Of a stretch of DNA of 51,617 nt, positions 1-51,617 are shown piece after piece (within the stretch, counting starts at the first letter, position 1; each line of letters begins with the position of its first letter). The DNA lies in IMG/VR virus record IMGVR_UViG_3300043410_001422, positions 1 through 51,617 of that record; one strand, given 5' to 3'. The notes below the pieces were generated by a model, which was not told where the DNA came from, did not search any database, and was given only the letters and a program-made list of their open reading frames with translations. The DNA comes from a virus. Position numbers and translations under genes: made by a program.

Positions 1-737
1 AAACTATTGTACATTTGGCAAGTTTCCCACGACAAAAAGTAGTAGAACAAAATCCAGCACTGGCTAGTGAGGTAATGTCTACTGGACTTATTAATTTGTT
101 AGAATCAGCACGTACTCATAAAATAAAACGTTTTGTGTATATTAGTAGTAGCATGGTATATGGGGACTTTGAAAGTGATGTCAATGAAGATGCCTCTTGT
201 AATCCTATTGGACAATACGGTATTATGAAATACATGGGAGAACAACTAGTTAAAGACTATGCTCGTAAGTACGGATTTGAATATGTTATTATTCGCCCAA
301 GTGCTGTATATGGCGAATATGATGTAGAAGATCGTGTTGTCAGTAAATTTATGTTGGGTGCCATGCGTGGAAATACCTTAAAGGTAAAAGGTGCTGAAGA
401 AGTATTAGACTTTACCTATGTAGAAGATGCTGCGTTGGGGATTGCACAGGCCACAATGAGTCCAAATGCTGCAAATAAAATTTATAATATAACCAGAAGC
501 GATCAAACTTTAACTACATTAAAAGATGCTGCATATCTTGCAATTAGTATTGCAGGTAAGGGTACTGTAGAAATACAAGATAGAGATTTAAGTTTCCCAA
601 AACGAGGAAGATTAAACATTGAACGTGCAGTAAAAGATTTTGGATATAGTCCAACAGTCAATGTAGAAGAAGGATTCCGTCGTTATTATGATTGGTTTCA
701 ACGATCATATTATTGGCAAAAAAAATTAGGAGAATAG
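1..737 (+). CDS. NAD-dependent epimerase/dehydratase, 5' end cut by window
   Basis: An extended short-chain dehydrogenase that would epimerise or dehydrate a nucleotide sugar using bound NAD(P). The reading frame is open to the left edge (it reads TIVHLASF from base 3), so the N-terminal glycine-rich NAD motif lies outside the window and the TTG at 15 is not the true start. Visible are the strand-4 motif VHLAS, the catalytic serine region ISSSMVYG (bases 141-164), the YxxxK pair in YGIMK (216-230) and the family motif RPSAVYG that follows. DFTYVEDAA is the usual C-terminal substrate-domain motif. It is followed by the hydroxylase gene after a 1-base gap, so the two are probably co-transcribed with the aminotransferase beyond. 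The exact sugar substrate cannot be told. Confidence 0.88.
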   Translation, partial: TIVHLASFPRQKVVEQNPALASEVMSTGLINLLESARTHKIKRFVYISSSMVYGDFESDVNEDASCNPIGQYGIMKYMGEQLVKDYARKYGFEYVIIRPSAVYGEYDVEDRVVSKFMLGAMRGNTLKVKGAEEVLDFTYVEDAALGIAQATMSPNAANKIYNITRSDQTLTTLKDAAYLAISIAGKGTVEIQDRDLSFPKRGRLNIERAVKDFGYSPTVNVEEGFRRYYDWFQRSYYWQKKLGE

Positions 738-738
738 A

Positions 739-1332
739 ATGAATACAAAAGTAACGTCTGATTGGTGGTTAGACATGTCAGAAATTGAATTTTTTGCATG
801 GTATGAAGACATTTTTACCAAAGAAGAATTAGATAAAATAGAAAAGTTAGTATCAGATGATGATCTTTCTGACGGAAAAATTGATGGCGATTTATTGGAT
901 GCATCAATAAGAGATAGTAAAATAAAATTTATTGATTCAAGTGTTCAAGAAAATCGTTGGGTGTTTGAAAGATTTACTGGAATTGTAAACAATGCCAATG
1001 AAAGATTTTTTAAATTTGATTTAAGTAGACTTGAATCTTTACAATATACCGTTTACAACGAAGGTCAGTACTACAAAGATCATATGGATATGTCATATCG
1101 CAATCCAAATAATGCTGTTCGTAAATTAAGTTTTACGATGCAGTTATCTGAACCAGATGATTATGATGGTGGAGATTTAGTTATTAAGCATGGTTCTACA
1201 CCAGACATAGCACGTAAGAATCGTGGGGCAATTACATTTTTCCCTTCATATATTATGCATGAGGTAACTCCTGTAACAAGGGGTGTACGTAAAAGTATTG
1301 TTGGTTGGGTCACTGGACCACGCTGGAAATGA
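739..1332 (+). CDS. 2-oxoglutarate/Fe(II)-dependent oxygenase (prolyl-hydroxylase-like)
   Basis: A 197-aa member of the 2OG-Fe(II) oxygenase superfamily, which couples 2-oxoglutarate decarboxylation to hydroxylation of a substrate. The metal triad is visible as HxD at H115 and D117 (DHMDMS) and the distal H174 (IMHEV). R184 (RKS) is placed to bind the 2-oxoglutarate carboxylate. LSEPDDYDGGDL is typical of PKHD-type hydroxylases. The ATG start has a strong ribosome site, AGGAG seven bases upstream, inside the end of the preceding epimerase gene. It ends in an ATGA overlap with the aminotransferase. Genes like this are frequent in marine T4-like phages, where targets are mostly unknown. The sugar-gene context suggests a glycan or peptide substrate, which is inference. 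Confidence 0.88.
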   Translation: MNTKVTSDWWLDMSEIEFFAWYEDIFTKEELDKIEKLVSDDDLSDGKIDGDLLDASIRDSKIKFIDSSVQENRWVFERFTGIVNNANERFFKFDLSRLESLQYTVYNEGQYYKDHMDMSYRNPNNAVRKLSFTMQLSEPDDYDGGDLVIKHGSTPDIARKNRGAITFFPSYIMHEVTPVTRGVRKSIVGWVTGPRWK

Positions 1333-2429
1333 TTTCAATACCATTCTTTGGAATTGATAGGCAATATCAATCAATCAAAGAAGAAATACTTGATGCTACA
1401 AACGAAGTACTAAAATCAGGTCAAGTACTTGATGGTATTTACACCCAACTTTTTGAGAACGCAATTGCAAGGCGTTGCAATAGATCATTTGCAATTTCAG
1501 TAAATTCTGGCACACAAGCTTTAATTTTTGCACAAATGGCGGCATTAAATAAACCACCATATTCTGTATTAATCCCAACAGTTAGTTTTGTAGCAACTAT
1601 CAATAGTGTGTTGATGAATAATCACACTCCTGTGTTTTGTGAAATTGATCATAAAGGATTAATGGATTTAAGTACTGTAGACTACAGACTAGATGAATCT
1701 GTTGGTTCTATTATGTATGTAAATTTGTTTGGTAATTGCATTGATTGGGACAAATTTAGAATGCATACACAATTTTTTAATAGTGATTTAATTATCATTG
1801 AAGATGCTGCACAAAGTTTTGGTGCTAGTTACAAAGGCACACCAAGTGGTAAAATGGGAACAGTGAGTATTTTAAGCTTTGATCCAACTAAAAATTTAAA
1901 CAATTATGGTTCTGGTGGAATGATACTTACAGACGATTTCAATATATACGAAATATGTAGGAATTTAAAAAATAACGGCAAAGCACGTGATCATGATGTG
2001 CCAGGCACTAACAGTAAAATGTCAGAAGTAGATTGTGCTCAAATGATGGTAAAACTCAATCATTTTGATAAATGGCAAAGAAGAAGAAAAGAAATTGCTG
2101 ATTACTATATAAATGAATTATATCAATTTGTGGATATTATACTTCCAAATAAAGATGTTGATCATGCATGGCATAAATTTGTAATAAAATATGACAGCAG
2201 AACTGCGCTAAAACAATCATTAGAATTAAATGGAATTGAAACAAAAATTCATTATGATACTGCGTTAATTGATTACAATGTTGGTTATGGATATAGGAAC
2301 TACACACATCATATGTATGATGAAACTGCTAAGTTTGTTAGAGAGTGTTTAAGTTTGCCTATGTACCCAGAATTGACAGATTCAGAGGTAGAAACAATAG
2401 TAGAAAGAATTAAGTATTATATTGATTAA
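1329..2429 (+). CDS. DegT/DnrJ/EryC1 PLP-dependent sugar aminotransferase
   Basis: A 366-aa aspartate-aminotransferase-fold enzyme of the DegT family, which transfers an amino group to a nucleotide-linked keto sugar. Visible motifs are SGTQAL (residues 60-65) for phosphate binding, IIEDAAQS with D159 for the pyridine nitrogen, and SFDPTKNL with the PLP lysine K188. GSGGMILTDD follows as in the family. Length is close to the usual 370. The ATG at 1329 is chosen because it forms an ATGA overlap with the hydroxylase stop. The in-frame TTG at 1305 would cause a longer overlap. With the epimerase two genes upstream this looks like a short amino-sugar branch. The 3' end overlaps the convergent 809-aa gene by 20 bases. 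Confidence 0.92.
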   Translation: MISIPFFGIDRQYQSIKEEILDATNEVLKSGQVLDGIYTQLFENAIARRCNRSFAISVNSGTQALIFAQMAALNKPPYSVLIPTVSFVATINSVLMNNHTPVFCEIDHKGLMDLSTVDYRLDESVGSIMYVNLFGNCIDWDKFRMHTQFFNSDLIIIEDAAQSFGASYKGTPSGKMGTVSILSFDPTKNLNNYGSGGMILTDDFNIYEICRNLKNNGKARDHDVPGTNSKMSEVDCAQMMVKLNHFDKWQRRRKEIADYYINELYQFVDIILPNKDVDHAWHKFVIKYDSRTALKQSLELNGIETKIHYDTALIDYNVGYGYRNYTHHMYDETAKFVRECLSLPMYPELTDSEVETIVERIKYYID

Positions 2430-4839
2430 ATCTTTCTTTTAACCATGGCCAATCAAAACTTAACATTAACTTAGTATAATTACCATCAACTTCATTGTAA
2501 TACTCCACAGCGTCTGCAGCACCCCTCAAACACCACTCGGCATTATCTCCATTAGCAACAGTTAACCATGTATCTAATCTATGTTCTGTTTCTAAAGTTG
2601 GTTCAACAGCCATAAAATGTTTTAATTTAATAACTTCTCTGAATGCAGTGCGCCAAGTCATCCATGGATCTGCGTTAAAATATGCAGTAGCACTCAATTG
2701 TGGCACAACTTGATGTGGTTGACTTAGAGTAAAATCTAATCCCGATTCTACAGTATCTAATACTAGTTTTTTATTATACGCAATAACTCCCATATGCCCA
2801 TACTCAAGTCCATTAAGACAATTACGACTATGGAATATATAATGCTTTGGTTCTTGCCAATAATCTGGTTGCCAGTTAAAATTAAAATTCCCCATAATTT
2901 CTAATTTTGCAAATACTGCAAAGAACCATGGTGTAGTGCTAGCACGTGCGGCTGCGTGATATGCTGCGATTCTTCCATTTACATTTTCAACTCTATGCAA
3001 TCTTTTATTTGATACTCTATGATTCATAATTACTAACAAGTGATCATACCAACGCTCTGCATCTGGCTCACCATTGCTAATATAAACAATATTTAAATCT
3101 TCATCACTTAAAAATATATCTTTGTCTTTATCTACATAAGGATAATCATAAATTTGTGTTTTAATGTATGCTTTAGATTCTTTTGGCACAACTGACACTG
3201 AACCATTATTAGAAAGACTTTCTATTTTTTTATCTTTTGGTGACCAAAGACATGGACTATCTGCAAAAAGTCCATAAAAACTTGTGTGATTTTCTGGAAC
3301 AAAAACTGCGTATGGAAAATTAAAATCATTTTCTTTAATTGGGGTTACTAAAGTATCATCAGAATATCGTATAATTGGTGATTCGTGTCTAGGTGCATAT
3401 TGATCATCACAATAATTAATAACATTAAACCAATCTAACATTTCTAATTCATACATTTGAGTTTTAAATGATTCAACATTAATATAAAACGTATCCCCAC
3501 GCTTTTGTCTGTTAGATGGAAATACATGAATCATTTCAGATTGCCATGGTTCTGGTTGCCATGAAAAATCAAACTGACTGTAATCACATACAGAACTAGT
3601 AACCCATATGTATTCAGTGGTTGCTGTTGAAATTATACGCTTTAAAGTATCAAAGTAACTATTTGCATATCTAGTTATTTTTAATTTAGGAAATCTTCTT
3701 AATAAAGTTTCACGAAATGGTGCTTCGTCATTACCATGATCAATATAATATATAGCATCTCCATCACCTTCTGCACGAACTAATTGATTTGACACAAAAT
3801 TAAGATTGGGAAATTCTTCTAGCCCCTTTGCCCATTTAATATGACGTTCAAATTCCCATTTATTAATTAAGTATGTATCAGACCATTTGTTCCATTGACT
3901 TGGAAATATGTGAGTCATGGAATGCTGCCATGGCTCTGGTTGCCAATCAAAATCAAAATCTGAATAATTGTTGTCACTACTAATTACCCAAAATCTTGCA
4001 GTGTTGGCACGATTAGCACATCTCTTGATAGTATCAAACATACTATTGGCATAACGAACACGCTGAACATGTGGGTATTCATTGATAACACTAGCAAATC
4101 TAAGTCCAGCGTTAGTATTTCCCTTATCAATAAAGAATATATCTAACGTAGATAATTTTGCTCTTATATCACCAATAAATTTTTTTTCAGTCGCACCTGT
4201 AACATGATATTCAATAGTACTACTACGCTCACCTTCCCAATGTTGATTTCCAAACACATAGATATATGGTGGATCAAATGGATCAGGACACCAACTGTAA
4301 TCAAACTCAATTGGCACATCGCTATTGTTTACCCAATTTTTTGTAGTTTCTGGTAATATAGCAGATGGCTCATAAAGATACTTTCTTTCAGTGGCACCAT
4401 CAACATGATATTCCACTGTTGGCATTCTTTCTGGACCATACCATTGATTTCCAAAAACATAAATGTATGGTGGATCAAATGGATGTGGTCGCCAACTAAA
4501 ATCAAAACTTTTTATATTGTGAAGAGTTATAAATTGTGATTCATCTGCAAGAATGGGCACAACATTTTGATAAAATTTCCACTCTTTATTTTGTACAGTA
4601 TCTTTATTTGTAAAATATGCTCCCCCATATTGATTCCATTGGGTAGGCCATACATGAATATATTGTGATTCCCATGGGGCTGGTCGCCACTCAAAATCAA
4701 ATTTTGAGTAGTCATTATCACCATAAATAAACCAGTAGTACTTAGTTCTACTTAATGTTGCCGCATGTTGCAAATCATCGGCTTGTTTTTCAAACGCAAA
4801 TAAATTCGGTTTCTTCCCACTATAAAAAACATCAAACAT
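2410..4839 (-). CDS. Multi-module glycosyltransferase-like protein with six W-motif repeats
   Basis: An 809-aa protein not matched to a named family as a whole. It contains six copies of a motif with core FDFxW followed by P and a Y/H-V-F/W stretch, near residues 48, 112, 179, 295, 423 and 652. Three longer units (about 232-332, 361-456 and 583-690) carry an upstream half with a strand (DIFFIDKG, AIYYIDHG, IVYISNGE), a basic strand and an alanine-rich helix, then W-V-x-S-S. The last unit (583-740) aligns by eye with the 309-aa GT-A protein at 23562-24491: NGLxYGxxG and a W-R-x-x-FRE motif are shared, but the acidic DGD of that protein is replaced by AKLE here. Only the first unit has a DxD (D41, D43). 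I infer tandem GT-A-derived modules, many probably non-catalytic and perhaps sugar-binding. Its start codon overlaps the divergent gene. Confidence 0.6.
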   Translation of the reverse strand: MFDVFYSGKKPNLFAFEKQADDLQHAATLSRTKYYWFIYGDNDYSKFDFEWRPAPWESQYIHVWPTQWNQYGGAYFTNKDTVQNKEWKFYQNVVPILADESQFITLHNIKSFDFSWRPHPFDPPYIYVFGNQWYGPERMPTVEYHVDGATERKYLYEPSAILPETTKNWVNNSDVPIEFDYSWCPDPFDPPYIYVFGNQHWEGERSSTIEYHVTGATEKKFIGDIRAKLSTLDIFFIDKGNTNAGLRFASVINEYPHVQRVRYANSMFDTIKRCANRANTARFWVISSDNNYSDFDFDWQPEPWQHSMTHIFPSQWNKWSDTYLINKWEFERHIKWAKGLEEFPNLNFVSNQLVRAEGDGDAIYYIDHGNDEAPFRETLLRRFPKLKITRYANSYFDTLKRIISTATTEYIWVTSSVCDYSQFDFSWQPEPWQSEMIHVFPSNRQKRGDTFYINVESFKTQMYELEMLDWFNVINYCDDQYAPRHESPIIRYSDDTLVTPIKENDFNFPYAVFVPENHTSFYGLFADSPCLWSPKDKKIESLSNNGSVSVVPKESKAYIKTQIYDYPYVDKDKDIFLSDEDLNIVYISNGEPDAERWYDHLLVIMNHRVSNKRLHRVENVNGRIAAYHAAARASTTPWFFAVFAKLEIMGNFNFNWQPDYWQEPKHYIFHSRNCLNGLEYGHMGVIAYNKKLVLDTVESGLDFTLSQPHQVVPQLSATAYFNADPWMTWRTAFREVIKLKHFMAVEPTLETEHRLDTWLTVANGDNAEWCLRGAADAVEYYNEVDGNYTKLMLSFDWPWLKERFNQYNT
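2770..4740 (-). repeat. Six protein-level repeats inside the 809-aa gene
   Basis: Diverged repeats of about 45 residues each, coded near 4600-4740, 4390-4521, 4189-4317, 3844-3987, 3472-3612 and 2770-2931. Shared positions are F-D-F/Y-x-W, P, a short P/F/W stretch, then Y/H-V-F and an asparagine or tryptophan. Units 2 and 3 are the most alike (both have DPPYIYVFGNQ and EYHV) and point to a recent internal duplication. The spacing grows toward the C-terminus as full upstream half-domains are added. Confidence 0.75.
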
Positions 4840-6037
4840 GTATAATATTCACAGTCATTATGAAAATTTAATTTCTTTTATTAAAACAATAATCCCAAAC
4901 TTTAGATTGGTTTACTTGCATCCATTTGGCACGTCAAATGTAGAAAACATGGAACAACACCATACTGGAGTTGATGGCCCAACTTTTTTATGTTATGATC
5001 AAGAGCCATTAATATTAGAACACAATAAAAATCTTTTTGATTACATTAATGAACATAAATTTAAAGAGCAATCCATAGTATTACTTAACACCGAAAAAGA
5101 TAGCGAAGAAAAAAATACTATTTTAAACAAATATGGATTTGTAGATTGTTATTATTTCTTTCATATTTTTGCCGCAGCAGATTGGTACAGAGGTTCCCAA
5201 TATTACTACAATTTTACACCAATCTCAAGTAGAAAAATAAACAAAAAATACATAACTTTTAATCGTCTTACTGGTAATGCTCGTGTATACAGAAGTTATT
5301 TTGTTAGCGAATTATCTAAATTAAATTTATTGGATAAGGGACATGTAAGTTATAGTGAAGTTTGCCCAGAACATGGGCATTATCAACAAAATATTATTCA
5401 ATCCATTTCAAAATATAATGTACCAGAATCATATGCATTAAACACAATAGATGAGTTAAACACTAAAGTAAAATTCCCTTTAAGAATTGATAGTAGTACC
5501 GAAACCCAAATACCAAATAAAAGCTTTGTTCTAAGTGCAATACCAGAAATGATGGAAAGTTTTCTACATGTAGTTACAGAAACATGTTTTTGGGAAAATA
5601 AAAAACATTTAACTGAAAAAATATTTAAACCAATTGTTGCAAAACAACCATTTGTATTGTTGGGCTGTGCTCACAATTTACAATACTTGCGTGAATATGG
5701 ATTCAAAACTTTCAATCATTGGTGGGATGAAAGTTATGATTCAATTGAAAATCCTATAGAAAGAATGCATGCTGTAGTAAAAATTGTTGATAAAATTTGT
5801 TCTATGACAGACAAAGAGCTTTTTATGTTATTACTAGATATGCAAGAAGTTCTTGAACACAACTACAATTTATTTTACAGCCAACAATTTATTAATAATG
5901 CATGGAACGAATTAAAAAATAATATTATAAAATCAATTGTTCAACTTCCACCTGAGACTTTTGAAGAAATGCCACACCACAATCAGACCGGTACTCTTTA
6001 CCGTAAAATACATGGGTTATCCCCGATTGATATATAA
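4838..6037 (+). CDS. Exostosin/fucosyltransferase-like glycosyltransferase
   Basis: A 399-aa GT-B-like enzyme of a type common in marine phages and bacteria. The donor-binding C-terminal motif is clear: E260-K-I-F-K-P, then QPFVLLG, LREYGFKTF and WWDESYD (to residue 301). The acceptor half carries FNRLTGNARVYRS (141-153), the N-R...R-x-x-R pattern also seen in the two related genes at 15072 and 21225. Homology to those two stops near residue 370, but this protein continues about 30 residues further, through DNA that is antisense to the end of the dCMP deaminase gene. Its ATG shares CATG with the start of the divergent 809-aa gene, leaving no intergenic region, and I see no Shine-Dalgarno site. 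The sugar donor is unknown. Confidence 0.75.
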   Translation: MYNIHSHYENLISFIKTIIPNFRLVYLHPFGTSNVENMEQHHTGVDGPTFLCYDQEPLILEHNKNLFDYINEHKFKEQSIVLLNTEKDSEEKNTILNKYGFVDCYYFFHIFAAADWYRGSQYYYNFTPISSRKINKKYITFNRLTGNARVYRSYFVSELSKLNLLDKGHVSYSEVCPEHGHYQQNIIQSISKYNVPESYALNTIDELNTKVKFPLRIDSSTETQIPNKSFVLSAIPEMMESFLHVVTETCFWENKKHLTEKIFKPIVAKQPFVLLGCAHNLQYLREYGFKTFNHWWDESYDSIENPIERMHAVVKIVDKICSMTDKELFMLLLDMQEVLEHNYNLFYSQQFINNAWNELKNNIIKSIVQLPPETFEEMPHHNQTGTLYRKIHGLSPIDI

Positions 6038-6347
6038 GTTTTGCGCACTCTATACACGGAGCGTGTGTAATAAAAATATATGCTCCATCTCCAGATTCTG
6101 TTGATCTAGCAAGTTTTGCTAGTGCATTCATTTCTGCATGAAGAACTTCTGGTTTAGTTTTTAAAGTACCATCTTCTTGAACATCTTCACAAACATTAGA
6201 CCACCCTGATGGCATTCCATTGTAACCTATAGAAATAATTCTATCATTTTTGACTACTATAGCACCAACATGCAATCGTTGTGCTGAACTTAATTCTGCA
6301 AATGTTTGTGCTGTTTGCATATATGCACGTTTAAATTTGTCTTTCAC
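5925..6347 (-). CDS. cd: Deoxycytidylate (dCMP) deaminase
   Basis: A zinc enzyme that converts dCMP to dUMP and so feeds thymidylate synthesis in the infected cell. The catalytic zinc site is complete: H70-A-E72 (LHAEMNA) and P97-C98-x-x-C101 (APCIECAK). The substrate region GYNGMPSGW (41-49) is the family signature. At 140 aa it is slightly shorter than T4 Cd and appears complete. The ATG at 6347 overlaps the stop of the upstream nucleotidyltransferase gene in an ATGA arrangement. Its last 113 bases run antisense to the convergent glycosyltransferase gene. It is the last gene of the long minus-strand block and the only clear nucleotide-metabolism gene here. Confidence 0.95.
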   Translation of the reverse strand: MKDKFKRAYMQTAQTFAELSSAQRLHVGAIVVKNDRIISIGYNGMPSGWSNVCEDVQEDGTLKTKPEVLHAEMNALAKLARSTESGDGAYIFITHAPCIECAKLIYQSGITHVFYGKEYRSDCGVAFLQKSQVEVEQLIL

Positions 6348-6919
6348 TCAACACCCATTTGTTTACGAATAGAAGTTGCTGATATTGCCTGTGTGGCATC
6401 ATCAAATTCTTCCTGTTCAATAATGTATCCCACATCTCTACCATATGTTATGTTTACAATATTAGGAACTACAACTATTTCATACATACCTTTATATTGT
6501 GGATCAAGATCAGCACGAATATATTTTTTAACTTCTTCTAACCCAAAAGGATTACTGTGATTCCACCCTTGACAATCACGAATCATAATACAAACCTGTC
6601 CAGTCTTCTTAATAGCACGTTCAAATAATGCACGATGTCCTGCATGCCATGGTTGCCAACGTCCTAGCATTTGTACAGTAGGTTTGCGCCAATCAAATAT
6701 AGGATGTTCTGTGATACGTGCTGTGCCATCATCTATAGCCAAATACCCTTCGCAATAAACATTCCATTTTTCTATATTATTTTCTATTGTAACTTCATCA
6801 CGCATTGGTACTTGAATATCTAAATGTTCCACAAGATATTCTTTTCCATTTTCAAACACACGCCACACTTTTTTACTTCCATTGTGTTGATGATTAAATC
6901 TAATGTGATATTTGTTCAT
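6344..6919 (-). CDS. HxGH nucleotidyltransferase (NMNAT/cytidylyltransferase-like)
   Basis: A 191-aa protein with a cytidylyltransferase-fold domain starting near residue 83. GRWQPWHAGH supplies the HxGH motif at H92-H95, and ISATSIRK (179-186) is the matching C-terminal phosphate motif. The GRWQPWH form is closest to the archaeal-type nicotinamide-mononucleotide adenylyltransferases (GRFQPFHxGH), but a sugar or alcohol phosphate nucleotidyltransferase remains possible. The first 80 residues are an extra small domain I do not recognise. It overlaps the P-loop kinase gene by 20 bases and the deaminase by 4. Adjacent kinase plus nucleotidyltransferase suggests two steps of one activation pathway. 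Confidence 0.72.
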   Translation of the reverse strand: MNKYHIRFNHQHNGSKKVWRVFENGKEYLVEHLDIQVPMRDEVTIENNIEKWNVYCEGYLAIDDGTARITEHPIFDWRKPTVQMLGRWQPWHAGHRALFERAIKKTGQVCIMIRDCQGWNHSNPFGLEEVKKYIRADLDPQYKGMYEIVVVPNIVNITYGRDVGYIIEQEEFDDATQAISATSIRKQMGVE

Positions 6920-7322
6920 ATATTACCTTTGCCCATTTACTTGCATCTTGTTCTGTTACTCTTATATTATATTTTTCTGGTATTACGAATGCTTTATTTG
7001 TATCTTCGTATTTACTTTTATCAATAGTATCAACCCATATTGTATAATGAGCAGAAAAATTTTCTCTCATAACGGGCAATGGACACACAAAATCACATAT
7101 AACATACTGACTGTACATTTTATCTGCTAATTCTTTCATGCGAATACTTTGTCTAATCCTTCCCTCATCGCTGAAATCCCAATCATCATATGCTTGGCGA
7201 ACTAGATCAGCATTAAACCATTCAACGGTTTTGCCTTTATCTTGCATTACATTTCTAAGTTCTTCTGCTAGTGTTGTTTTTCCAGCACCGGGTAATCCCA
7301 TAATTAAAATACGAAAAGTCAT
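6900..7322 (-). CDS. Small P-loop kinase, adenylylsulfate-kinase-like
   Basis: A 140-aa P-loop kinase. The Walker A motif GLPGAGKT is at residues 9-16. FNADLVRQ and the following DFSDEGRIRQSIR resemble the substrate segment of APS kinase (DGDxVR ... FSxxDRxxNIRR), although the canonical DGD is NAD here. It is clearly shorter than bacterial CysC (about 200 aa), so part of the lid and dimer region may be missing. It starts in an ATGA overlap with the carbamoyltransferase stop. It may make PAPS for sulfation, but since the core is reduced it may instead phosphorylate another small molecule for the nucleotidyltransferase encoded next. No sulfotransferase was seen in this window. Confidence 0.68.
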   Translation of the reverse strand: MTFRILIMGLPGAGKTTLAEELRNVMQDKGKTVEWFNADLVRQAYDDWDFSDEGRIRQSIRMKELADKMYSQYVICDFVCPLPVMRENFSAHYTIWVDTIDKSKYEDTNKAFVIPEKYNIRVTEQDASKWAKVIYEQISH

Positions 7323-8842
7323 GAAAACACCTTTACTCCATATTTTTGTTCAAACCTATCTGCATCACTACGGTCATTTACCATGGGTTCGCCTTTAATG
7401 TTAAGACTAGTATTAAGCAACATAGGGCAATCAGTCATCATAAACCATTTCTCTAAGAGTTCTCTGATTCCCGAACCGTCTTTTGGAACCGTTTGTACTC
7501 TACTTGTCCCATCAACATGACAGATAGCAGGAAACAAGTCAGGATGCTTACAATGAGCGACTGACTGCATATAACGGCTATTATTCCACCCACTGTAGAA
7601 ATCAAAGTACTGATCAGCCATCTCTTCCAATATGACAGGGGCGAAAGGTCTGAACTTTTGTCTGCGTTTAATTTCATTTACACGATCCTTTATATCAGCG
7701 CCACGAGGGTCTGCTAGTAAACTGCGATTACCTAACGCACGAGGTCCAAATTCAGCTTTACCATTAGCCACACCCACAATGCCACTAGACAGTAATTCAT
7801 CCAAAAGGGAGTTGACAGGATATGGTCCTGGAATAAGATGCCCCAAAAAAGCGTTGGTCCAATTAATCCGTTTACTATAAGCCAATGCTGCGGCACCAAG
7901 ACTACTACCAGCGTCGCCAGGATTAGGCATAATCCATATATTTCCAAAATATTCACCAAGACTCCTATTTGCTAAACAATTGAGTGCTACTCCACCCATA
8001 TATACTAAATTATCACTCCATTTATAATCGCTTGCACGACGCATTACATTGTAAACCAATCGTTCTAATAATTTTTGTGCAGCCGCTGCTATATCTGAAT
8101 CATGAACATCTTGAAAAAAATTTTTTTCTACCCCAATATGTAAATTATGTTTAAATGTAGATTCCCATTCATTCAATACTAAATGATCTTGCATAGAAGC
8201 TGTGCAATAAGAAGTACCATATGCGCTCATTCCCATCAAAATATATTCATCTTCGTTTGGTTTTAATCCTACTCGTTGAGTCATTGCAGAATAAAATAAA
8301 CCTATACTGTGTGGATATTTTTGACTCCATAATTTTTTATAATGAGCAATACCACGACTATCATATTTTGCACCATAGATACTAATTGTATCCCATTCAC
8401 CTATTGCATCAATAACTACAACTGTTGCACGATCATAAGGACTTGTTTGAAATCCCGCAGCCGCATGACTTAAATGATGATCATATGAATTAATATAAAC
8501 TCCATTCAAATTGTGCCACGGATCAATTATATTATTTTCTTGTATTACTCGTAGATGTTTACCAAGCTCTCGTCGTAAACATTGTTCGGTGTTTATTGCA
8601 CCCCAATCAATTCCTTCACCAGAGTACCATTTACGTAATTGTTTTTTGAATGGGCTTTCGTAATATGCAATTGCGCCTATGTGATATTTTTCAATATCAG
8701 CAATAAGACCAGAACTTATATGTGCGTCATTTTTTATTTTGCTATAACGCTCACTATGCCCTGCAAATAATATATCACCTTGTGTATTAATTACACTGAT
8801 TGCAGCATCATGATATCCAGCCGATACGCCTAATATGTTCAT
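7319..8842 (-). CDS. NodU/CmcH-family O-carbamoyltransferase
   Basis: A 507-aa carbamoyltransferase of the NodU/CmcH/TobZ type. These use carbamoyl phosphate and ATP, through a carbamoyl-adenylate, to carbamoylate a hydroxyl group, usually on a sugar. The N-terminal Kae1-like domain shows GVSAGYHDAA (residues 5-14), the metal/histidine cluster YDHHLSHAA (120-128) and VVVIDAIGEWDT (141-152). The C-terminal domain has GKAEFGPRALGNRS and the FRPFAPVI motif that follow in this family. It is a little shorter than NodU (about 560-600) but appears complete. It overlaps the SGNH gene upstream by 35 bases. In this setting it probably decorates a glycan made by the neighbouring genes; a modified nucleotide is an alternative. 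Confidence 0.92.
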   Translation of the reverse strand: MNILGVSAGYHDAAISVINTQGDILFAGHSERYSKIKNDAHISSGLIADIEKYHIGAIAYYESPFKKQLRKWYSGEGIDWGAINTEQCLRRELGKHLRVIQENNIIDPWHNLNGVYINSYDHHLSHAAAGFQTSPYDRATVVVIDAIGEWDTISIYGAKYDSRGIAHYKKLWSQKYPHSIGLFYSAMTQRVGLKPNEDEYILMGMSAYGTSYCTASMQDHLVLNEWESTFKHNLHIGVEKNFFQDVHDSDIAAAAQKLLERLVYNVMRRASDYKWSDNLVYMGGVALNCLANRSLGEYFGNIWIMPNPGDAGSSLGAAALAYSKRINWTNAFLGHLIPGPYPVNSLLDELLSSGIVGVANGKAEFGPRALGNRSLLADPRGADIKDRVNEIKRRQKFRPFAPVILEEMADQYFDFYSGWNNSRYMQSVAHCKHPDLFPAICHVDGTSRVQTVPKDGSGIRELLEKWFMMTDCPMLLNTSLNIKGEPMVNDRSDADRFEQKYGVKVFS

Positions 8843-9365
8843 TTATTTTATTTGCTATTTGTATATGACCATCTTGCAGTGGATGCCCTTCTGGTCCTTT
8901 GGGACAATCGCCCATCCATTCCACAAACCCTTCGTTGGGCCACCCAAGATAACATGGAAGTCCATTTCCATTAGCCATTCGTTGAATATCAAATGCACTA
9001 ACGAATACATGTGGTATAGACTTAGAATCTAAATATGCATGTAATAACTGAGTCTGTGTTATAAATTTCCAATAAGCCCATTTTTCGTCCCATTCCCTAA
9101 AAACTTCATCTACAATTAAACCGTATTTTCTGTAACTAGAAGGAGTGAGATGTTTGTCTCCAATTTCTATTCTGTTTGGAGATGTCCATGCAATGATTAC
9201 TTTATCATATTTTTTTTCTAATTCAATTGTTAATACTGTTGAACGAATAATATAATCATTGCTTGCACCAGATTTTGCTATATTCACAGAGTTTGGAATA
9301 TAATCAGCCCATGAAATGGGACTTTCTTCACCAGTTGTAAAACTGCAACCGTTAATTAAAATCAT
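8808..9365 (-). CDS. SGNH/GDSL-hydrolase-like protein
   Basis: A 185-aa protein with the four SGNH blocks by position: S8 in NGCSFT, G33 and N36 in KSGASND, N64 in WTSPNR, and D165/H167 in LQDGH. This family includes acyl-esterases and O-acetyltransferases that act on carbohydrates. No signal peptide is visible, so it is probably cytoplasmic in the infected cell. The ATG at 9365 overlaps the stop of the 33-residue ORF upstream (ATGA), and its own end overlaps the carbamoyltransferase by 35 bases, so it is translated from the same message. The match rests on motif spacing alone, and the family is very divergent. Confidence 0.6.
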   Translation of the reverse strand: MILINGCSFTTGEESPISWADYIPNSVNIAKSGASNDYIIRSTVLTIELEKKYDKVIIAWTSPNRIEIGDKHLTPSSYRKYGLIVDEVFREWDEKWAYWKFITQTQLLHAYLDSKSIPHVFVSAFDIQRMANGNGLPCYLGWPNEGFVEWMGDCPKGPEGHPLQDGHIQIANKINEHIRRIGWIS

Positions 9366-9463
9366 TTATATGTGAAAGGGTCACGTTTTCGTAGTTCTCG
9401 TAATTTTATACGATACCTAATTTCTAATTTGATTCTGTTCCATATATGTTTAATCCATTTCAT
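9362..9463 (-). CDS. 33-residue cationic peptide ORF
   Basis: A small ORF filling the only visible gap in the accessory block. ATG at 9463 is preceded by AGGGGTGG with six bases spacing, the best ribosome site in this part of the window. The stop overlaps the ATG of the SGNH-like gene (ATGA), which is the coupling used throughout the block. The peptide has 6 Lys and 6 Arg in 33 residues with only 3 acidic residues, two tryptophans near the start (W3, W8) and a heptad-like hydrophobic pattern, so it could form a cationic amphipathic helix. No cysteine is present. It could be a small regulatory or membrane-binding peptide, a leader, or a substrate of the local enzymes; no function can be assigned. 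Confidence 0.6.
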   Translation of the reverse strand: MKWIKHIWNRIKLEIRYRIKLRELRKRDPFTYK

Positions 9464-9487
9464 TGAAAGCCACCCCTAAAATAATAT

Positions 9488-10657
9488 TTATTTTGAACTA
9501 TAATCATATCCAGGTTTCATCATATCTATCTGCCTCTGTTTATAATTCATATCTGTCCAACAATATTCGTATGTTTTAGATATATCACCAATCTCAATTT
9601 TATAAATGTCTAAATGATTTGATAATATATTCCAAACATCAAACTCACTAATAGTGCCAAAACTTTCACGAATAGTAACCTGACCTAATGGCAAATAACC
9701 CAAACTTAAATTCACATCTGTTGGATCATAGTTATTTTTACGAAGCCACTCAGTAAAATTATCCATTAAATTATTATGCCATTCCCTAACACCACCATAC
9801 ACTATGTCTTTGCCCCATTCCACATCAAACTCACCACTATAATATTTTAATTCAGTTATTGCTTCGCAGATGGCATCAGTTAAAACTGGAGCACCTTCGT
9901 CCCTAAAAACTTCAAATAATGTCTTGCCAATCTGAGTCCAGTGCATATACACCCCACCAAACACCCGATCATAACCATTGATCGCAAATCCTGTTCTATG
10001 TTCAGGTTTTAATTCATGTCTTGTTGCATGAAGAAACGTAGTAATTTGGCTTGGGCGGATCCATTCTGGTGCAGTAATTTGTTTACGTTGACTTAAACAT
10101 AAACTTTCCATTTCGTGACATATATTATTCAATTGTCTGATTGCATATTTTGTTTCGTAATCTGCCAATTTATAATAATCACTAAGATTGGCTACTGTTC
10201 CTTGTAAAATTTCAAAATGATTATGAAGTCTGTTCATAACACCATGCTTAACAAACAATCCATATTCATATTCACCAAGAGGGTATTCATCCCCAAAACG
10301 AACAGTGTCTGGTGTAAAATAGTCTTCAATCAAATAAGAGGATAATCCAGCACGTTGCCACACTCCACTCATATTAAACAAATTTATTTTATAAACTGCT
10401 GCATTTAACTCATTACACAAATAAGTTAAATTTCTTGCTGTTCTAGGAAATCCCATAAAACAGAAATTTTTTTCTATTAGCTTGCCACTAATCAATTCTT
10501 GTTTAAGTGCTGCTACCCAATCTAAAGCTAACAAACTATCATTTGGCTCTATGGTATAATCAATTAAATCATTTTTATCTAATGGATTACGCAATACTAC
10601 TTTAATTGATTGATTGCCACCACTCATATACATCTCGTCTCTTTGAAAGTATTTCAT
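9488..10657 (-). CDS. Unrecognised 389-aa protein within the radical SAM cluster
   Basis: I do not recognise a family. The protein is soluble in appearance, has no signal peptide or membrane segment, and is rich in aromatic residues and histidine (for example NRLHNHFE, HATRHELKPEHR), which could bind a metal. The fifth to tenth strands cannot be assigned from sequence. The ATG at 10657 overlaps the upstream radical SAM gene by 56 bases; in-frame ATGs at 10633 and 10627 would shorten the overlap to about 30, and the former has a purine-rich stretch (AAAGAGACGAG) just before it. Its place immediately after two radical SAM genes makes it a candidate partner or substrate-handling protein, which is inference only. 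Confidence 0.75.
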   Translation of the reverse strand: MKYFQRDEMYMSGGNQSIKVVLRNPLDKNDLIDYTIEPNDSLLALDWVAALKQELISGKLIEKNFCFMGFPRTARNLTYLCNELNAAVYKINLFNMSGVWQRAGLSSYLIEDYFTPDTVRFGDEYPLGEYEYGLFVKHGVMNRLHNHFEILQGTVANLSDYYKLADYETKYAIRQLNNICHEMESLCLSQRKQITAPEWIRPSQITTFLHATRHELKPEHRTGFAINGYDRVFGGVYMHWTQIGKTLFEVFRDEGAPVLTDAICEAITELKYYSGEFDVEWGKDIVYGGVREWHNNLMDNFTEWLRKNNYDPTDVNLSLGYLPLGQVTIRESFGTISEFDVWNILSNHLDIYKIEIGDISKTYEYCWTDMNYKQRQIDMMKPGYDYSSK

Positions 10658-11897
10658 CCATAGTGATAGATTGACTACGGATAGCTTCTAATTGTAACAC
10701 ACGAGCCTTACCTCGTGCAATACCTTTTTGATATTCTTCTTCGCCATATTGCTCTTGAAAAGTAGGGCGTGTTTTAAGTTGGACTAAGATATCCTTTAAC
10801 GGACCGGGAACTTCGGCTAGCAATATTTCATCTACCCAACGATCTAATATCTCTCTGGGCAGGGCTAAAGGTGACATAACTATGTCCGGGCTAAAACTAA
10901 AGACAACCTTGGCCAGGATGTCAACGCCCAAATCGTTACCTAACTGCTGTATATTTTCTACTTCAAACATACCCGGAAGGGTAAGTGTGAAGTCTAATCT
11001 CATTTGTCTTCTGTGCGTAGAGACTCTAATTCCTTCTTTAAAGTTTTCAAGCCATTCTTCGTATTTAAGACCTGTTCTAACATACTCTCCAATTCTTTTC
11101 GTACCATCAATGCTTGCACATATTTGCCAATCACGTAACCCAGAAAGAATGTCCCTAAAGAGATTAATACCTCTATAGTTGGTTCTGCTGAGATTTGTAT
11201 TATATCTTGCGTAGACACGTTTTCCATCTCCCAATTCAATAATTCGCTGCATATATTTCCAATGTTGTTCGTACATGAGTGGTTCTCCCCCAACCCAATA
11301 TACTTCTTCAACACGGTGTTCTTCTACTGCGTTTGCAAACTCTGTTTCAATTTGAGTGTTTTGGAAATCTTCAATTTGTTTTTTGATTTCAGGTTTCATC
11401 CAAAAATTTTTTGGATTAGTCCAATCAATCATATTGTGCTGTTGTTGTTCACTTTCCCAACTACTAGAAAGCATGTCGCCACACATACGACATTTGAAAT
11501 TGCAAAGATTACTAAATCTGTAATCCCATGAAACAGGTTTCATAGTTGTATACCCTGTTTCGTCAGTAGTTTCTAATATCTGATTGTACTTATGTTGAAA
11601 CAAATTGTTAAAATAATCTCTGTAAACGCTAGTATTCAGCAGTTTATCATTACATACTTCACACTCTGGTAAGGTTTCTCCGGCAAGCATTCGTCGGCGA
11701 ACCGATTTCATATGCTCATTATTCCAATGTTCGTCCAAAGTAATAGGTATGTATACTCCAGTGCCTTTGCTGGTATCAATATACTGCTGAAAATTTTGTG
11801 CAGGTTCCCTACTGGCACAGCACATTCTGCGTTCTGTCTGTGGACTTAGGTATGTGTGTGTCCACAGTGCCATGCATAGAGTTTCAGGTTTTTGCAA
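10602..11897 (-). CDS. Radical SAM enzyme with N-terminal Twitch/SPASM-like motif (1)
   Basis: A 431-aa radical SAM protein. The core cluster motif is LCNFKCRMC (C132, C136, C139), and VGGEPL at 203-207 is the SAM-binding GGE motif. Ahead of the core is a cysteine set C8, C26, C27, C79 and C82 in a frame like ETLCMALW...P...CC...CEVC, which resembles the SPASM/Twitch pattern normally found after the core. The start is TTG at 11897: AGGA lies seven bases before it, and the resulting N-terminus lines up with the start of the 403-aa paralogue at 16000 (KTICML). It overlaps the upstream radical SAM gene by 14 bases. Such enzymes use a 5'-deoxyadenosyl radical to modify peptides, sugars or small molecules; the substrate is unknown. 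Confidence 0.9.
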   Translation of the reverse strand: MQKPETLCMALWTHTYLSPQTERRMCCASREPAQNFQQYIDTSKGTGVYIPITLDEHWNNEHMKSVRRRMLAGETLPECEVCNDKLLNTSVYRDYFNNLFQHKYNQILETTDETGYTTMKPVSWDYRFSNLCNFKCRMCGDMLSSSWESEQQQHNMIDWTNPKNFWMKPEIKKQIEDFQNTQIETEFANAVEEHRVEEVYWVGGEPLMYEQHWKYMQRIIELGDGKRVYARYNTNLSRTNYRGINLFRDILSGLRDWQICASIDGTKRIGEYVRTGLKYEEWLENFKEGIRVSTHRRQMRLDFTLTLPGMFEVENIQQLGNDLGVDILAKVVFSFSPDIVMSPLALPREILDRWVDEILLAEVPGPLKDILVQLKTRPTFQEQYGEEEYQKGIARGKARVLQLEAIRSQSITMDEILSKRRDVYEWWQSIN

Positions 11898-13149
11898 TTT
11901 CTTGTCCTGCCATTTTAAAATACTTTACTAAATCTTCGTAATCTGGATGAGATGGATTGTATATATTTTTATCTTCAAATATAGTCTGATCCCATGTTCC
12001 CCAATTCCACATTTTTTGTAAATTAAATTTTGGTATTCCCAATTCTTTGCATAATTTGACAAAAAGTGGAATTTCTTTATAGTTGTCTTTTTGAACTACA
12101 AAATCTGCAGTGAGTTGTGTAGAAAACTTATTACGTTTTATAACATCCCTAACCCACACAGTATTGTCCAATAATTTTTCCCAACTACCATTTACACGGA
12201 TGCTTTTGTAGGTTTCCTTTGATGCTGCATCAAAACTTATTCTTAATTCACTAATGTATGGCAATAAATCATTCACAAGTTTACCTTTTTGTTGAAGTAA
12301 ACTGCCATTTGTTTGAATTACATTTTGAATGTTAATTTTTCCTGTGCTTATAATATAACTCATCAATTGCAAATATGGTTCGCTCATAAACGGTTCACCA
12401 CCAGCCCATCGTATTGTCACTAACTGATCTTGAATTTTATCAATAATTTGATGAGAAATTTTTTCTACTAAGGAGTTGTTGATTGGTCTAATAATGTAGT
12501 CTTCATTCCAGTTAATGACTTCAGTTCTACAACTTGGACATTTAAAATTACAAGTGTAATCAAAATCAAATATGATATTTTTTGGTATACTGTTTACTAT
12601 TAAGTTGTTGCTATACTCATACTTTAAAGGAGTTAAGTCAGTTGGGTTTTGTGTATATGTTGATTTGTCTATTTTTCCAAAAAACCCACATATACTATGA
12701 TTACAATAATAATACCTATTAGATAAAATTTCTTGTCGTATTTTTTGTGCAGATTCAGAATTTAAAATATCAAATATATTTTCAGTTTCTAAAATATTTC
12801 CAACAAATATTGGTATCCAACTGGGAGATTCGCAAATAAACACATTACCATTTTGATTTATACCAATGGTATCCCAAGGGGCAGTACAGGCGTGGACACT
12901 GTTTAAATTTTTGTTAAAAAATACTTGTTTCTGTCTTGTTTGATTTGCAATGGATAGTTCGTTAGTTTTTGGAGAAACTACATTCTGATAATTTTGTTTC
13001 ATCTTATCAACAAAAAGATCAAGTTCTTCTTGAATAGACTCACTCAACGAATACTTGTTGGTTATGAATTTATCATAAGAAGGCCAGTCTGCTCCTTTAA
13101 ATGAATTATATGTAGATTCATCAATAAAATTTTTATAATTGTCTAACAT
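11884..13149 (-). CDS. Radical SAM enzyme, divergent member (2)
   Basis: A 421-aa radical SAM protein counted from ATG 13149. The core motif TCNFKCPSC gives C200, C204 and C207, and WAGGEPFM has GGEP at 250-253. The N-terminal auxiliary motif is nearer to classical SPASM than in the other five: C88-x-x-PW, C106 after a glycine turn (NGNVFIC), then GNILE...IFDILNS...C149 and C154. It has a long helical N-terminus of about 80 residues before this. A GTG at 13194 would add 15 residues but has no ribosome site and lengthens the overlap with the mini-DegT gene from 17 to 62 bases. Expected role is radical-based modification; partner and substrate are unknown. Confidence 0.88.
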   Translation of the reverse strand: MLDNYKNFIDESTYNSFKGADWPSYDKFITNKYSLSESIQEELDLFVDKMKQNYQNVVSPKTNELSIANQTRQKQVFFNKNLNSVHACTAPWDTIGINQNGNVFICESPSWIPIFVGNILETENIFDILNSESAQKIRQEILSNRYYYCNHSICGFFGKIDKSTYTQNPTDLTPLKYEYSNNLIVNSIPKNIIFDFDYTCNFKCPSCRTEVINWNEDYIIRPINNSLVEKISHQIIDKIQDQLVTIRWAGGEPFMSEPYLQLMSYIISTGKINIQNVIQTNGSLLQQKGKLVNDLLPYISELRISFDAASKETYKSIRVNGSWEKLLDNTVWVRDVIKRNKFSTQLTADFVVQKDNYKEIPLFVKLCKELGIPKFNLQKMWNWGTWDQTIFEDKNIYNPSHPDYEDLVKYFKMAGQEIAKT

Positions 13150-13783
13150 TTTTGTCTTTAAAAACTGGTAATTTTGGTAAGTATGGATAATCACTTTGAG
13201 TCCACACTCTGGGTTCTTTTTTTACTGCCTCATCAAATTTGTCTATACCAAGTTGTGCGACTTCTGGTGTCATGTAATAATGATACCCAACAGTAGATAT
13301 ATCTTGACTCATCCACGGACTGGTTCTGACTCTACCATCACAACTCATTTTTATTAATTCATCATATGCATCTCTATCGTCAGTTAGTATCATGCCTCCC
13401 TTGGCAAGACTGAGGTGTTTTTGAAATTGGAAGGAAAGACACATAAAAGTGTTAGGGATATACCCATCACGTTTCCAATACACTGCAGCATCAATGATAG
13501 GAGTATTGCCAATAAAGTAATAATTAGTCCAATTATAATTTTCAAAATCCCATCCTAAATTAAGTTTTTCAAATGTAAAAGGGATTGAAATATAGGTTTG
13601 TGCAGGACAAGATACCCAATCTGGTTTTAATAATCTGAGACACAATTCAACTGCATGAGTACAACAATCAACAGATACAGCATATTTTGCTCCATAGAAC
13701 TCAGCAACAGTACGTTCAAATTCATCCAATATATTCCATGGATTTCTGGTCACCCTATCCAATAAACGAAATGGTTCTGTCAT
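13133..13783 (-). CDS. Shortened DegT-family aminotransferase-like protein
   Basis: A 216-aa protein equal to the large PLP-binding domain of DegT aminotransferases and lacking most of the C-terminal small domain (family length about 370). The active-site elements are kept: IIDAAVYW with D98, and SFQFQKHLSLAKGGM with the PLP lysine K122. The usual GT of SGTxA is replaced by C41-T-H-A. Downstream the frame ends cleanly before the next radical SAM gene, and I saw no frameshifted remainder, because the following DNA codes for the radical SAM protein. It could be a minimal enzyme, a dehydratase-like PLP protein, or a heterodimer partner of the full-length enzyme at 1329. It overlaps the SGNH-like gene upstream by 29 bases. 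Confidence 0.75.
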   Translation of the reverse strand: MTEPFRLLDRVTRNPWNILDEFERTVAEFYGAKYAVSVDCCTHAVELCLRLLKPDWVSCPAQTYISIPFTFEKLNLGWDFENYNWTNYYFIGNTPIIDAAVYWKRDGYIPNTFMCLSFQFQKHLSLAKGGMILTDDRDAYDELIKMSCDGRVRTSPWMSQDISTVGYHYYMTPEVAQLGIDKFDEAVKKEPRVWTQSDYPYLPKLPVFKDKNVRQL

Positions 13784-14426
13784 AGTAATATTGTGCTATT
13801 TGTTGATTAACATTTATATCAGGTATATGAAAATATGGTCTATACTCTCTAGTATCAGCATAGTCCCATAAATTTATATTGCTAAAATTATCTTTAAATT
13901 TTAAAAAATATTGTTCGGGGTTTCCACCAAATGATTTGTGCTCAAATCCACCTTTATCAAAAATAAATTTTATTTTACTATCTGATAAATTTTGCAACGT
14001 GTTTTCAATTATACATTTATTTTCATATATTGCCAAGTTTAAATCAAAAAAATTGGCGTAATATTTTTTTAATATATCTTTTTGATTATCATTAAACTCC
14101 GTTGTATCAAAAGAATGCATTGAATAACAAACTAATTTTTTATTTTGAAATTGTTCGTGGAGATTTTCATCTGTATTTGAATTCATAGAAACTTGATTTC
14201 TAGTGCAACTTGTTCCAAAACAGATTATCAAATCTGGCATTTTTGAAATGGCATGATTTACCTGTATGTTTATTAATAAATTAGATGCACAAACGGATGA
14301 TAAATTTACTACTGTGGCAATGCCATTTAATTTTTGTGAAAATATCTCTACCCAACATATTCCCTTATAATCTGGGTCTGGCGTACTAAAACTATCCCCA
14401 CAAATGTAAACATTTTTTAATTTCAT
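13755..14426 (-). CDS. Degenerate SGNH-hydrolase-like protein
   Basis: A 223-aa protein that begins like an SGNH hydrolase: YICGDSFSTP carries the block I serine (S12), NLSSVCASN resembles block II, and FGTSCTRNQ block III with N77. The C-terminal block normally holding D-x-x-H reads HIPDINVNQQIA, where the expected histidine appears to be asparagine, so catalysis is uncertain. No signal peptide is seen. It lies between the Rossmann reductase and the mini-DegT gene and overlaps both (35 and 29 bases). It differs from the SGNH-like protein at 8808 and is not a recent duplicate. Confidence 0.5.
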   Translation of the reverse strand: MKLKNVYICGDSFSTPDPDYKGICWVEIFSQKLNGIATVVNLSSVCASNLLINIQVNHAISKMPDLIICFGTSCTRNQVSMNSNTDENLHEQFQNKKLVCYSMHSFDTTEFNDNQKDILKKYYANFFDLNLAIYENKCIIENTLQNLSDSKIKFIFDKGGFEHKSFGGNPEQYFLKFKDNFSNINLWDYADTREYRPYFHIPDINVNQQIAQYYYDRTISFIG

Positions 14427-15072
14427 TAAATATTTCCTGTTTTGAGTATATGTATGGTGTTAGATTGTATTTTCTTGGTTCATTGTTTGATGTTATTTTT
14501 AATGATGGAAAAAATACTTCTGCTATTTCGCCAGTACTAATTGGATCAGAAACTAAATTTATTTCTTTTATTGAATTATTTACCGCATTGTTTATATCAA
14601 AACAAAGATTGCTCAATGGGTACCATTGCAAAAACGATAAAGGATTTGTATCATTCAAATATTGTTTATTCACCAAATCATACAACACATTTTTCTTTAT
14701 ATTTTCACCAACTAACGTGCTCAGTCGTAATATATGATATTCCTTAAATTGTTTTTTGATATGGTTTTCTAGTTTTAATCTGTTTTTTCCATATATAGAT
14801 TCGGGGTAAGAAACTACATCAACTGTGCTAATTAATACAAACCTAGTTGCTTGTATTTTATCTATATCTTCTATTAACTTATCAATTAACTTTTCATCAA
14901 TGTATAAATTGTTATTTGCAATAATACGATTTGATGAAGGAGCGGCACAAACTACCATTTCAAATGTTTTACCAAACACTTCGTGTATGTTGGACGAATC
15001 ACAACTATAGTCAAAATTTATGTTATTCGCCAATGAAGTGCCAATCGTCCCCTTACCAATCAATAATTTCAT
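14392..15072 (-). CDS. Small Rossmann-fold sugar reductase/epimerase-like protein
   Basis: A 226-aa protein of the extended SDR type, close in layout to dTDP-4-keto-rhamnose reductases. The N-terminal NAD(P) motif is GKGTIG (residues 6-11), VVCAAPSS is the strand-4 region, and FVLISTVDVVS carries the catalytic serine/threonine. The YxxxK pair reads YGKNR, so lysine is replaced by arginine unless the following KLE lysine takes the role. It is shorter than the family (about 280-300). Its ATG overlaps the stop of the glycosyltransferase upstream (TAATG). It probably reduces or epimerises a sugar intermediate, or is an inactive relative; position among sugar genes supports the first. Confidence 0.62.
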   Translation of the reverse strand: MKLLIGKGTIGTSLANNINFDYSCDSSNIHEVFGKTFEMVVCAAPSSNRIIANNNLYIDEKLIDKLIEDIDKIQATRFVLISTVDVVSYPESIYGKNRLKLENHIKKQFKEYHILRLSTLVGENIKKNVLYDLVNKQYLNDTNPLSFLQWYPLSNLCFDINNAVNNSIKEINLVSDPISTGEIAEVFFPSLKITSNNEPRKYNLTPYIYSKQEIFNEIKKCLHLWG

Positions 15073-16007
15073 TATTCTATAAAATTTAAAATGTCGCCCA
15101 CAATTTCATCATTAATTCTTTTCACGACCTTTTGTTGGTCAAAAAATAAATTATTATTATGTTTCAATTTTTGTTCAGTTATCCTATCATTAAAAACTAT
15201 AGGATTATTAATAATATCATTTACCACACAAGCAATTGCACTTAATCTACTATCTGAATCTACTATATCATCATATGATTCATCTATAATATGATCCATA
15301 GTTTCAAATCCTTCACTCTTTAAATATTTAAGTGTTCCAACAGACCCCCAAACAAGAAATGGGTGATAAAATGCAATCGGTTTGAATAACTTTTCTGATA
15401 CAAAAGTTGGTGAATCAATCATTGTTTCTACCGCAATTGAAAATCTTGTTGAATCATACCACCATGGATTCATATATCGTTCCCAATTAATACTAGAAGG
15501 AAACGAATTAAAATCTTTATCACCTGCAATTTGAATGCCACGTTTGGAATAACTGTATAATGATTTATCTAAATGATGCGACAACTTTTCAAATATAGCA
15601 TCACGATGTGGTTTAACTAAATTCATCATCATTAAAAATTGATGCTCAATATTTTTGTTTGGTTTATACTCATGGTACCTCAAATGTCTATACCATAAAC
15701 TTTCGTTATACCTACACCAATTTTGATTTTTTAATGTAAGAACCCCATCATCTACATGACTTCCAGTATAGACATCATTATCCCATAAATGTTCAATTAC
15801 TAATTTATATCCATTATTAATCAATTGCTGGCACCATTCTTCCGCTACATTCATATAATTGACAACCACAAAAGAATCATGTGGGGAATGTTTATCAGTG
15901 TGTTCAATGTATTTTACATCAAACGTTTCTTTTAAGATTGGCATAATCCATGGCCAATCAAAATTGGAATAATCAGTAAAAGACAACAATAAATTTGGTT
16001 TACTCAT
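15072..16007 (-). CDS. Exostosin/fucosyltransferase-like glycosyltransferase, second copy
   Basis: A 311-aa glycosyltransferase related to those at 4838 and 21225. Shared motifs are the N-x-x-x-P-H-R pattern (MMNLVKPHRDA), SEKLFKPIAFYHPFLVWG (about 204-221), LKSEGFETM and IDESYDDI. The start is set at ATG 16007, where ATGAGTAA overlaps the stop of the radical SAM gene upstream. An ATG at 16025 would add six residues with a longer overlap. A similar ATGAGTAA junction is used at 21232. The protein ends where the homology ends, unlike the copy at 4838 that has an extra tail. Donor and acceptor are unknown. Confidence 0.75.
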   Translation of the reverse strand: MSKPNLLLSFTDYSNFDWPWIMPILKETFDVKYIEHTDKHSPHDSFVVVNYMNVAEEWCQQLINNGYKLVIEHLWDNDVYTGSHVDDGVLTLKNQNWCRYNESLWYRHLRYHEYKPNKNIEHQFLMMMNLVKPHRDAIFEKLSHHLDKSLYSYSKRGIQIAGDKDFNSFPSSINWERYMNPWWYDSTRFSIAVETMIDSPTFVSEKLFKPIAFYHPFLVWGSVGTLKYLKSEGFETMDHIIDESYDDIVDSDSRLSAIACVVNDIINNPIVFNDRITEQKLKHNNNLFFDQQKVVKRINDEIVGDILNFIE

Positions 16008-17211
16008 ATCCCATTGCCAATGCAATTTCTAAATGTGTGTCTTTAAAATTCTGATTACGATAGGTGTCGGCACGTTGCATTTTTTCTAAAAACTCTTTAC
16101 CATCACTACCAGTTCCATTTTCAATAAATTTAATAATAGAATCAATTTCTCGTTGATAGAAATCAGATGTCCAAAATGTAGTCTTTAATTTATTCAATAC
16201 TAATTCCTGTGCTGCTGGAGTCATCTTTTGAATACTCATATGATCAGGACTATGCATCATATTGAAATAGATATTATCAAACCCCTTGCGATCAGCCCAC
16301 GCTAATAGTTCATCTAGGTAATACACATTTTGAATATTCACAGTAAAGCAAAGTTGTGTAGTAATATTATCATTGTGCTGTTTTAACGAACTAATCCATA
16401 TGATGTTATCATTTACCTCTTCCCATTTAGCACCATAACGTTCATATTCAAACCGCTTGCGTACATTGTCAACACTAAATGCAATATCTACACGACCAAA
16501 ATGTTGCCATAGATAGGATTCATCTGGTTCTATAGTGCCATTTGTATTATAGTGTATATCAATATTTTTGCTGTAACCTTGTTCAACAGCAAACTTTAAT
16601 AAATCAAAATGTTCTTGAATTAGGAATGGTTCTCCCCCAGTGAATTCAAAATACTTAATGTTTGGTAATAATTTTTTTAAATTATCCCAAAAATTTGTGT
16701 CGGGATTTCTAGGCCATGCACCTTGTTTTAACCATTGATATGCAATATGTTGTTTTTTATCAAATTCTTTGGGCATATATTTGAGTTCTTCATCTGCCCA
16801 CTTACTACTAGACCATGATCCACAAATACGACATTTAAGATTACAAATGTTTCCTAGTTTTAAATCAAGAAACCATAATTGATCAGGATCATCGTTTGCC
16901 CAATCTACTTGAGTATATAATTCTTTTAATCTAACACGACTATGCATACGTTTGCTGGTTCTGTCTGCAGCTTCTTCATCCCAACATAGTTTACACGTAG
17001 CAGGTTTTTCTCCTGCACGAAACTGTCTGCGAAGATTTTGCATATACTCACTATGATAGATTGTTTCTAGGTTGTCTTTATTCAAGTCAAATTTAGTACC
17101 ATCTTCTTTGGTAATCTCTTCACGTGCGAGGCAACAAGGACGAGCAGTGCCTATAGGACTAGTCTCAATACTAATCCATGGTAACATGCATATTGTTTTA
17201 GGTAATTCCAT
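16000..17211 (-). CDS. Radical SAM enzyme with N-terminal Twitch/SPASM-like motif (3)
   Basis: A 403-aa radical SAM protein, the most compact of the set. The N-terminal cysteine set is C8 (TICMLPW), C26-C27 (ARPCCLA), then C73 and C76 (CKLCW). Between them is the SPASM-like segment ETIYHSEYMQNLRR. The core motif ICNLKCRIC gives C123, C127 and C130, with TGGEPF at 191-196. SSSKW after the core is shared with the neighbours. Its ATG lies 14 bases inside the end of the upstream radical SAM gene, the same overlap as at 11884/11897. The cysteine arrangement predicts two iron-sulfur clusters. The substrate is unknown. Confidence 0.92.
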   Translation of the reverse strand: MELPKTICMLPWISIETSPIGTARPCCLAREEITKEDGTKFDLNKDNLETIYHSEYMQNLRRQFRAGEKPATCKLCWDEEAADRTSKRMHSRVRLKELYTQVDWANDDPDQLWFLDLKLGNICNLKCRICGSWSSSKWADEELKYMPKEFDKKQHIAYQWLKQGAWPRNPDTNFWDNLKKLLPNIKYFEFTGGEPFLIQEHFDLLKFAVEQGYSKNIDIHYNTNGTIEPDESYLWQHFGRVDIAFSVDNVRKRFEYERYGAKWEEVNDNIIWISSLKQHNDNITTQLCFTVNIQNVYYLDELLAWADRKGFDNIYFNMMHSPDHMSIQKMTPAAQELVLNKLKTTFWTSDFYQREIDSIIKFIENGTGSDGKEFLEKMQRADTYRNQNFKDTHLEIALAMGYE

Positions 17212-18517
17212 TTAGTTCAGGGAACACTTTCCAAAAATTTTCTTCTCGTGCAACATCTAATTTATTTGTGTGATCAACAAAAGTTTTCCATTTAATACTT
17301 GCATTATTTGATTTCATTAAACTAATTAAACTCTTATATCCAGATGTAGCTCGTTGTAATTTATCTTGTGGGGTAAGCCATTCTAGATGTTTCTCATACG
17401 CAGGGATTACTACTTCATTTTTAAATTTTTCTGGTAGTATATCCACACGGTACCATTCTGGGCTTTGGCAAATATTAATATTCCAATCTTTTGCGTTAAT
17501 TAACCCCAACTCAGTCCACTCTTTATGAAAGTCTAATACATGTAATACATTCATTACACTTACAGTGGAACTTACATAAAAATCTACGTGAGGAACTTCT
17601 TCTATCATTCGTTTACGATTTGATAGAGTTTGTTCCCAATTAGTTCCCTTGCGCATTAACTCTGCACGTTTACCACTAGCATCTAGACTAGCACCGACAC
17701 TGACATTTTTAAAATGTTTCCAATAATCAAATACGTGTTTGTCTTTATATCTTAGTTCACTGAAATTTGTATTGTATTGAATACGTATATCTGTTTTTCC
17801 CAATTCAATTAATTTTTCTAACAAAAAATAGTGTTCCTTCATTATTAAAGGCTCACCTCCTGCGAAATAAACTTGTTCCAGATGGGGAATATGCGGGAGC
17901 ATCTGTTCAAGCATAGCATCTTCATCTCCTGCAGTGTATTCAACCCTAGACATATCACGACCCAACACATCAGGCTTACGATTGTACAACTTAACATGAT
18001 CATTGTACCAATTACTACTGAATATAGGACCGCAGGTACGACAACTGAAATTACAGAGATTACTAAATCTAACATCCCAATACCTTATTTTAAATTCTGG
18101 GTGAGTTCCATCCTGTTGAGTTTTATCTACTTCAGATATGTGATGCCCATAATTTCTATTACTATCATTACGCATACTAAATGCACCATGTTTTTCTTGC
18201 TCGTAGCATTTGGTGCACTCTTTACATGGTTTATCTTGCATCATGTTTTGTCGCATTATACGATATGGTTCTTGATTCCAAACTTCTTCCATCGTATTTT
18301 TACGCAAATCGCCTAATGGGTGCCAATATTCGCTGAGACAACAAGGATATGCACGACCATCAGGAAATGCATGCATGTGAACCCATGGCATCATACAAAA
18401 ATGGTCACTCTCAACAAGCCTATTCCAGTGTTCCTCTGTTAAATTTTCTTTTTCAATAAAATAGGGGGCACGTTCATTATATACATACCCTTTATTATAA
18501 AATCCTTTTACACTCAT
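17198..18517 (-). CDS. Radical SAM enzyme with N-terminal Twitch/SPASM-like motif (4)
   Basis: A 439-aa radical SAM protein with the clearest SPASM-like N-terminus in the set. C41-M-M-P-W is followed by PDGRAYPCC (C59, C60), LGDLRKNTMEEVWN, and C98-x-x-C101-x-x-C104. This is the wording usually seen in the C-terminal SPASM domain of PqqE-type peptide maturases, but here it comes before the core. The core LCNFSCRTC gives C155, C159 and C162, and AGGEPL is at 219-224. It starts in an ATGA overlap with the stop of the 455-aa radical SAM gene. The close match to the peptide-maturase motif makes a peptide or protein substrate plausible, not shown. Confidence 0.92.
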   Translation of the reverse strand: MSVKGFYNKGYVYNERAPYFIEKENLTEEHWNRLVESDHFCMMPWVHMHAFPDGRAYPCCLSEYWHPLGDLRKNTMEEVWNQEPYRIMRQNMMQDKPCKECTKCYEQEKHGAFSMRNDSNRNYGHHISEVDKTQQDGTHPEFKIRYWDVRFSNLCNFSCRTCGPIFSSNWYNDHVKLYNRKPDVLGRDMSRVEYTAGDEDAMLEQMLPHIPHLEQVYFAGGEPLIMKEHYFLLEKLIELGKTDIRIQYNTNFSELRYKDKHVFDYWKHFKNVSVGASLDASGKRAELMRKGTNWEQTLSNRKRMIEEVPHVDFYVSSTVSVMNVLHVLDFHKEWTELGLINAKDWNINICQSPEWYRVDILPEKFKNEVVIPAYEKHLEWLTPQDKLQRATSGYKSLISLMKSNNASIKWKTFVDHTNKLDVAREENFWKVFPELNGIT

Positions 18518-19881
18518 ATATTATTATACCAATCTGCTAGTGTAGGAAATGTTTCTACAAAATTTTTATTGCGCCTTTGATCATATTGTGTATAGAATTG
18601 TTTAAAATCTCGTTGTAACATATGTTGTTCGGCTGCACCACTGTGTGGAGTTTTAACTACGTCAAGATAATCAATTAAACGTTGTGTATGATTACGTTCG
18701 TGTTCATGCAGCCATTCATTATCATTTGCTGCTAACCATGCTTCTAAATTATTTTTGTGTCTTGTTCTATGTTCATCGGGTAGTACCAATGGACTTTGAA
18801 ATGAAGGGAATCTAAGTATGTTTAAAGTGAAATTTGGAAACTCTTTACCATAACACATCTTCCATTGTATTATACAGTCTAAGAACTCTGTTAAACTTTC
18901 TAAGCATAGTGCGTTAATGGTGCACATAATGTGTAATCCACGCATTTTTACTACACTGTAATTGTCACATATAAGTTCTATACTATTAGCCCAATCGTCC
19001 CAAACCAATCCGTCTCTAATATACTCTGCATGTAACCCGATAGATTCGTTACTAGTGTATAGGTCAATGGGTGCGTCCACACTGTTAAAAAGGCGATCAA
19101 TATCAACTTGTGTTCCTAAATTAGAATTAATTGCTAGTCGTGTATTACTTTTACCCTTATTTTCTTTGAACCAGTCAAGTAGTTTCCAAGTGTATCCCGA
19201 CATGAGTGGTTCCCCACCTGTAATACGCAATTCATTTAACGTTTTATAGAGGTCTGATTCCCACCACTTGAAGAATGCCTCCACATACGGATTAGTTTCA
19301 CCGAATTTATACAATTGAGCACTATCATGAGGGTGAGTAAAATGATTCCTACCATCTGACTCCAAGTTAATGTAGGGTCCATTATTGTTGATGTCCCGTA
19401 CCCAAGTAGAACTGAATGCAGGGTTGCAATAACTGCAAGCAAACTGACAAGTACGATCAAAACTGATTTCAAGAGTGCGAAGATTGATATCTTCGTTTGA
19501 GTATGTGTTGAATGCATTATTTAAATCCTCATCTGAATAAATTACGGTTTTGTAAACTCTATCACTAATATTGTCTCTACCAATATCTTCAATTTTCCAA
19601 CAATACTCACACCCCGCTGGTCTTTCTCCACGTTGCATTTGAGCACGTTCTAATTTTTTTTGTGCAGTATTATGTATACCCTTTGGATTGACAAGAATAT
19701 CCAGTTCAGGTATTTTATGCGGCAGTGGATGATGACAACTAGTAGTCATACCACTACCCAACCATATGGTTGCATTATACCATTTTGCTCCACAAAATGA
19801 TTCTGATTTAATATCAATCACTCGGTGTTTATATTCTAAATCTGTTTCGTTATTAATTTTGGGCATAATATCTACATTCAT
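18514..19881 (-). CDS. Radical SAM enzyme, SCHHP subfamily (5)
   Basis: A 455-aa radical SAM protein that pairs with the next gene upstream. Its N-terminal auxiliary motif differs from copies 1, 3 and 4: C30-G-A-K-W, then a single C49 in TSCHHP, and C91-x-x-C94-W. The core is TCQFACSYC (C145, C149, C152), followed by SSTW and TGGEPL at 221-226. A histidine pair replaces the second cysteine of the CC seen in the other subfamily and might ligate the cluster. The ATG at 19881 overlaps the upstream gene by 29 bases; an ATG at 19866 is a possible shorter start. Confidence 0.9.
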   Translation of the reverse strand: MNVDIMPKINNETDLEYKHRVIDIKSESFCGAKWYNATIWLGSGMTTSCHHPLPHKIPELDILVNPKGIHNTAQKKLERAQMQRGERPAGCEYCWKIEDIGRDNISDRVYKTVIYSDEDLNNAFNTYSNEDINLRTLEISFDRTCQFACSYCNPAFSSTWVRDINNNGPYINLESDGRNHFTHPHDSAQLYKFGETNPYVEAFFKWWESDLYKTLNELRITGGEPLMSGYTWKLLDWFKENKGKSNTRLAINSNLGTQVDIDRLFNSVDAPIDLYTSNESIGLHAEYIRDGLVWDDWANSIELICDNYSVVKMRGLHIMCTINALCLESLTEFLDCIIQWKMCYGKEFPNFTLNILRFPSFQSPLVLPDEHRTRHKNNLEAWLAANDNEWLHEHERNHTQRLIDYLDVVKTPHSGAAEQHMLQRDFKQFYTQYDQRRNKNFVETFPTLADWYNNI

Positions 19882-21232
19882 CCCAGAATTCTTTCATTTC
19901 TGGAAATGTTGTCAAAAAGTCTGTTTCTCTGCGTTTATCGTGTTCGTTAAAGAAACGATAAAAGTCAGCACGTTGTAGTTTAACATATTCTGGTTGCAAT
20001 TTCCAACCTTCTTTCATCCAATCTAAGACACGTTGCAATCTTTGTACTTCGTAGTCCTTAAACCCTTGAAATGGTTTGTCTGGTGTTTCTAAATTGGCAT
20101 TCATCCAATCCACCACGTCTTGTAATCGTTTGGTATATACAGGAGGAAGTATCTGTAGGCTTTGCCAAGTTGGTTGGCGTAATATTGGTGTGTCAAACCA
20201 AACTCGCTGATAAGTGGTGCTATGAATTTTTCTCAAATCCAATATCATTTCTAACAGTCTTTTTAATCCCAAAATATTTAAATTACTCATAGTGATGATA
20301 AAAGTTAAACTGTTACGATATGGTATTTCTTCTAAAAAATGATCTGCCCTTTTAATAACCTTCCAAAATTCCATACCATTACGAATATATTCAGCCTGAT
20401 CTCCCCATGAATCTAAACTAACATACTGCATAAAATGTTCTATATTAGTATTGCATAATTGTTTTACACACTCAAGATATTTGTCCCATAAAATTTCATT
20501 AACACTAAAGTTACTTGTAACATCAATATGTAAATCTGGTTTAGGAAATGCTAACACATAATCAAATACCTTATAAGTGTTTTTATCTAATAGTGGTTCA
20601 CCACCAGTCATGCGAAAATGTTTTAATTTTGGATATAGACTCGGCCACCACTCCCAAAAAGCGTCCACGTATGGATTATCCTCTCTAACAGGAATCGGTC
20701 GTCTAATACCCGAAAAATAAGAAGGGTCATTATGAAGATTACTAGTGGGATATGCTCCATACCTAGTAATTTCATCAGACCAAGTGCTACTAAACTGAGG
20801 GCTGCAATAACTGCATTTAAGGTTACAAGCGTGATTAAAATTGACTTCCACGTAACTTGGTATTTCATCTTCTTCTCCAGTACTGTTAACTATACGATCA
20901 AAATGTTCTGCTGCCCAAGGCTCACCGCTGCGATAATGTCTGTCACTTAGGTTGCCAAGATCTTCCTGTGTCCAGCAGTAACTACATTCCTGTGGACGTT
21001 CATTGCGTAACATAATTTTACGCTGTTCTTTTTTATGGGGAGTATTATGTAAGGCACCAGGATTGTCTTTTAACAATGACACATCTATTTCGTGTAGAGG
21101 TGGATGATAACAACTGTTGGTTAAACCCGTGGGCAGATGTAGGCTTACTTGCTGCCACTTAGCAAGACACAATCCCTCACCTAATTTTTCTTTCATCTGC
21201 TCTGCGGCAGACATAAAATTACTTTTACTCAT
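19853..21232 (-). CDS. Radical SAM enzyme, SCYHP subfamily (6)
   Basis: A 459-aa paralogue of the 455-aa enzyme and the first radical SAM gene in the direction of transcription. C22-L-A-K-W, C41 in NSCYHP, C83-x-x-C86-W, core ACNLKCSYC (C136, C140, C143), SSTW, and TGGEPL near 209-214. The two paralogues also share NPYVxAFxxWW before the GGEP motif and QAEYIRNG / HAEYIRDG after it. The ATG at 21232 forms an ATGAGTAA overlap with the upstream glycosyltransferase stop. A TTG at 21238 would add two residues and is less likely. The pair probably arose by tandem duplication and may act on related substrates or together. Confidence 0.9.
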   Translation of the reverse strand: MSKSNFMSAAEQMKEKLGEGLCLAKWQQVSLHLPTGLTNSCYHPPLHEIDVSLLKDNPGALHNTPHKKEQRKIMLRNERPQECSYCWTQEDLGNLSDRHYRSGEPWAAEHFDRIVNSTGEEDEIPSYVEVNFNHACNLKCSYCSPQFSSTWSDEITRYGAYPTSNLHNDPSYFSGIRRPIPVREDNPYVDAFWEWWPSLYPKLKHFRMTGGEPLLDKNTYKVFDYVLAFPKPDLHIDVTSNFSVNEILWDKYLECVKQLCNTNIEHFMQYVSLDSWGDQAEYIRNGMEFWKVIKRADHFLEEIPYRNSLTFIITMSNLNILGLKRLLEMILDLRKIHSTTYQRVWFDTPILRQPTWQSLQILPPVYTKRLQDVVDWMNANLETPDKPFQGFKDYEVQRLQRVLDWMKEGWKLQPEYVKLQRADFYRFFNEHDKRRETDFLTTFPEMKEFWDECRYYAQN

Positions 21233-22328
21233 TGCCAACAGTCAAGTAATTTATATTTGTTATGCGATCATAATCTATATTACTATTATAATTTTTAACA
21301 TTGCTCAAATGAACTTTTTTATTATGTTCGCAAATAAATTTAGTTTTATCATATAAATCTTTTGGAGTATATGTTTTTATAATGTACTCACAAGAATCAG
21401 CAATTCTTGAAATTTTTTCACCCAATCTTTCATGGGGAATATCATCCCACGACTCATCCCAAAATTCACCAAACGTTTTAATATCACATTTGTGCATATT
21501 CCCATACATATGAGGTGAACCTATCACGATAAATGGTTGCCCTAAAACCAATAACTTTTCTAATTTTTCAGAAAGAACAAAAATGTTATTAGTGGTAGTG
21601 CTCATGCACACTATTTCTAACACAAAATTATTATTCAACCAACTTTTTTCGGTATAATCTATATGAAATGTTTCTTTAACTTCTCCAGAAACTTCATTGC
21701 CTCTATTTTTGTAATCCCTTCCATTTTTACCAATTGATGACACAATCTCAAAAATATATTCATGGGATACATTCATTATTTTACACGCCAAATCAATGCA
21801 ACTTTCTCTCCAATGCTCATCTGCCATTAGATCATTCTTGTCAAACCCCAATCTACAATCGGTATAATTAAGTAACCCACGTTTGTAAAATTCCACCAAT
21901 ATACAAAAACGATGAACATCTGGTCTAGACAAATACAATCCAAACATTTTTTTATTTTCATCCCAACTAATTGTTTCTGGCATTGACTGTATAAATTTTT
22001 TTTCGTCATTTATGTATCCATTGTCCATCAAAAATTCAAAATACTCAGGATCAATGTAATGGTCAATAATATTGTCACTATAAAATTGGACAGAAGAAAA
22101 ATACTTTTTTAGTTCAGAATGTAATTCTTTATAATTTAGATAATCTATATTAGAATGGTGGTTGTCTACAAAATTTATCCTCAATGGATGTAATAAGTTT
22201 TCTAAAGTTGCTTTTTTGAATACTTCTGAAATAATCCTATCAGAATAATAATGTTTTGTTTCGCCAGGATATGCCATTGAGCGAATTTGATTTATTATCC
22301 AACTATTCCAGATATCAACAACTAACAT
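21225..22328 (-). CDS. Exostosin/fucosyltransferase-like glycosyltransferase, third copy
   Basis: A 367-aa protein related to the enzymes at 4838 and 15072 but more diverged. The acceptor-side motif is GLYLSRPDVHRF and the donor-side motif is SEKLEKLLVLGQPFIVIG (about 253-270), followed by IKTFGEFWDESWDD. The K-P of FKP in the other two is K-L here. The N-terminus is rich in acidic and aromatic residues with no signal peptide. Its ATG overlaps the stop of the acetyltransferase by one base. As the last non-radical-SAM gene before four consecutive radical SAM genes, it links sugar transfer to that group. Confidence 0.7.
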   Translation of the reverse strand: MLVVDIWNSWIINQIRSMAYPGETKHYYSDRIISEVFKKATLENLLHPLRINFVDNHHSNIDYLNYKELHSELKKYFSSVQFYSDNIIDHYIDPEYFEFLMDNGYINDEKKFIQSMPETISWDENKKMFGLYLSRPDVHRFCILVEFYKRGLLNYTDCRLGFDKNDLMADEHWRESCIDLACKIMNVSHEYIFEIVSSIGKNGRDYKNRGNEVSGEVKETFHIDYTEKSWLNNNFVLEIVCMSTTTNNIFVLSEKLEKLLVLGQPFIVIGSPHMYGNMHKCDIKTFGEFWDESWDDIPHERLGEKISRIADSCEYIIKTYTPKDLYDKTKFICEHNKKVHLSNVKNYNSNIDYDRITNINYLTVGNE

Positions 22329-22942
22329 TATTGATTTCCACCAAATCGTCTAGCAGGACTTCCAATATAAACACCTGACTCTAATGCATCTTTCGTAAGT
22401 GTGCTTATTGCATTCACCATAATGTTATCACCGACAGTTAGTTTATTAAGTGCTGCAGATTTAAAATTGAACACACAGTTATCACCAATCGTTGTTCTAC
22501 CAGCAATCATAGTTCCCGAATGAAGCATTACATTATTTCCAATTTTAACATGGTGTGATATTAAACAATATGTTTCTACTGCACAAAAATCACCTATCGT
22601 TGCACCCATTAAAATAGTACTAAATGGGGCAATAAATGATCCTCTACCAATAACAGATTTAATATCTTTTGTGTAGCACACGACTGAATCATGCATGTAC
22701 CTAACACAATCTAAATCTAATTGATTAATTTCATTTATAACTTTCATTCGCATTTCAAGGTCTTGATTAAATGCCACCCCATATTGATAATCATGTTTAT
22801 TTTGAATTGAAAAAAATTCTTCTGGTGGTATTATATGCATCTTACTTTGTAATTCTTGTCCTACAAAAAAAGATGCTTCCTGTGTTAGTGTAGATTCAGG
22901 AAACCCAACCATCATCATTTCTTTACTATTTGATACAAGCAT
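22328..22942 (-). CDS. NeuD/PglD-like hexapeptide acetyltransferase
   Basis: A 204-aa left-handed beta-helix acyltransferase of the NeuD/PglD/VioB type, which acetylates an amino group or hydroxyl on a nucleotide sugar using acetyl-CoA. The N-terminal about 90 residues form the family's small domain, although the usual Rossmann-like glycine motif is weak (MVGFPES). From residue 95 to 198 hexapeptide repeats are visible (IGRGSF, IGDFCA, IGNNVM, IGDNCV, VGDNIM). Catalytic histidine is probably H130 or H131 in LISHHVKIG. GSPARRF ends it as in the family. It pairs logically with the DegT aminotransferases, which supply amino sugars. Confidence 0.88.
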   Translation of the reverse strand: MLVSNSKEMMMVGFPESTLTQEASFFVGQELQSKMHIIPPEEFFSIQNKHDYQYGVAFNQDLEMRMKVINEINQLDLDCVRYMHDSVVCYTKDIKSVIGRGSFIAPFSTILMGATIGDFCAVETYCLISHHVKIGNNVMLHSGTMIAGRTTIGDNCVFNFKSAALNKLTVGDNIMVNAISTLTKDALESGVYIGSPARRFGGNQ

Positions 22943-22944
22943 AA

Positions 22945-23559
22945 TTACTCCAAAATAAAAGGTTTGAAATAGTCAACTGCAGATTTCCAATCAGTGATTG
23001 GTTTGCTACGACGATACATACGCACACTAAAACACCATCTTGGTTTATCTCTAACTATAATATTGTGTGGCAATCCAATATTCACTATTGTCATTTTATT
23101 ACCAACAGCACGTCTTTCTATCTCTGGATATTCATCTGACATTGGCCACCATTTGTATGGGGTTGGTATTAGGTGTGTATCAAGTGATCCAGTTTCAATT
23201 GGTATATCGTACCATACCATTTCACTATCATCATCCTCTTCAAGAGTCCAATTTAAAGCATATATTGCTGGTTCATGGTCAGTTTTGTATACATCAACAT
23301 GAATTTCTGGATATATGTAATGTGGTTGACGATAAAACATTAGGCAACTGCCCACTTTTAAATTAATTGATTCCATATAAGCAAGCCATTCATCAGAAAA
23401 AATAGTATGCAATTCTGTATCATGTATTGCCCACAGACCGACTGGTTTATCTTTGAATTCTGAATTATTGTAGTATTCAGTTGGGTTGAATGTATCACGT
23501 AAAGCTCGTGAAACATCAACATTCAAGACATGCCAATTTTGTTTATATAAGTTTTCCAT
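22945..23559 (-). CDS. Double-stranded beta-helix oxygenase-like protein
   Basis: A 204-aa protein with a pattern fitting a 2-oxoglutarate/Fe(II) oxygenase: H87-V-D89 (PEIHVDVY), a distal H165 (IGLPHNI) and R174 or R180 (RWCFSVRM) for the co-substrate. ALNWTLEEDDDSEM and the W-W-P segment are typical of a family of marine phage proteins of this type. It is not similar to the hydroxylase at 739 outside the metal triad, so the two are different subfamilies. It lies two bases upstream of the acetyltransferase gene. Substrate unknown. Confidence 0.68.
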   Translation of the reverse strand: MENLYKQNWHVLNVDVSRALRDTFNPTEYYNNSEFKDKPVGLWAIHDTELHTIFSDEWLAYMESINLKVGSCLMFYRQPHYIYPEIHVDVYKTDHEPAIYALNWTLEEDDDSEMVWYDIPIETGSLDTHLIPTPYKWWPMSDEYPEIERRAVGNKMTIVNIGLPHNIIVRDKPRWCFSVRMYRRSKPITDWKSAVDYFKPFILE

Positions 23560-23561
23560 TT

Positions 23562-24491
23562 TTACCAGCCTTCTAATCTTCTTATTACATCCATTTCTGA
23601 CATCATAATTTCACTATTACGTTGTCCATTAGAGTAATGATGTTTAAAAAATCTACTTTGTTCTGGAGTATACGTAACGATTGGGAGTCCCAATCTAACT
23701 TTTAATGCGTTTTCAATTCTTTCACAACCTTCTACTGGATTTTCTTTACTAAAACTATCCCATAATTTTTCTAGCATATCAAAGTCTTGTACGTAATGAT
23801 GATCCCATCCTTCTAACATAATCATATAAGTACCCAATCTTGCCCCATACATTGCCCAATAACCATGTTCTACATCAGCACCAACACTTTGCCATATACA
23901 TAAGTTATCATAGTTACGATTGTTTACACGTTCTTCAAATTCTTGTAATGTGGGTTTATGACCACGATCTAAACACATCTTGACACCTTCACGAAAGCCA
24001 GCCCTCCATGCTTGCTTGGGGCTTCCATTTGGATATGTAGTTGAATAACAATTATGCATAGCCGTATATTTTGGATCAAAGCAAAATTCAACTGATGTTT
24101 CTTCATCACCAAGGCTTGCTTCGTGTGTGCGCATGTTGTTTACAAAATCTTTAGTCCAACAACTTAACCCACCATTACCATATCTTAATCCATTAATAAC
24201 ATTACGTGCCTTCCACCTAAAAACGTGGTCATGATTCTTTTCGTCCAACGATAATTGTAGATTAAAAAACTCAGGGTCGGGTATATTATCTCCATCAATA
24301 AGAACGAATCGTTCTGTATCGCTTGCTGCGGCTGCTGCTTTGTGTGCTGCGTCAGATCCTTTAATACCATCCACCCTCTTTGCCCACGGTACCATGTTTT
24401 TAATCTTGATCCAAAACTCTTCTTTTTTAGGTTCATCATAAGTTAAAAATATACAATCTAAATCGGCTATATCAATTATTTGTGTATTCAT
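23562..24491 (-). CDS. GT-A-fold glycosyltransferase-like protein
   Basis: A 309-aa protein with a GT-A layout: a first strand DLDCIFLTYDEP, an alanine-rich helix (KAAAAASDT), then FVLIDGDNIPD, where D66-G-D68 is the metal-binding DxD. NGLRYGNGG (about 100-108) and AWRAGFREGV (161-170) follow. These last motifs are shared with the C-terminal unit of the 809-aa protein at 2410, which makes this the intact, probably catalytic, version of that module. It overlaps the 122-aa gene by 20 bases. The sugar donor is unknown. Confidence 0.7.
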   Translation of the reverse strand: MNTQIIDIADLDCIFLTYDEPKKEEFWIKIKNMVPWAKRVDGIKGSDAAHKAAAAASDTERFVLIDGDNIPDPEFFNLQLSLDEKNHDHVFRWKARNVINGLRYGNGGLSCWTKDFVNNMRTHEASLGDEETSVEFCFDPKYTAMHNCYSTTYPNGSPKQAWRAGFREGVKMCLDRGHKPTLQEFEERVNNRNYDNLCIWQSVGADVEHGYWAMYGARLGTYMIMLEGWDHHYVQDFDMLEKLWDSFSKENPVEGCERIENALKVRLGLPIVTYTPEQSRFFKHHYSNGQRNSEIMMSEMDVIRRLEGW

Positions 24492-24840
24492 AATATTCTA
24501 TATCTTTATATTCTTCATTGACCGCTATTGCTGCATGTCCCTTTACTACTGCTTGTCCATTTGTAGATTTTTTTAATTTAATTTTATTTTTAGCTGATGG
24601 GTCAATTATTGTCAATTTTTTATCTATTATTCTGATGCAATTAGTATTGTTTCTATGAAATACATCTGGGTCTTCAAGTATGATGTAGTTGTCTCCATCT
24701 GGATATCCATTTTCCCACAACCCAATAGCTGATCCGTCTTCGTTGTAATATATTCTAAATTGCTTTTCTAATTTGGGTCGTTGCGCATCATATTCAGCAA
24801 CTAGCCTCCATGCTTCAGCCCAAAACTCTTCTGGATTCAT
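24472..24840 (-). CDS. Conserved-looking 122-aa protein of unknown function
   Basis: Not recognised. The centre (FRIYYNEDGSAIGLW, YPDGDNYIILEDP) looks like a small beta-rich fold with an acidic loop, followed by a basic strand KKLTIIDPSAKNKIKLKK. There is no signal peptide or membrane helix. It overlaps the neighbouring glycosyltransferase-like genes on both sides (26 and 20 bases), so it is likely co-translated with them and may serve as an accessory subunit. That role is inferred from position only. Confidence 0.6.
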   Translation of the reverse strand: MNPEEFWAEAWRLVAEYDAQRPKLEKQFRIYYNEDGSAIGLWENGYPDGDNYIILEDPDVFHRNNTNCIRIIDKKLTIIDPSAKNKIKLKKSTNGQAVVKGHAAIAVNEEYKDIEYYEYTNN

Positions 24841-25654
24841 AGTATTCTATCATTTCATCTGTAATAAAATCTTTTTCATGGTAATGAATTGGATGGTATT
24901 GATTGATATTGTTAATCCTAATCATACCATCATTAAATTCGGTTAGAAAAACATCAGTAAATTTTGTTCCATCTGGATAACCATTGATTGCTGGTTTCAT
25001 ATGAACAAAATTAATAAAATCAGCGGTTGGTATCGTGCATAATTCCCTACCAATTAAATTAGTAGCAATTGAATATACTACGTCAGTGGATGGAATATCC
25101 TCCTCACAACCATTTAGTTCTAATTTAACCATGTCCCATTTGTCAAATATTTCTTGTGCTTTTCTAAAAAAATTTGCACCTGTTTGGCTAAATCTAAAAT
25201 ACATCAGTCCGTTATATGTATCTGGCAGTTCATTATCATCTAAAATTTTTCTGTATTTCCTAGACAAAGAATTATGTCCAAGATAGTTTTTGCATCCCAC
25301 ACTCAATACCACATCTTTAATTCTAAAACTATCCCACCAATGATCTATACTTCTTGTAAACAACAAATCACTTTCCAATTTAATAGTTTCTTTGAATGGT
25401 GTAAGCCAGAATACTCTAGGCTCTATTTCAAATGGGTTTTCTTTTTTATCAATTTCTATAATATAATCAAATACTGAACGATGCTTGTCTTCTAGTAGCT
25501 CAGATGTTTCTTTATCAACAACTATTGCATAGCGATTTATTTTTTGAGTATGTTTAATATTCAACGCTTGTAAGTACGCAAGAGACAAATAATCAACCTC
25601 TGGTGTATTCACTGCGATAGTTAAAAATCCCTGTTGTTCTTTATGTTGGCTCAT
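24815..25654 (-). CDS. GT8-like nucleotide-diphospho-sugar transferase
   Basis: A 279-aa protein with a GT-A architecture. The N-terminus GFLTIAVNTPEVDYLSLA resembles that of the next gene upstream. TIKLESDLLF carries E94-S-D96 where a DxD is expected. YNGLMYFRFS and a later D-V-V-Y resemble the N-x-G and D-x-x segments of GT8-type transferases, and HYHEKDF near the end may supply a metal-binding histidine. ESD instead of DxD is unusual but is seen in some GT-A families. It overlaps the upstream gene by 14 bases. Confidence 0.62.
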   Translation of the reverse strand: MSQHKEQQGFLTIAVNTPEVDYLSLAYLQALNIKHTQKINRYAIVVDKETSELLEDKHRSVFDYIIEIDKKENPFEIEPRVFWLTPFKETIKLESDLLFTRSIDHWWDSFRIKDVVLSVGCKNYLGHNSLSRKYRKILDDNELPDTYNGLMYFRFSQTGANFFRKAQEIFDKWDMVKLELNGCEEDIPSTDVVYSIATNLIGRELCTIPTADFINFVHMKPAINGYPDGTKFTDVFLTEFNDGMIRINNINQYHPIHYHEKDFITDEMIEYYESRRVLG

Positions 25655-26426
25655 TGATACTTTTTATCAGGTTATCAAAATCTTCACTTTGTAGATATTT
25701 CTTACTCATAATATGTAAGTTAGTTTTTGGCACAACATAACTTTTGTGATCATCTTTAACAATCAAACTATTATCTTTTATTTTTATAGAATTTATTGGT
25801 TGATCTATGGATAACATACTTCCACTAATACCAAATGTTGAAACAGAATAACCATTTAAAATAATATCTGCCATTGCAAATGCGTAATCATTTCTATAAT
25901 TACGCTCTTGTATATTAAATAAATTTCTGTAATATTTGTAATTGTTAAAAATTCTATCAATTAACTTAAAAAATATTTCTGATTTTTTTGTTTTTCTAAA
26001 AGCAAATATAGTTGCCCAAACATATGGCAAACTAAACTGCCCCATTTTTTGATCCCATTCCACTGTTAATGCATGACTATTTCTTTGTAAGATATAGTCC
26101 CATTCTATATCAAATAAAGAATTTATATTCTTATCTAATAGCAAATAGTCAGCATCTATTACAATAGTTTCATCATAGGGTGATAATTCATATACCAAAT
26201 GTCTTCCATAATTGCGCCATTCTACAAATTTTTGTTGATCAACATCAAATCTATGATTTACAAAAGACTCATCATCCACATTTGTTATTAACATATGAGG
26301 AAGATTTAAAGTTTTACTGGCAATACAAAGAGTTTTTTTAGCAATAGAAACGTAGTCTGTTGTCTCGGTATTCCTAGCAAACGCAATTATTCCCCTAGAT
26401 TTTTCTGATTTGTTTGAGTTGTTCAT
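25641..26426 (-). CDS. GT8-like nucleotide-diphospho-sugar transferase
   Basis: A 261-aa GT-A-fold protein. GIIAFARNTETTDYVSIA opens it, and ETIVIDADYLLLD holds the DxD motif at D91 and D93. WATIFAFRKTKKSE corresponds to the strand-helix after the donor site, and NDYAFAMAD resembles the second acidic motif. LHIMSKKYL near the end may provide a C-terminal histidine. It is probably a true transferase, in contrast to its neighbour with ESD. It overlaps the 105-aa gene upstream by 32 bases. Confidence 0.68.
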   Translation of the reverse strand: MNNSNKSEKSRGIIAFARNTETTDYVSIAKKTLCIASKTLNLPHMLITNVDDESFVNHRFDVDQQKFVEWRNYGRHLVYELSPYDETIVIDADYLLLDKNINSLFDIEWDYILQRNSHALTVEWDQKMGQFSLPYVWATIFAFRKTKKSEIFFKLIDRIFNNYKYYRNLFNIQERNYRNDYAFAMADIILNGYSVSTFGISGSMLSIDQPINSIKIKDNSLIVKDDHKSYVVPKTNLHIMSKKYLQSEDFDNLIKSINEPT

Positions 26427-26712
26427 GTTCTTGATGCCACCGATTCATTACGGTGATAAAATGCTGTTGCGCCGTGACTAAAAATACCTGTTTATCAATT
26501 TGTATTGGATTTTGATAACTATCTTCAAGATATAATTCATCTATTGGCCAAGTGGAAACAAATGCTAATAATTCGGGAGTGATTTTAAACATGCCACCAT
26601 TGTGAGTCATGTGCAAATCGGTTTGAATTTTTTCGTATAACAGTTTTTTATTTTTTTGGTAATCTGTTACTAGGCGAATTTCTTGCACCAACGAATTGAT
26701 TTCTGTTGTCAT
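26395..26712 (-). CDS. 105-aa protein, first gene of the accessory block
   Basis: Not recognised. A helical N-terminus (about residues 1-32), a middle segment with THNGGMFKITPELLAFVSTWP and LEDSYQNPI, and a helical, His/Gln-rich C-terminus (ITVMNRWHQEHEQLKQ). It has no Shine-Dalgarno site before ATG 26712; the leader is very AT-rich. Its place directly behind the fibre genes is where T4-like phages often encode fibre assembly chaperones, so a chaperone is one possibility, not supported by any motif I can see. Confidence 0.6.
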   Translation of the reverse strand: MTTEINSLVQEIRLVTDYQKNKKLLYEKIQTDLHMTHNGGMFKITPELLAFVSTWPIDELYLEDSYQNPIQIDKQVFLVTAQQHFITVMNRWHQEHEQLKQIRKI

Positions 26713-26731
26713 ATTTGAAATATAAAATTAG

Positions 26732-26751
26732 GTAGAGTAATTTTACACTAC
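26732..26751 (-). terminator. Hairpin at fibre/accessory boundary, possible weak terminator
   Basis: The 73-base gap 26713-26785 holds an inverted repeat: GTAG-A-GTAA, loop TT, TTAC-A-CTAC, giving eight pairs with one A-A mismatch. Read on the minus strand it is followed by CCTAATTTTATATTT, which is AT-rich but not a clean U-run. It could partly terminate fibre transcription, or stabilise or process the message before the accessory genes. Confidence 0.35.
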
Positions 26752-26785
26752 TCAAATATGAATTGCAAATAAATTAATTACTATT

Positions 26786-27751
26786 TTATAATAGTGAAAA
26801 TGTTACTGCGCCCCAAGTATTAGCTAAATTGGTAACTTCTGGGTAAGATACATCCACCGAAAGCGTCATTGTTACATTCAATGTGTCATCAAAACTGCCT
26901 CCAGCATTACCACCTGATGTAGAAGTTAAAGTAGTCCAAAAATCTATTGAGTCACCATTACCATTAAATGATCCTTGAGAACCATTTGGTTTTACAGCGA
27001 TTGATCCAGTATCAGATGTATAATTTGTTGTTGTGCTAGTCACCGATACTACTGTAGTATTGGCATTGAAAGTTGACGTATAATAACCTAATGCTGTGTT
27101 ATTGGTTCCCCCTGTAGTGCCAGTGCCAGTTTTTCCACCGTTTGTATTTGCACCAAATAGTGCAACGCCACCAAGATAGCCCACTAAGTTTTGAACAGCA
27201 GTTGATCTTGAACTACCAGCCCCAACAGCAGATAAATTTAATTTCATTCTACCACCAGAGTTGAAGAAAAATCTCGCCTTATCTGCACCACCAAATGTTG
27301 CACGAATTCCAAACGCTCTGGTTGCAGTACCAGGATCAACTCCCTGAGTTGTTGTTACAGTCCATGCAGTATATGGTAGACCAGTACCAGTCACCACTGC
27401 TGAGTTACTAGCAAACAACAGTCTATCAGTATTAATTCCATTAATCTTAGTTTGCAGTGATCCAGAATATCCAATAACTTGACCTGCAGTATTTGCAGTT
27501 AAACCAGATGATGAACCAGTTATATGTGTATTTGCGCTATTTAAAGTATTAACTAACGAAGCCCATTGAGTTGCAGTAATCAAATCAGCAGAATTGACCG
27601 CAGCAAGTGGGACTACTGATTGTCCGTATCCTCTACTATTTGCGCCCCAAGCCCAAACACTATTTAAATCAGTGCCAGTAATACTAATATTAGAACCAAC
27701 TAGGGTATTATAATCTCCTGCGGTAATCAATCCACCTTGTGCATATGTCAT
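26786..27751 (-). CDS. Putative tail-fibre/virion protein, Ser/Thr/Gly/Asn-rich
   Basis: A 321-aa protein with the low-complexity composition of phage fibre or adhesion proteins. The N-terminus (AQGGLITAGDYNTLVG) is followed by several short beta-prone repeats and a C-terminal half with many Thr/Ser stretches (about residues 215-290). There is no cysteine-rich or enzymatic motif. AAGGA precedes the ATG at about ten bases spacing. It is the most distal of the fibre group and directly precedes the accessory block. Exposed Ser/Thr residues make it a possible substrate for the neighbouring glycosyltransferases, which is inference. Confidence 0.6.
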   Translation of the reverse strand: MTYAQGGLITAGDYNTLVGSNISITGTDLNSVWAWGANSRGYGQSVVPLAAVNSADLITATQWASLVNTLNSANTHITGSSSGLTANTAGQVIGYSGSLQTKINGINTDRLLFASNSAVVTGTGLPYTAWTVTTTQGVDPGTATRAFGIRATFGGADKARFFFNSGGRMKLNLSAVGAGSSRSTAVQNLVGYLGGVALFGANTNGGKTGTGTTGGTNNTALGYYTSTFNANTTVVSVTSTTTNYTSDTGSIAVKPNGSQGSFNGNGDSIDFWTTLTSTSGGNAGGSFDDTLNVTMTLSVDVSYPEVTNLANTWGAVTFSLL

Positions 27752-27771
27752 TTTTTTGAATTCCTTACTTT

Positions 27772-29268
27772 TTAACTATTAAGTTTAACTATTGCTTCAA
27801 TTGTGCCTTCGTCTGTGTCATTTTTATTCTGCAATGCACGACCAATAACATTCCAAGGAGATAATTCATTCTTAGCAGCAGCACGTGCTAATCCATTACC
27901 TGCACTGACTAATCTATCACCTTTTTTAATTTTTCCAATTACTTTAACTGGGACACGACCTTGTACTGCAACTGGTGGATGCGATTCGTTATCACCAGCA
28001 CCAGAGTTCATTAAATATGCTGCTTTTGTACTTATCACTCCAAAAACATCATCACTCAATTCATCTTTAACCGAAGTTATTTCTTTTATTCCACCAAGAG
28101 CAACAACAGTACCTGGTTCATATGGTTGATCTGCTTCAAAACGTTCTGCCAAGTCAGCATACTGTGCGTGAATTGCAGTTCCATATATATTATTCCACCA
28201 AGAAACAGATGATCCAAGATTATATGTTAAATTAGCACTTGGAACAATGCTTGCAGAGAACGTACTTACACCAAGTCCTGATCCTAACTGATTATCAACA
28301 TATTCTTTAGTTGCTACAGTAAATGGTGGAGAAACTGAGGTAGGACTACCAAAAGTTTCCATTAATCCAGAAATAGCATTTGCTCTTAACATATTTGTTG
28401 GAGCACCGCCTTTATTAACATTTATAATAACATTTCCATTAGTTGATGAATTTTTTAAAATTACATCGCCACTACTCACATAAGTTTGGAAATTACTAGC
28501 AGAACCAATGGTAAGACCACCATCATTGGTTAATGACAAATATCCATTAATACTACCAGATACACTATTACGAACAAACTGACTTGCTGGAACACTAATA
28601 CCAGAAACATTTAAGCTGTTAGCAACGTCGGCACTTCCATATAAAACATGGCTTGCACCAACTAATTGGCTTAGATTTAATCCACGACTAATAGATGTAA
28701 AACCAGGAATTGTTGTGGTAAAGTTAGATTCTTTACTCCAAATACCGACAAGTGTATTGTCTATGTAAAATTTAAGAACAACATAGGTTGCGCTAGGAGA
28801 AGTAGCAACAATAGTATCTGGAATTGCACCAGTATTGCCAGTACTTGAAGTTGCAGCAGGACCAATTACCTTCCATGCAGAAGCACCATCCCATACTTTT
28901 AATTGTAAGTTAGTTGTGTCCCACCATTGCTCCCCAATTACTGGACTGCTAGGAGCACTACTAGAAGTAGTCATTGTCGGAATTTGTTTAAAAACCTGTG
29001 TAGCTGTGCCTTTTGTTGATGATGTATTAACTTTAAGGTACTTAGTAGTAGTATCCCACCATATTTGTCCCGGCAATGGTGCAGTTGGCGCTGATGAATT
29101 AGCAAAATTTTCCATCAAACGCACCATGTTTTGATTTAAAAATAATCCATAGCCAGGATAGTTTTTCCCAACTAAAGTTAAACTAGAATTAGCTGTGTCA
29201 ATTTGACCATCTGGTAGTCCACCAACGATCAATGCAGTGCTATTTGATAAGGTAATATTATACGCCAT
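27772..29268 (-). CDS. Tail-fibre-like protein with peptidase_G2-like C-terminus
   Basis: A 498-aa virion protein. Residues 1-80 form an N-domain shared with the 371-aa protein at 31864: SLTLVGKNYPGYG, MENFA and GQIWWDT. A second GEQWWDT unit at 112-118 shows duplication of that element. The middle is beta-rich fibre sequence. The last about 135 residues (YADLAERFEADQPYEPGTVV and RVPVKVIGKIKKGDRLVSAG) resemble the C-terminal autoproteolytic/chaperone type domain of phage fibres (peptidase_G2-like). The ribosome site GGAGAA is clear, and a late-promoter-like AATAAATA sits about 24 bases before the ATG. Confidence 0.68.
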   Translation of the reverse strand: MAYNITLSNSTALIVGGLPDGQIDTANSSLTLVGKNYPGYGLFLNQNMVRLMENFANSSAPTAPLPGQIWWDTTTKYLKVNTSSTKGTATQVFKQIPTMTTSSSAPSSPVIGEQWWDTTNLQLKVWDGASAWKVIGPAATSSTGNTGAIPDTIVATSPSATYVVLKFYIDNTLVGIWSKESNFTTTIPGFTSISRGLNLSQLVGASHVLYGSADVANSLNVSGISVPASQFVRNSVSGSINGYLSLTNDGGLTIGSASNFQTYVSSGDVILKNSSTNGNVIINVNKGGAPTNMLRANAISGLMETFGSPTSVSPPFTVATKEYVDNQLGSGLGVSTFSASIVPSANLTYNLGSSVSWWNNIYGTAIHAQYADLAERFEADQPYEPGTVVALGGIKEITSVKDELSDDVFGVISTKAAYLMNSGAGDNESHPPVAVQGRVPVKVIGKIKKGDRLVSAGNGLARAAAKNELSPWNVIGRALQNKNDTDEGTIEAIVKLNS

Positions 29269-29290
29269 TTTAATTATTCTCCGACTTTCT

Positions 29291-29298
29291 TATTTATT
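29291..29298 (-). promoter_or_regulatory. Late-promoter-like AATAAATA
   Basis: On the minus strand the 48-base gap between two fibre genes contains AATAAATA, a seven-of-eight match to the T4 late promoter TATAAATA. The expected start of transcription would leave a leader of about 15-20 bases with the ribosome site GGAGAA before ATG 29268. In AT-rich DNA a chance match is quite possible. Confidence 0.4.
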
Positions 29299-29316
29299 CT
29301 TATTAAAAATACTTAA

Positions 29317-31860
29317 TTAACTAAAGTTTTTAGTGTTTAATCCGTAATTAGTGGATTGTCCAACAAATACTACCTCAGAGGCGTCCCCAGTACTGGTTAT
29401 TTTTCTCCAAGTCCCATTAACTTTAGTATATGCCATGTCAATTGGTTTCCATTCACCGGAAACTTTAACATATCCTTGTTTTACCTGCCTCCAAGAACTG
29501 CCAACTTTAACCGCAGAAGCAGCCACGCTTGCAGCATATGGTTGTATTACTAGTACAGCATATCCATCTTTTCCGTCTCCACCATTTGGTATGCCTCCTT
29601 CCGCTTTACCTTTAGCACGATAATTACTTTCGCCTCCAGGTGAGCGAGGGTTCATATAAGTTCTAGTGTCCCACACAACAGAATCTTTTGAATCACTAAT
29701 AGTCATAGCAAAACCAGCAACATCACCAGCATTTGTGGCTACTATTTTTAACCTATGCACACCACGACTTAAAGAAATAGTGACAACATTTGGAGTTTGA
29801 TTAAAAGAAACTGCTGAACCAATCAAATTATCATCTACATATATACTGGCGTTATTATCAACCGATGCTCTAATATTATAGTTTCCAGTATATGGAGCAT
29901 CAAATGTCCTGTAAATGACAAACGAACCAGTGTCATTTCCACCAGTTGGCCAAACAGCATATTTATTTTGAAATGCTGACCATCTACTATCAGATCGTGC
30001 AACTAATGGCTCACTTTCGTAAAAACTATCACCAAAAGGATAATTTGATCCAATTAGTCCACTATATCCACTAGCATCTCCACCGAATACTGCCCCACCA
30101 GGTGCACCAGGAAATCCTCCACCACCACCACCCGCACCCCCACCATCACCAGTTTTGGTTTGTGCAGATTCTCCACGGCAATCAATAGTTGTTAAATCAA
30201 CGCTATTATTAAAGGTGAATGTTTCGGAAATTATTGCCGTGGTTGATATATTTTCAACCGCCGCCACTGCAGCATTTTTAATACCAATGAAAACATGTGC
30301 AGTTCTTGGTATCTGACGAATTGTTTCTGATCGTGTGCCACCAAATTGAGAATTTAATAAATCTCTCGTAGATTGATCTAATGTACAAACATCAAACGAT
30401 CCAATAGCAACTATTCTTCCATTAGGAACTGCATTTAATGCGTTTTTAAGTTCTGTGGAACTTGATGCATCATATCCACCAGATGTATGCTGGCTTTCTA
30501 ATGCCAATGTGTTAGGGTTAATAACCGCTAAAGTATGTCCACGCCCCAACCCATCAATTATACGTTTACCATTAACTTCTATCCAAGTTGTGTTTTTGTC
30601 GTGTGTAACGTCCCAATTTGAACTTTGCACAGTAATACGAGTAACATTACTTGGTGGAGTTTTTTTGTATATTGTCGCATTTCTTCGTAAAGTTGGTGCT
30701 TCTGAATTTCCATCATTACCAGCACCTCCACCACCACCTCCACCTGCAGCAACTAATACTATAGTATCATTTTTTAATACAACAGTGGCACCACCTCCAC
30801 CACCACCTCCACCAGAATATGGTGTTGGGCCAGATGCTGAACCGTTTCCGCCGTTAAAAGAACGGATTGAACTAGAATTTACGTTTAATCTAGAGCGACC
30901 ACCAATTCCTCCAGGAGCAGCACCACTATTGCTTGCCCCTCCAGTTCCCCCTTCCCCTACAGCCACTTCTATAATATCGCCTTTTGAAAAGCCAAATTGA
31001 GTTGAGTTGTATAATCCAGTAGCACCAGTACCTCCAGTGGTTCCTGCATCAGCACCACCTGCGCCTCCACCTCCACCCCATGCATGAATAGTACATAGTC
31101 CATCAAAAGGCATCGTTGCAACGTATCTTCCTTTTACACCACCAAAGATAGTATCTTTACTAGTATTAATTTCAGAAACACTTCGTGCATAATCCCATAT
31201 GCGTACACTACCAATATAACCAGCAAATCCTTGATTTTTACCTGAACGATTTCCTATATAAAAATCAGTGGCATCTGTTCGTGCCACTCTATTTAATTCT
31301 GTTTTTTGCCACGCCAGTGATCCATTTATTACTATTTTTAAAACAGTATTATCAACAACAATAGCTACATGTGTTGGGGTATTTAATGGCACTACCGCAG
31401 TTCCACTAGGGGGGATTATCCATCCACCACTGGGTAAACTAGTATCAGTCCCAATGCCCCAATCAATTGCAACTGCAATTCTTCCATCACCCATTCTACA
31501 AAACTCAAATTCAGAATCTTTGTTGACTATCATACCTCCATAGCCACTAGGGTTTTGTCCAATTCCAGTTGCATATATCCAAGCTTCTACCGTAAAACTA
31601 GATCCGGTTGTTTTAACTAACTGAAGTTTATTTGTATTTTTTACGAATACATAACTGCTACTAGTGCCAGCAAATTTCATTGCAGGAATAGAAGTACCAG
31701 GAATAATTTCACTTGTAATATTATTACGTTGACCTATAGTTTTTGGTTCTACAGGATCATGCACAAAAGAATCGGGTTCAATATGATAATCTGCAATTAA
31801 ACCAGATGGAAAGATTTCAGATACAGCAAATTTTTTTATTATAGGACGTGGATCAGCCAT
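29317..31860 (-). CDS. Large adhesin/tail-fibre: LamG-like, glycine-rich, GG and PA14-like domains
   Basis: An 847-aa fibre-type protein. Domains in order: a concanavalin/LamG-like domain (about 40-235, with VEAWIYA, VAIVVDN, GYIGSVRIWDYARS); a glycine-rich domain (about 258-383, with runs of 6-8 Gly); a GG/ILEI (FAM3-type) domain (about 395-548, WIEVNGKRII, GRGHTLAVINP, GRIVAIGSFD, HVFIGIKNA); more glycine-rich sequence (570-600, 738-772); and a PA14-like lectin-type domain inside it (about 610-735, SFVIYRTFDAPYTGNYNI, ASIYVDDNL). Three short tryptophan repeats (784-822) end it. A GG domain occurs in T4 gp35, the long-tail-fibre hinge, so a fibre role fits. Several domains suggest glycan binding at the host surface. 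Confidence 0.8.
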   Translation of the reverse strand: MADPRPIIKKFAVSEIFPSGLIADYHIEPDSFVHDPVEPKTIGQRNNITSEIIPGTSIPAMKFAGTSSSYVFVKNTNKLQLVKTTGSSFTVEAWIYATGIGQNPSGYGGMIVNKDSEFEFCRMGDGRIAVAIDWGIGTDTSLPSGGWIIPPSGTAVVPLNTPTHVAIVVDNTVLKIVINGSLAWQKTELNRVARTDATDFYIGNRSGKNQGFAGYIGSVRIWDYARSVSEINTSKDTIFGGVKGRYVATMPFDGLCTIHAWGGGGGAGGADAGTTGGTGATGLYNSTQFGFSKGDIIEVAVGEGGTGGASNSGAAPGGIGGRSRLNVNSSSIRSFNGGNGSASGPTPYSGGGGGGGGATVVLKNDTIVLVAAGGGGGGGAGNDGNSEAPTLRRNATIYKKTPPSNVTRITVQSSNWDVTHDKNTTWIEVNGKRIIDGLGRGHTLAVINPNTLALESQHTSGGYDASSSTELKNALNAVPNGRIVAIGSFDVCTLDQSTRDLLNSQFGGTRSETIRQIPRTAHVFIGIKNAAVAAVENISTTAIISETFTFNNSVDLTTIDCRGESAQTKTGDGGGAGGGGGGFPGAPGGAVFGGDASGYSGLIGSNYPFGDSFYESEPLVARSDSRWSAFQNKYAVWPTGGNDTGSFVIYRTFDAPYTGNYNIRASVDNNASIYVDDNLIGSAVSFNQTPNVVTISLSRGVHRLKIVATNAGDVAGFAMTISDSKDSVVWDTRTYMNPRSPGGESNYRAKGKAEGGIPNGGDGKDGYAVLVIQPYAASVAASAVKVGSSWRQVKQGYVKVSGEWKPIDMAYTKVNGTWRKITSTGDASEVVFVGQSTNYGLNTKNFS
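29395..29511 (-). repeat. Three short tryptophan repeats at fibre C-terminus
   Basis: Three copies of about 13-15 residues: KVGSSWRQV, KVSGEWKPI and KVNGTWRKI, each preceded by a valine/tyrosine segment. Repeats of this kind occur near the ends of marine phage fibre proteins and may form a small trimerisation or cap module. Confidence 0.7.
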
Positions 31861-31863
31861 ATA

Positions 31864-32979
31864 TTAACTATACTTAAACCAAATATCTCCATCATCACCG
31901 TCAGATGAGGTTGGATCCGAAGTTGAAACAAATTTTTTGCTGCCATTCCAATAAACCGTTTCTTGCATTACAAATTCTGTAGTTGCCAAACGTGTAGTAT
32001 TGGTATGAAGAGATGCAGTGCTTGCAGTTGGAATTCCAGTAAATGCTGGACTATTAATATTTGCTTTGAAATTTAATCCACCAAGACCGCTATTTAACGA
32101 TGCAAATCCAGCATCAACATATGCTTTCATACCAACATTGGCGGTAACTATTGCAGTATTTGCTGCTGTTACATTGGCTGCATGTGTGATGTTTGCGGCA
32201 GTTATAACAGGGTATATTGCAGCAATAGATGCATTTGCAGCAGTTAAGCTATTATTGATTGCAGTAACGTTAGTTTGAATAGAAGTACTCAAATCAGAAT
32301 TAATACTATTGACTCTTGCAATAGTATCTCGCAAATCAATTTGTAAGTTTGCTGCAGTAATTTTTGCTAATAAAGAATCTTCTTGGGTAACTCTAACTGC
32401 TAAATTTGCATTAATTGTTGCAACATTTGCGGCTAGTGCCACATTGGCACCTTCGCTTGATGCATCAACTCTGCTATCTACATATGCTTTAGTAGTAATA
32501 CCAGAACCAGTGGATGCGTTTGCAAATACTTCTACTTGCCCACTTGTGCCATTAATTCTTAAAGAATTTGTTAATGTTCCTGCAACGTTAGAAATTAAAG
32601 TAATATTTGCATTTGAAGTTTTATTAACTAGGGAAACATTTCCCAAATCGCTAATTGTGAAAGAATTTGAACCTACAAACAAATTACCAGTTAATGCTAC
32701 ATTTCCAACAATGCTGCTTCCTACAGTAGTCCAAGTACCACTACTATATGACTTAATATTATCTACGCTCGTATCATACCAGAGTTGCCCACGTGTGGGA
32801 TGTGCTGGTGGAGTAGCTAAAGCAAAATTTTCTAATAGGTGAAGTAAATTTTCATTTTGTGCCTCACCATAATTTGTTGCTAATTTCCCAATAAGGGTTA
32901 GACTTGTTGCAGTAACATTAGATGTTCCGTCTAGTATTGTTATTGTGGTTCCATCTGTTTTGTTTACATAGTAAGTCAT
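31864..32979 (-). CDS. Tail-fibre-like protein with alanine-rich coiled coil
   Basis: A 371-aa virion protein. Its first about 75 residues match the N-domain of the 498-aa protein at 27772 (SLTLIGKLATNYGEA, LLENFA, GQLWYDT), so the two are paralogues in their attachment part. After a short beta region there is a long Ala/Asn/Thr-rich segment (about 175-290) with regular hydrophobic spacing, consistent with a trimeric coiled coil. PAFTGIPTAS...TTRLATTEFV is a common phage fibre tip motif. GGATAATAGAAC precedes the ATG. It lies just downstream of the 235-aa structural gene. Confidence 0.68.
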   Translation of the reverse strand: MTYYVNKTDGTTITILDGTSNVTATSLTLIGKLATNYGEAQNENLLHLLENFALATPPAHPTRGQLWYDTSVDNIKSYSSGTWTTVGSSIVGNVALTGNLFVGSNSFTISDLGNVSLVNKTSNANITLISNVAGTLTNSLRINGTSGQVEVFANASTGSGITTKAYVDSRVDASSEGANVALAANVATINANLAVRVTQEDSLLAKITAANLQIDLRDTIARVNSINSDLSTSIQTNVTAINNSLTAANASIAAIYPVITAANITHAANVTAANTAIVTANVGMKAYVDAGFASLNSGLGGLNFKANINSPAFTGIPTASTASLHTNTTRLATTEFVMQETVYWNGSKKFVSTSDPTSSDGDDGDIWFKYS

Positions 32980-32985
32980 GTTCTA

Positions 32986-33693
32986 TTATCCTATACTACT
33001 CAAGTTAGTTAATGTTTGAATTCGCACAGTATAATTGATTTGGATTTGACGATTTAAACTTTTTTGAACTGGATGAAATACTACATGTGTCAATAGTTTA
33101 CCAGTGGTAGTTAATCCGAAAGATTCATCAGTACTACGTGCTTTTAAACCTAATTCATCAAATGTATAAGTTTCATTTAAATTAGTTGAGTTATCAAATG
33201 CTGCTTGTCCACTTGGTTCGCCATAGTCTAGCGTACAAGAAATAACTATATCTGTATAAACAGCACCAGGAGTATGTCTAATTTCTATTTTATTTTTAGT
33301 AGGATCAGCATTTAGTGCACTTGTATCATCTACAATTTTAGCAAAAGTTGGGTTATAAAGATTACTATTACTTGTATTTGTGTTTGCTGGTAGATAATTT
33401 ATAATTCCTGTGGGGTCAATACTTGTTCCACCATTACCAAAGTGCATTTCGTAAATATAACTCTGACCTTTATTGGCTAAACAGTAAGCAATAGCTTCCG
33501 AAATATTTTCATAATGAATAGCATTTGGCTTGTCTACAAAAACTTCCCCAGAATTTGGGTCAAATATTTTAATATGCCCACGAACATAAACACCGCTTTG
33601 TTCATCTGGTGTTTTTACGTCTGGTGCAGGAGTAATTTCCTTGGATTTATCTGTATTTTCGTTCATGTTGTTATTTATCTGTAAATTTATCAT
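32986..33693 (-). CDS. Conserved T4-like virion structural protein (235 aa)
   Basis: A 235-aa protein resembling a structural protein of marine T4-like phages: VRGHIKIFDPNSGEVF, NAIHYENISEAIAYCLAN, HFGNGGTSIDPTG, VYTDIVISCTLDYGEP and LLTHVVFHPVQKSLNRQ are recognisable by their conserved wording. It may be part of the baseplate or of fibre attachment. ATG 33693 overlaps the giant gene stop (ATGA), so translation is coupled. A second ATG at 33666 follows a GATAAATA sequence by six bases. The exact position in the particle is not known to me. Confidence 0.68.
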   Translation of the reverse strand: MINLQINNNMNENTDKSKEITPAPDVKTPDEQSGVYVRGHIKIFDPNSGEVFVDKPNAIHYENISEAIAYCLANKGQSYIYEMHFGNGGTSIDPTGIINYLPANTNTSNSNLYNPTFAKIVDDTSALNADPTKNKIEIRHTPGAVYTDIVISCTLDYGEPSGQAAFDNSTNLNETYTFDELGLKARSTDESFGLTTTGKLLTHVVFHPVQKSLNRQIQINYTVRIQTLTNLSSIG

Positions 33694-36600
33694 GGTATAT
33701 AACTCGGTTCATCTTTAATAAATTGGGCAGAAGTGGTAGTACTACCCTCTAACCCTGTGCCAGCGCCAATAGTGATCCATGGCTGACTGGTTAAAACACT
33801 AACCCCATTAAGAACAACATTGCCATTTGCTCGTACCATACCCAAAGGTGTCATTGATACAACATTTGCGGTGGTTGTGGTATACATTGTCAAGTTAGCA
33901 ATATTAACTCTAGTTCCTATATTTGCTGCAATTTTTAGGTTTCCTCCGACAATATCAACCGCAATTATTTTCGTGTTTGTAACATTGCCCAACACTCGTG
34001 CATTTCCAGTATTACCTACAAATTGAGTAATATAATCTCCTAAATTTGCAGTAATATTGGAATCCAGAGTTAATTTCCAAGTTACATTTGCAGTTGCTAT
34101 AGCATTTCCAGTAATTACAGTATAGCCAAGACCACCATCTGGTATTGATTGTTGTAGGCTGCTATCAGAAATAATAGTTCCAGCAGAGTAAGTTAAATTA
34201 GCACCAGTGCCATCAACGCCACGTCTAATTTGTGCTAAACTATTGTTATATACTTGCTGAATATTTGCTGTATTAATATAAACATTAGAATTGGCATATA
34301 CATTTCCATTAACTAAGTATACGTTTCCATCTAAATTAATCAAACTGCCAGTCAAGAAGCTAGTATTGGCTGTCCAATCAGTTGACATTTCAATTTTATC
34401 CGAATCGTACCTTTGATAATAATGTATCTTTTCACCATTAATGAAAACAACACCTGGCACATTGTTTGTAGGATTTGGATCCGGTAACGTAGTGGCATTA
34501 CTCAAATAAATTACTGAATCAGTGATACTTAAAGATGATGAAAGTGTGGTTGTATTATTTGCACTAATTCTTGTGTATTGAATATTAGAACTCATTGGTT
34601 GGAAAATTCTAAACCCATAAGTTTCTGTATTCAGTGAATTATTACTAAACACTCTTATTTCTAATGAATCATACATATGTCCAGGAATAAGTTCTTCTGG
34701 TGCATGACTACTATAAACATCAACATATGAACCACCAACAATATTAATGTCTTCTGGTCTTGTTCCTAGCGCAGTGTCTAGATATTTGCTATAGATATTA
34801 GCATCTAAAACAGTGGTATCTAATTCTAGATAATCAATTTTAGTGTCAACTAATCCACCAGTAGTCACTTCCATTGGGTACGCCAATGTTGTAATACCGT
34901 TTATAGAAACTATATTTCCTGTAGTTGTAAAAGCTGGATTTACATAAACAATTGGAACTTTAGTAGTAAATTCAACTCCTTGAGTGTCTCTCAGAACATA
35001 AGCTTTTGCACTACTATTTGCTTGTGTAATAACGTCACCAGCATGTAATGTTAGCTTACCAGACAACAATAAATTATATGTCGTTTGAATTGGTTCACCC
35101 GTCAATTTCATAGATGAATGATCAACGCTGATAATTTTATAATAACCATTATTTTGGAAATCAAAAGGAACCAAAGATTGAACTCGCACTGGTTGGTCTA
35201 TAGCAAATCCCAATTTAGTAAAATCAGTTATTTCTAAATTTGCACTGTTGATAGTCAATCCTTCATAATTGAAACTAATCACATTACTTGTATGGGAAAA
35301 ACTGCATGCGGTAAACTTTGCGCCAAGAACTTCTACTCCACCATAATCAATTCCAGACATTAACTGACCATAATCTTTTCCTGTCATTCCAACAGTGGGA
35401 TTATAATATGTTGAAATTCTTTCTGTGGCACGTAATAATATATTACTTGATTGTAATTTTGTAAATTTAGTAAAATCAAACAAACCAGTATTAGTGGTTG
35501 GTTGATTTAAAATATAGGCATCATTATTGTATGAATATATGTTTCCAGATGAAATCCAAATATTGCTAGAACCTATCCCCTGACTTATGATAGTTTGTGT
35601 TAATGTAGAATCAATTTTAATAGAATCCCACAACACTACGTTTGCAGAAGAATAATTTGTTCTATCAAATACTAGAGTCGTTTCTAAATTTCTAATAGTA
35701 TTGTAACTCTTTGACTCATTTTCCTTATAAAATTCATTTTTTAGTACTGGATATACTAAAGCGCCAGTACCAGTGCCATTTATAACTACTTGTGGCGTTG
35801 TAGTAAAACCTTCGCCGGGTGTAACCACATTAACGCTAGTCAATTGTCCAGTAGTTTGATTTATTGTCGCATATGCTGTAGCGCCCCCACCGCCACCTCC
35901 ATAAATTTCAACATTTGGTGCTACTGTGTATCCTTCTCCTGGATTGCCAATAGTATAACTAGTAATTTTATATTTGTAATTATTAGTCCAATTAGAGTAA
36001 GGCGATTGAGTTAAAAGGGTTTGATCAGCTTCTTCTCTGATATCCAATGATCTATATGTATCAGTGGAAAAATCATAATGACTTGGAAGATCAAAATCAG
36101 TCCAATCACCATCACTGGTATCTACAGCAGAATACGATGGTACATAATCTTTTAATATTGTTCTATAAGGTTTAATTTCATTTATGTAATCCTGATAGAA
36201 TGTTTGATTATCTTTTACATAAGTTGGTATTTGTTCCAAATCCCTAATTTTATGATATACGTCAATAAAACTGGTTTTGAATACCCAATCTGGTGCTCTT
36301 TGTTCTGAAAAAATATAATTTATTAGATTAAAGAATAAAGTGTTAAACTGTCCTGCTAAATCTTTTATCAATATTTCTGTATAAACACTATCAAAAATAT
36401 TAACAAGTTCTTTACCAATTTGTGAATCGTATTCACCTAAATCAAACACGATAGTATCAAAACCAGCACCAAGTTTAATATCATACACCGTGGATTTTAT
36501 CTGCAAGGTAGCATTCTGTGCGACTTTTAATGTCAAAGACAAATCGGAATTAACATAATAAATTAACCACTGTCCAGCACCATTATCCAACACTTTTATG

Positions 36601-39600
36601 TAGGTGCCTCCTGTTAATGTGAGTGTTTGTATATTCCCATAAGTATTGACAATATAATCTATTTTTGTTCCTATATTATAATCTGAACTATACCAATCTT
36701 CAGAGTACCAATATAGAGGTGTCTTATAGGATTGAATTTTTTTCAATGAAAATGATTGCGATGCTGAACTAAATTCCCACAATGTCCATTTATTTTGTAG
36801 ATTGGAATCTTGTGGAATTAAAATAGTATATCCATCATAAAATGTAGTTACATCAACATATGCAAATTCAGATTGAGAATTTAAAATAGCATTGTATCCA
36901 GTAGTTGGAATGCTATCTTCCGAAAATAATAGAGATGGATTTGAAATTAAAAGAATAGGATTTTGTTTTAAGAACAAATTCAAACTATCCACATAATTTT
37001 TTAATGCAGACAATCTATCTACAAAAACAGTTTGTCTTGGTCTAAATGATACACCAAGTTTATCCTGTGGTGATAATTGATAATCTGGAACTAAAGAACC
37101 CTGACTATCAAATCCAGCCAAGCTATCTTTTATTTTAGTAATAATTTTGTCTGGAATTATTTGAGTTGGATTTCCCTCTTGAATCAATTCATACTCATTG
37201 TGAATAAGATTCTTGGATCTTATTTTTCCCAAATTTAAATCTAAAACAACATCTGTACCAGAAAGTTTATCGTTAATATTGTACAATGCCACACTATTTG
37301 GTGATAACAAGCCAATATATGGAATACCTTGATCTTTTGGATCAGATATATAACTTTCTAGAGCAAGGGTGCTCAATGATCTATTAGAAACTACTGGATC
37401 AACTGACGTTTTTCCACGAACCCAAAAATAATATTCTTGAGAAATTATTCCAGTAGAAGGATTAACTTTAGTTATAGATGAATATGAACTATCATCTTGA
37501 TATTTTGGAACCCCATCACCAACACTCCTTACATATTGACTAGGAGGAACTGGACTCTTGACCCATTCATAAATTTCAATTTGACTTCCTGGAAATAATG
37601 ATGCCCAATTCTTTAATCTATATGCCAATGTATCTTGTTCATAATCAATAAAACTTGCTTTGGTTAAATCCCACCAAGTTTTACCAACGTAATTATCAGA
37701 CCAATAGAAAGAGTTATTTTGTGTTGTTGTATTTCTAGTAGACACATTATAAAATGCTGGATCAAATGATTCTTTATAATCCAAATATTGTTCCGCAATA
37801 CCAAGGATTTTTCCTTTTGATGGATCTATATAATCAAAATAATTGATCATTGATTTTGACACAGAATTGTATATAAAAGATGTATTGACTGCGCCTATAT
37901 CAACACGTGGTTCTTTGTATCTGATTAAGTCCCACCCAGACTTAGAATCTGAGTTAATATATGTGTAGATACTTCCACCATTCGTAACTATGTCGTAATC
38001 ATTAGTTGCTCCAGTTACAAGTTGCACCCCATTTATTGCAATACTTGCACCAAAATTGAATCCAGTAGCAATATCTGGACCAGTTAATTTTTGTGTATGT
38101 GCGAATAATGATGGATTTTCTGCGGTAGCATATGGATTTTCCATTAAATCATAGATATATACGGCACCAGAATCTTTTATTAAATCAATGATTTTTGTGC
38201 TATCACTGTCAAATGTAGTTTTTTCAACATCAAATGTTGATGGTAATGAAGTATCAGCACCAAGACTTCCAACTGCAAGAAGAGATGACACTGCATTTAC
38301 GGCAAGAACTTTTCCAAAAACTTCACCTCCAGTTTCTGGATGTAAAATAGTTTGACCATACAAATACTCAGTCAACCCTAAATCAGAAATAATTGTCCCT
38401 TTTCCTAATTTTATATCTAATTTATTCCCAATAGTAGTATTACTACTTGTAAGTTTTAACTTATTTTTATAATTTTCTGCGACAACACCAGGAATATTGG
38501 CTGCATTTATATCAGTGATAACAGAAGTTAAATTATCAAGAGTTATAGTAACTGGATAATCATTAATGATAATAATATCACCAGACGTAACAGTTGGATT
38601 TTCAATTGACCCAGTAACTGTTCCATAAATTCTGCCAGCATTTATGAATCTAGTAACGGAACCAGCATTATAAGTAGAGTTATAATACCCGACACTTGAA
38701 ACTAAAATGTTACATCCAGTTCCACACATGGCAATACTACTACCAAATTGAAAATATTTTCCTATATCACCTGTTAATTTTTGATCAAAAATAAATTGAT
38801 TTGTTTCAATTTCTAAAATCAGCGATTTGGGAGGAACTCCATAACTAGAAAATTGAACGGAATTATCCCCTACAATATAATAATCAATTCCTTCAGTAAG
38901 TACATTATTATCTAAAGTTACTTGACGTATAGTATTAAAATTATTTGGTGTGGTGTATGTACTACGCACTCCATCAGTGATAAACTTAGAAGAAGTTTTA
39001 TGATATACATACACTGATCCAGCGGCAGAAACACTATCAATAGTTTCATTTGGAGCGCTAATTGCAATAACAGAACCATCAGAACTACAAGCCATCGCAC
39101 TACCAAAACCAGTGGCACTTGGATTATTCAAAACTTTTAATAATTTGTAATAATTTTGACGTTTGGTAACATATATTTTTTCATTAAAAATCGGCGTAGA
39201 TGCAAATACTATATTTGTTCCAGATTTGAGTGCACTAATAGTAATGGTTAAATCGTTTACACCATCAACACCACCAATTAGAGATCCCAAGACTGTCAAA
39301 GTATCGCCAAGAGTATACCCACTACCAGCGCTAATAATTTGAACACTGTATGATGTTGTGTTGGCGGGTCTTAGTACATTGATTTTTGCACCGCTTCCTG
39401 TTCCTCCAGTTGGACTTAATGCAGAATGTGTAACACTTGAAGAACCTGGATCAACAGAAATACCGCCAGGCACTGCATAGTATCCAGTTGCTGAATTAAA
39501 TGTTCCAATAATTACAGAAATTCCGTTTGTATATTGAGAGACTGTATAGTCATTATTTGGAATATATTCAGACGATCTTAGTGGAGCAGTTACTATTAAC

Positions 39601-42600
39601 TCCGTTGGTTTTTCTGACGAATACTGAAGAGTAAATGAACTGGTACTACCATCGCCATATAAAGTTTCAGAATACCCAGATCTTGTTGCAGATGCATAAC
39701 AATAAACTGAATTTGTTCCTGGTGCACCTACATACAAAAATCTCCCGTCAGAACTCATACAAGATGAAATTCCATAATAATCATCTACCACAGTAGTATC
39801 TGCTGTTAGTATTTGGATTAAATTTTGATTATAAAAAACGTAAACACATCCACGATTTGATGAAGTGTTGGGAGCACTTACTGCCAAAAATTCATCACTA
39901 CTTGAGAGGGCTTGACCAAATCCTTTGAGGTCAGTACCATTGCCCCACAAAAATCCACTGGCAAACCAATTATTTGTTGACGTTTTTGAAAATATAGAAA
40001 CACGACCAGTATTTGATCCAGGCGCTCCACCATATAAAACTTGTCCATTAGGAGTAATACTACACGATGATCCAAAATAATCATTGCCTATATATTGACT
40101 GCTTGCTAATTCTACTTTTGAAGTATATTGCCATGGGTTAGTTTTATTATAAACTGCCCAATTTTTATTTGTGTCTAAATTTTCAACCCAAACTTTGTCG
40201 TTTTCAATCCAGCCAGCGGTTGGTTTAATTGATTCTACTAAACTTGGATTGTCAATTTTTGCTGAAGAAAGTTTATATAATATACCATTACCAACAATAG
40301 TTTTTGCTGCAACCAATGATTCCAAGTTTTGATATAAATTGATATAAAAAGAATCAGTATCAATTATACTATGAACACGATATACACCGCTAAATGCATA
40401 ACTAAAATTCTTTATTACTACTAAATCACCCACACTTAAATTATGGTGTTGACTATGATAAACTTTTACAAGATCGTCTATATCATAAGTCATTGCAAAT
40501 AGAGATCCTTCAATAATATTTGCACGATAAACATTCCATGATTGATCCCAATCACGTGCAACCCATATTTTAAATCCAGTGCCTATATTATTAACAATTG
40601 TAGTTAATGTTGAATAATCTTCAATATTAAAAATAGTGGCATCAACGTCATTTATGTTGACAAATCCAGCAACTGGAAGTGGTTGTAATTCATCAGATTC
40701 TCCTAATTCTTGAGTTCTGAATACATTAGGATCCCAATCTCCAGTAATTCTATACAAGTCTTTAAACTCGTAAGAAACTATATTTGGTTCTGGTGTCATT
40801 GAAGAATCTACAAATTGAATTGCAGATGGGCTACTAGTAATTTTGCTTTCGTCCAATGCAACTTCTACTATCTGATTGGAATCTATAGCACCATATTCAC
40901 CAACACGAACTGCCCAATTTTCATAAACATTAATATTTGTATCAATATTATTGAATTTTGCTCCCTGCAATGCAGAAACAGCATTAAGAGTTCCTTTCTG
41001 TTTTATCATTCCTTGATAAAACTTACTCTGAGTTGTAATATCAATACCTAAATTATTAAAATATGAACGATTTCTAAATCCAATAATACCGTTACTGAAT
41101 GTTTGCATTTCAGTATTAGTTGGTTGGTTGTCAATGTCATAGAATAATAACGATTGACTTGCGTTAGTTGCAAAATTATTAACTAAACCAGAACGTAATT
41201 CAGATTCAGAAATTAACTTCCACTGGTTTGTTTGGAACTTTTCTGATGCAGTTATGTTTTGTAATGCTGTGTAATACAAAGATTTATTTTTTACAATTGT
41301 TCCTTTTAAGTAATCTTTACCAGCACTCCACTCTGGAACAACATCACTACTATATATAAAGCCAGGCAATTCAAGACTGCCATTCCATAAATCTGTTTTG
41401 CTTCCTATAATTTTTAATCTATATTGTCTGTTTCCTAATTCTGGTAAGTAGATAATATCTTTGAAATCTGTTTGATTGTCTAATACTAACAAATGTTCGT
41501 ATTGAATTAAATTTAATTCGGCAAATGTTATAGTTTGAGAATTGTTTGATTTTATTTTAAAAAGATTATTTTCCCTAAAAACAGTAAAATCATTTTTCTT
41601 AATAACATTAAAATTAATATCAAGAATTTTACTGCCATAAGGAGTATTGGTAATTTCATCCACAACAGATTCTGAATCATACACTGATAAACTATCTGAG
41701 ATAGGACTCAATATGATCATACTACCTACATTCCATCCTTGCTCATACCAATGTAGGAATTCCTTTGCACTTAAAATCCAATTTTTTTCTTCTTTTAAAT
41801 TTAAATCTACGTCTGTAAAAACAAATCCCTGTGAAACCAAATAACGCTGATACCCCACCAAGAAATCCACAACTTGCTGTGTACTATTAAATTCAAATCC
41901 ATATGGAATTGTAACTTTAATACGATGGTAATCTTTGTAAATTACCGCACGTTGAGAACCAGATTTGATTGTATATGCATTGTTATTTGGCAAACTAGGA
42001 ATTATGAAAAAATATGGGTTTGTTAAATTGTACCCGCTTACAGTCCATCCTTTTTCTGTTTTTTCTATAACTACAGCACTGTAATTTATTTTGTTAACAG
42101 GACTTCCTTTGTATAATTCAAGCCTATAATTTTCTGCTGGAATAACAATACTGTCATTAATACTACTAGGACTACTTTGTTCTGCCAATAAATTAATATA
42201 TGTTTTGTCTGTATATCCAGACATTTTGTAACTTAACTGCACAGTCAAATCGCTTAAATTTTGTTTAATTACACTTTCAGCATCTGATATACCAATACTT
42301 TTTATGTAATCTCTTATATAATTTAAATATCCAGCACTTCTCTCAATAGTTCCATTATTATTGTAACCATTAATTTTTATAGAATTTGGAGTAATATGTT
42401 GATTTTCATCAACAGTAGAAAACTGCGCAGTAACTGAGTTTCTAGTATAATTTTTTACATTTGATAGCAAAGAAAAATATTTTGCTGGTTTTGATAACGC
42501 CAACGCCAATTGAACCATAAATGGATATTCACTGCTTCTTCTCCATGAAGATTCTGCTGGTCCTATATCTCCTACTGCATAACTTACATTTGTTTTATTG

Positions 42601-45600
42601 CTGTCAAAATCAACAACCAAAATATCTGATGGGGGTCTTAAATTTCCATTCTCATCCACTGGAATAATATTTGCAAGATTTGGACGTTGGTATCTGATAT
42701 CAAATCCAGCACGAGTTCCAGAATGAATATAACCAAGGCTCAAATCACTCCAAAGTATAGAGTTTCCTCCAGTGTAGGGTGCTGGACCATATCTGTCTTC
42801 CCACCAAGTTGGTTTTTCACTAAATCCTAACATTTCCCATGGATGTGTGTGAGGACGATCAGTATCATAAAAATACTTGTAACATGCTCTCCATGAACCA
42901 GGCAAAGATTCACCATTTATTACATCTCTGAATTGTTTGTAATTCCATGTGAATGGATCAGAACTATTATAATAATCATTGTCTCCATAGTTTACTCTAT
43001 TAGTACCAACCCAAGTCAAAAATCCTTGACTTAAAATTTGATTGAATTCTTGTCTAGTGTAGTCAGTAACTCTAAATTTACCTGGATAGTAATCATAAAT
43101 GTTAAAAAGAGTTGTATCATATTCTATTTTTATATTATTATAGATACGTCTTTCCAATTCTAATAAAAGGTTATCTCTAAAGTCACCAAAACACGGAGTA
43201 ACACTACCATCATGACCTTGGATTACTTGAATTGGTTCACGATATGTATTATCCGTATAAATTTCTGGAGTGAATTTTGGATATAAACCCAACTTAGTAG
43301 GAGTTTCTGGAACATAACTACCTGTTGTATCATCATACTCAACAATATCAATCAAATCATTATACAATAATGTAAATGAATCACTAAAAGTGATTGCTGG
43401 TCTATCTTGATTAAAATAAAAATCAGTATCTTTAACAAGTAATAGCTTTGTAGTTACTCCACTAACAGTTCTTGTTAAGTACACAAGAACCGCTTTATTA
43501 TTTAAAACTGTATCTTGAAATATATTAGTAATTTCATAACTACGTAATTCTGGATTAATGACTGTGTATGTTGGAAGTCTTCTTGGTGCCATCGCTTCAT
43601 ATGGAACCATATCACTGTAAATCCACGAAAACGAATCATTTTTTATATCATTAATGATTCCCAAAATTTTATCCACAGTGCCAGAAATATCAGTGGTATC
43701 AAATGTAGGATTTGTTGATAACTCTAAAAATTTTGTTTTGAATTTTGTATATTCATTGTTTGCATATTTGATACTATTAACAAAATTCATGACTGGGTGT
43801 GTTAAAAATAAACCAGCATAAACTAAAGGGGCGCTATGTTGTAAAATACTTCCACCATCGTAGAAATATTGTAAATCTCGCAAATTACTTGAGCCAGGCA
43901 CAGAACCAATAATTTCCATGTTATTATCTTTTAAAGAAATTAAGTGGTTTCGCATTTGTCCTAGTGTTAATGTACTTAAATTTGTATTAAGACTATTAGT
44001 ATCTAGATTACTTGGAACTTCATAATATGCATTTGGGGATGCTGCTTCTGTTGTATAAATTTTAATAAAAACTGTATCCCCATTGGTTAACAAAGAACTA
44101 TTAACAGACACGGCAAGTCTGTTTACAATTAATGTAGTAGCAAAGTTATCCGTTGAAACAGGTATATTATTAACTATCACTTTTATGTTTGGAGAGTTAA
44201 CACTAATCTCTGGCAAATTATCTATAGGAAATAAGTTTGTAGTTCCATCGTAAGTAAAAGTATAAACTTGAAATTGCTTGCTAAAATTTTGAGCAATTGA
44301 CCAAATATTTTCTCTGACACAAACACCTAACCCAATATTTTTTTGTAAAAACCCTAAATTTACGTTAGTGCTATTTGTTGATCCATCAGATAAAAGATAG
44401 GAAAATGAATCAGCATCAAAGTTGTTGTCAAATTGAATATCACCCTGAGTTACAAAATTTCTATAACTAAGAGGTATACCTAATATAGGATCAATTGATC
44501 CAGTTCCTCTACGATATGAAAATATCTTTGTACCAGAAAAAGTACTGTCTGGATAGTTGGCATAGTTTGAAAAACTTACACCATTACTGTCAATCACATC
44601 AAATAAAGGCTCTTGATTTACTGCCAATTTTTGTTGACACAAAACCCAACTAGTTCCATTGTAATACCATTGTTTTGCATTATTGACTGAATCAATAGTA
44701 TTACCATTTGAATCATTAGTAGAATTTACAACAAGTGTGTGTCCAGCCGATATTTGAGAATCTTCTGTTTCATTGATATAAGCACGATATAAAAGAGCAG
44801 GTGAATTAGAAACTTGTTCAATACTAAAATCATAAATTTTATTTCTCACATTGTCATTTTCATCATTTATAAAAATGATACGTGTGCCTGACATTAGTGT
44901 AATTTGTTCGGTTCCAATAGTAAATGTATGATAATCTAGATTATCACATGTCACACCTTGAATTTGAGTATATGCATTAGTGACCACCGAATCTAAAATA
45001 TCAACTGGTTTTTTGGCAACAGTGCCATATAAATTCAATTGATAGTCTGCGAAAAATTCAATGATTGGTCGTTTTGCACGGAAGTTTTGATCAAAAATTG
45101 GAGTTTCACTTCTATATTCTGCAGTTTTTTGGATTATATCTCCATGAAACCAACGATTGCTTCTACTCCATGCGTTTTGATCTATACTGCCACGGTTAAT
45201 AGTAAAATAATCTTGATTTGATAAATCATTGTTTAGTTCTGGAGATATTAAGTCAGAAGCTAAAATTAATTTTATAGCATCACCAACTCCCTCTACATAA
45301 TATGTATTGTTGGCAAAGGGTGCTTCAACACTATCATCAAATTTAACTTTTAGTCCATTCGTAAACTGAACTCCATTTGGACTCGTATATGAAGACTTAC
45401 CCACAATTTCAGTGACTGGATTTATAATAGAAATACCAGTATCAATCATTTTAAAAGAACCAGCAGCGGAACTTTCACTTGCATTTTGATAATATAGTGT
45501 ATCTAAAGATGCAGTTATCAATGGAACCTTGTTGTATAATCCAAGTCTGCTGTAAAATTCTTTTCCAACATTTTCAACGCCAGCACGAATCTTAACCTTG

Positions 45601-46694
45601 TTTTCGTCATTGACGGTAAATGCTGGTATTAAATTTATTCTATTAACATTGTTAATATCTTTATAAACTTTAATAATATAAATGTTGTTTCTGTCTACAA
45701 ATGGGATAATAGAAGTGACATTGGTGTCAATTGTTATAATATTATTATCAATAGAAATTGATGGAGATGTCCAAAAAACATCATCTATGTATTGATTATT
45801 AATAAAAATTACAGTTTTACCATCCAATGATGTGACAACGCCATCAATCCCCCCAAGAACATTATTAACAGTATCCACATCATTGCCAATCAAATCTTTA
45901 TAACTTAAATTTGTAGCAAAATCTGCTGATCCAGCAACAGGCATAGATGTCCATTCTTCTTGAGCAGAATAACTAGGAACGGTAAATGTCACAGTCCCAT
46001 TATCGGCTCCATTATTTTCTACTCCAAGAACATCTCTAGTGCTATAATTTGGTAGATTAGTATCAGTGCCAGTCACGCCAGTTTTTGTCTGAATCCAGAA
46101 AGGGTTGTCTATGTCATTAATGACAAATTGATAAACCCCACCCCTAGCCAATGTTAGCGAGGGATTTTTTATTCCTTCTTTATCTGTAAATTTGTATGTT
46201 TTAGTAACAGAATCATATGTAACTGTATACGTATATGCTAGTGGCACATTACTAGAAGAAACCGTAACTTCATTGGGTCCATTTTCTAACCAGTAATATT
46301 GACTAAAATTAATAAATTTGTCTAAATCTACTTTTGGATTAAATGTATAGTATTCAGAATCAAACAATCTATCATGCTTGTCTGTTAACCCTCCATAATA
46401 TTTTATTTGATTAATAATATCTGGGTAAGTAGTAGCAAAATCTACTTTGTTAGTGATTGGATTTTTTATAATTAAAGATGGCTCAAGTTGATAGTTTTGT
46501 CTATCCTTGTTTGGCTCTGTTATATAACTATCAGAAGATTTATATGAAGGAGATAATTTTCTTCCAATATAACCAGTAATTTTTTTTAATTTTGGTTCAC
46601 TCAGTAATTGATCTACCGTAGCATTTAAAAATTTTTTATTGGTATCAGTTTTAAATATTTCTGGTAAAAACTGAATAGTTTTAAAAACAGCCAT
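33690..46694 (-). CDS. Giant virion protein (4334 aa) in the gp7 position
   Basis: A 13-kb gene directly after gp6, where T4 encodes baseplate wedge gp7 (about 1030 aa). The N-terminus (FLPEIFKTDTNKKFLNATVDQL) looks like the start of large structural proteins in marine T4-like phages. Visible modules: a CBM5/12-like segment near residue 1785 (EWSAGKDYLKGTIV then W); an FG-GAP-type beta-propeller at about 2190-2915 with repeated GFGSAMA, FGSSIA and FGASIA motifs; a PGEGYT/PGEGF glycine-rich pair near 3600; and a C-terminal beta region with IRRGVDGTG. It would be cytoplasmic until assembly; there is no signal peptide. AGGA lies about 12 bases before the ATG. Assignment to gp7 rests on gene order; a fused wedge and adhesin is possible. 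Confidence 0.75.
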   Translation of the reverse strand: MAVFKTIQFLPEIFKTDTNKKFLNATVDQLLSEPKLKKITGYIGRKLSPSYKSSDSYITEPNKDRQNYQLEPSLIIKNPITNKVDFATTYPDIINQIKYYGGLTDKHDRLFDSEYYTFNPKVDLDKFINFSQYYWLENGPNEVTVSSSNVPLAYTYTVTYDSVTKTYKFTDKEGIKNPSLTLARGGVYQFVINDIDNPFWIQTKTGVTGTDTNLPNYSTRDVLGVENNGADNGTVTFTVPSYSAQEEWTSMPVAGSADFATNLSYKDLIGNDVDTVNNVLGGIDGVVTSLDGKTVIFINNQYIDDVFWTSPSISIDNNIITIDTNVTSIIPFVDRNNIYIIKVYKDINNVNRINLIPAFTVNDENKVKIRAGVENVGKEFYSRLGLYNKVPLITASLDTLYYQNASESSAAGSFKMIDTGISIINPVTEIVGKSSYTSPNGVQFTNGLKVKFDDSVEAPFANNTYYVEGVGDAIKLILASDLISPELNNDLSNQDYFTINRGSIDQNAWSRSNRWFHGDIIQKTAEYRSETPIFDQNFRAKRPIIEFFADYQLNLYGTVAKKPVDILDSVVTNAYTQIQGVTCDNLDYHTFTIGTEQITLMSGTRIIFINDENDNVRNKIYDFSIEQVSNSPALLYRAYINETEDSQISAGHTLVVNSTNDSNGNTIDSVNNAKQWYYNGTSWVLCQQKLAVNQEPLFDVIDSNGVSFSNYANYPDSTFSGTKIFSYRRGTGSIDPILGIPLSYRNFVTQGDIQFDNNFDADSFSYLLSDGSTNSTNVNLGFLQKNIGLGVCVRENIWSIAQNFSKQFQVYTFTYDGTTNLFPIDNLPEISVNSPNIKVIVNNIPVSTDNFATTLIVNRLAVSVNSSLLTNGDTVFIKIYTTEAASPNAYYEVPSNLDTNSLNTNLSTLTLGQMRNHLISLKDNNMEIIGSVPGSSNLRDLQYFYDGGSILQHSAPLVYAGLFLTHPVMNFVNSIKYANNEYTKFKTKFLELSTNPTFDTTDISGTVDKILGIINDIKNDSFSWIYSDMVPYEAMAPRRLPTYTVINPELRSYEITNIFQDTVLNNKAVLVYLTRTVSGVTTKLLLVKDTDFYFNQDRPAITFSDSFTLLYNDLIDIVEYDDTTGSYVPETPTKLGLYPKFTPEIYTDNTYREPIQVIQGHDGSVTPCFGDFRDNLLLELERRIYNNIKIEYDTTLFNIYDYYPGKFRVTDYTRQEFNQILSQGFLTWVGTNRVNYGDNDYYNSSDPFTWNYKQFRDVINGESLPGSWRACYKYFYDTDRPHTHPWEMLGFSEKPTWWEDRYGPAPYTGGNSILWSDLSLGYIHSGTRAGFDIRYQRPNLANIIPVDENGNLRPPSDILVVDFDSNKTNVSYAVGDIGPAESSWRRSSEYPFMVQLALALSKPAKYFSLLSNVKNYTRNSVTAQFSTVDENQHITPNSIKINGYNNNGTIERSAGYLNYIRDYIKSIGISDAESVIKQNLSDLTVQLSYKMSGYTDKTYINLLAEQSSPSSINDSIVIPAENYRLELYKGSPVNKINYSAVVIEKTEKGWTVSGYNLTNPYFFIIPSLPNNNAYTIKSGSQRAVIYKDYHRIKVTIPYGFEFNSTQQVVDFLVGYQRYLVSQGFVFTDVDLNLKEEKNWILSAKEFLHWYEQGWNVGSMIILSPISDSLSVYDSESVVDEITNTPYGSKILDINFNVIKKNDFTVFRENNLFKIKSNNSQTITFAELNLIQYEHLLVLDNQTDFKDIIYLPELGNRQYRLKIIGSKTDLWNGSLELPGFIYSSDVVPEWSAGKDYLKGTIVKNKSLYYTALQNITASEKFQTNQWKLISESELRSGLVNNFATNASQSLLFYDIDNQPTNTEMQTFSNGIIGFRNRSYFNNLGIDITTQSKFYQGMIKQKGTLNAVSALQGAKFNNIDTNINVYENWAVRVGEYGAIDSNQIVEVALDESKITSSPSAIQFVDSSMTPEPNIVSYEFKDLYRITGDWDPNVFRTQELGESDELQPLPVAGFVNINDVDATIFNIEDYSTLTTIVNNIGTGFKIWVARDWDQSWNVYRANIIEGSLFAMTYDIDDLVKVYHSQHHNLSVGDLVVIKNFSYAFSGVYRVHSIIDTDSFYINLYQNLESLVAAKTIVGNGILYKLSSAKIDNPSLVESIKPTAGWIENDKVWVENLDTNKNWAVYNKTNPWQYTSKVELASSQYIGNDYFGSSCSITPNGQVLYGGAPGSNTGRVSIFSKTSTNNWFASGFLWGNGTDLKGFGQALSSSDEFLAVSAPNTSSNRGCVYVFYNQNLIQILTADTTVVDDYYGISSCMSSDGRFLYVGAPGTNSVYCYASATRSGYSETLYGDGSTSSFTLQYSSEKPTELIVTAPLRSSEYIPNNDYTVSQYTNGISVIIGTFNSATGYYAVPGGISVDPGSSSVTHSALSPTGGTGSGAKINVLRPANTTSYSVQIISAGSGYTLGDTLTVLGSLIGGVDGVNDLTITISALKSGTNIVFASTPIFNEKIYVTKRQNYYKLLKVLNNPSATGFGSAMACSSDGSVIAISAPNETIDSVSAAGSVYVYHKTSSKFITDGVRSTYTTPNNFNTIRQVTLDNNVLTEGIDYYIVGDNSVQFSSYGVPPKSLILEIETNQFIFDQKLTGDIGKYFQFGSSIAMCGTGCNILVSSVGYYNSTYNAGSVTRFINAGRIYGTVTGSIENPTVTSGDIIIINDYPVTITLDNLTSVITDINAANIPGVVAENYKNKLKLTSSNTTIGNKLDIKLGKGTIISDLGLTEYLYGQTILHPETGGEVFGKVLAVNAVSSLLAVGSLGADTSLPSTFDVEKTTFDSDSTKIIDLIKDSGAVYIYDLMENPYATAENPSLFAHTQKLTGPDIATGFNFGASIAINGVQLVTGATNDYDIVTNGGSIYTYINSDSKSGWDLIRYKEPRVDIGAVNTSFIYNSVSKSMINYFDYIDPSKGKILGIAEQYLDYKESFDPAFYNVSTRNTTTQNNSFYWSDNYVGKTWWDLTKASFIDYEQDTLAYRLKNWASLFPGSQIEIYEWVKSPVPPSQYVRSVGDGVPKYQDDSSYSSITKVNPSTGIISQEYYFWVRGKTSVDPVVSNRSLSTLALESYISDPKDQGIPYIGLLSPNSVALYNINDKLSGTDVVLDLNLGKIRSKNLIHNEYELIQEGNPTQIIPDKIITKIKDSLAGFDSQGSLVPDYQLSPQDKLGVSFRPRQTVFVDRLSALKNYVDSLNLFLKQNPILLISNPSLLFSEDSIPTTGYNAILNSQSEFAYVDVTTFYDGYTILIPQDSNLQNKWTLWEFSSASQSFSLKKIQSYKTPLYWYSEDWYSSDYNIGTKIDYIVNTYGNIQTLTLTGGTYIKVLDNGAGQWLIYYVNSDLSLTLKVAQNATLQIKSTVYDIKLGAGFDTIVFDLGEYDSQIGKELVNIFDSVYTEILIKDLAGQFNTLFFNLINYIFSEQRAPDWVFKTSFIDVYHKIRDLEQIPTYVKDNQTFYQDYINEIKPYRTILKDYVPSYSAVDTSDGDWTDFDLPSHYDFSTDTYRSLDIREEADQTLLTQSPYSNWTNNYKYKITSYTIGNPGEGYTVAPNVEIYGGGGGGATAYATINQTTGQLTSVNVVTPGEGFTTTPQVVINGTGTGALVYPVLKNEFYKENESKSYNTIRNLETTLVFDRTNYSSANVVLWDSIKIDSTLTQTIISQGIGSSNIWISSGNIYSYNNDAYILNQPTTNTGLFDFTKFTKLQSSNILLRATERISTYYNPTVGMTGKDYGQLMSGIDYGGVEVLGAKFTACSFSHTSNVISFNYEGLTINSANLEITDFTKLGFAIDQPVRVQSLVPFDFQNNGYYKIISVDHSSMKLTGEPIQTTYNLLLSGKLTLHAGDVITQANSSAKAYVLRDTQGVEFTTKVPIVYVNPAFTTTGNIVSINGITTLAYPMEVTTGGLVDTKIDYLELDTTVLDANIYSKYLDTALGTRPEDINIVGGSYVDVYSSHAPEELIPGHMYDSLEIRVFSNNSLNTETYGFRIFQPMSSNIQYTRISANNTTTLSSSLSITDSVIYLSNATTLPDPNPTNNVPGVVFINGEKIHYYQRYDSDKIEMSTDWTANTSFLTGSLINLDGNVYLVNGNVYANSNVYINTANIQQVYNNSLAQIRRGVDGTGANLTYSAGTIISDSSLQQSIPDGGLGYTVITGNAIATANVTWKLTLDSNITANLGDYITQFVGNTGNARVLGNVTNTKIIAVDIVGGNLKIAANIGTRVNIANLTMYTTTTANVVSMTPLGMVRANGNVVLNGVSVLTSQPWITIGAGTGLEGSTTTSAQFIKDEPSYIP
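37940..40115 (-). repeat. FG-GAP-like beta-propeller repeats in the giant protein
   Basis: At least six diverged units carry F-G-S/A-x-x-A/S, a strand such as VLYGGAPG or VIAISAPN, and a following strand GSVYVYH or GRVSIFS. They are spaced about 50-150 residues apart, with other domains inserted between some units. The pattern matches integrin-type FG-GAP blades. Confidence 0.7.
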
Positions 46695-46703
46695 GTTTTA
46701 TTA

Positions 46704-49700
46704 TTATCCTAAATTAATTTGACCTGCAGTAATTGCACTAATAATTTGCACATTATCAACAGTTGCTGCACTAACTAATATTTCATTTGGTTCTGCATTG
46801 ATTTGAAATAATGTTCCAAAACTAGCCGCTTCATTTGAAGGAACAATAATTATTGAACTTACATTTGGTGTAAGTGCTGTGTGTAAATATGCAGATAATT
46901 CACTAAAATAAAAAGTTTCACCAAAATCCCAATTATTAATATCAAAGTAAGAATTTATGGCAGCAACAACTTGACTTTTAACATCATTATCACTTATGTT
47001 AATATTTGGATTTTTTACTACTTTAAAAACTGCTTGTAAAGCAGGTACTGCTTTATTTCCAAACAAAGGTTTAAAAATAGCAGAGTTGTATATTATACTA
47101 TCACTGATTGTTTTAAAATTTTCTATTGAACTGTAATTAGTTCTTAATTCTTCATTCAATGGAGCAGTTGGTTCAGTCAATCTTCCACTTGTATCTTGTA
47201 TGTAGGCAAAATACTGATCACTATAGTCTTTTGTTAAAATATAAAAATCAACAATATTATTTGGACTAGGATCAATTCTTCTACTATTCGGGCTATTATG
47301 TTTATATTGGAATATCAAGTCTTGGCGACCAGTTCTAGCAATATAAGATGTTAATACTGTTAATCCATTAATAGTATACTCGTAAAAAACATTTTCATCA
47401 GTTGCATAAAAAATAGTAGAATATGGGTACAGTGTTAAGCTATTGATGATTGCACTTTGTGAACCATACGAAGTAGTTATTAATGTTTGATCCACAGGAA
47501 CATATTTCAAGAAATTGTATTGATCTGCTACTTCTTTGAAGAAAACAAATTTATCATTAACATTCACTGATGGTGCTATTAAATCATTGAATAGGTCTGG
47601 ATTATCAGGAATACCATCAAAATTGTCATCAGGGAATGAAATTAATACTTTTCTATTGTCTTCATACCCATCAGCCTCTACGACTTTATTCCATATTTTA
47701 TATTTTTGACTATAAAATAAACTATCAGAACTGTCTGGTTTTGTGTTTATTCTAAGAAGTTTAACTTCATCTTGTAATACAGTAGCAGTATTACTATCAT
47801 AAACTTTTACGTTTGGATCATAATAAAATCTTGTTTCAAGTACGCTTTGGAAAAAATAATTAATTCCTCTAGATACGACTGTATATGCCTCGTTGGCATA
47901 ACTAAAATATAAGAACCAACTAGCGTCTAGATTAGTAGAGCTAGTATTTCCAGCATTATCTAAACTAAAATCACTGGAAATGTCTAAGTTTTGTTCTGTA
48001 ATAATTTGCCATGTTTCTGTTGCTATGTCATAGCGCAATCCAAAATTTTTATAACTTAATACGTTATTTGCAATTGAACTTAACAATAACGATGACCAGT
48101 CATTTGCAAACAGTGGAATAACTTGCTCTACGATAGCCCCTGTTGGGACTGGAATACTCAATGTTGCGCTGCTTGAACCTGGTGTTTGATAAGAAACAAT
48201 ACTTGCCCAAATATATGTTTTTTCATATTCTGTACGTACAGTTCCTGTTTGCAACTGATTTTGTGCATCAAAATACTGCCCATCTGGAGCTACAAATTTT
48301 AACAATGCTCCAGCAGATATATGATTGTAGTTTGGTGAAGAAAATGTACCGATACTTCTTCCATTAACTATTGATGTTAAATTCCAAGATGCTAGTCCAA
48401 CCACTGTTCCAGTTCCAGAACCAAGTCCAGTTGATATAAATTTTGTACCAACAGTGTTAGTGGCTGCACCAACACTAGTAAAATCTGTAGTGCCCAATGT
48501 TTCTATTCTAAAAGCAAGTCCCTCAGTAGTAGACGATGCACTTCCAACTAAACTCTCTGGTGTAAACCTAGTGGCAGTAGAATAATAAAGATGTTTTGTT
48601 CTTAGATCACTTAACAATGGTTTTACAGTATTCTGCAATACATTATTCACCTCTGTACTACTTGTAAATTGAAAAGTAATCGTATTAGAATAATTTTCTT
48701 CGTAAAGAATTCCATCTTCTGCAAAAATATTAGTACTTGAATATTTTCCAGTAGCATCAACGACATCAAGGTATCTACTAATACCAGAACTAGAACGATT
48801 AACTGCTTTTAATTTTAAAATATCATTGAAGGTTGTGTATGGAAGAATATTATAATCTTCACCAGTCACCATTCTGTTTTGAGTATAGTATTGTTGTGGT
48901 GCTTTAGAACGAATTGATTCTAATGTTTCACGAGAACTAGCATTTGTTACTGTATAATGTAGACTTGCACGAACAGTCAATGTTTCTGTTCTTCCTGTGC
49001 GCCCACGATATGGGATAGAAATTGCAATACCAGACATTTCTTCTGGAGTAATTTTATAACTTAAATTATTAGATGTTCTGTAATATAGTCTAAAATTACC
49101 AACTGGTATATTAGTAAAAGAGCCATCACCAAATACTAAATCAATTTGATCATTTGCACGTGTGTTTACACTGTACAGATTTCTTTCTGTATTATTTGTA
49201 TTATAGATAACATTAACTCCATTAACTGATGGAACTTGTGTCCATGGAGTTGAAGGGTTACCAGTAGTATTCAACTGATACAACCACACATCAGAATTAT
49301 TAATATTATTAAAGTTGATATTAACTAAACGGTTTGGTAAAGTCTCTGCAATAGAGAAATCCAAACTTCCTAAACTACCTTGCTTAAAGTAGAAAAAATA
49401 TCCAGTATTATTTGAGTCATTGCCTTGATTATCATTTTTATACAAAAAGTTAAATGTTCCATCAGGTAATGGATTCTTTTCATAAACATATGATTCACCA
49501 TATGTTGTTGGGCTTACAATTTCAAATTGATATGTAACTCCAGCAATACTAGCGTTAAACGAATATATTGGATTTACAGAGTTTAAAATATTGATGGTAT
49601 ATTCGTCTGTTTTGATACCATTTAAAAGTTTGCTGGAGCCAGGTTTTCCAACAACTTGTGTGCTAACCAATGAAGCATTTAATACTGCAGTAAATTGTTC

Positions 49701-50159
49701 TAGCCAATTTTGATTGGTTGTATCATTCCAAGTTAATACCAAATTGCTTAAATTTACACCATAACTATCAAAAATCGCCTCTGTAGTACTAATGCTATCA
49801 AATTTTAAATAGCCACTGGCAGGAATGCTTCGTTTTGGGTTATAACTAAGCAATCTAGCAAGTTTAAGAATACTATCACGACGCTCTGCTGTATCTAAGA
49901 AATTTTCTCTGGCATTTAAATCTGTACGAAATGCCAGACTTTGACCCAAAAATGCAATCAAATCTATTAAGGCAATGTATTCTGAACTTTCGGTAAAATC
50001 ATTGAAATCTTCTGGATAATATGTACGAAGATACTCAATCATGGACTTTCGGATAGTTTCAAAGTCAAAACTTTGAAAATCTGCTTCACGGAAAGTCTGA
50101 TAAATTTTAGTCCAATCTTGCTGTACTAATAAACTAGTTTGTCTGGTTGTAAGCGCCAT
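46704..50159 (-). CDS. 6: Baseplate wedge protein gp6
   Basis: An 1151-aa homologue of T4 gp6, which forms the inner ring of the baseplate wedge. The first about 125 residues are characteristic: YQTFREADFQSFDFETIRKS, YYPEDFNDFTESSEYIALID, LAFRTDLNARENFLDTAERR and LLSYNPKRSIPASG. The C-terminal domain includes FYFSELSAYLHTALTPNVSSIII. It is much longer than T4 gp6 (660 aa). One visible insert near residues 548-586 is a GTTDFTSVGAATNTVGT module found in many phage tail proteins. TAGG precedes the ATG and a CATAAATA late-promoter-like site lies about 23 bases upstream. Gene order 25-6 is as in T4. Confidence 0.95.
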   Translation of the reverse strand: MALTTRQTSLLVQQDWTKIYQTFREADFQSFDFETIRKSMIEYLRTYYPEDFNDFTESSEYIALIDLIAFLGQSLAFRTDLNARENFLDTAERRDSILKLARLLSYNPKRSIPASGYLKFDSISTTEAIFDSYGVNLSNLVLTWNDTTNQNWLEQFTAVLNASLVSTQVVGKPGSSKLLNGIKTDEYTINILNSVNPIYSFNASIAGVTYQFEIVSPTTYGESYVYEKNPLPDGTFNFLYKNDNQGNDSNNTGYFFYFKQGSLGSLDFSIAETLPNRLVNINFNNINNSDVWLYQLNTTGNPSTPWTQVPSVNGVNVIYNTNNTERNLYSVNTRANDQIDLVFGDGSFTNIPVGNFRLYYRTSNNLSYKITPEEMSGIAISIPYRGRTGRTETLTVRASLHYTVTNASSRETLESIRSKAPQQYYTQNRMVTGEDYNILPYTTFNDILKLKAVNRSSSGISRYLDVVDATGKYSSTNIFAEDGILYEENYSNTITFQFTSSTEVNNVLQNTVKPLLSDLRTKHLYYSTATRFTPESLVGSASSTTEGLAFRIETLGTTDFTSVGAATNTVGTKFISTGLGSGTGTVVGLASWNLTSIVNGRSIGTFSSPNYNHISAGALLKFVAPDGQYFDAQNQLQTGTVRTEYEKTYIWASIVSYQTPGSSSATLSIPVPTGAIVEQVIPLFANDWSSLLLSSIANNVLSYKNFGLRYDIATETWQIITEQNLDISSDFSLDNAGNTSSTNLDASWFLYFSYANEAYTVVSRGINYFFQSVLETRFYYDPNVKVYDSNTATVLQDEVKLLRINTKPDSSDSLFYSQKYKIWNKVVEADGYEDNRKVLISFPDDNFDGIPDNPDLFNDLIAPSVNVNDKFVFFKEVADQYNFLKYVPVDQTLITTSYGSQSAIINSLTLYPYSTIFYATDENVFYEYTINGLTVLTSYIARTGRQDLIFQYKHNSPNSRRIDPSPNNIVDFYILTKDYSDQYFAYIQDTSGRLTEPTAPLNEELRTNYSSIENFKTISDSIIYNSAIFKPLFGNKAVPALQAVFKVVKNPNINISDNDVKSQVVAAINSYFDINNWDFGETFYFSELSAYLHTALTPNVSSIIIVPSNEAASFGTLFQINAEPNEILVSAATVDNVQIISAITAGQINLG

Positions 50160-50181
50160 ATTGTCAATACCTATTATCTAG

Positions 50182-50189
50182 TATTTATG
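50182..50189 (-). promoter_or_regulatory. Late-promoter-like CATAAATA before gp6
   Basis: In the 50-base gap between gp25 and gp6 the minus strand reads CATAAATA, seven of eight bases of the T4 late consensus. Expected transcription start would give a leader of about 17 bases containing TAGG before ATG 50159. The position is sensible for a late structural gene. Confidence 0.42.
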
Positions 50190-50209
50190 GCATTTAAAAA
50201 GTGCTGTTA

Positions 50210-50584
50210 TTAAGAGGAGGTGAGGGTTTTGTCACTGTTAAAATTCAGGGTAAGTTTATCCGAATAGTCTGCCTGTAAATATTGAATATCCAACTGTATT
50301 TGCAGACCACTATCCAACTCATTTACAAGAACGTTAGTGACGTTTATTCTTGGATCGTAATTGGCTACTCTTTTGATGTCTTCAACGATTGCTGCTTGTA
50401 CATCAGAGGTCATTGGTTCAAACATCATATTCCATATAATGCTGCCGAAATCTGGCTGCATTAATTTTTCCCCTTTTCTAATGGAAAAGTGATTAATTAA
50501 GTCTCTTTTAACTAATTCAATATCTGAGACTTTGAACTTTTTTGTTCTATCAACGGTACTAAAACCACGGTATGTATTAAGCAT
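50210..50584 (-). CDS. 25: Baseplate wedge subunit gp25-like
   Basis: A 124-aa protein of the gp25/phage-lysozyme-like baseplate family, present in T4-like phages, P2 (gpW) and type VI secretion (TssE). Family features are the early RDLINHFSIRKGEKLMQPDFGS segment (in two parts), then IWNMMFEP with the conserved E-P, the acidic helix VQAAIVEDIKRV and the strand DPRINVTNV. It forms the sheath-initiation part of the baseplate together with gp6 and gp53. I see no Shine-Dalgarno site before ATG 50584; a TATAAATA lies only seven bases upstream. The gene follows the hydrolase-like gene after ten bases. Confidence 0.93.
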   Translation of the reverse strand: MLNTYRGFSTVDRTKKFKVSDIELVKRDLINHFSIRKGEKLMQPDFGSIIWNMMFEPMTSDVQAAIVEDIKRVANYDPRINVTNVLVNELDSGLQIQLDIQYLQADYSDKLTLNFNSDKTLTSS

Positions 50585-50591
50585 AATAATT

Positions 50592-50599
50592 TATTTATA
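50592..50599 (-). promoter_or_regulatory. Exact T4 late consensus TATAAATA before gp25
   Basis: The minus strand carries a perfect TATAAATA, overlapping the stop codon of the upstream gene and ending seven bases before the gp25 ATG. If used, the transcript would be almost leaderless. It may be chance in AT-rich DNA, so confidence is limited despite the exact match. Confidence 0.35.
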
Positions 50600-51617
50600 T
50601 AGCAACCACTGTTGGTGGGGAAGGTGAACTAGTCGTGCTGGCAGGAACATCTGCCGCAAGTACATTAATTGCATATCTTCCAGCATTAAAGAAATCGGTG
50701 GCGGTATCTCCTCCTTTATTTCTCCAATCTTTGGCAGCATTTGCTGGCAACATGGTGACCATTTCGGATGCTGCTGCTTTCAATTTACTAATTTCAACTG
50801 ATGATGCTGCTTTATTTGCCTGTTGTTTCATATTATCGGCAACAGGAGTTAGTGCAGTTTTAACTGATTCTGCAGTTGTTTTAGCTGTATCCAGAATTCC
50901 TTTTGCTGCGGCTGCTATTGATTTGTCATTAGTCCCGCCTTGCGTTGCTGCTGGCAGCGTTGGGTTTTTGTTTAAAATATCTTGCGCTGCACTAACTATT
51001 CCACTAGAACTTAATTGGGCTGCTGCGTCACTGGCAGTTGCACCACTTATTGGTGAAAGGCTATTTTGCAAACCAGATGCTAAAGATGTTGCTGAACTAA
51101 CAATACTTGCAACACTGGTTAAAGATGATAATGTCGGTGTGGCATCTTGAAATTTATAGGATACTGCCAACATTCCACCAACTATTTCTTTTTTGTCTCC
51201 ATCTTTAATGCCACCATTTTTAATTAATGCTGTATATTGGTCGCTCAAAAAGCGCTCCATTATTCTATCCTGCGCAACAGTATCATACAAAAATTCAATT
51301 TCTGATTTTACCCCACCTTCACCAGTAAATGTAGTATTACCACTAAACATATATCCGTAATTTTTTAAAGTTTTTTGACTTATTGCATACCTACCAATAT
51401 TTGTTCCAGATTTATAATCCATAGTGTCACTAGTTTGCATGTATGCTATCTGTAGCATAAGAGCACGAACTTCACTTTGCAATAATATAGGAACTGAATC
51501 TTTAATTTTCTTTAAGGGTATACCCTTTGGTGCTAGGGGTGTTTCTAAACCACTTCTATCAAGACCTTTATTAAACGCTTTTCCTTTTGATTCAGTAATA
51601 CCAACATCTACTTTTGA
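50595..51617 (-). CDS. Lytic-transglycosylase-like baseplate protein, 5' end beyond window
   Basis: The frame is open through the right edge, so the TTG at 51482 is internal. The visible 340 residues include a lysozyme-like region: YKSGTNIGRYAISQKTLKNYGYM, an E-I-E-F segment, AQDRIMERFLSDQYTALIKN and IVGGMLAVSY. This is the wording of phage transglycosylase-like domains that clear peptidoglycan. After an Ala/Ser-rich stretch of about 140 residues comes WRNKGGDTATDFFNAGRYA, which resembles the last motif of that domain. The gene lies upstream of gp25, where T4-like phages keep baseplate genes (53, 5), so it is probably a tail-tip hydrolase. I cannot see the catalytic glutamate, which may be off the window. 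Confidence 0.55.
   Translation of the reverse strand, partial: SKVDVGITESKGKAFNKGLDRSGLETPLAPKGIPLKKIKDSVPILLQSEVRALMLQIAYMQTSDTMDYKSGTNIGRYAISQKTLKNYGYMFSGNTTFTGEGGVKSEIEFLYDTVAQDRIMERFLSDQYTALIKNGGIKDGDKKEIVGGMLAVSYKFQDATPTLSSLTSVASIVSSATSLASGLQNSLSPISGATASDAAAQLSSSGIVSAAQDILNKNPTLPAATQGGTNDKSIAAAAKGILDTAKTTAESVKTALTPVADNMKQQANKAASSVEISKLKAAASEMVTMLPANAAKDWRNKGGDTATDFFNAGRYAINVLAADVPASTTSSPSPPTVVAI

Follow-up and report, generated by a model that had tools for sequence, protein, structure and literature searches.

The window, by which we mean the whole 51,617-nucleotide stretch of the virus record IMGVR_UViG_3300043410_001422 analysed here, carries five different radical SAM genes of an N-terminal-Twitch family in one fixed row, R6-R5-R4-R3-R1, located in the tail module directly after the tail-fibre genes. 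Neighbouring genes of the cassette overlap in the manner of an operon, and the order of the five core genes was unbroken in 134 non-redundant viral loci, 95 of them complete. Since such a row beside tail-fibre genes is kept in more than 100 related phages, we suggest that it is likely to be a phage-encoded tailoring line for a sugar or a protein, and that this idea can be tested. The carrier is a large uncultured phage: the phage setting proposed in the initial annotation agrees both with the nature of the record and with the presence of baseplate wedge genes. The features discussed below are collected in Table 1.

Table 1. Genes of the radical SAM cassette and its surroundings (window coordinates).
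Feature	Coordinates	Strand	Assignment and evidence
R6	19853..21238	-	N-terminal-Twitch radical SAM, core gene 1 of 5, transcribed first; NF033640 317 bits; cysteines invariant in about 50 orthologs
R5	18514..19881	-	N-terminal-Twitch radical SAM, core gene 2; NF033640 285 bits; invariant cysteines
R4	17198..18517	-	N-terminal-Twitch radical SAM, core gene 3; NF033640 403 bits
R3	16000..17211	-	N-terminal-Twitch radical SAM, core gene 4; NF033640 340 bits; invariant cysteines
R1	10602..11897	-	N-terminal-Twitch radical SAM, core gene 5; NF033640 289 bits
R2	11884..13194	-	Divergent accessory relative; about 100 additional N-terminal residues; NF033640 99.8 bits
Conserved partner	9488..10657	-	Unassigned family; predicted cyclophilin-like barrel with helical insertion
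Conserved gene	23562..24491	-	Always upstream of R6 (41/41 loci); glycosyltransferase-like from sequence reading alone (DGDN and YGNGG motifs)
GT8-like glycosyltransferase (glycogenin-like)	24815..25654	-	In 93% of loci
GT8-like glycosyltransferase, second copy	25641..26426	-	PDB profile, locus survey
NodU/TobZ-type carbamoyltransferase	7319..8842	-	Pfam Carbam_trans_N and _C; PHROG 1601; 87% of loci
Large repeated protein	2410..4839	-	86% of loci; last third like 23562..24491 by eye
Short PLP aminotransferase-like ORF, variable slot	13133..13783	-	Sequence reading only
SGNH-hydrolase-like ORF, variable slot	13755..14426	-	Sequence reading; recurs with the next two ORFs
Short-chain reductase-like ORF, variable slot	14392..15072	-	Sequence reading; recurs
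Glycosyltransferase-like ORF, 4838/21225 group, variable slot	15072..16025	-	Sequence reading; GT10-like TEKxFKP motif
Glycosyltransferase-like ORF, variable slot	21225..22328	-	Sequence reading, grouped with 15072..16025; no Pfam match
NeuD/PglB-type sugar acetyltransferase-like, variable slot	22328..22942	-	TIGR03570 98 bits, below cut-off of 160.8
APS-kinase-like P-loop kinase	6900..7322	-	Pfam APS_kinase 42.9 bits
Cytidylyltransferase-like (HIGH-type) nucleotidyltransferase	6344..6919	-	CTP_transf_like 19.5 bits, just under cut-off of 21
DegT-type sugar aminotransferase (PseC-like)	1305..2429	+	NCBIfam PseC 186 bits, below equivalog cut-off

Six radical SAM genes had been described in this region, and all six open reading frames are present where the initial annotation placed them, on the minus strand. 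Each contains the CxxxCxxC and GGEP motifs and, as had been claimed, a set of cysteines before the core rather than behind it, spaced C-x17/18-C...C-x2-C, with the variant C...C-x4-C in R2. The four N-terminal and three core cysteines are invariant in 48 to 57 distinct orthologs each of R1, R3, R4, R5 and R6, and the N-terminal spacing is kept in nearly all of 51 divergent relatives sampled. A known family of N-terminal-Twitch enzymes had been suspected, and it proved to be NF033640 (N_Twi_rSAM, "twitch domain-containing radical SAM protein"; curated cut-off 170 bits). R1, R3, R4, R5 and R6 pass this cut-off with 285 to 403 bits over nearly the full model (E-values of 1e-84 to 1e-120), whereas R2, although its E-value of 1.8e-28 is likewise far beyond chance, falls under the cut-off and forms its own clade in the tree. 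The cassette therefore holds five close family members and one divergent relative. With Pfam the split is a different one: only R1 to R4 pass the gathering score of Radical_SAM (PF04055), R6 reaching 28.0 against 29.5 and R5 giving no match, and only R2, R3 and R4 pass that of SPASM. The SPASM and Radical_SAM matches cover residues 41-104 and 150-315 of R4, and 103-165 and 214-357 of R2.

We place an N-terminal Twitch in the SPASM-negative enzymes as well, on the strength of the NF033640 matches, the invariant cysteines and a match between the N-terminal part of the family profile and the Twitch of BtrN (E 5e-6). Auxiliary [4Fe-4S] clusters would probably form on these N-terminal cysteines. 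The AlphaFold model of R4 (pLDDT 92.7) has a core that scores Z 10-13 against many radical SAM structures. Enzymes for sugars, nucleotides and peptides come out equal in this comparison, the sugar-related BlsE and DesII standing level with the peptide enzymes, so that the fold search cannot decide the substrate.

The fixed order strongly supports a joint function of R1, R3, R4, R5 and R6; the multi-step radical tailoring pathway put forward in the initial annotation is a possible form of it. Genes are inserted at every junction, including the R3/R1 junction in 78 of 126 loci, where a glycosyltransferase-SDR-SGNH block recurs. R1 is the best conserved of the five, with at least 97% identity at 200 of its 428 positions. 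Scattering as single genes without the neighbours seen here does not apply to these five, but it does apply to R2, which is missing from most cassettes, occurs alone elsewhere (loci L251, L252 and L254) and is optional and accessory. In the tree, each gene of the cassette is an old, separate clade. Recent tandem duplication was rejected, because every core gene groups with its counterparts from other phages, in some cases together with bacterial relatives. For R4, some relatives gave longer tblastn spans, which raised the idea of an insert or intron; this was rejected too, since the ones checked proved to be uninterrupted frames with about 25-50 additional residues. A phage of this group has 7 to 14 family members, up to 14 on one contig, and some stand singly away from the cassette. 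Among 148 sampled Bacteroidota genomes, the seed alone had a family member. When R4 was searched against the proteins of annotated phages, the only matches were Vibrio phages K566 and K567 (24% identity) and one unannotated marine fragment.

Two further groups of genes accompany the row. The partner protein at 9488-10657 comes next after R1 in 96% of 85 loci; among the loci fetched, it was never found without radical SAM enzymes. VIA-align of its AlphaFold model (pLDDT 87) gave 16 cyclophilin-type entries at Z 8.7-10 and the cyclophilin-like KslB at 7.3-7.6, with the next rows at 6.0 or less; Foldseek returned no PDB match under E 0.001, and a PDB profile search returned nothing usable. Peptide binding is the best-known role of the cyclophilin fold. 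Upstream lies the GT8-like pair, whose joint profile matches glycogenin in the PDB (E 2e-4). The window can be read as a polysaccharide-modification cluster in which the GT8-like, PseC-like and NeuD-like proteins and a dehydratase/epimerase-like protein found by NCBIfam search have profile matches, the other transferases being assigned by reading only. No match was found for 23562-24491 in Pfam or PDB profile searches, for 2410-4839 to any family in the same searches, or for the 4838/15072/21225 group in a PDB profile search; protein searches of annotated phages gave none for 9488 or 23562.

Our best reading, to which we give about an even chance, is that the five non-redundant radical SAM enzymes modify successive positions of one sugar product in the tailoring of a surface glycan. 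The product would be either a nucleotide-linked sugar or a surface glycan that is still growing, built and decorated by the neighbouring glycosyltransferases, the carbamoyltransferase and the acyl-, amino- and kinase-type enzymes. The core [4Fe-4S] cluster would cleave SAM, and the resulting 5'-deoxyadenosyl radical would take hydrogen from a sugar carbon; the role of the N-terminal Twitch cluster would be to bind substrate or to accept the electron. BtrN, a 2-deoxy-scyllo-inosamine dehydrogenase acting on an aminocyclitol, is a radical SAM enzyme whose C-terminal Twitch is thought to bind substrate or take up an electron. Its Twitch resembles the N-terminal module of our family, although the domain order is reversed and sequence identity is low. 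The finished product might alter the host surface, excluding rival phages, or might coat the virion.

The sugar substrate is our inference, as are the order of steps and the biological role. Besides the BtrN match, several lines of evidence speak for a sugar. The sugar-type neighbours (the GT8 pair in 93% of loci, the carbamoyltransferase in 87%, and the PseC-like, dehydratase/epimerase and NeuD-like proteins) and the recurring block between R3 and R1 all point this way, as do some bacterial relatives. The closest chromosomal relative of R4, from Candidatus Jettenia (locus L083; 44%, sister group of the R4 clade), belongs to a polysaccharide operon, where it is flanked by GT2 genes and directly follows genes for a Wzm-/Wzt-type O-antigen exporter; another (L117) is fused to an FkbM methyltransferase and adjoins GT2 genes, and a third (L158) lies downstream of GT2 and NTP_transf_5 genes. 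Clusters of jumbo phages that modify capsule or LPS hold similar accompanying enzymes, namely glycosyltransferases, epimerase/dehydratases, HIGH nucleotidyltransferases and carbamoyltransferases, but radical SAM enzymes go unmentioned there (PMC7824862). Pelagimyophages, which are marine, also have cassettes of radical SAM genes within their host-recognition region, next to tail fibres and glycosyltransferases; the passages that describe them state no family, domain order, copy number or function (PMC7029224). Our group seems to be a different and larger phage lineage, one that keeps its five genes in strict order. NF033640, with which the five proteins share a Twitch ahead of the core, is a model without assigned function and is named in no paper of the literature searched, so that the fixed five-gene set is not described in that literature.

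However, several observations argue against a sugar substrate. A GT2-type gene was seen within 5 kb in only four of 74 bacterial loci, most of which lack a clear sugar context, and when the Pfam domains of genes next to bacterial homologs were counted, no partner dominated (GT2 in 4 of 81 proteins). The ties of BlsE and DesII with peptide enzymes in the R4 search and the lack of a confirmed family for the conserved 23562 and 2410 genes weigh on the same side, as do the predicted cyclophilin-like partner, the fact that peptides are more often the substrate of SPASM/Twitch enzymes and the peptide-type radical SAM enzymes in the equivalent slot of cultured relatives.

Those cultured relatives, Agrobacterium phage Atu_ph07 and Sinorhizobium phage Phosso, bear on the main rival, that the enzymes modify a polypeptide, most probably a virion or tail-fibre protein from an adjacent gene, a reading we regard as possible though doubtful. 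The chemistry would be side-chain epimerisation, cross-linking or C-methylation, possibly before GT8-type O-glycosylation, and the cyclophilin-like partner would present the chain. The position of the cassette directly after tail-fibre genes fits. The baseplate and tail genes of the two phages are homologous to those of the window, and at least three radical SAM enzymes occupy the same slot, but these have the core first and the cysteine set behind it, and none matches NF033640 at E 1e-10. One of them resembles the peptide maturases DynA, PapB and DarE. Between these enzymes lies a protein of 296 or 306 residues that is 38% identical across the two phages, yet ends almost identically (CHSSCHASCHNSRSRR / CHTSCHASCHSSRSRR), as expected of a modified tail. 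This candidate Cys-rich substrate tail has no convincing counterpart near the core cassette in the window's group, where no convincing precursor peptide was seen either among ORFs of at least 80 residues. A 300-residue Atu_ph07 protein shares a fold with 9488-10657 (Foldseek 3.4e-7) and may be its relative; gp166, in the Atu_ph07 cluster, is the sole ATG-started ORF of 300 residues in the part of the genome scanned. The sequences of gp166 and 9488-10657 do not match significantly (hhalign E 0.06-0.4), and we rejected sequence homology, keeping the fold as a lead. Moreover, the tail gene 26786-27751 is variable (median identity 38%) whereas the enzymes are conserved (medians 57-73%), which makes a variable adhesin an unlikely target.

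A small diffusible product, antibiotic-like or a signal compound, with the carbamoyl- and aminotransferases as tailoring enzymes, seems unlikely to us. Natural-product clusters do contain carbamoyltransferase and PLP genes, and for a cyanophage cluster that includes carbamoyltransferases such a product has been raised as an alternative (PMC7824862). However, none of the genes examined was recognised as encoding a backbone-forming enzyme, and the tail-module location and GT8-like genes speak for a surface role. Less probable still is that the enzymes share no pathway and that each repairs or hijacks a host process of its own, with their order a mark of shared descent only. Members do stand singly elsewhere in these phage genomes, and in bacteria also without operon partners, but an order unbroken in 134 loci despite insertions at every junction, the overlapping genes and a partner never seen apart from the radical SAM enzymes in the loci fetched all argue otherwise. 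DNA modification was set aside, the cassette lying in the tail module with no base-modifying enzyme recognised beside it.

A radical SAM family without recorded function turns up here as more than a stray gene: its members form a co-conserved set of five in strict order, within the tail module of large phages that make up a widespread group. The defined enzymes, the conserved partner and the sugar-type neighbours give a starting point for finding the substrate. Two cultured jumbo phages have related cassettes, which opens the way to a first test in ordinary laboratory strains. Should the product prove to be a surface glycan or an altered virion, radical chemistry would join the arms race between phage and host. 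We tentatively suggest that at least five different radical SAM enzymes may act in fixed succession on one virion-borne substrate, a tail-fibre protein or its glycan. If such an assembly line exists, these phage particles would carry chemistry that, to our knowledge, has been seen in no virus.

The six radical SAM genes proposed in the initial annotation are real and lie where it had placed them, and each product carries CxxxCxxC and GGEP. Five of them (R1, R3, R4, R5 and R6) match the NCBIfam twitch domain-containing radical SAM family, NF033640, over nearly their full length at 285-403 bits; R2 scores 99.8 bits, below the cut-off of 170 bits. Ahead of the core, each protein has C-x17/18-C, often C-C, and then CxxC, with CxxxxC in R2. 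Across the orthologs of the five family members, none of the four N-terminal or three core cysteines varies, and the N-terminal spacing is kept in nearly all of 51 divergent clusters. In a profile comparison, the Twitch domain of the radical SAM dehydrogenase BtrN aligns to the N-terminal portion of the family profile (E 5e-6), although this domain follows the core in BtrN, whereas the Twitch-like part precedes it here. Together with the invariant cysteines and their widely kept spacing, this alignment supports the earlier suggestion that a Twitch-type domain would have moved to the front of the core. For R4, AlphaFold gives a confident model (pLDDT 92.7, pTM 0.89), in which residues 142-400 are the predicted radical SAM core.

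Features of the window and of the loci compared with it
Feature	Sequence	Positions	Strand
R1	window	10602-11897	-
R2, divergent accessory relative	window	11884-13194	-
R3	window	16000-17211	-
R4	window	17198-18517	-
R5	window	18514-19881	-
R6	window	19853-21238	-
Conserved partner	window	9488-10657
Conserved gene upstream of R6	window	23562-24491
GT8-like pair	window	24815-25654, 25641-26426
Carbamoyltransferase	window	7319-8842
Large repeated protein	window	2410-4839
Tail gene	window	26786-27751
Polysaccharide operon, Candidatus Jettenia	L083	5329-12483
Radical SAM locus, Atu_ph07 (L296)	NC_042013.1	116908-123069
Radical SAM locus, Phosso (L295)	PV764938.1	185271-192395
Protein between R6 and R5	L227	1844-2905
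Protein between R6 and R5	L231	1594-2658
Protein between R6 and R5	L237	1898-2923

Using R4, the conserved partner, R2 and R1 as anchors, we gathered 207 viral loci, and 134 with at least one core gene were left once copies had been removed by identical stretches only, close relatives still being included. The order R6-R5-R4-R3-R1 was complete in 95 of these 134; the others held a subset in the same order, and none of the 134 broke it. R6 and R5 are fused into a single frame in one locus (L268), as are R4 and R3 in four (L180, L219, L236 and L249). Insertions are frequent at some junctions (R3/R1, 78/126 loci; R6/R5, 49/104), so the region is fluid, yet its gene order has been kept; the R1/partner junction is rarely interrupted (4/124). 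The partner follows R1 in 96% of the 85 loci with enough sequence, the conserved upstream gene stands ahead of the cassette in 41/41 loci and the GT8-like pair in 93%, and the carbamoyltransferase and the large repeated protein are present in 87% and 86%, respectively. From R6 through the partner, the window genes overlap by 1-62 bases, an arrangement that looks as in an operon. The enzymes have a median identity to the window of 57-73%, the tail gene one of 38%. A tree of 206 proteins places every core gene in a clade of its own, some clades with close bacterial sequences, and the core paralogs therefore appear older than this phage group. Between R6 and R5, three loci encode proteins of ~350 residues with a conserved C-terminus, NYDECKNKCC.

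The window, a virus record of 51,617 bases, has genes for baseplate wedge proteins, for a protein of 4,334 residues and for tail-fibre-like products in its right part and a run of overlapping genes on the minus strand in its left part. Because its baseplate wedge protein is nearest to those of the jumbo phages Phosso, Atu_ph07, the SNUABM Erwinia group and 121Q, we infer that it is very likely a piece of a large myovirus of this kind. Ten large related viral records hold 7-14 family members each, with 14 matches inside ~20 kb in a 352-kb record (L069). Tandem arrays of about 11-14 members in 20 kb were seen in that contig and in one of 116 kb (L072), two members sharing one 1035-residue frame; Vibrio phage K566 (L001) has five more, among hypothetical genes in a different setting. 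No family member over the cut-off was found in 14 control genomes or in 147 further Bacteroidota genomes; bacterial assemblies do hold relatives, at 30-48% identity. Three of these (L080, L081 and L150) are contigs assigned to Pelagibacter, Verrucomicrobia and Rickettsiales genome bins. The same phage tail genes adjoin their family members, and these are clearly phage contigs.

The enzyme family is already known, without a function. For pelagimyophages, one article (PMC7029224) reports cassettes of radical SAM genes close to tail fibres, and another describes sugar-modification clusters in jumbo phages (PMC7824862); the latter makes no mention of radical SAM enzymes. In openly licensed articles we found no description of the strict five-gene order, the partner or the copy number.

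The surroundings of the enzymes are of a sugar type: the GT8/glycogenin-like pair, the NodU-type carbamoyltransferase, a PseC-like aminotransferase, a dehydratase-like and a NeuD-like protein and, read from sequence alone, further transferases and SGNH-like and reductase-like genes. The bacterial relative nearest R4, from Candidatus Jettenia, sits in a polysaccharide operon with Wzm/Wzt (GT2, ABC2 membrane protein, Wzt with a Wzt_C domain, GT2, radical SAM, GT2), and one bacterial relative (L117) is joined to FkbM, with GT2 genes alongside. However, a GT2 gene lies within 5 kb at only 4 of 74 bacterial loci, which counts against a glycan, and weighing the two we give glycan tailoring by the cassette about an even chance. 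Bacterial family members in L088, L085 and L117 are fusions to TPR repeats or an FkbM methyltransferase domain.

A virion protein as the substrate is a serious, if less likely, alternative, suggested by the partner and by the Atu_ph07 and Phosso loci. The partner, to which no family was assigned, has a model (pLDDT 87.4) that resembles cyclophilins (VIA-align: 16 entries at Z 8.7-10, followed by KslB at ~7.5 and the next at <=6.0); Foldseek against the PDB gave no significant match. In the loci gathered it occurs only alongside the enzymes, and it has invariant His/Glu residues, several within a helical insertion of the predicted cyclophilin-like fold. In Atu_ph07 and Phosso the slot behind the same tail genes, located behind the tail-fibre genes, is filled by radical SAM enzymes of the ordinary, core-first order, in which the cysteine set comes behind the core. 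Amid them lies a protein of 296 and 306 residues, respectively, 38% identical between the two phages and with near-identical Cys-His-Ser ends (CHSSCHASCHNSRSRR and CHTSCHASCHSSRSRR), a candidate substrate for radical SAM chemistry on a virion-like protein. The 300-residue gp166 amid the Atu_ph07 cluster, identified by its length in a scan that left out ~64 kb of that genome, is probably the fold match of the partner. Glycan tailoring and a virion-protein substrate may be compatible, if the glycan is carried on a virion protein.
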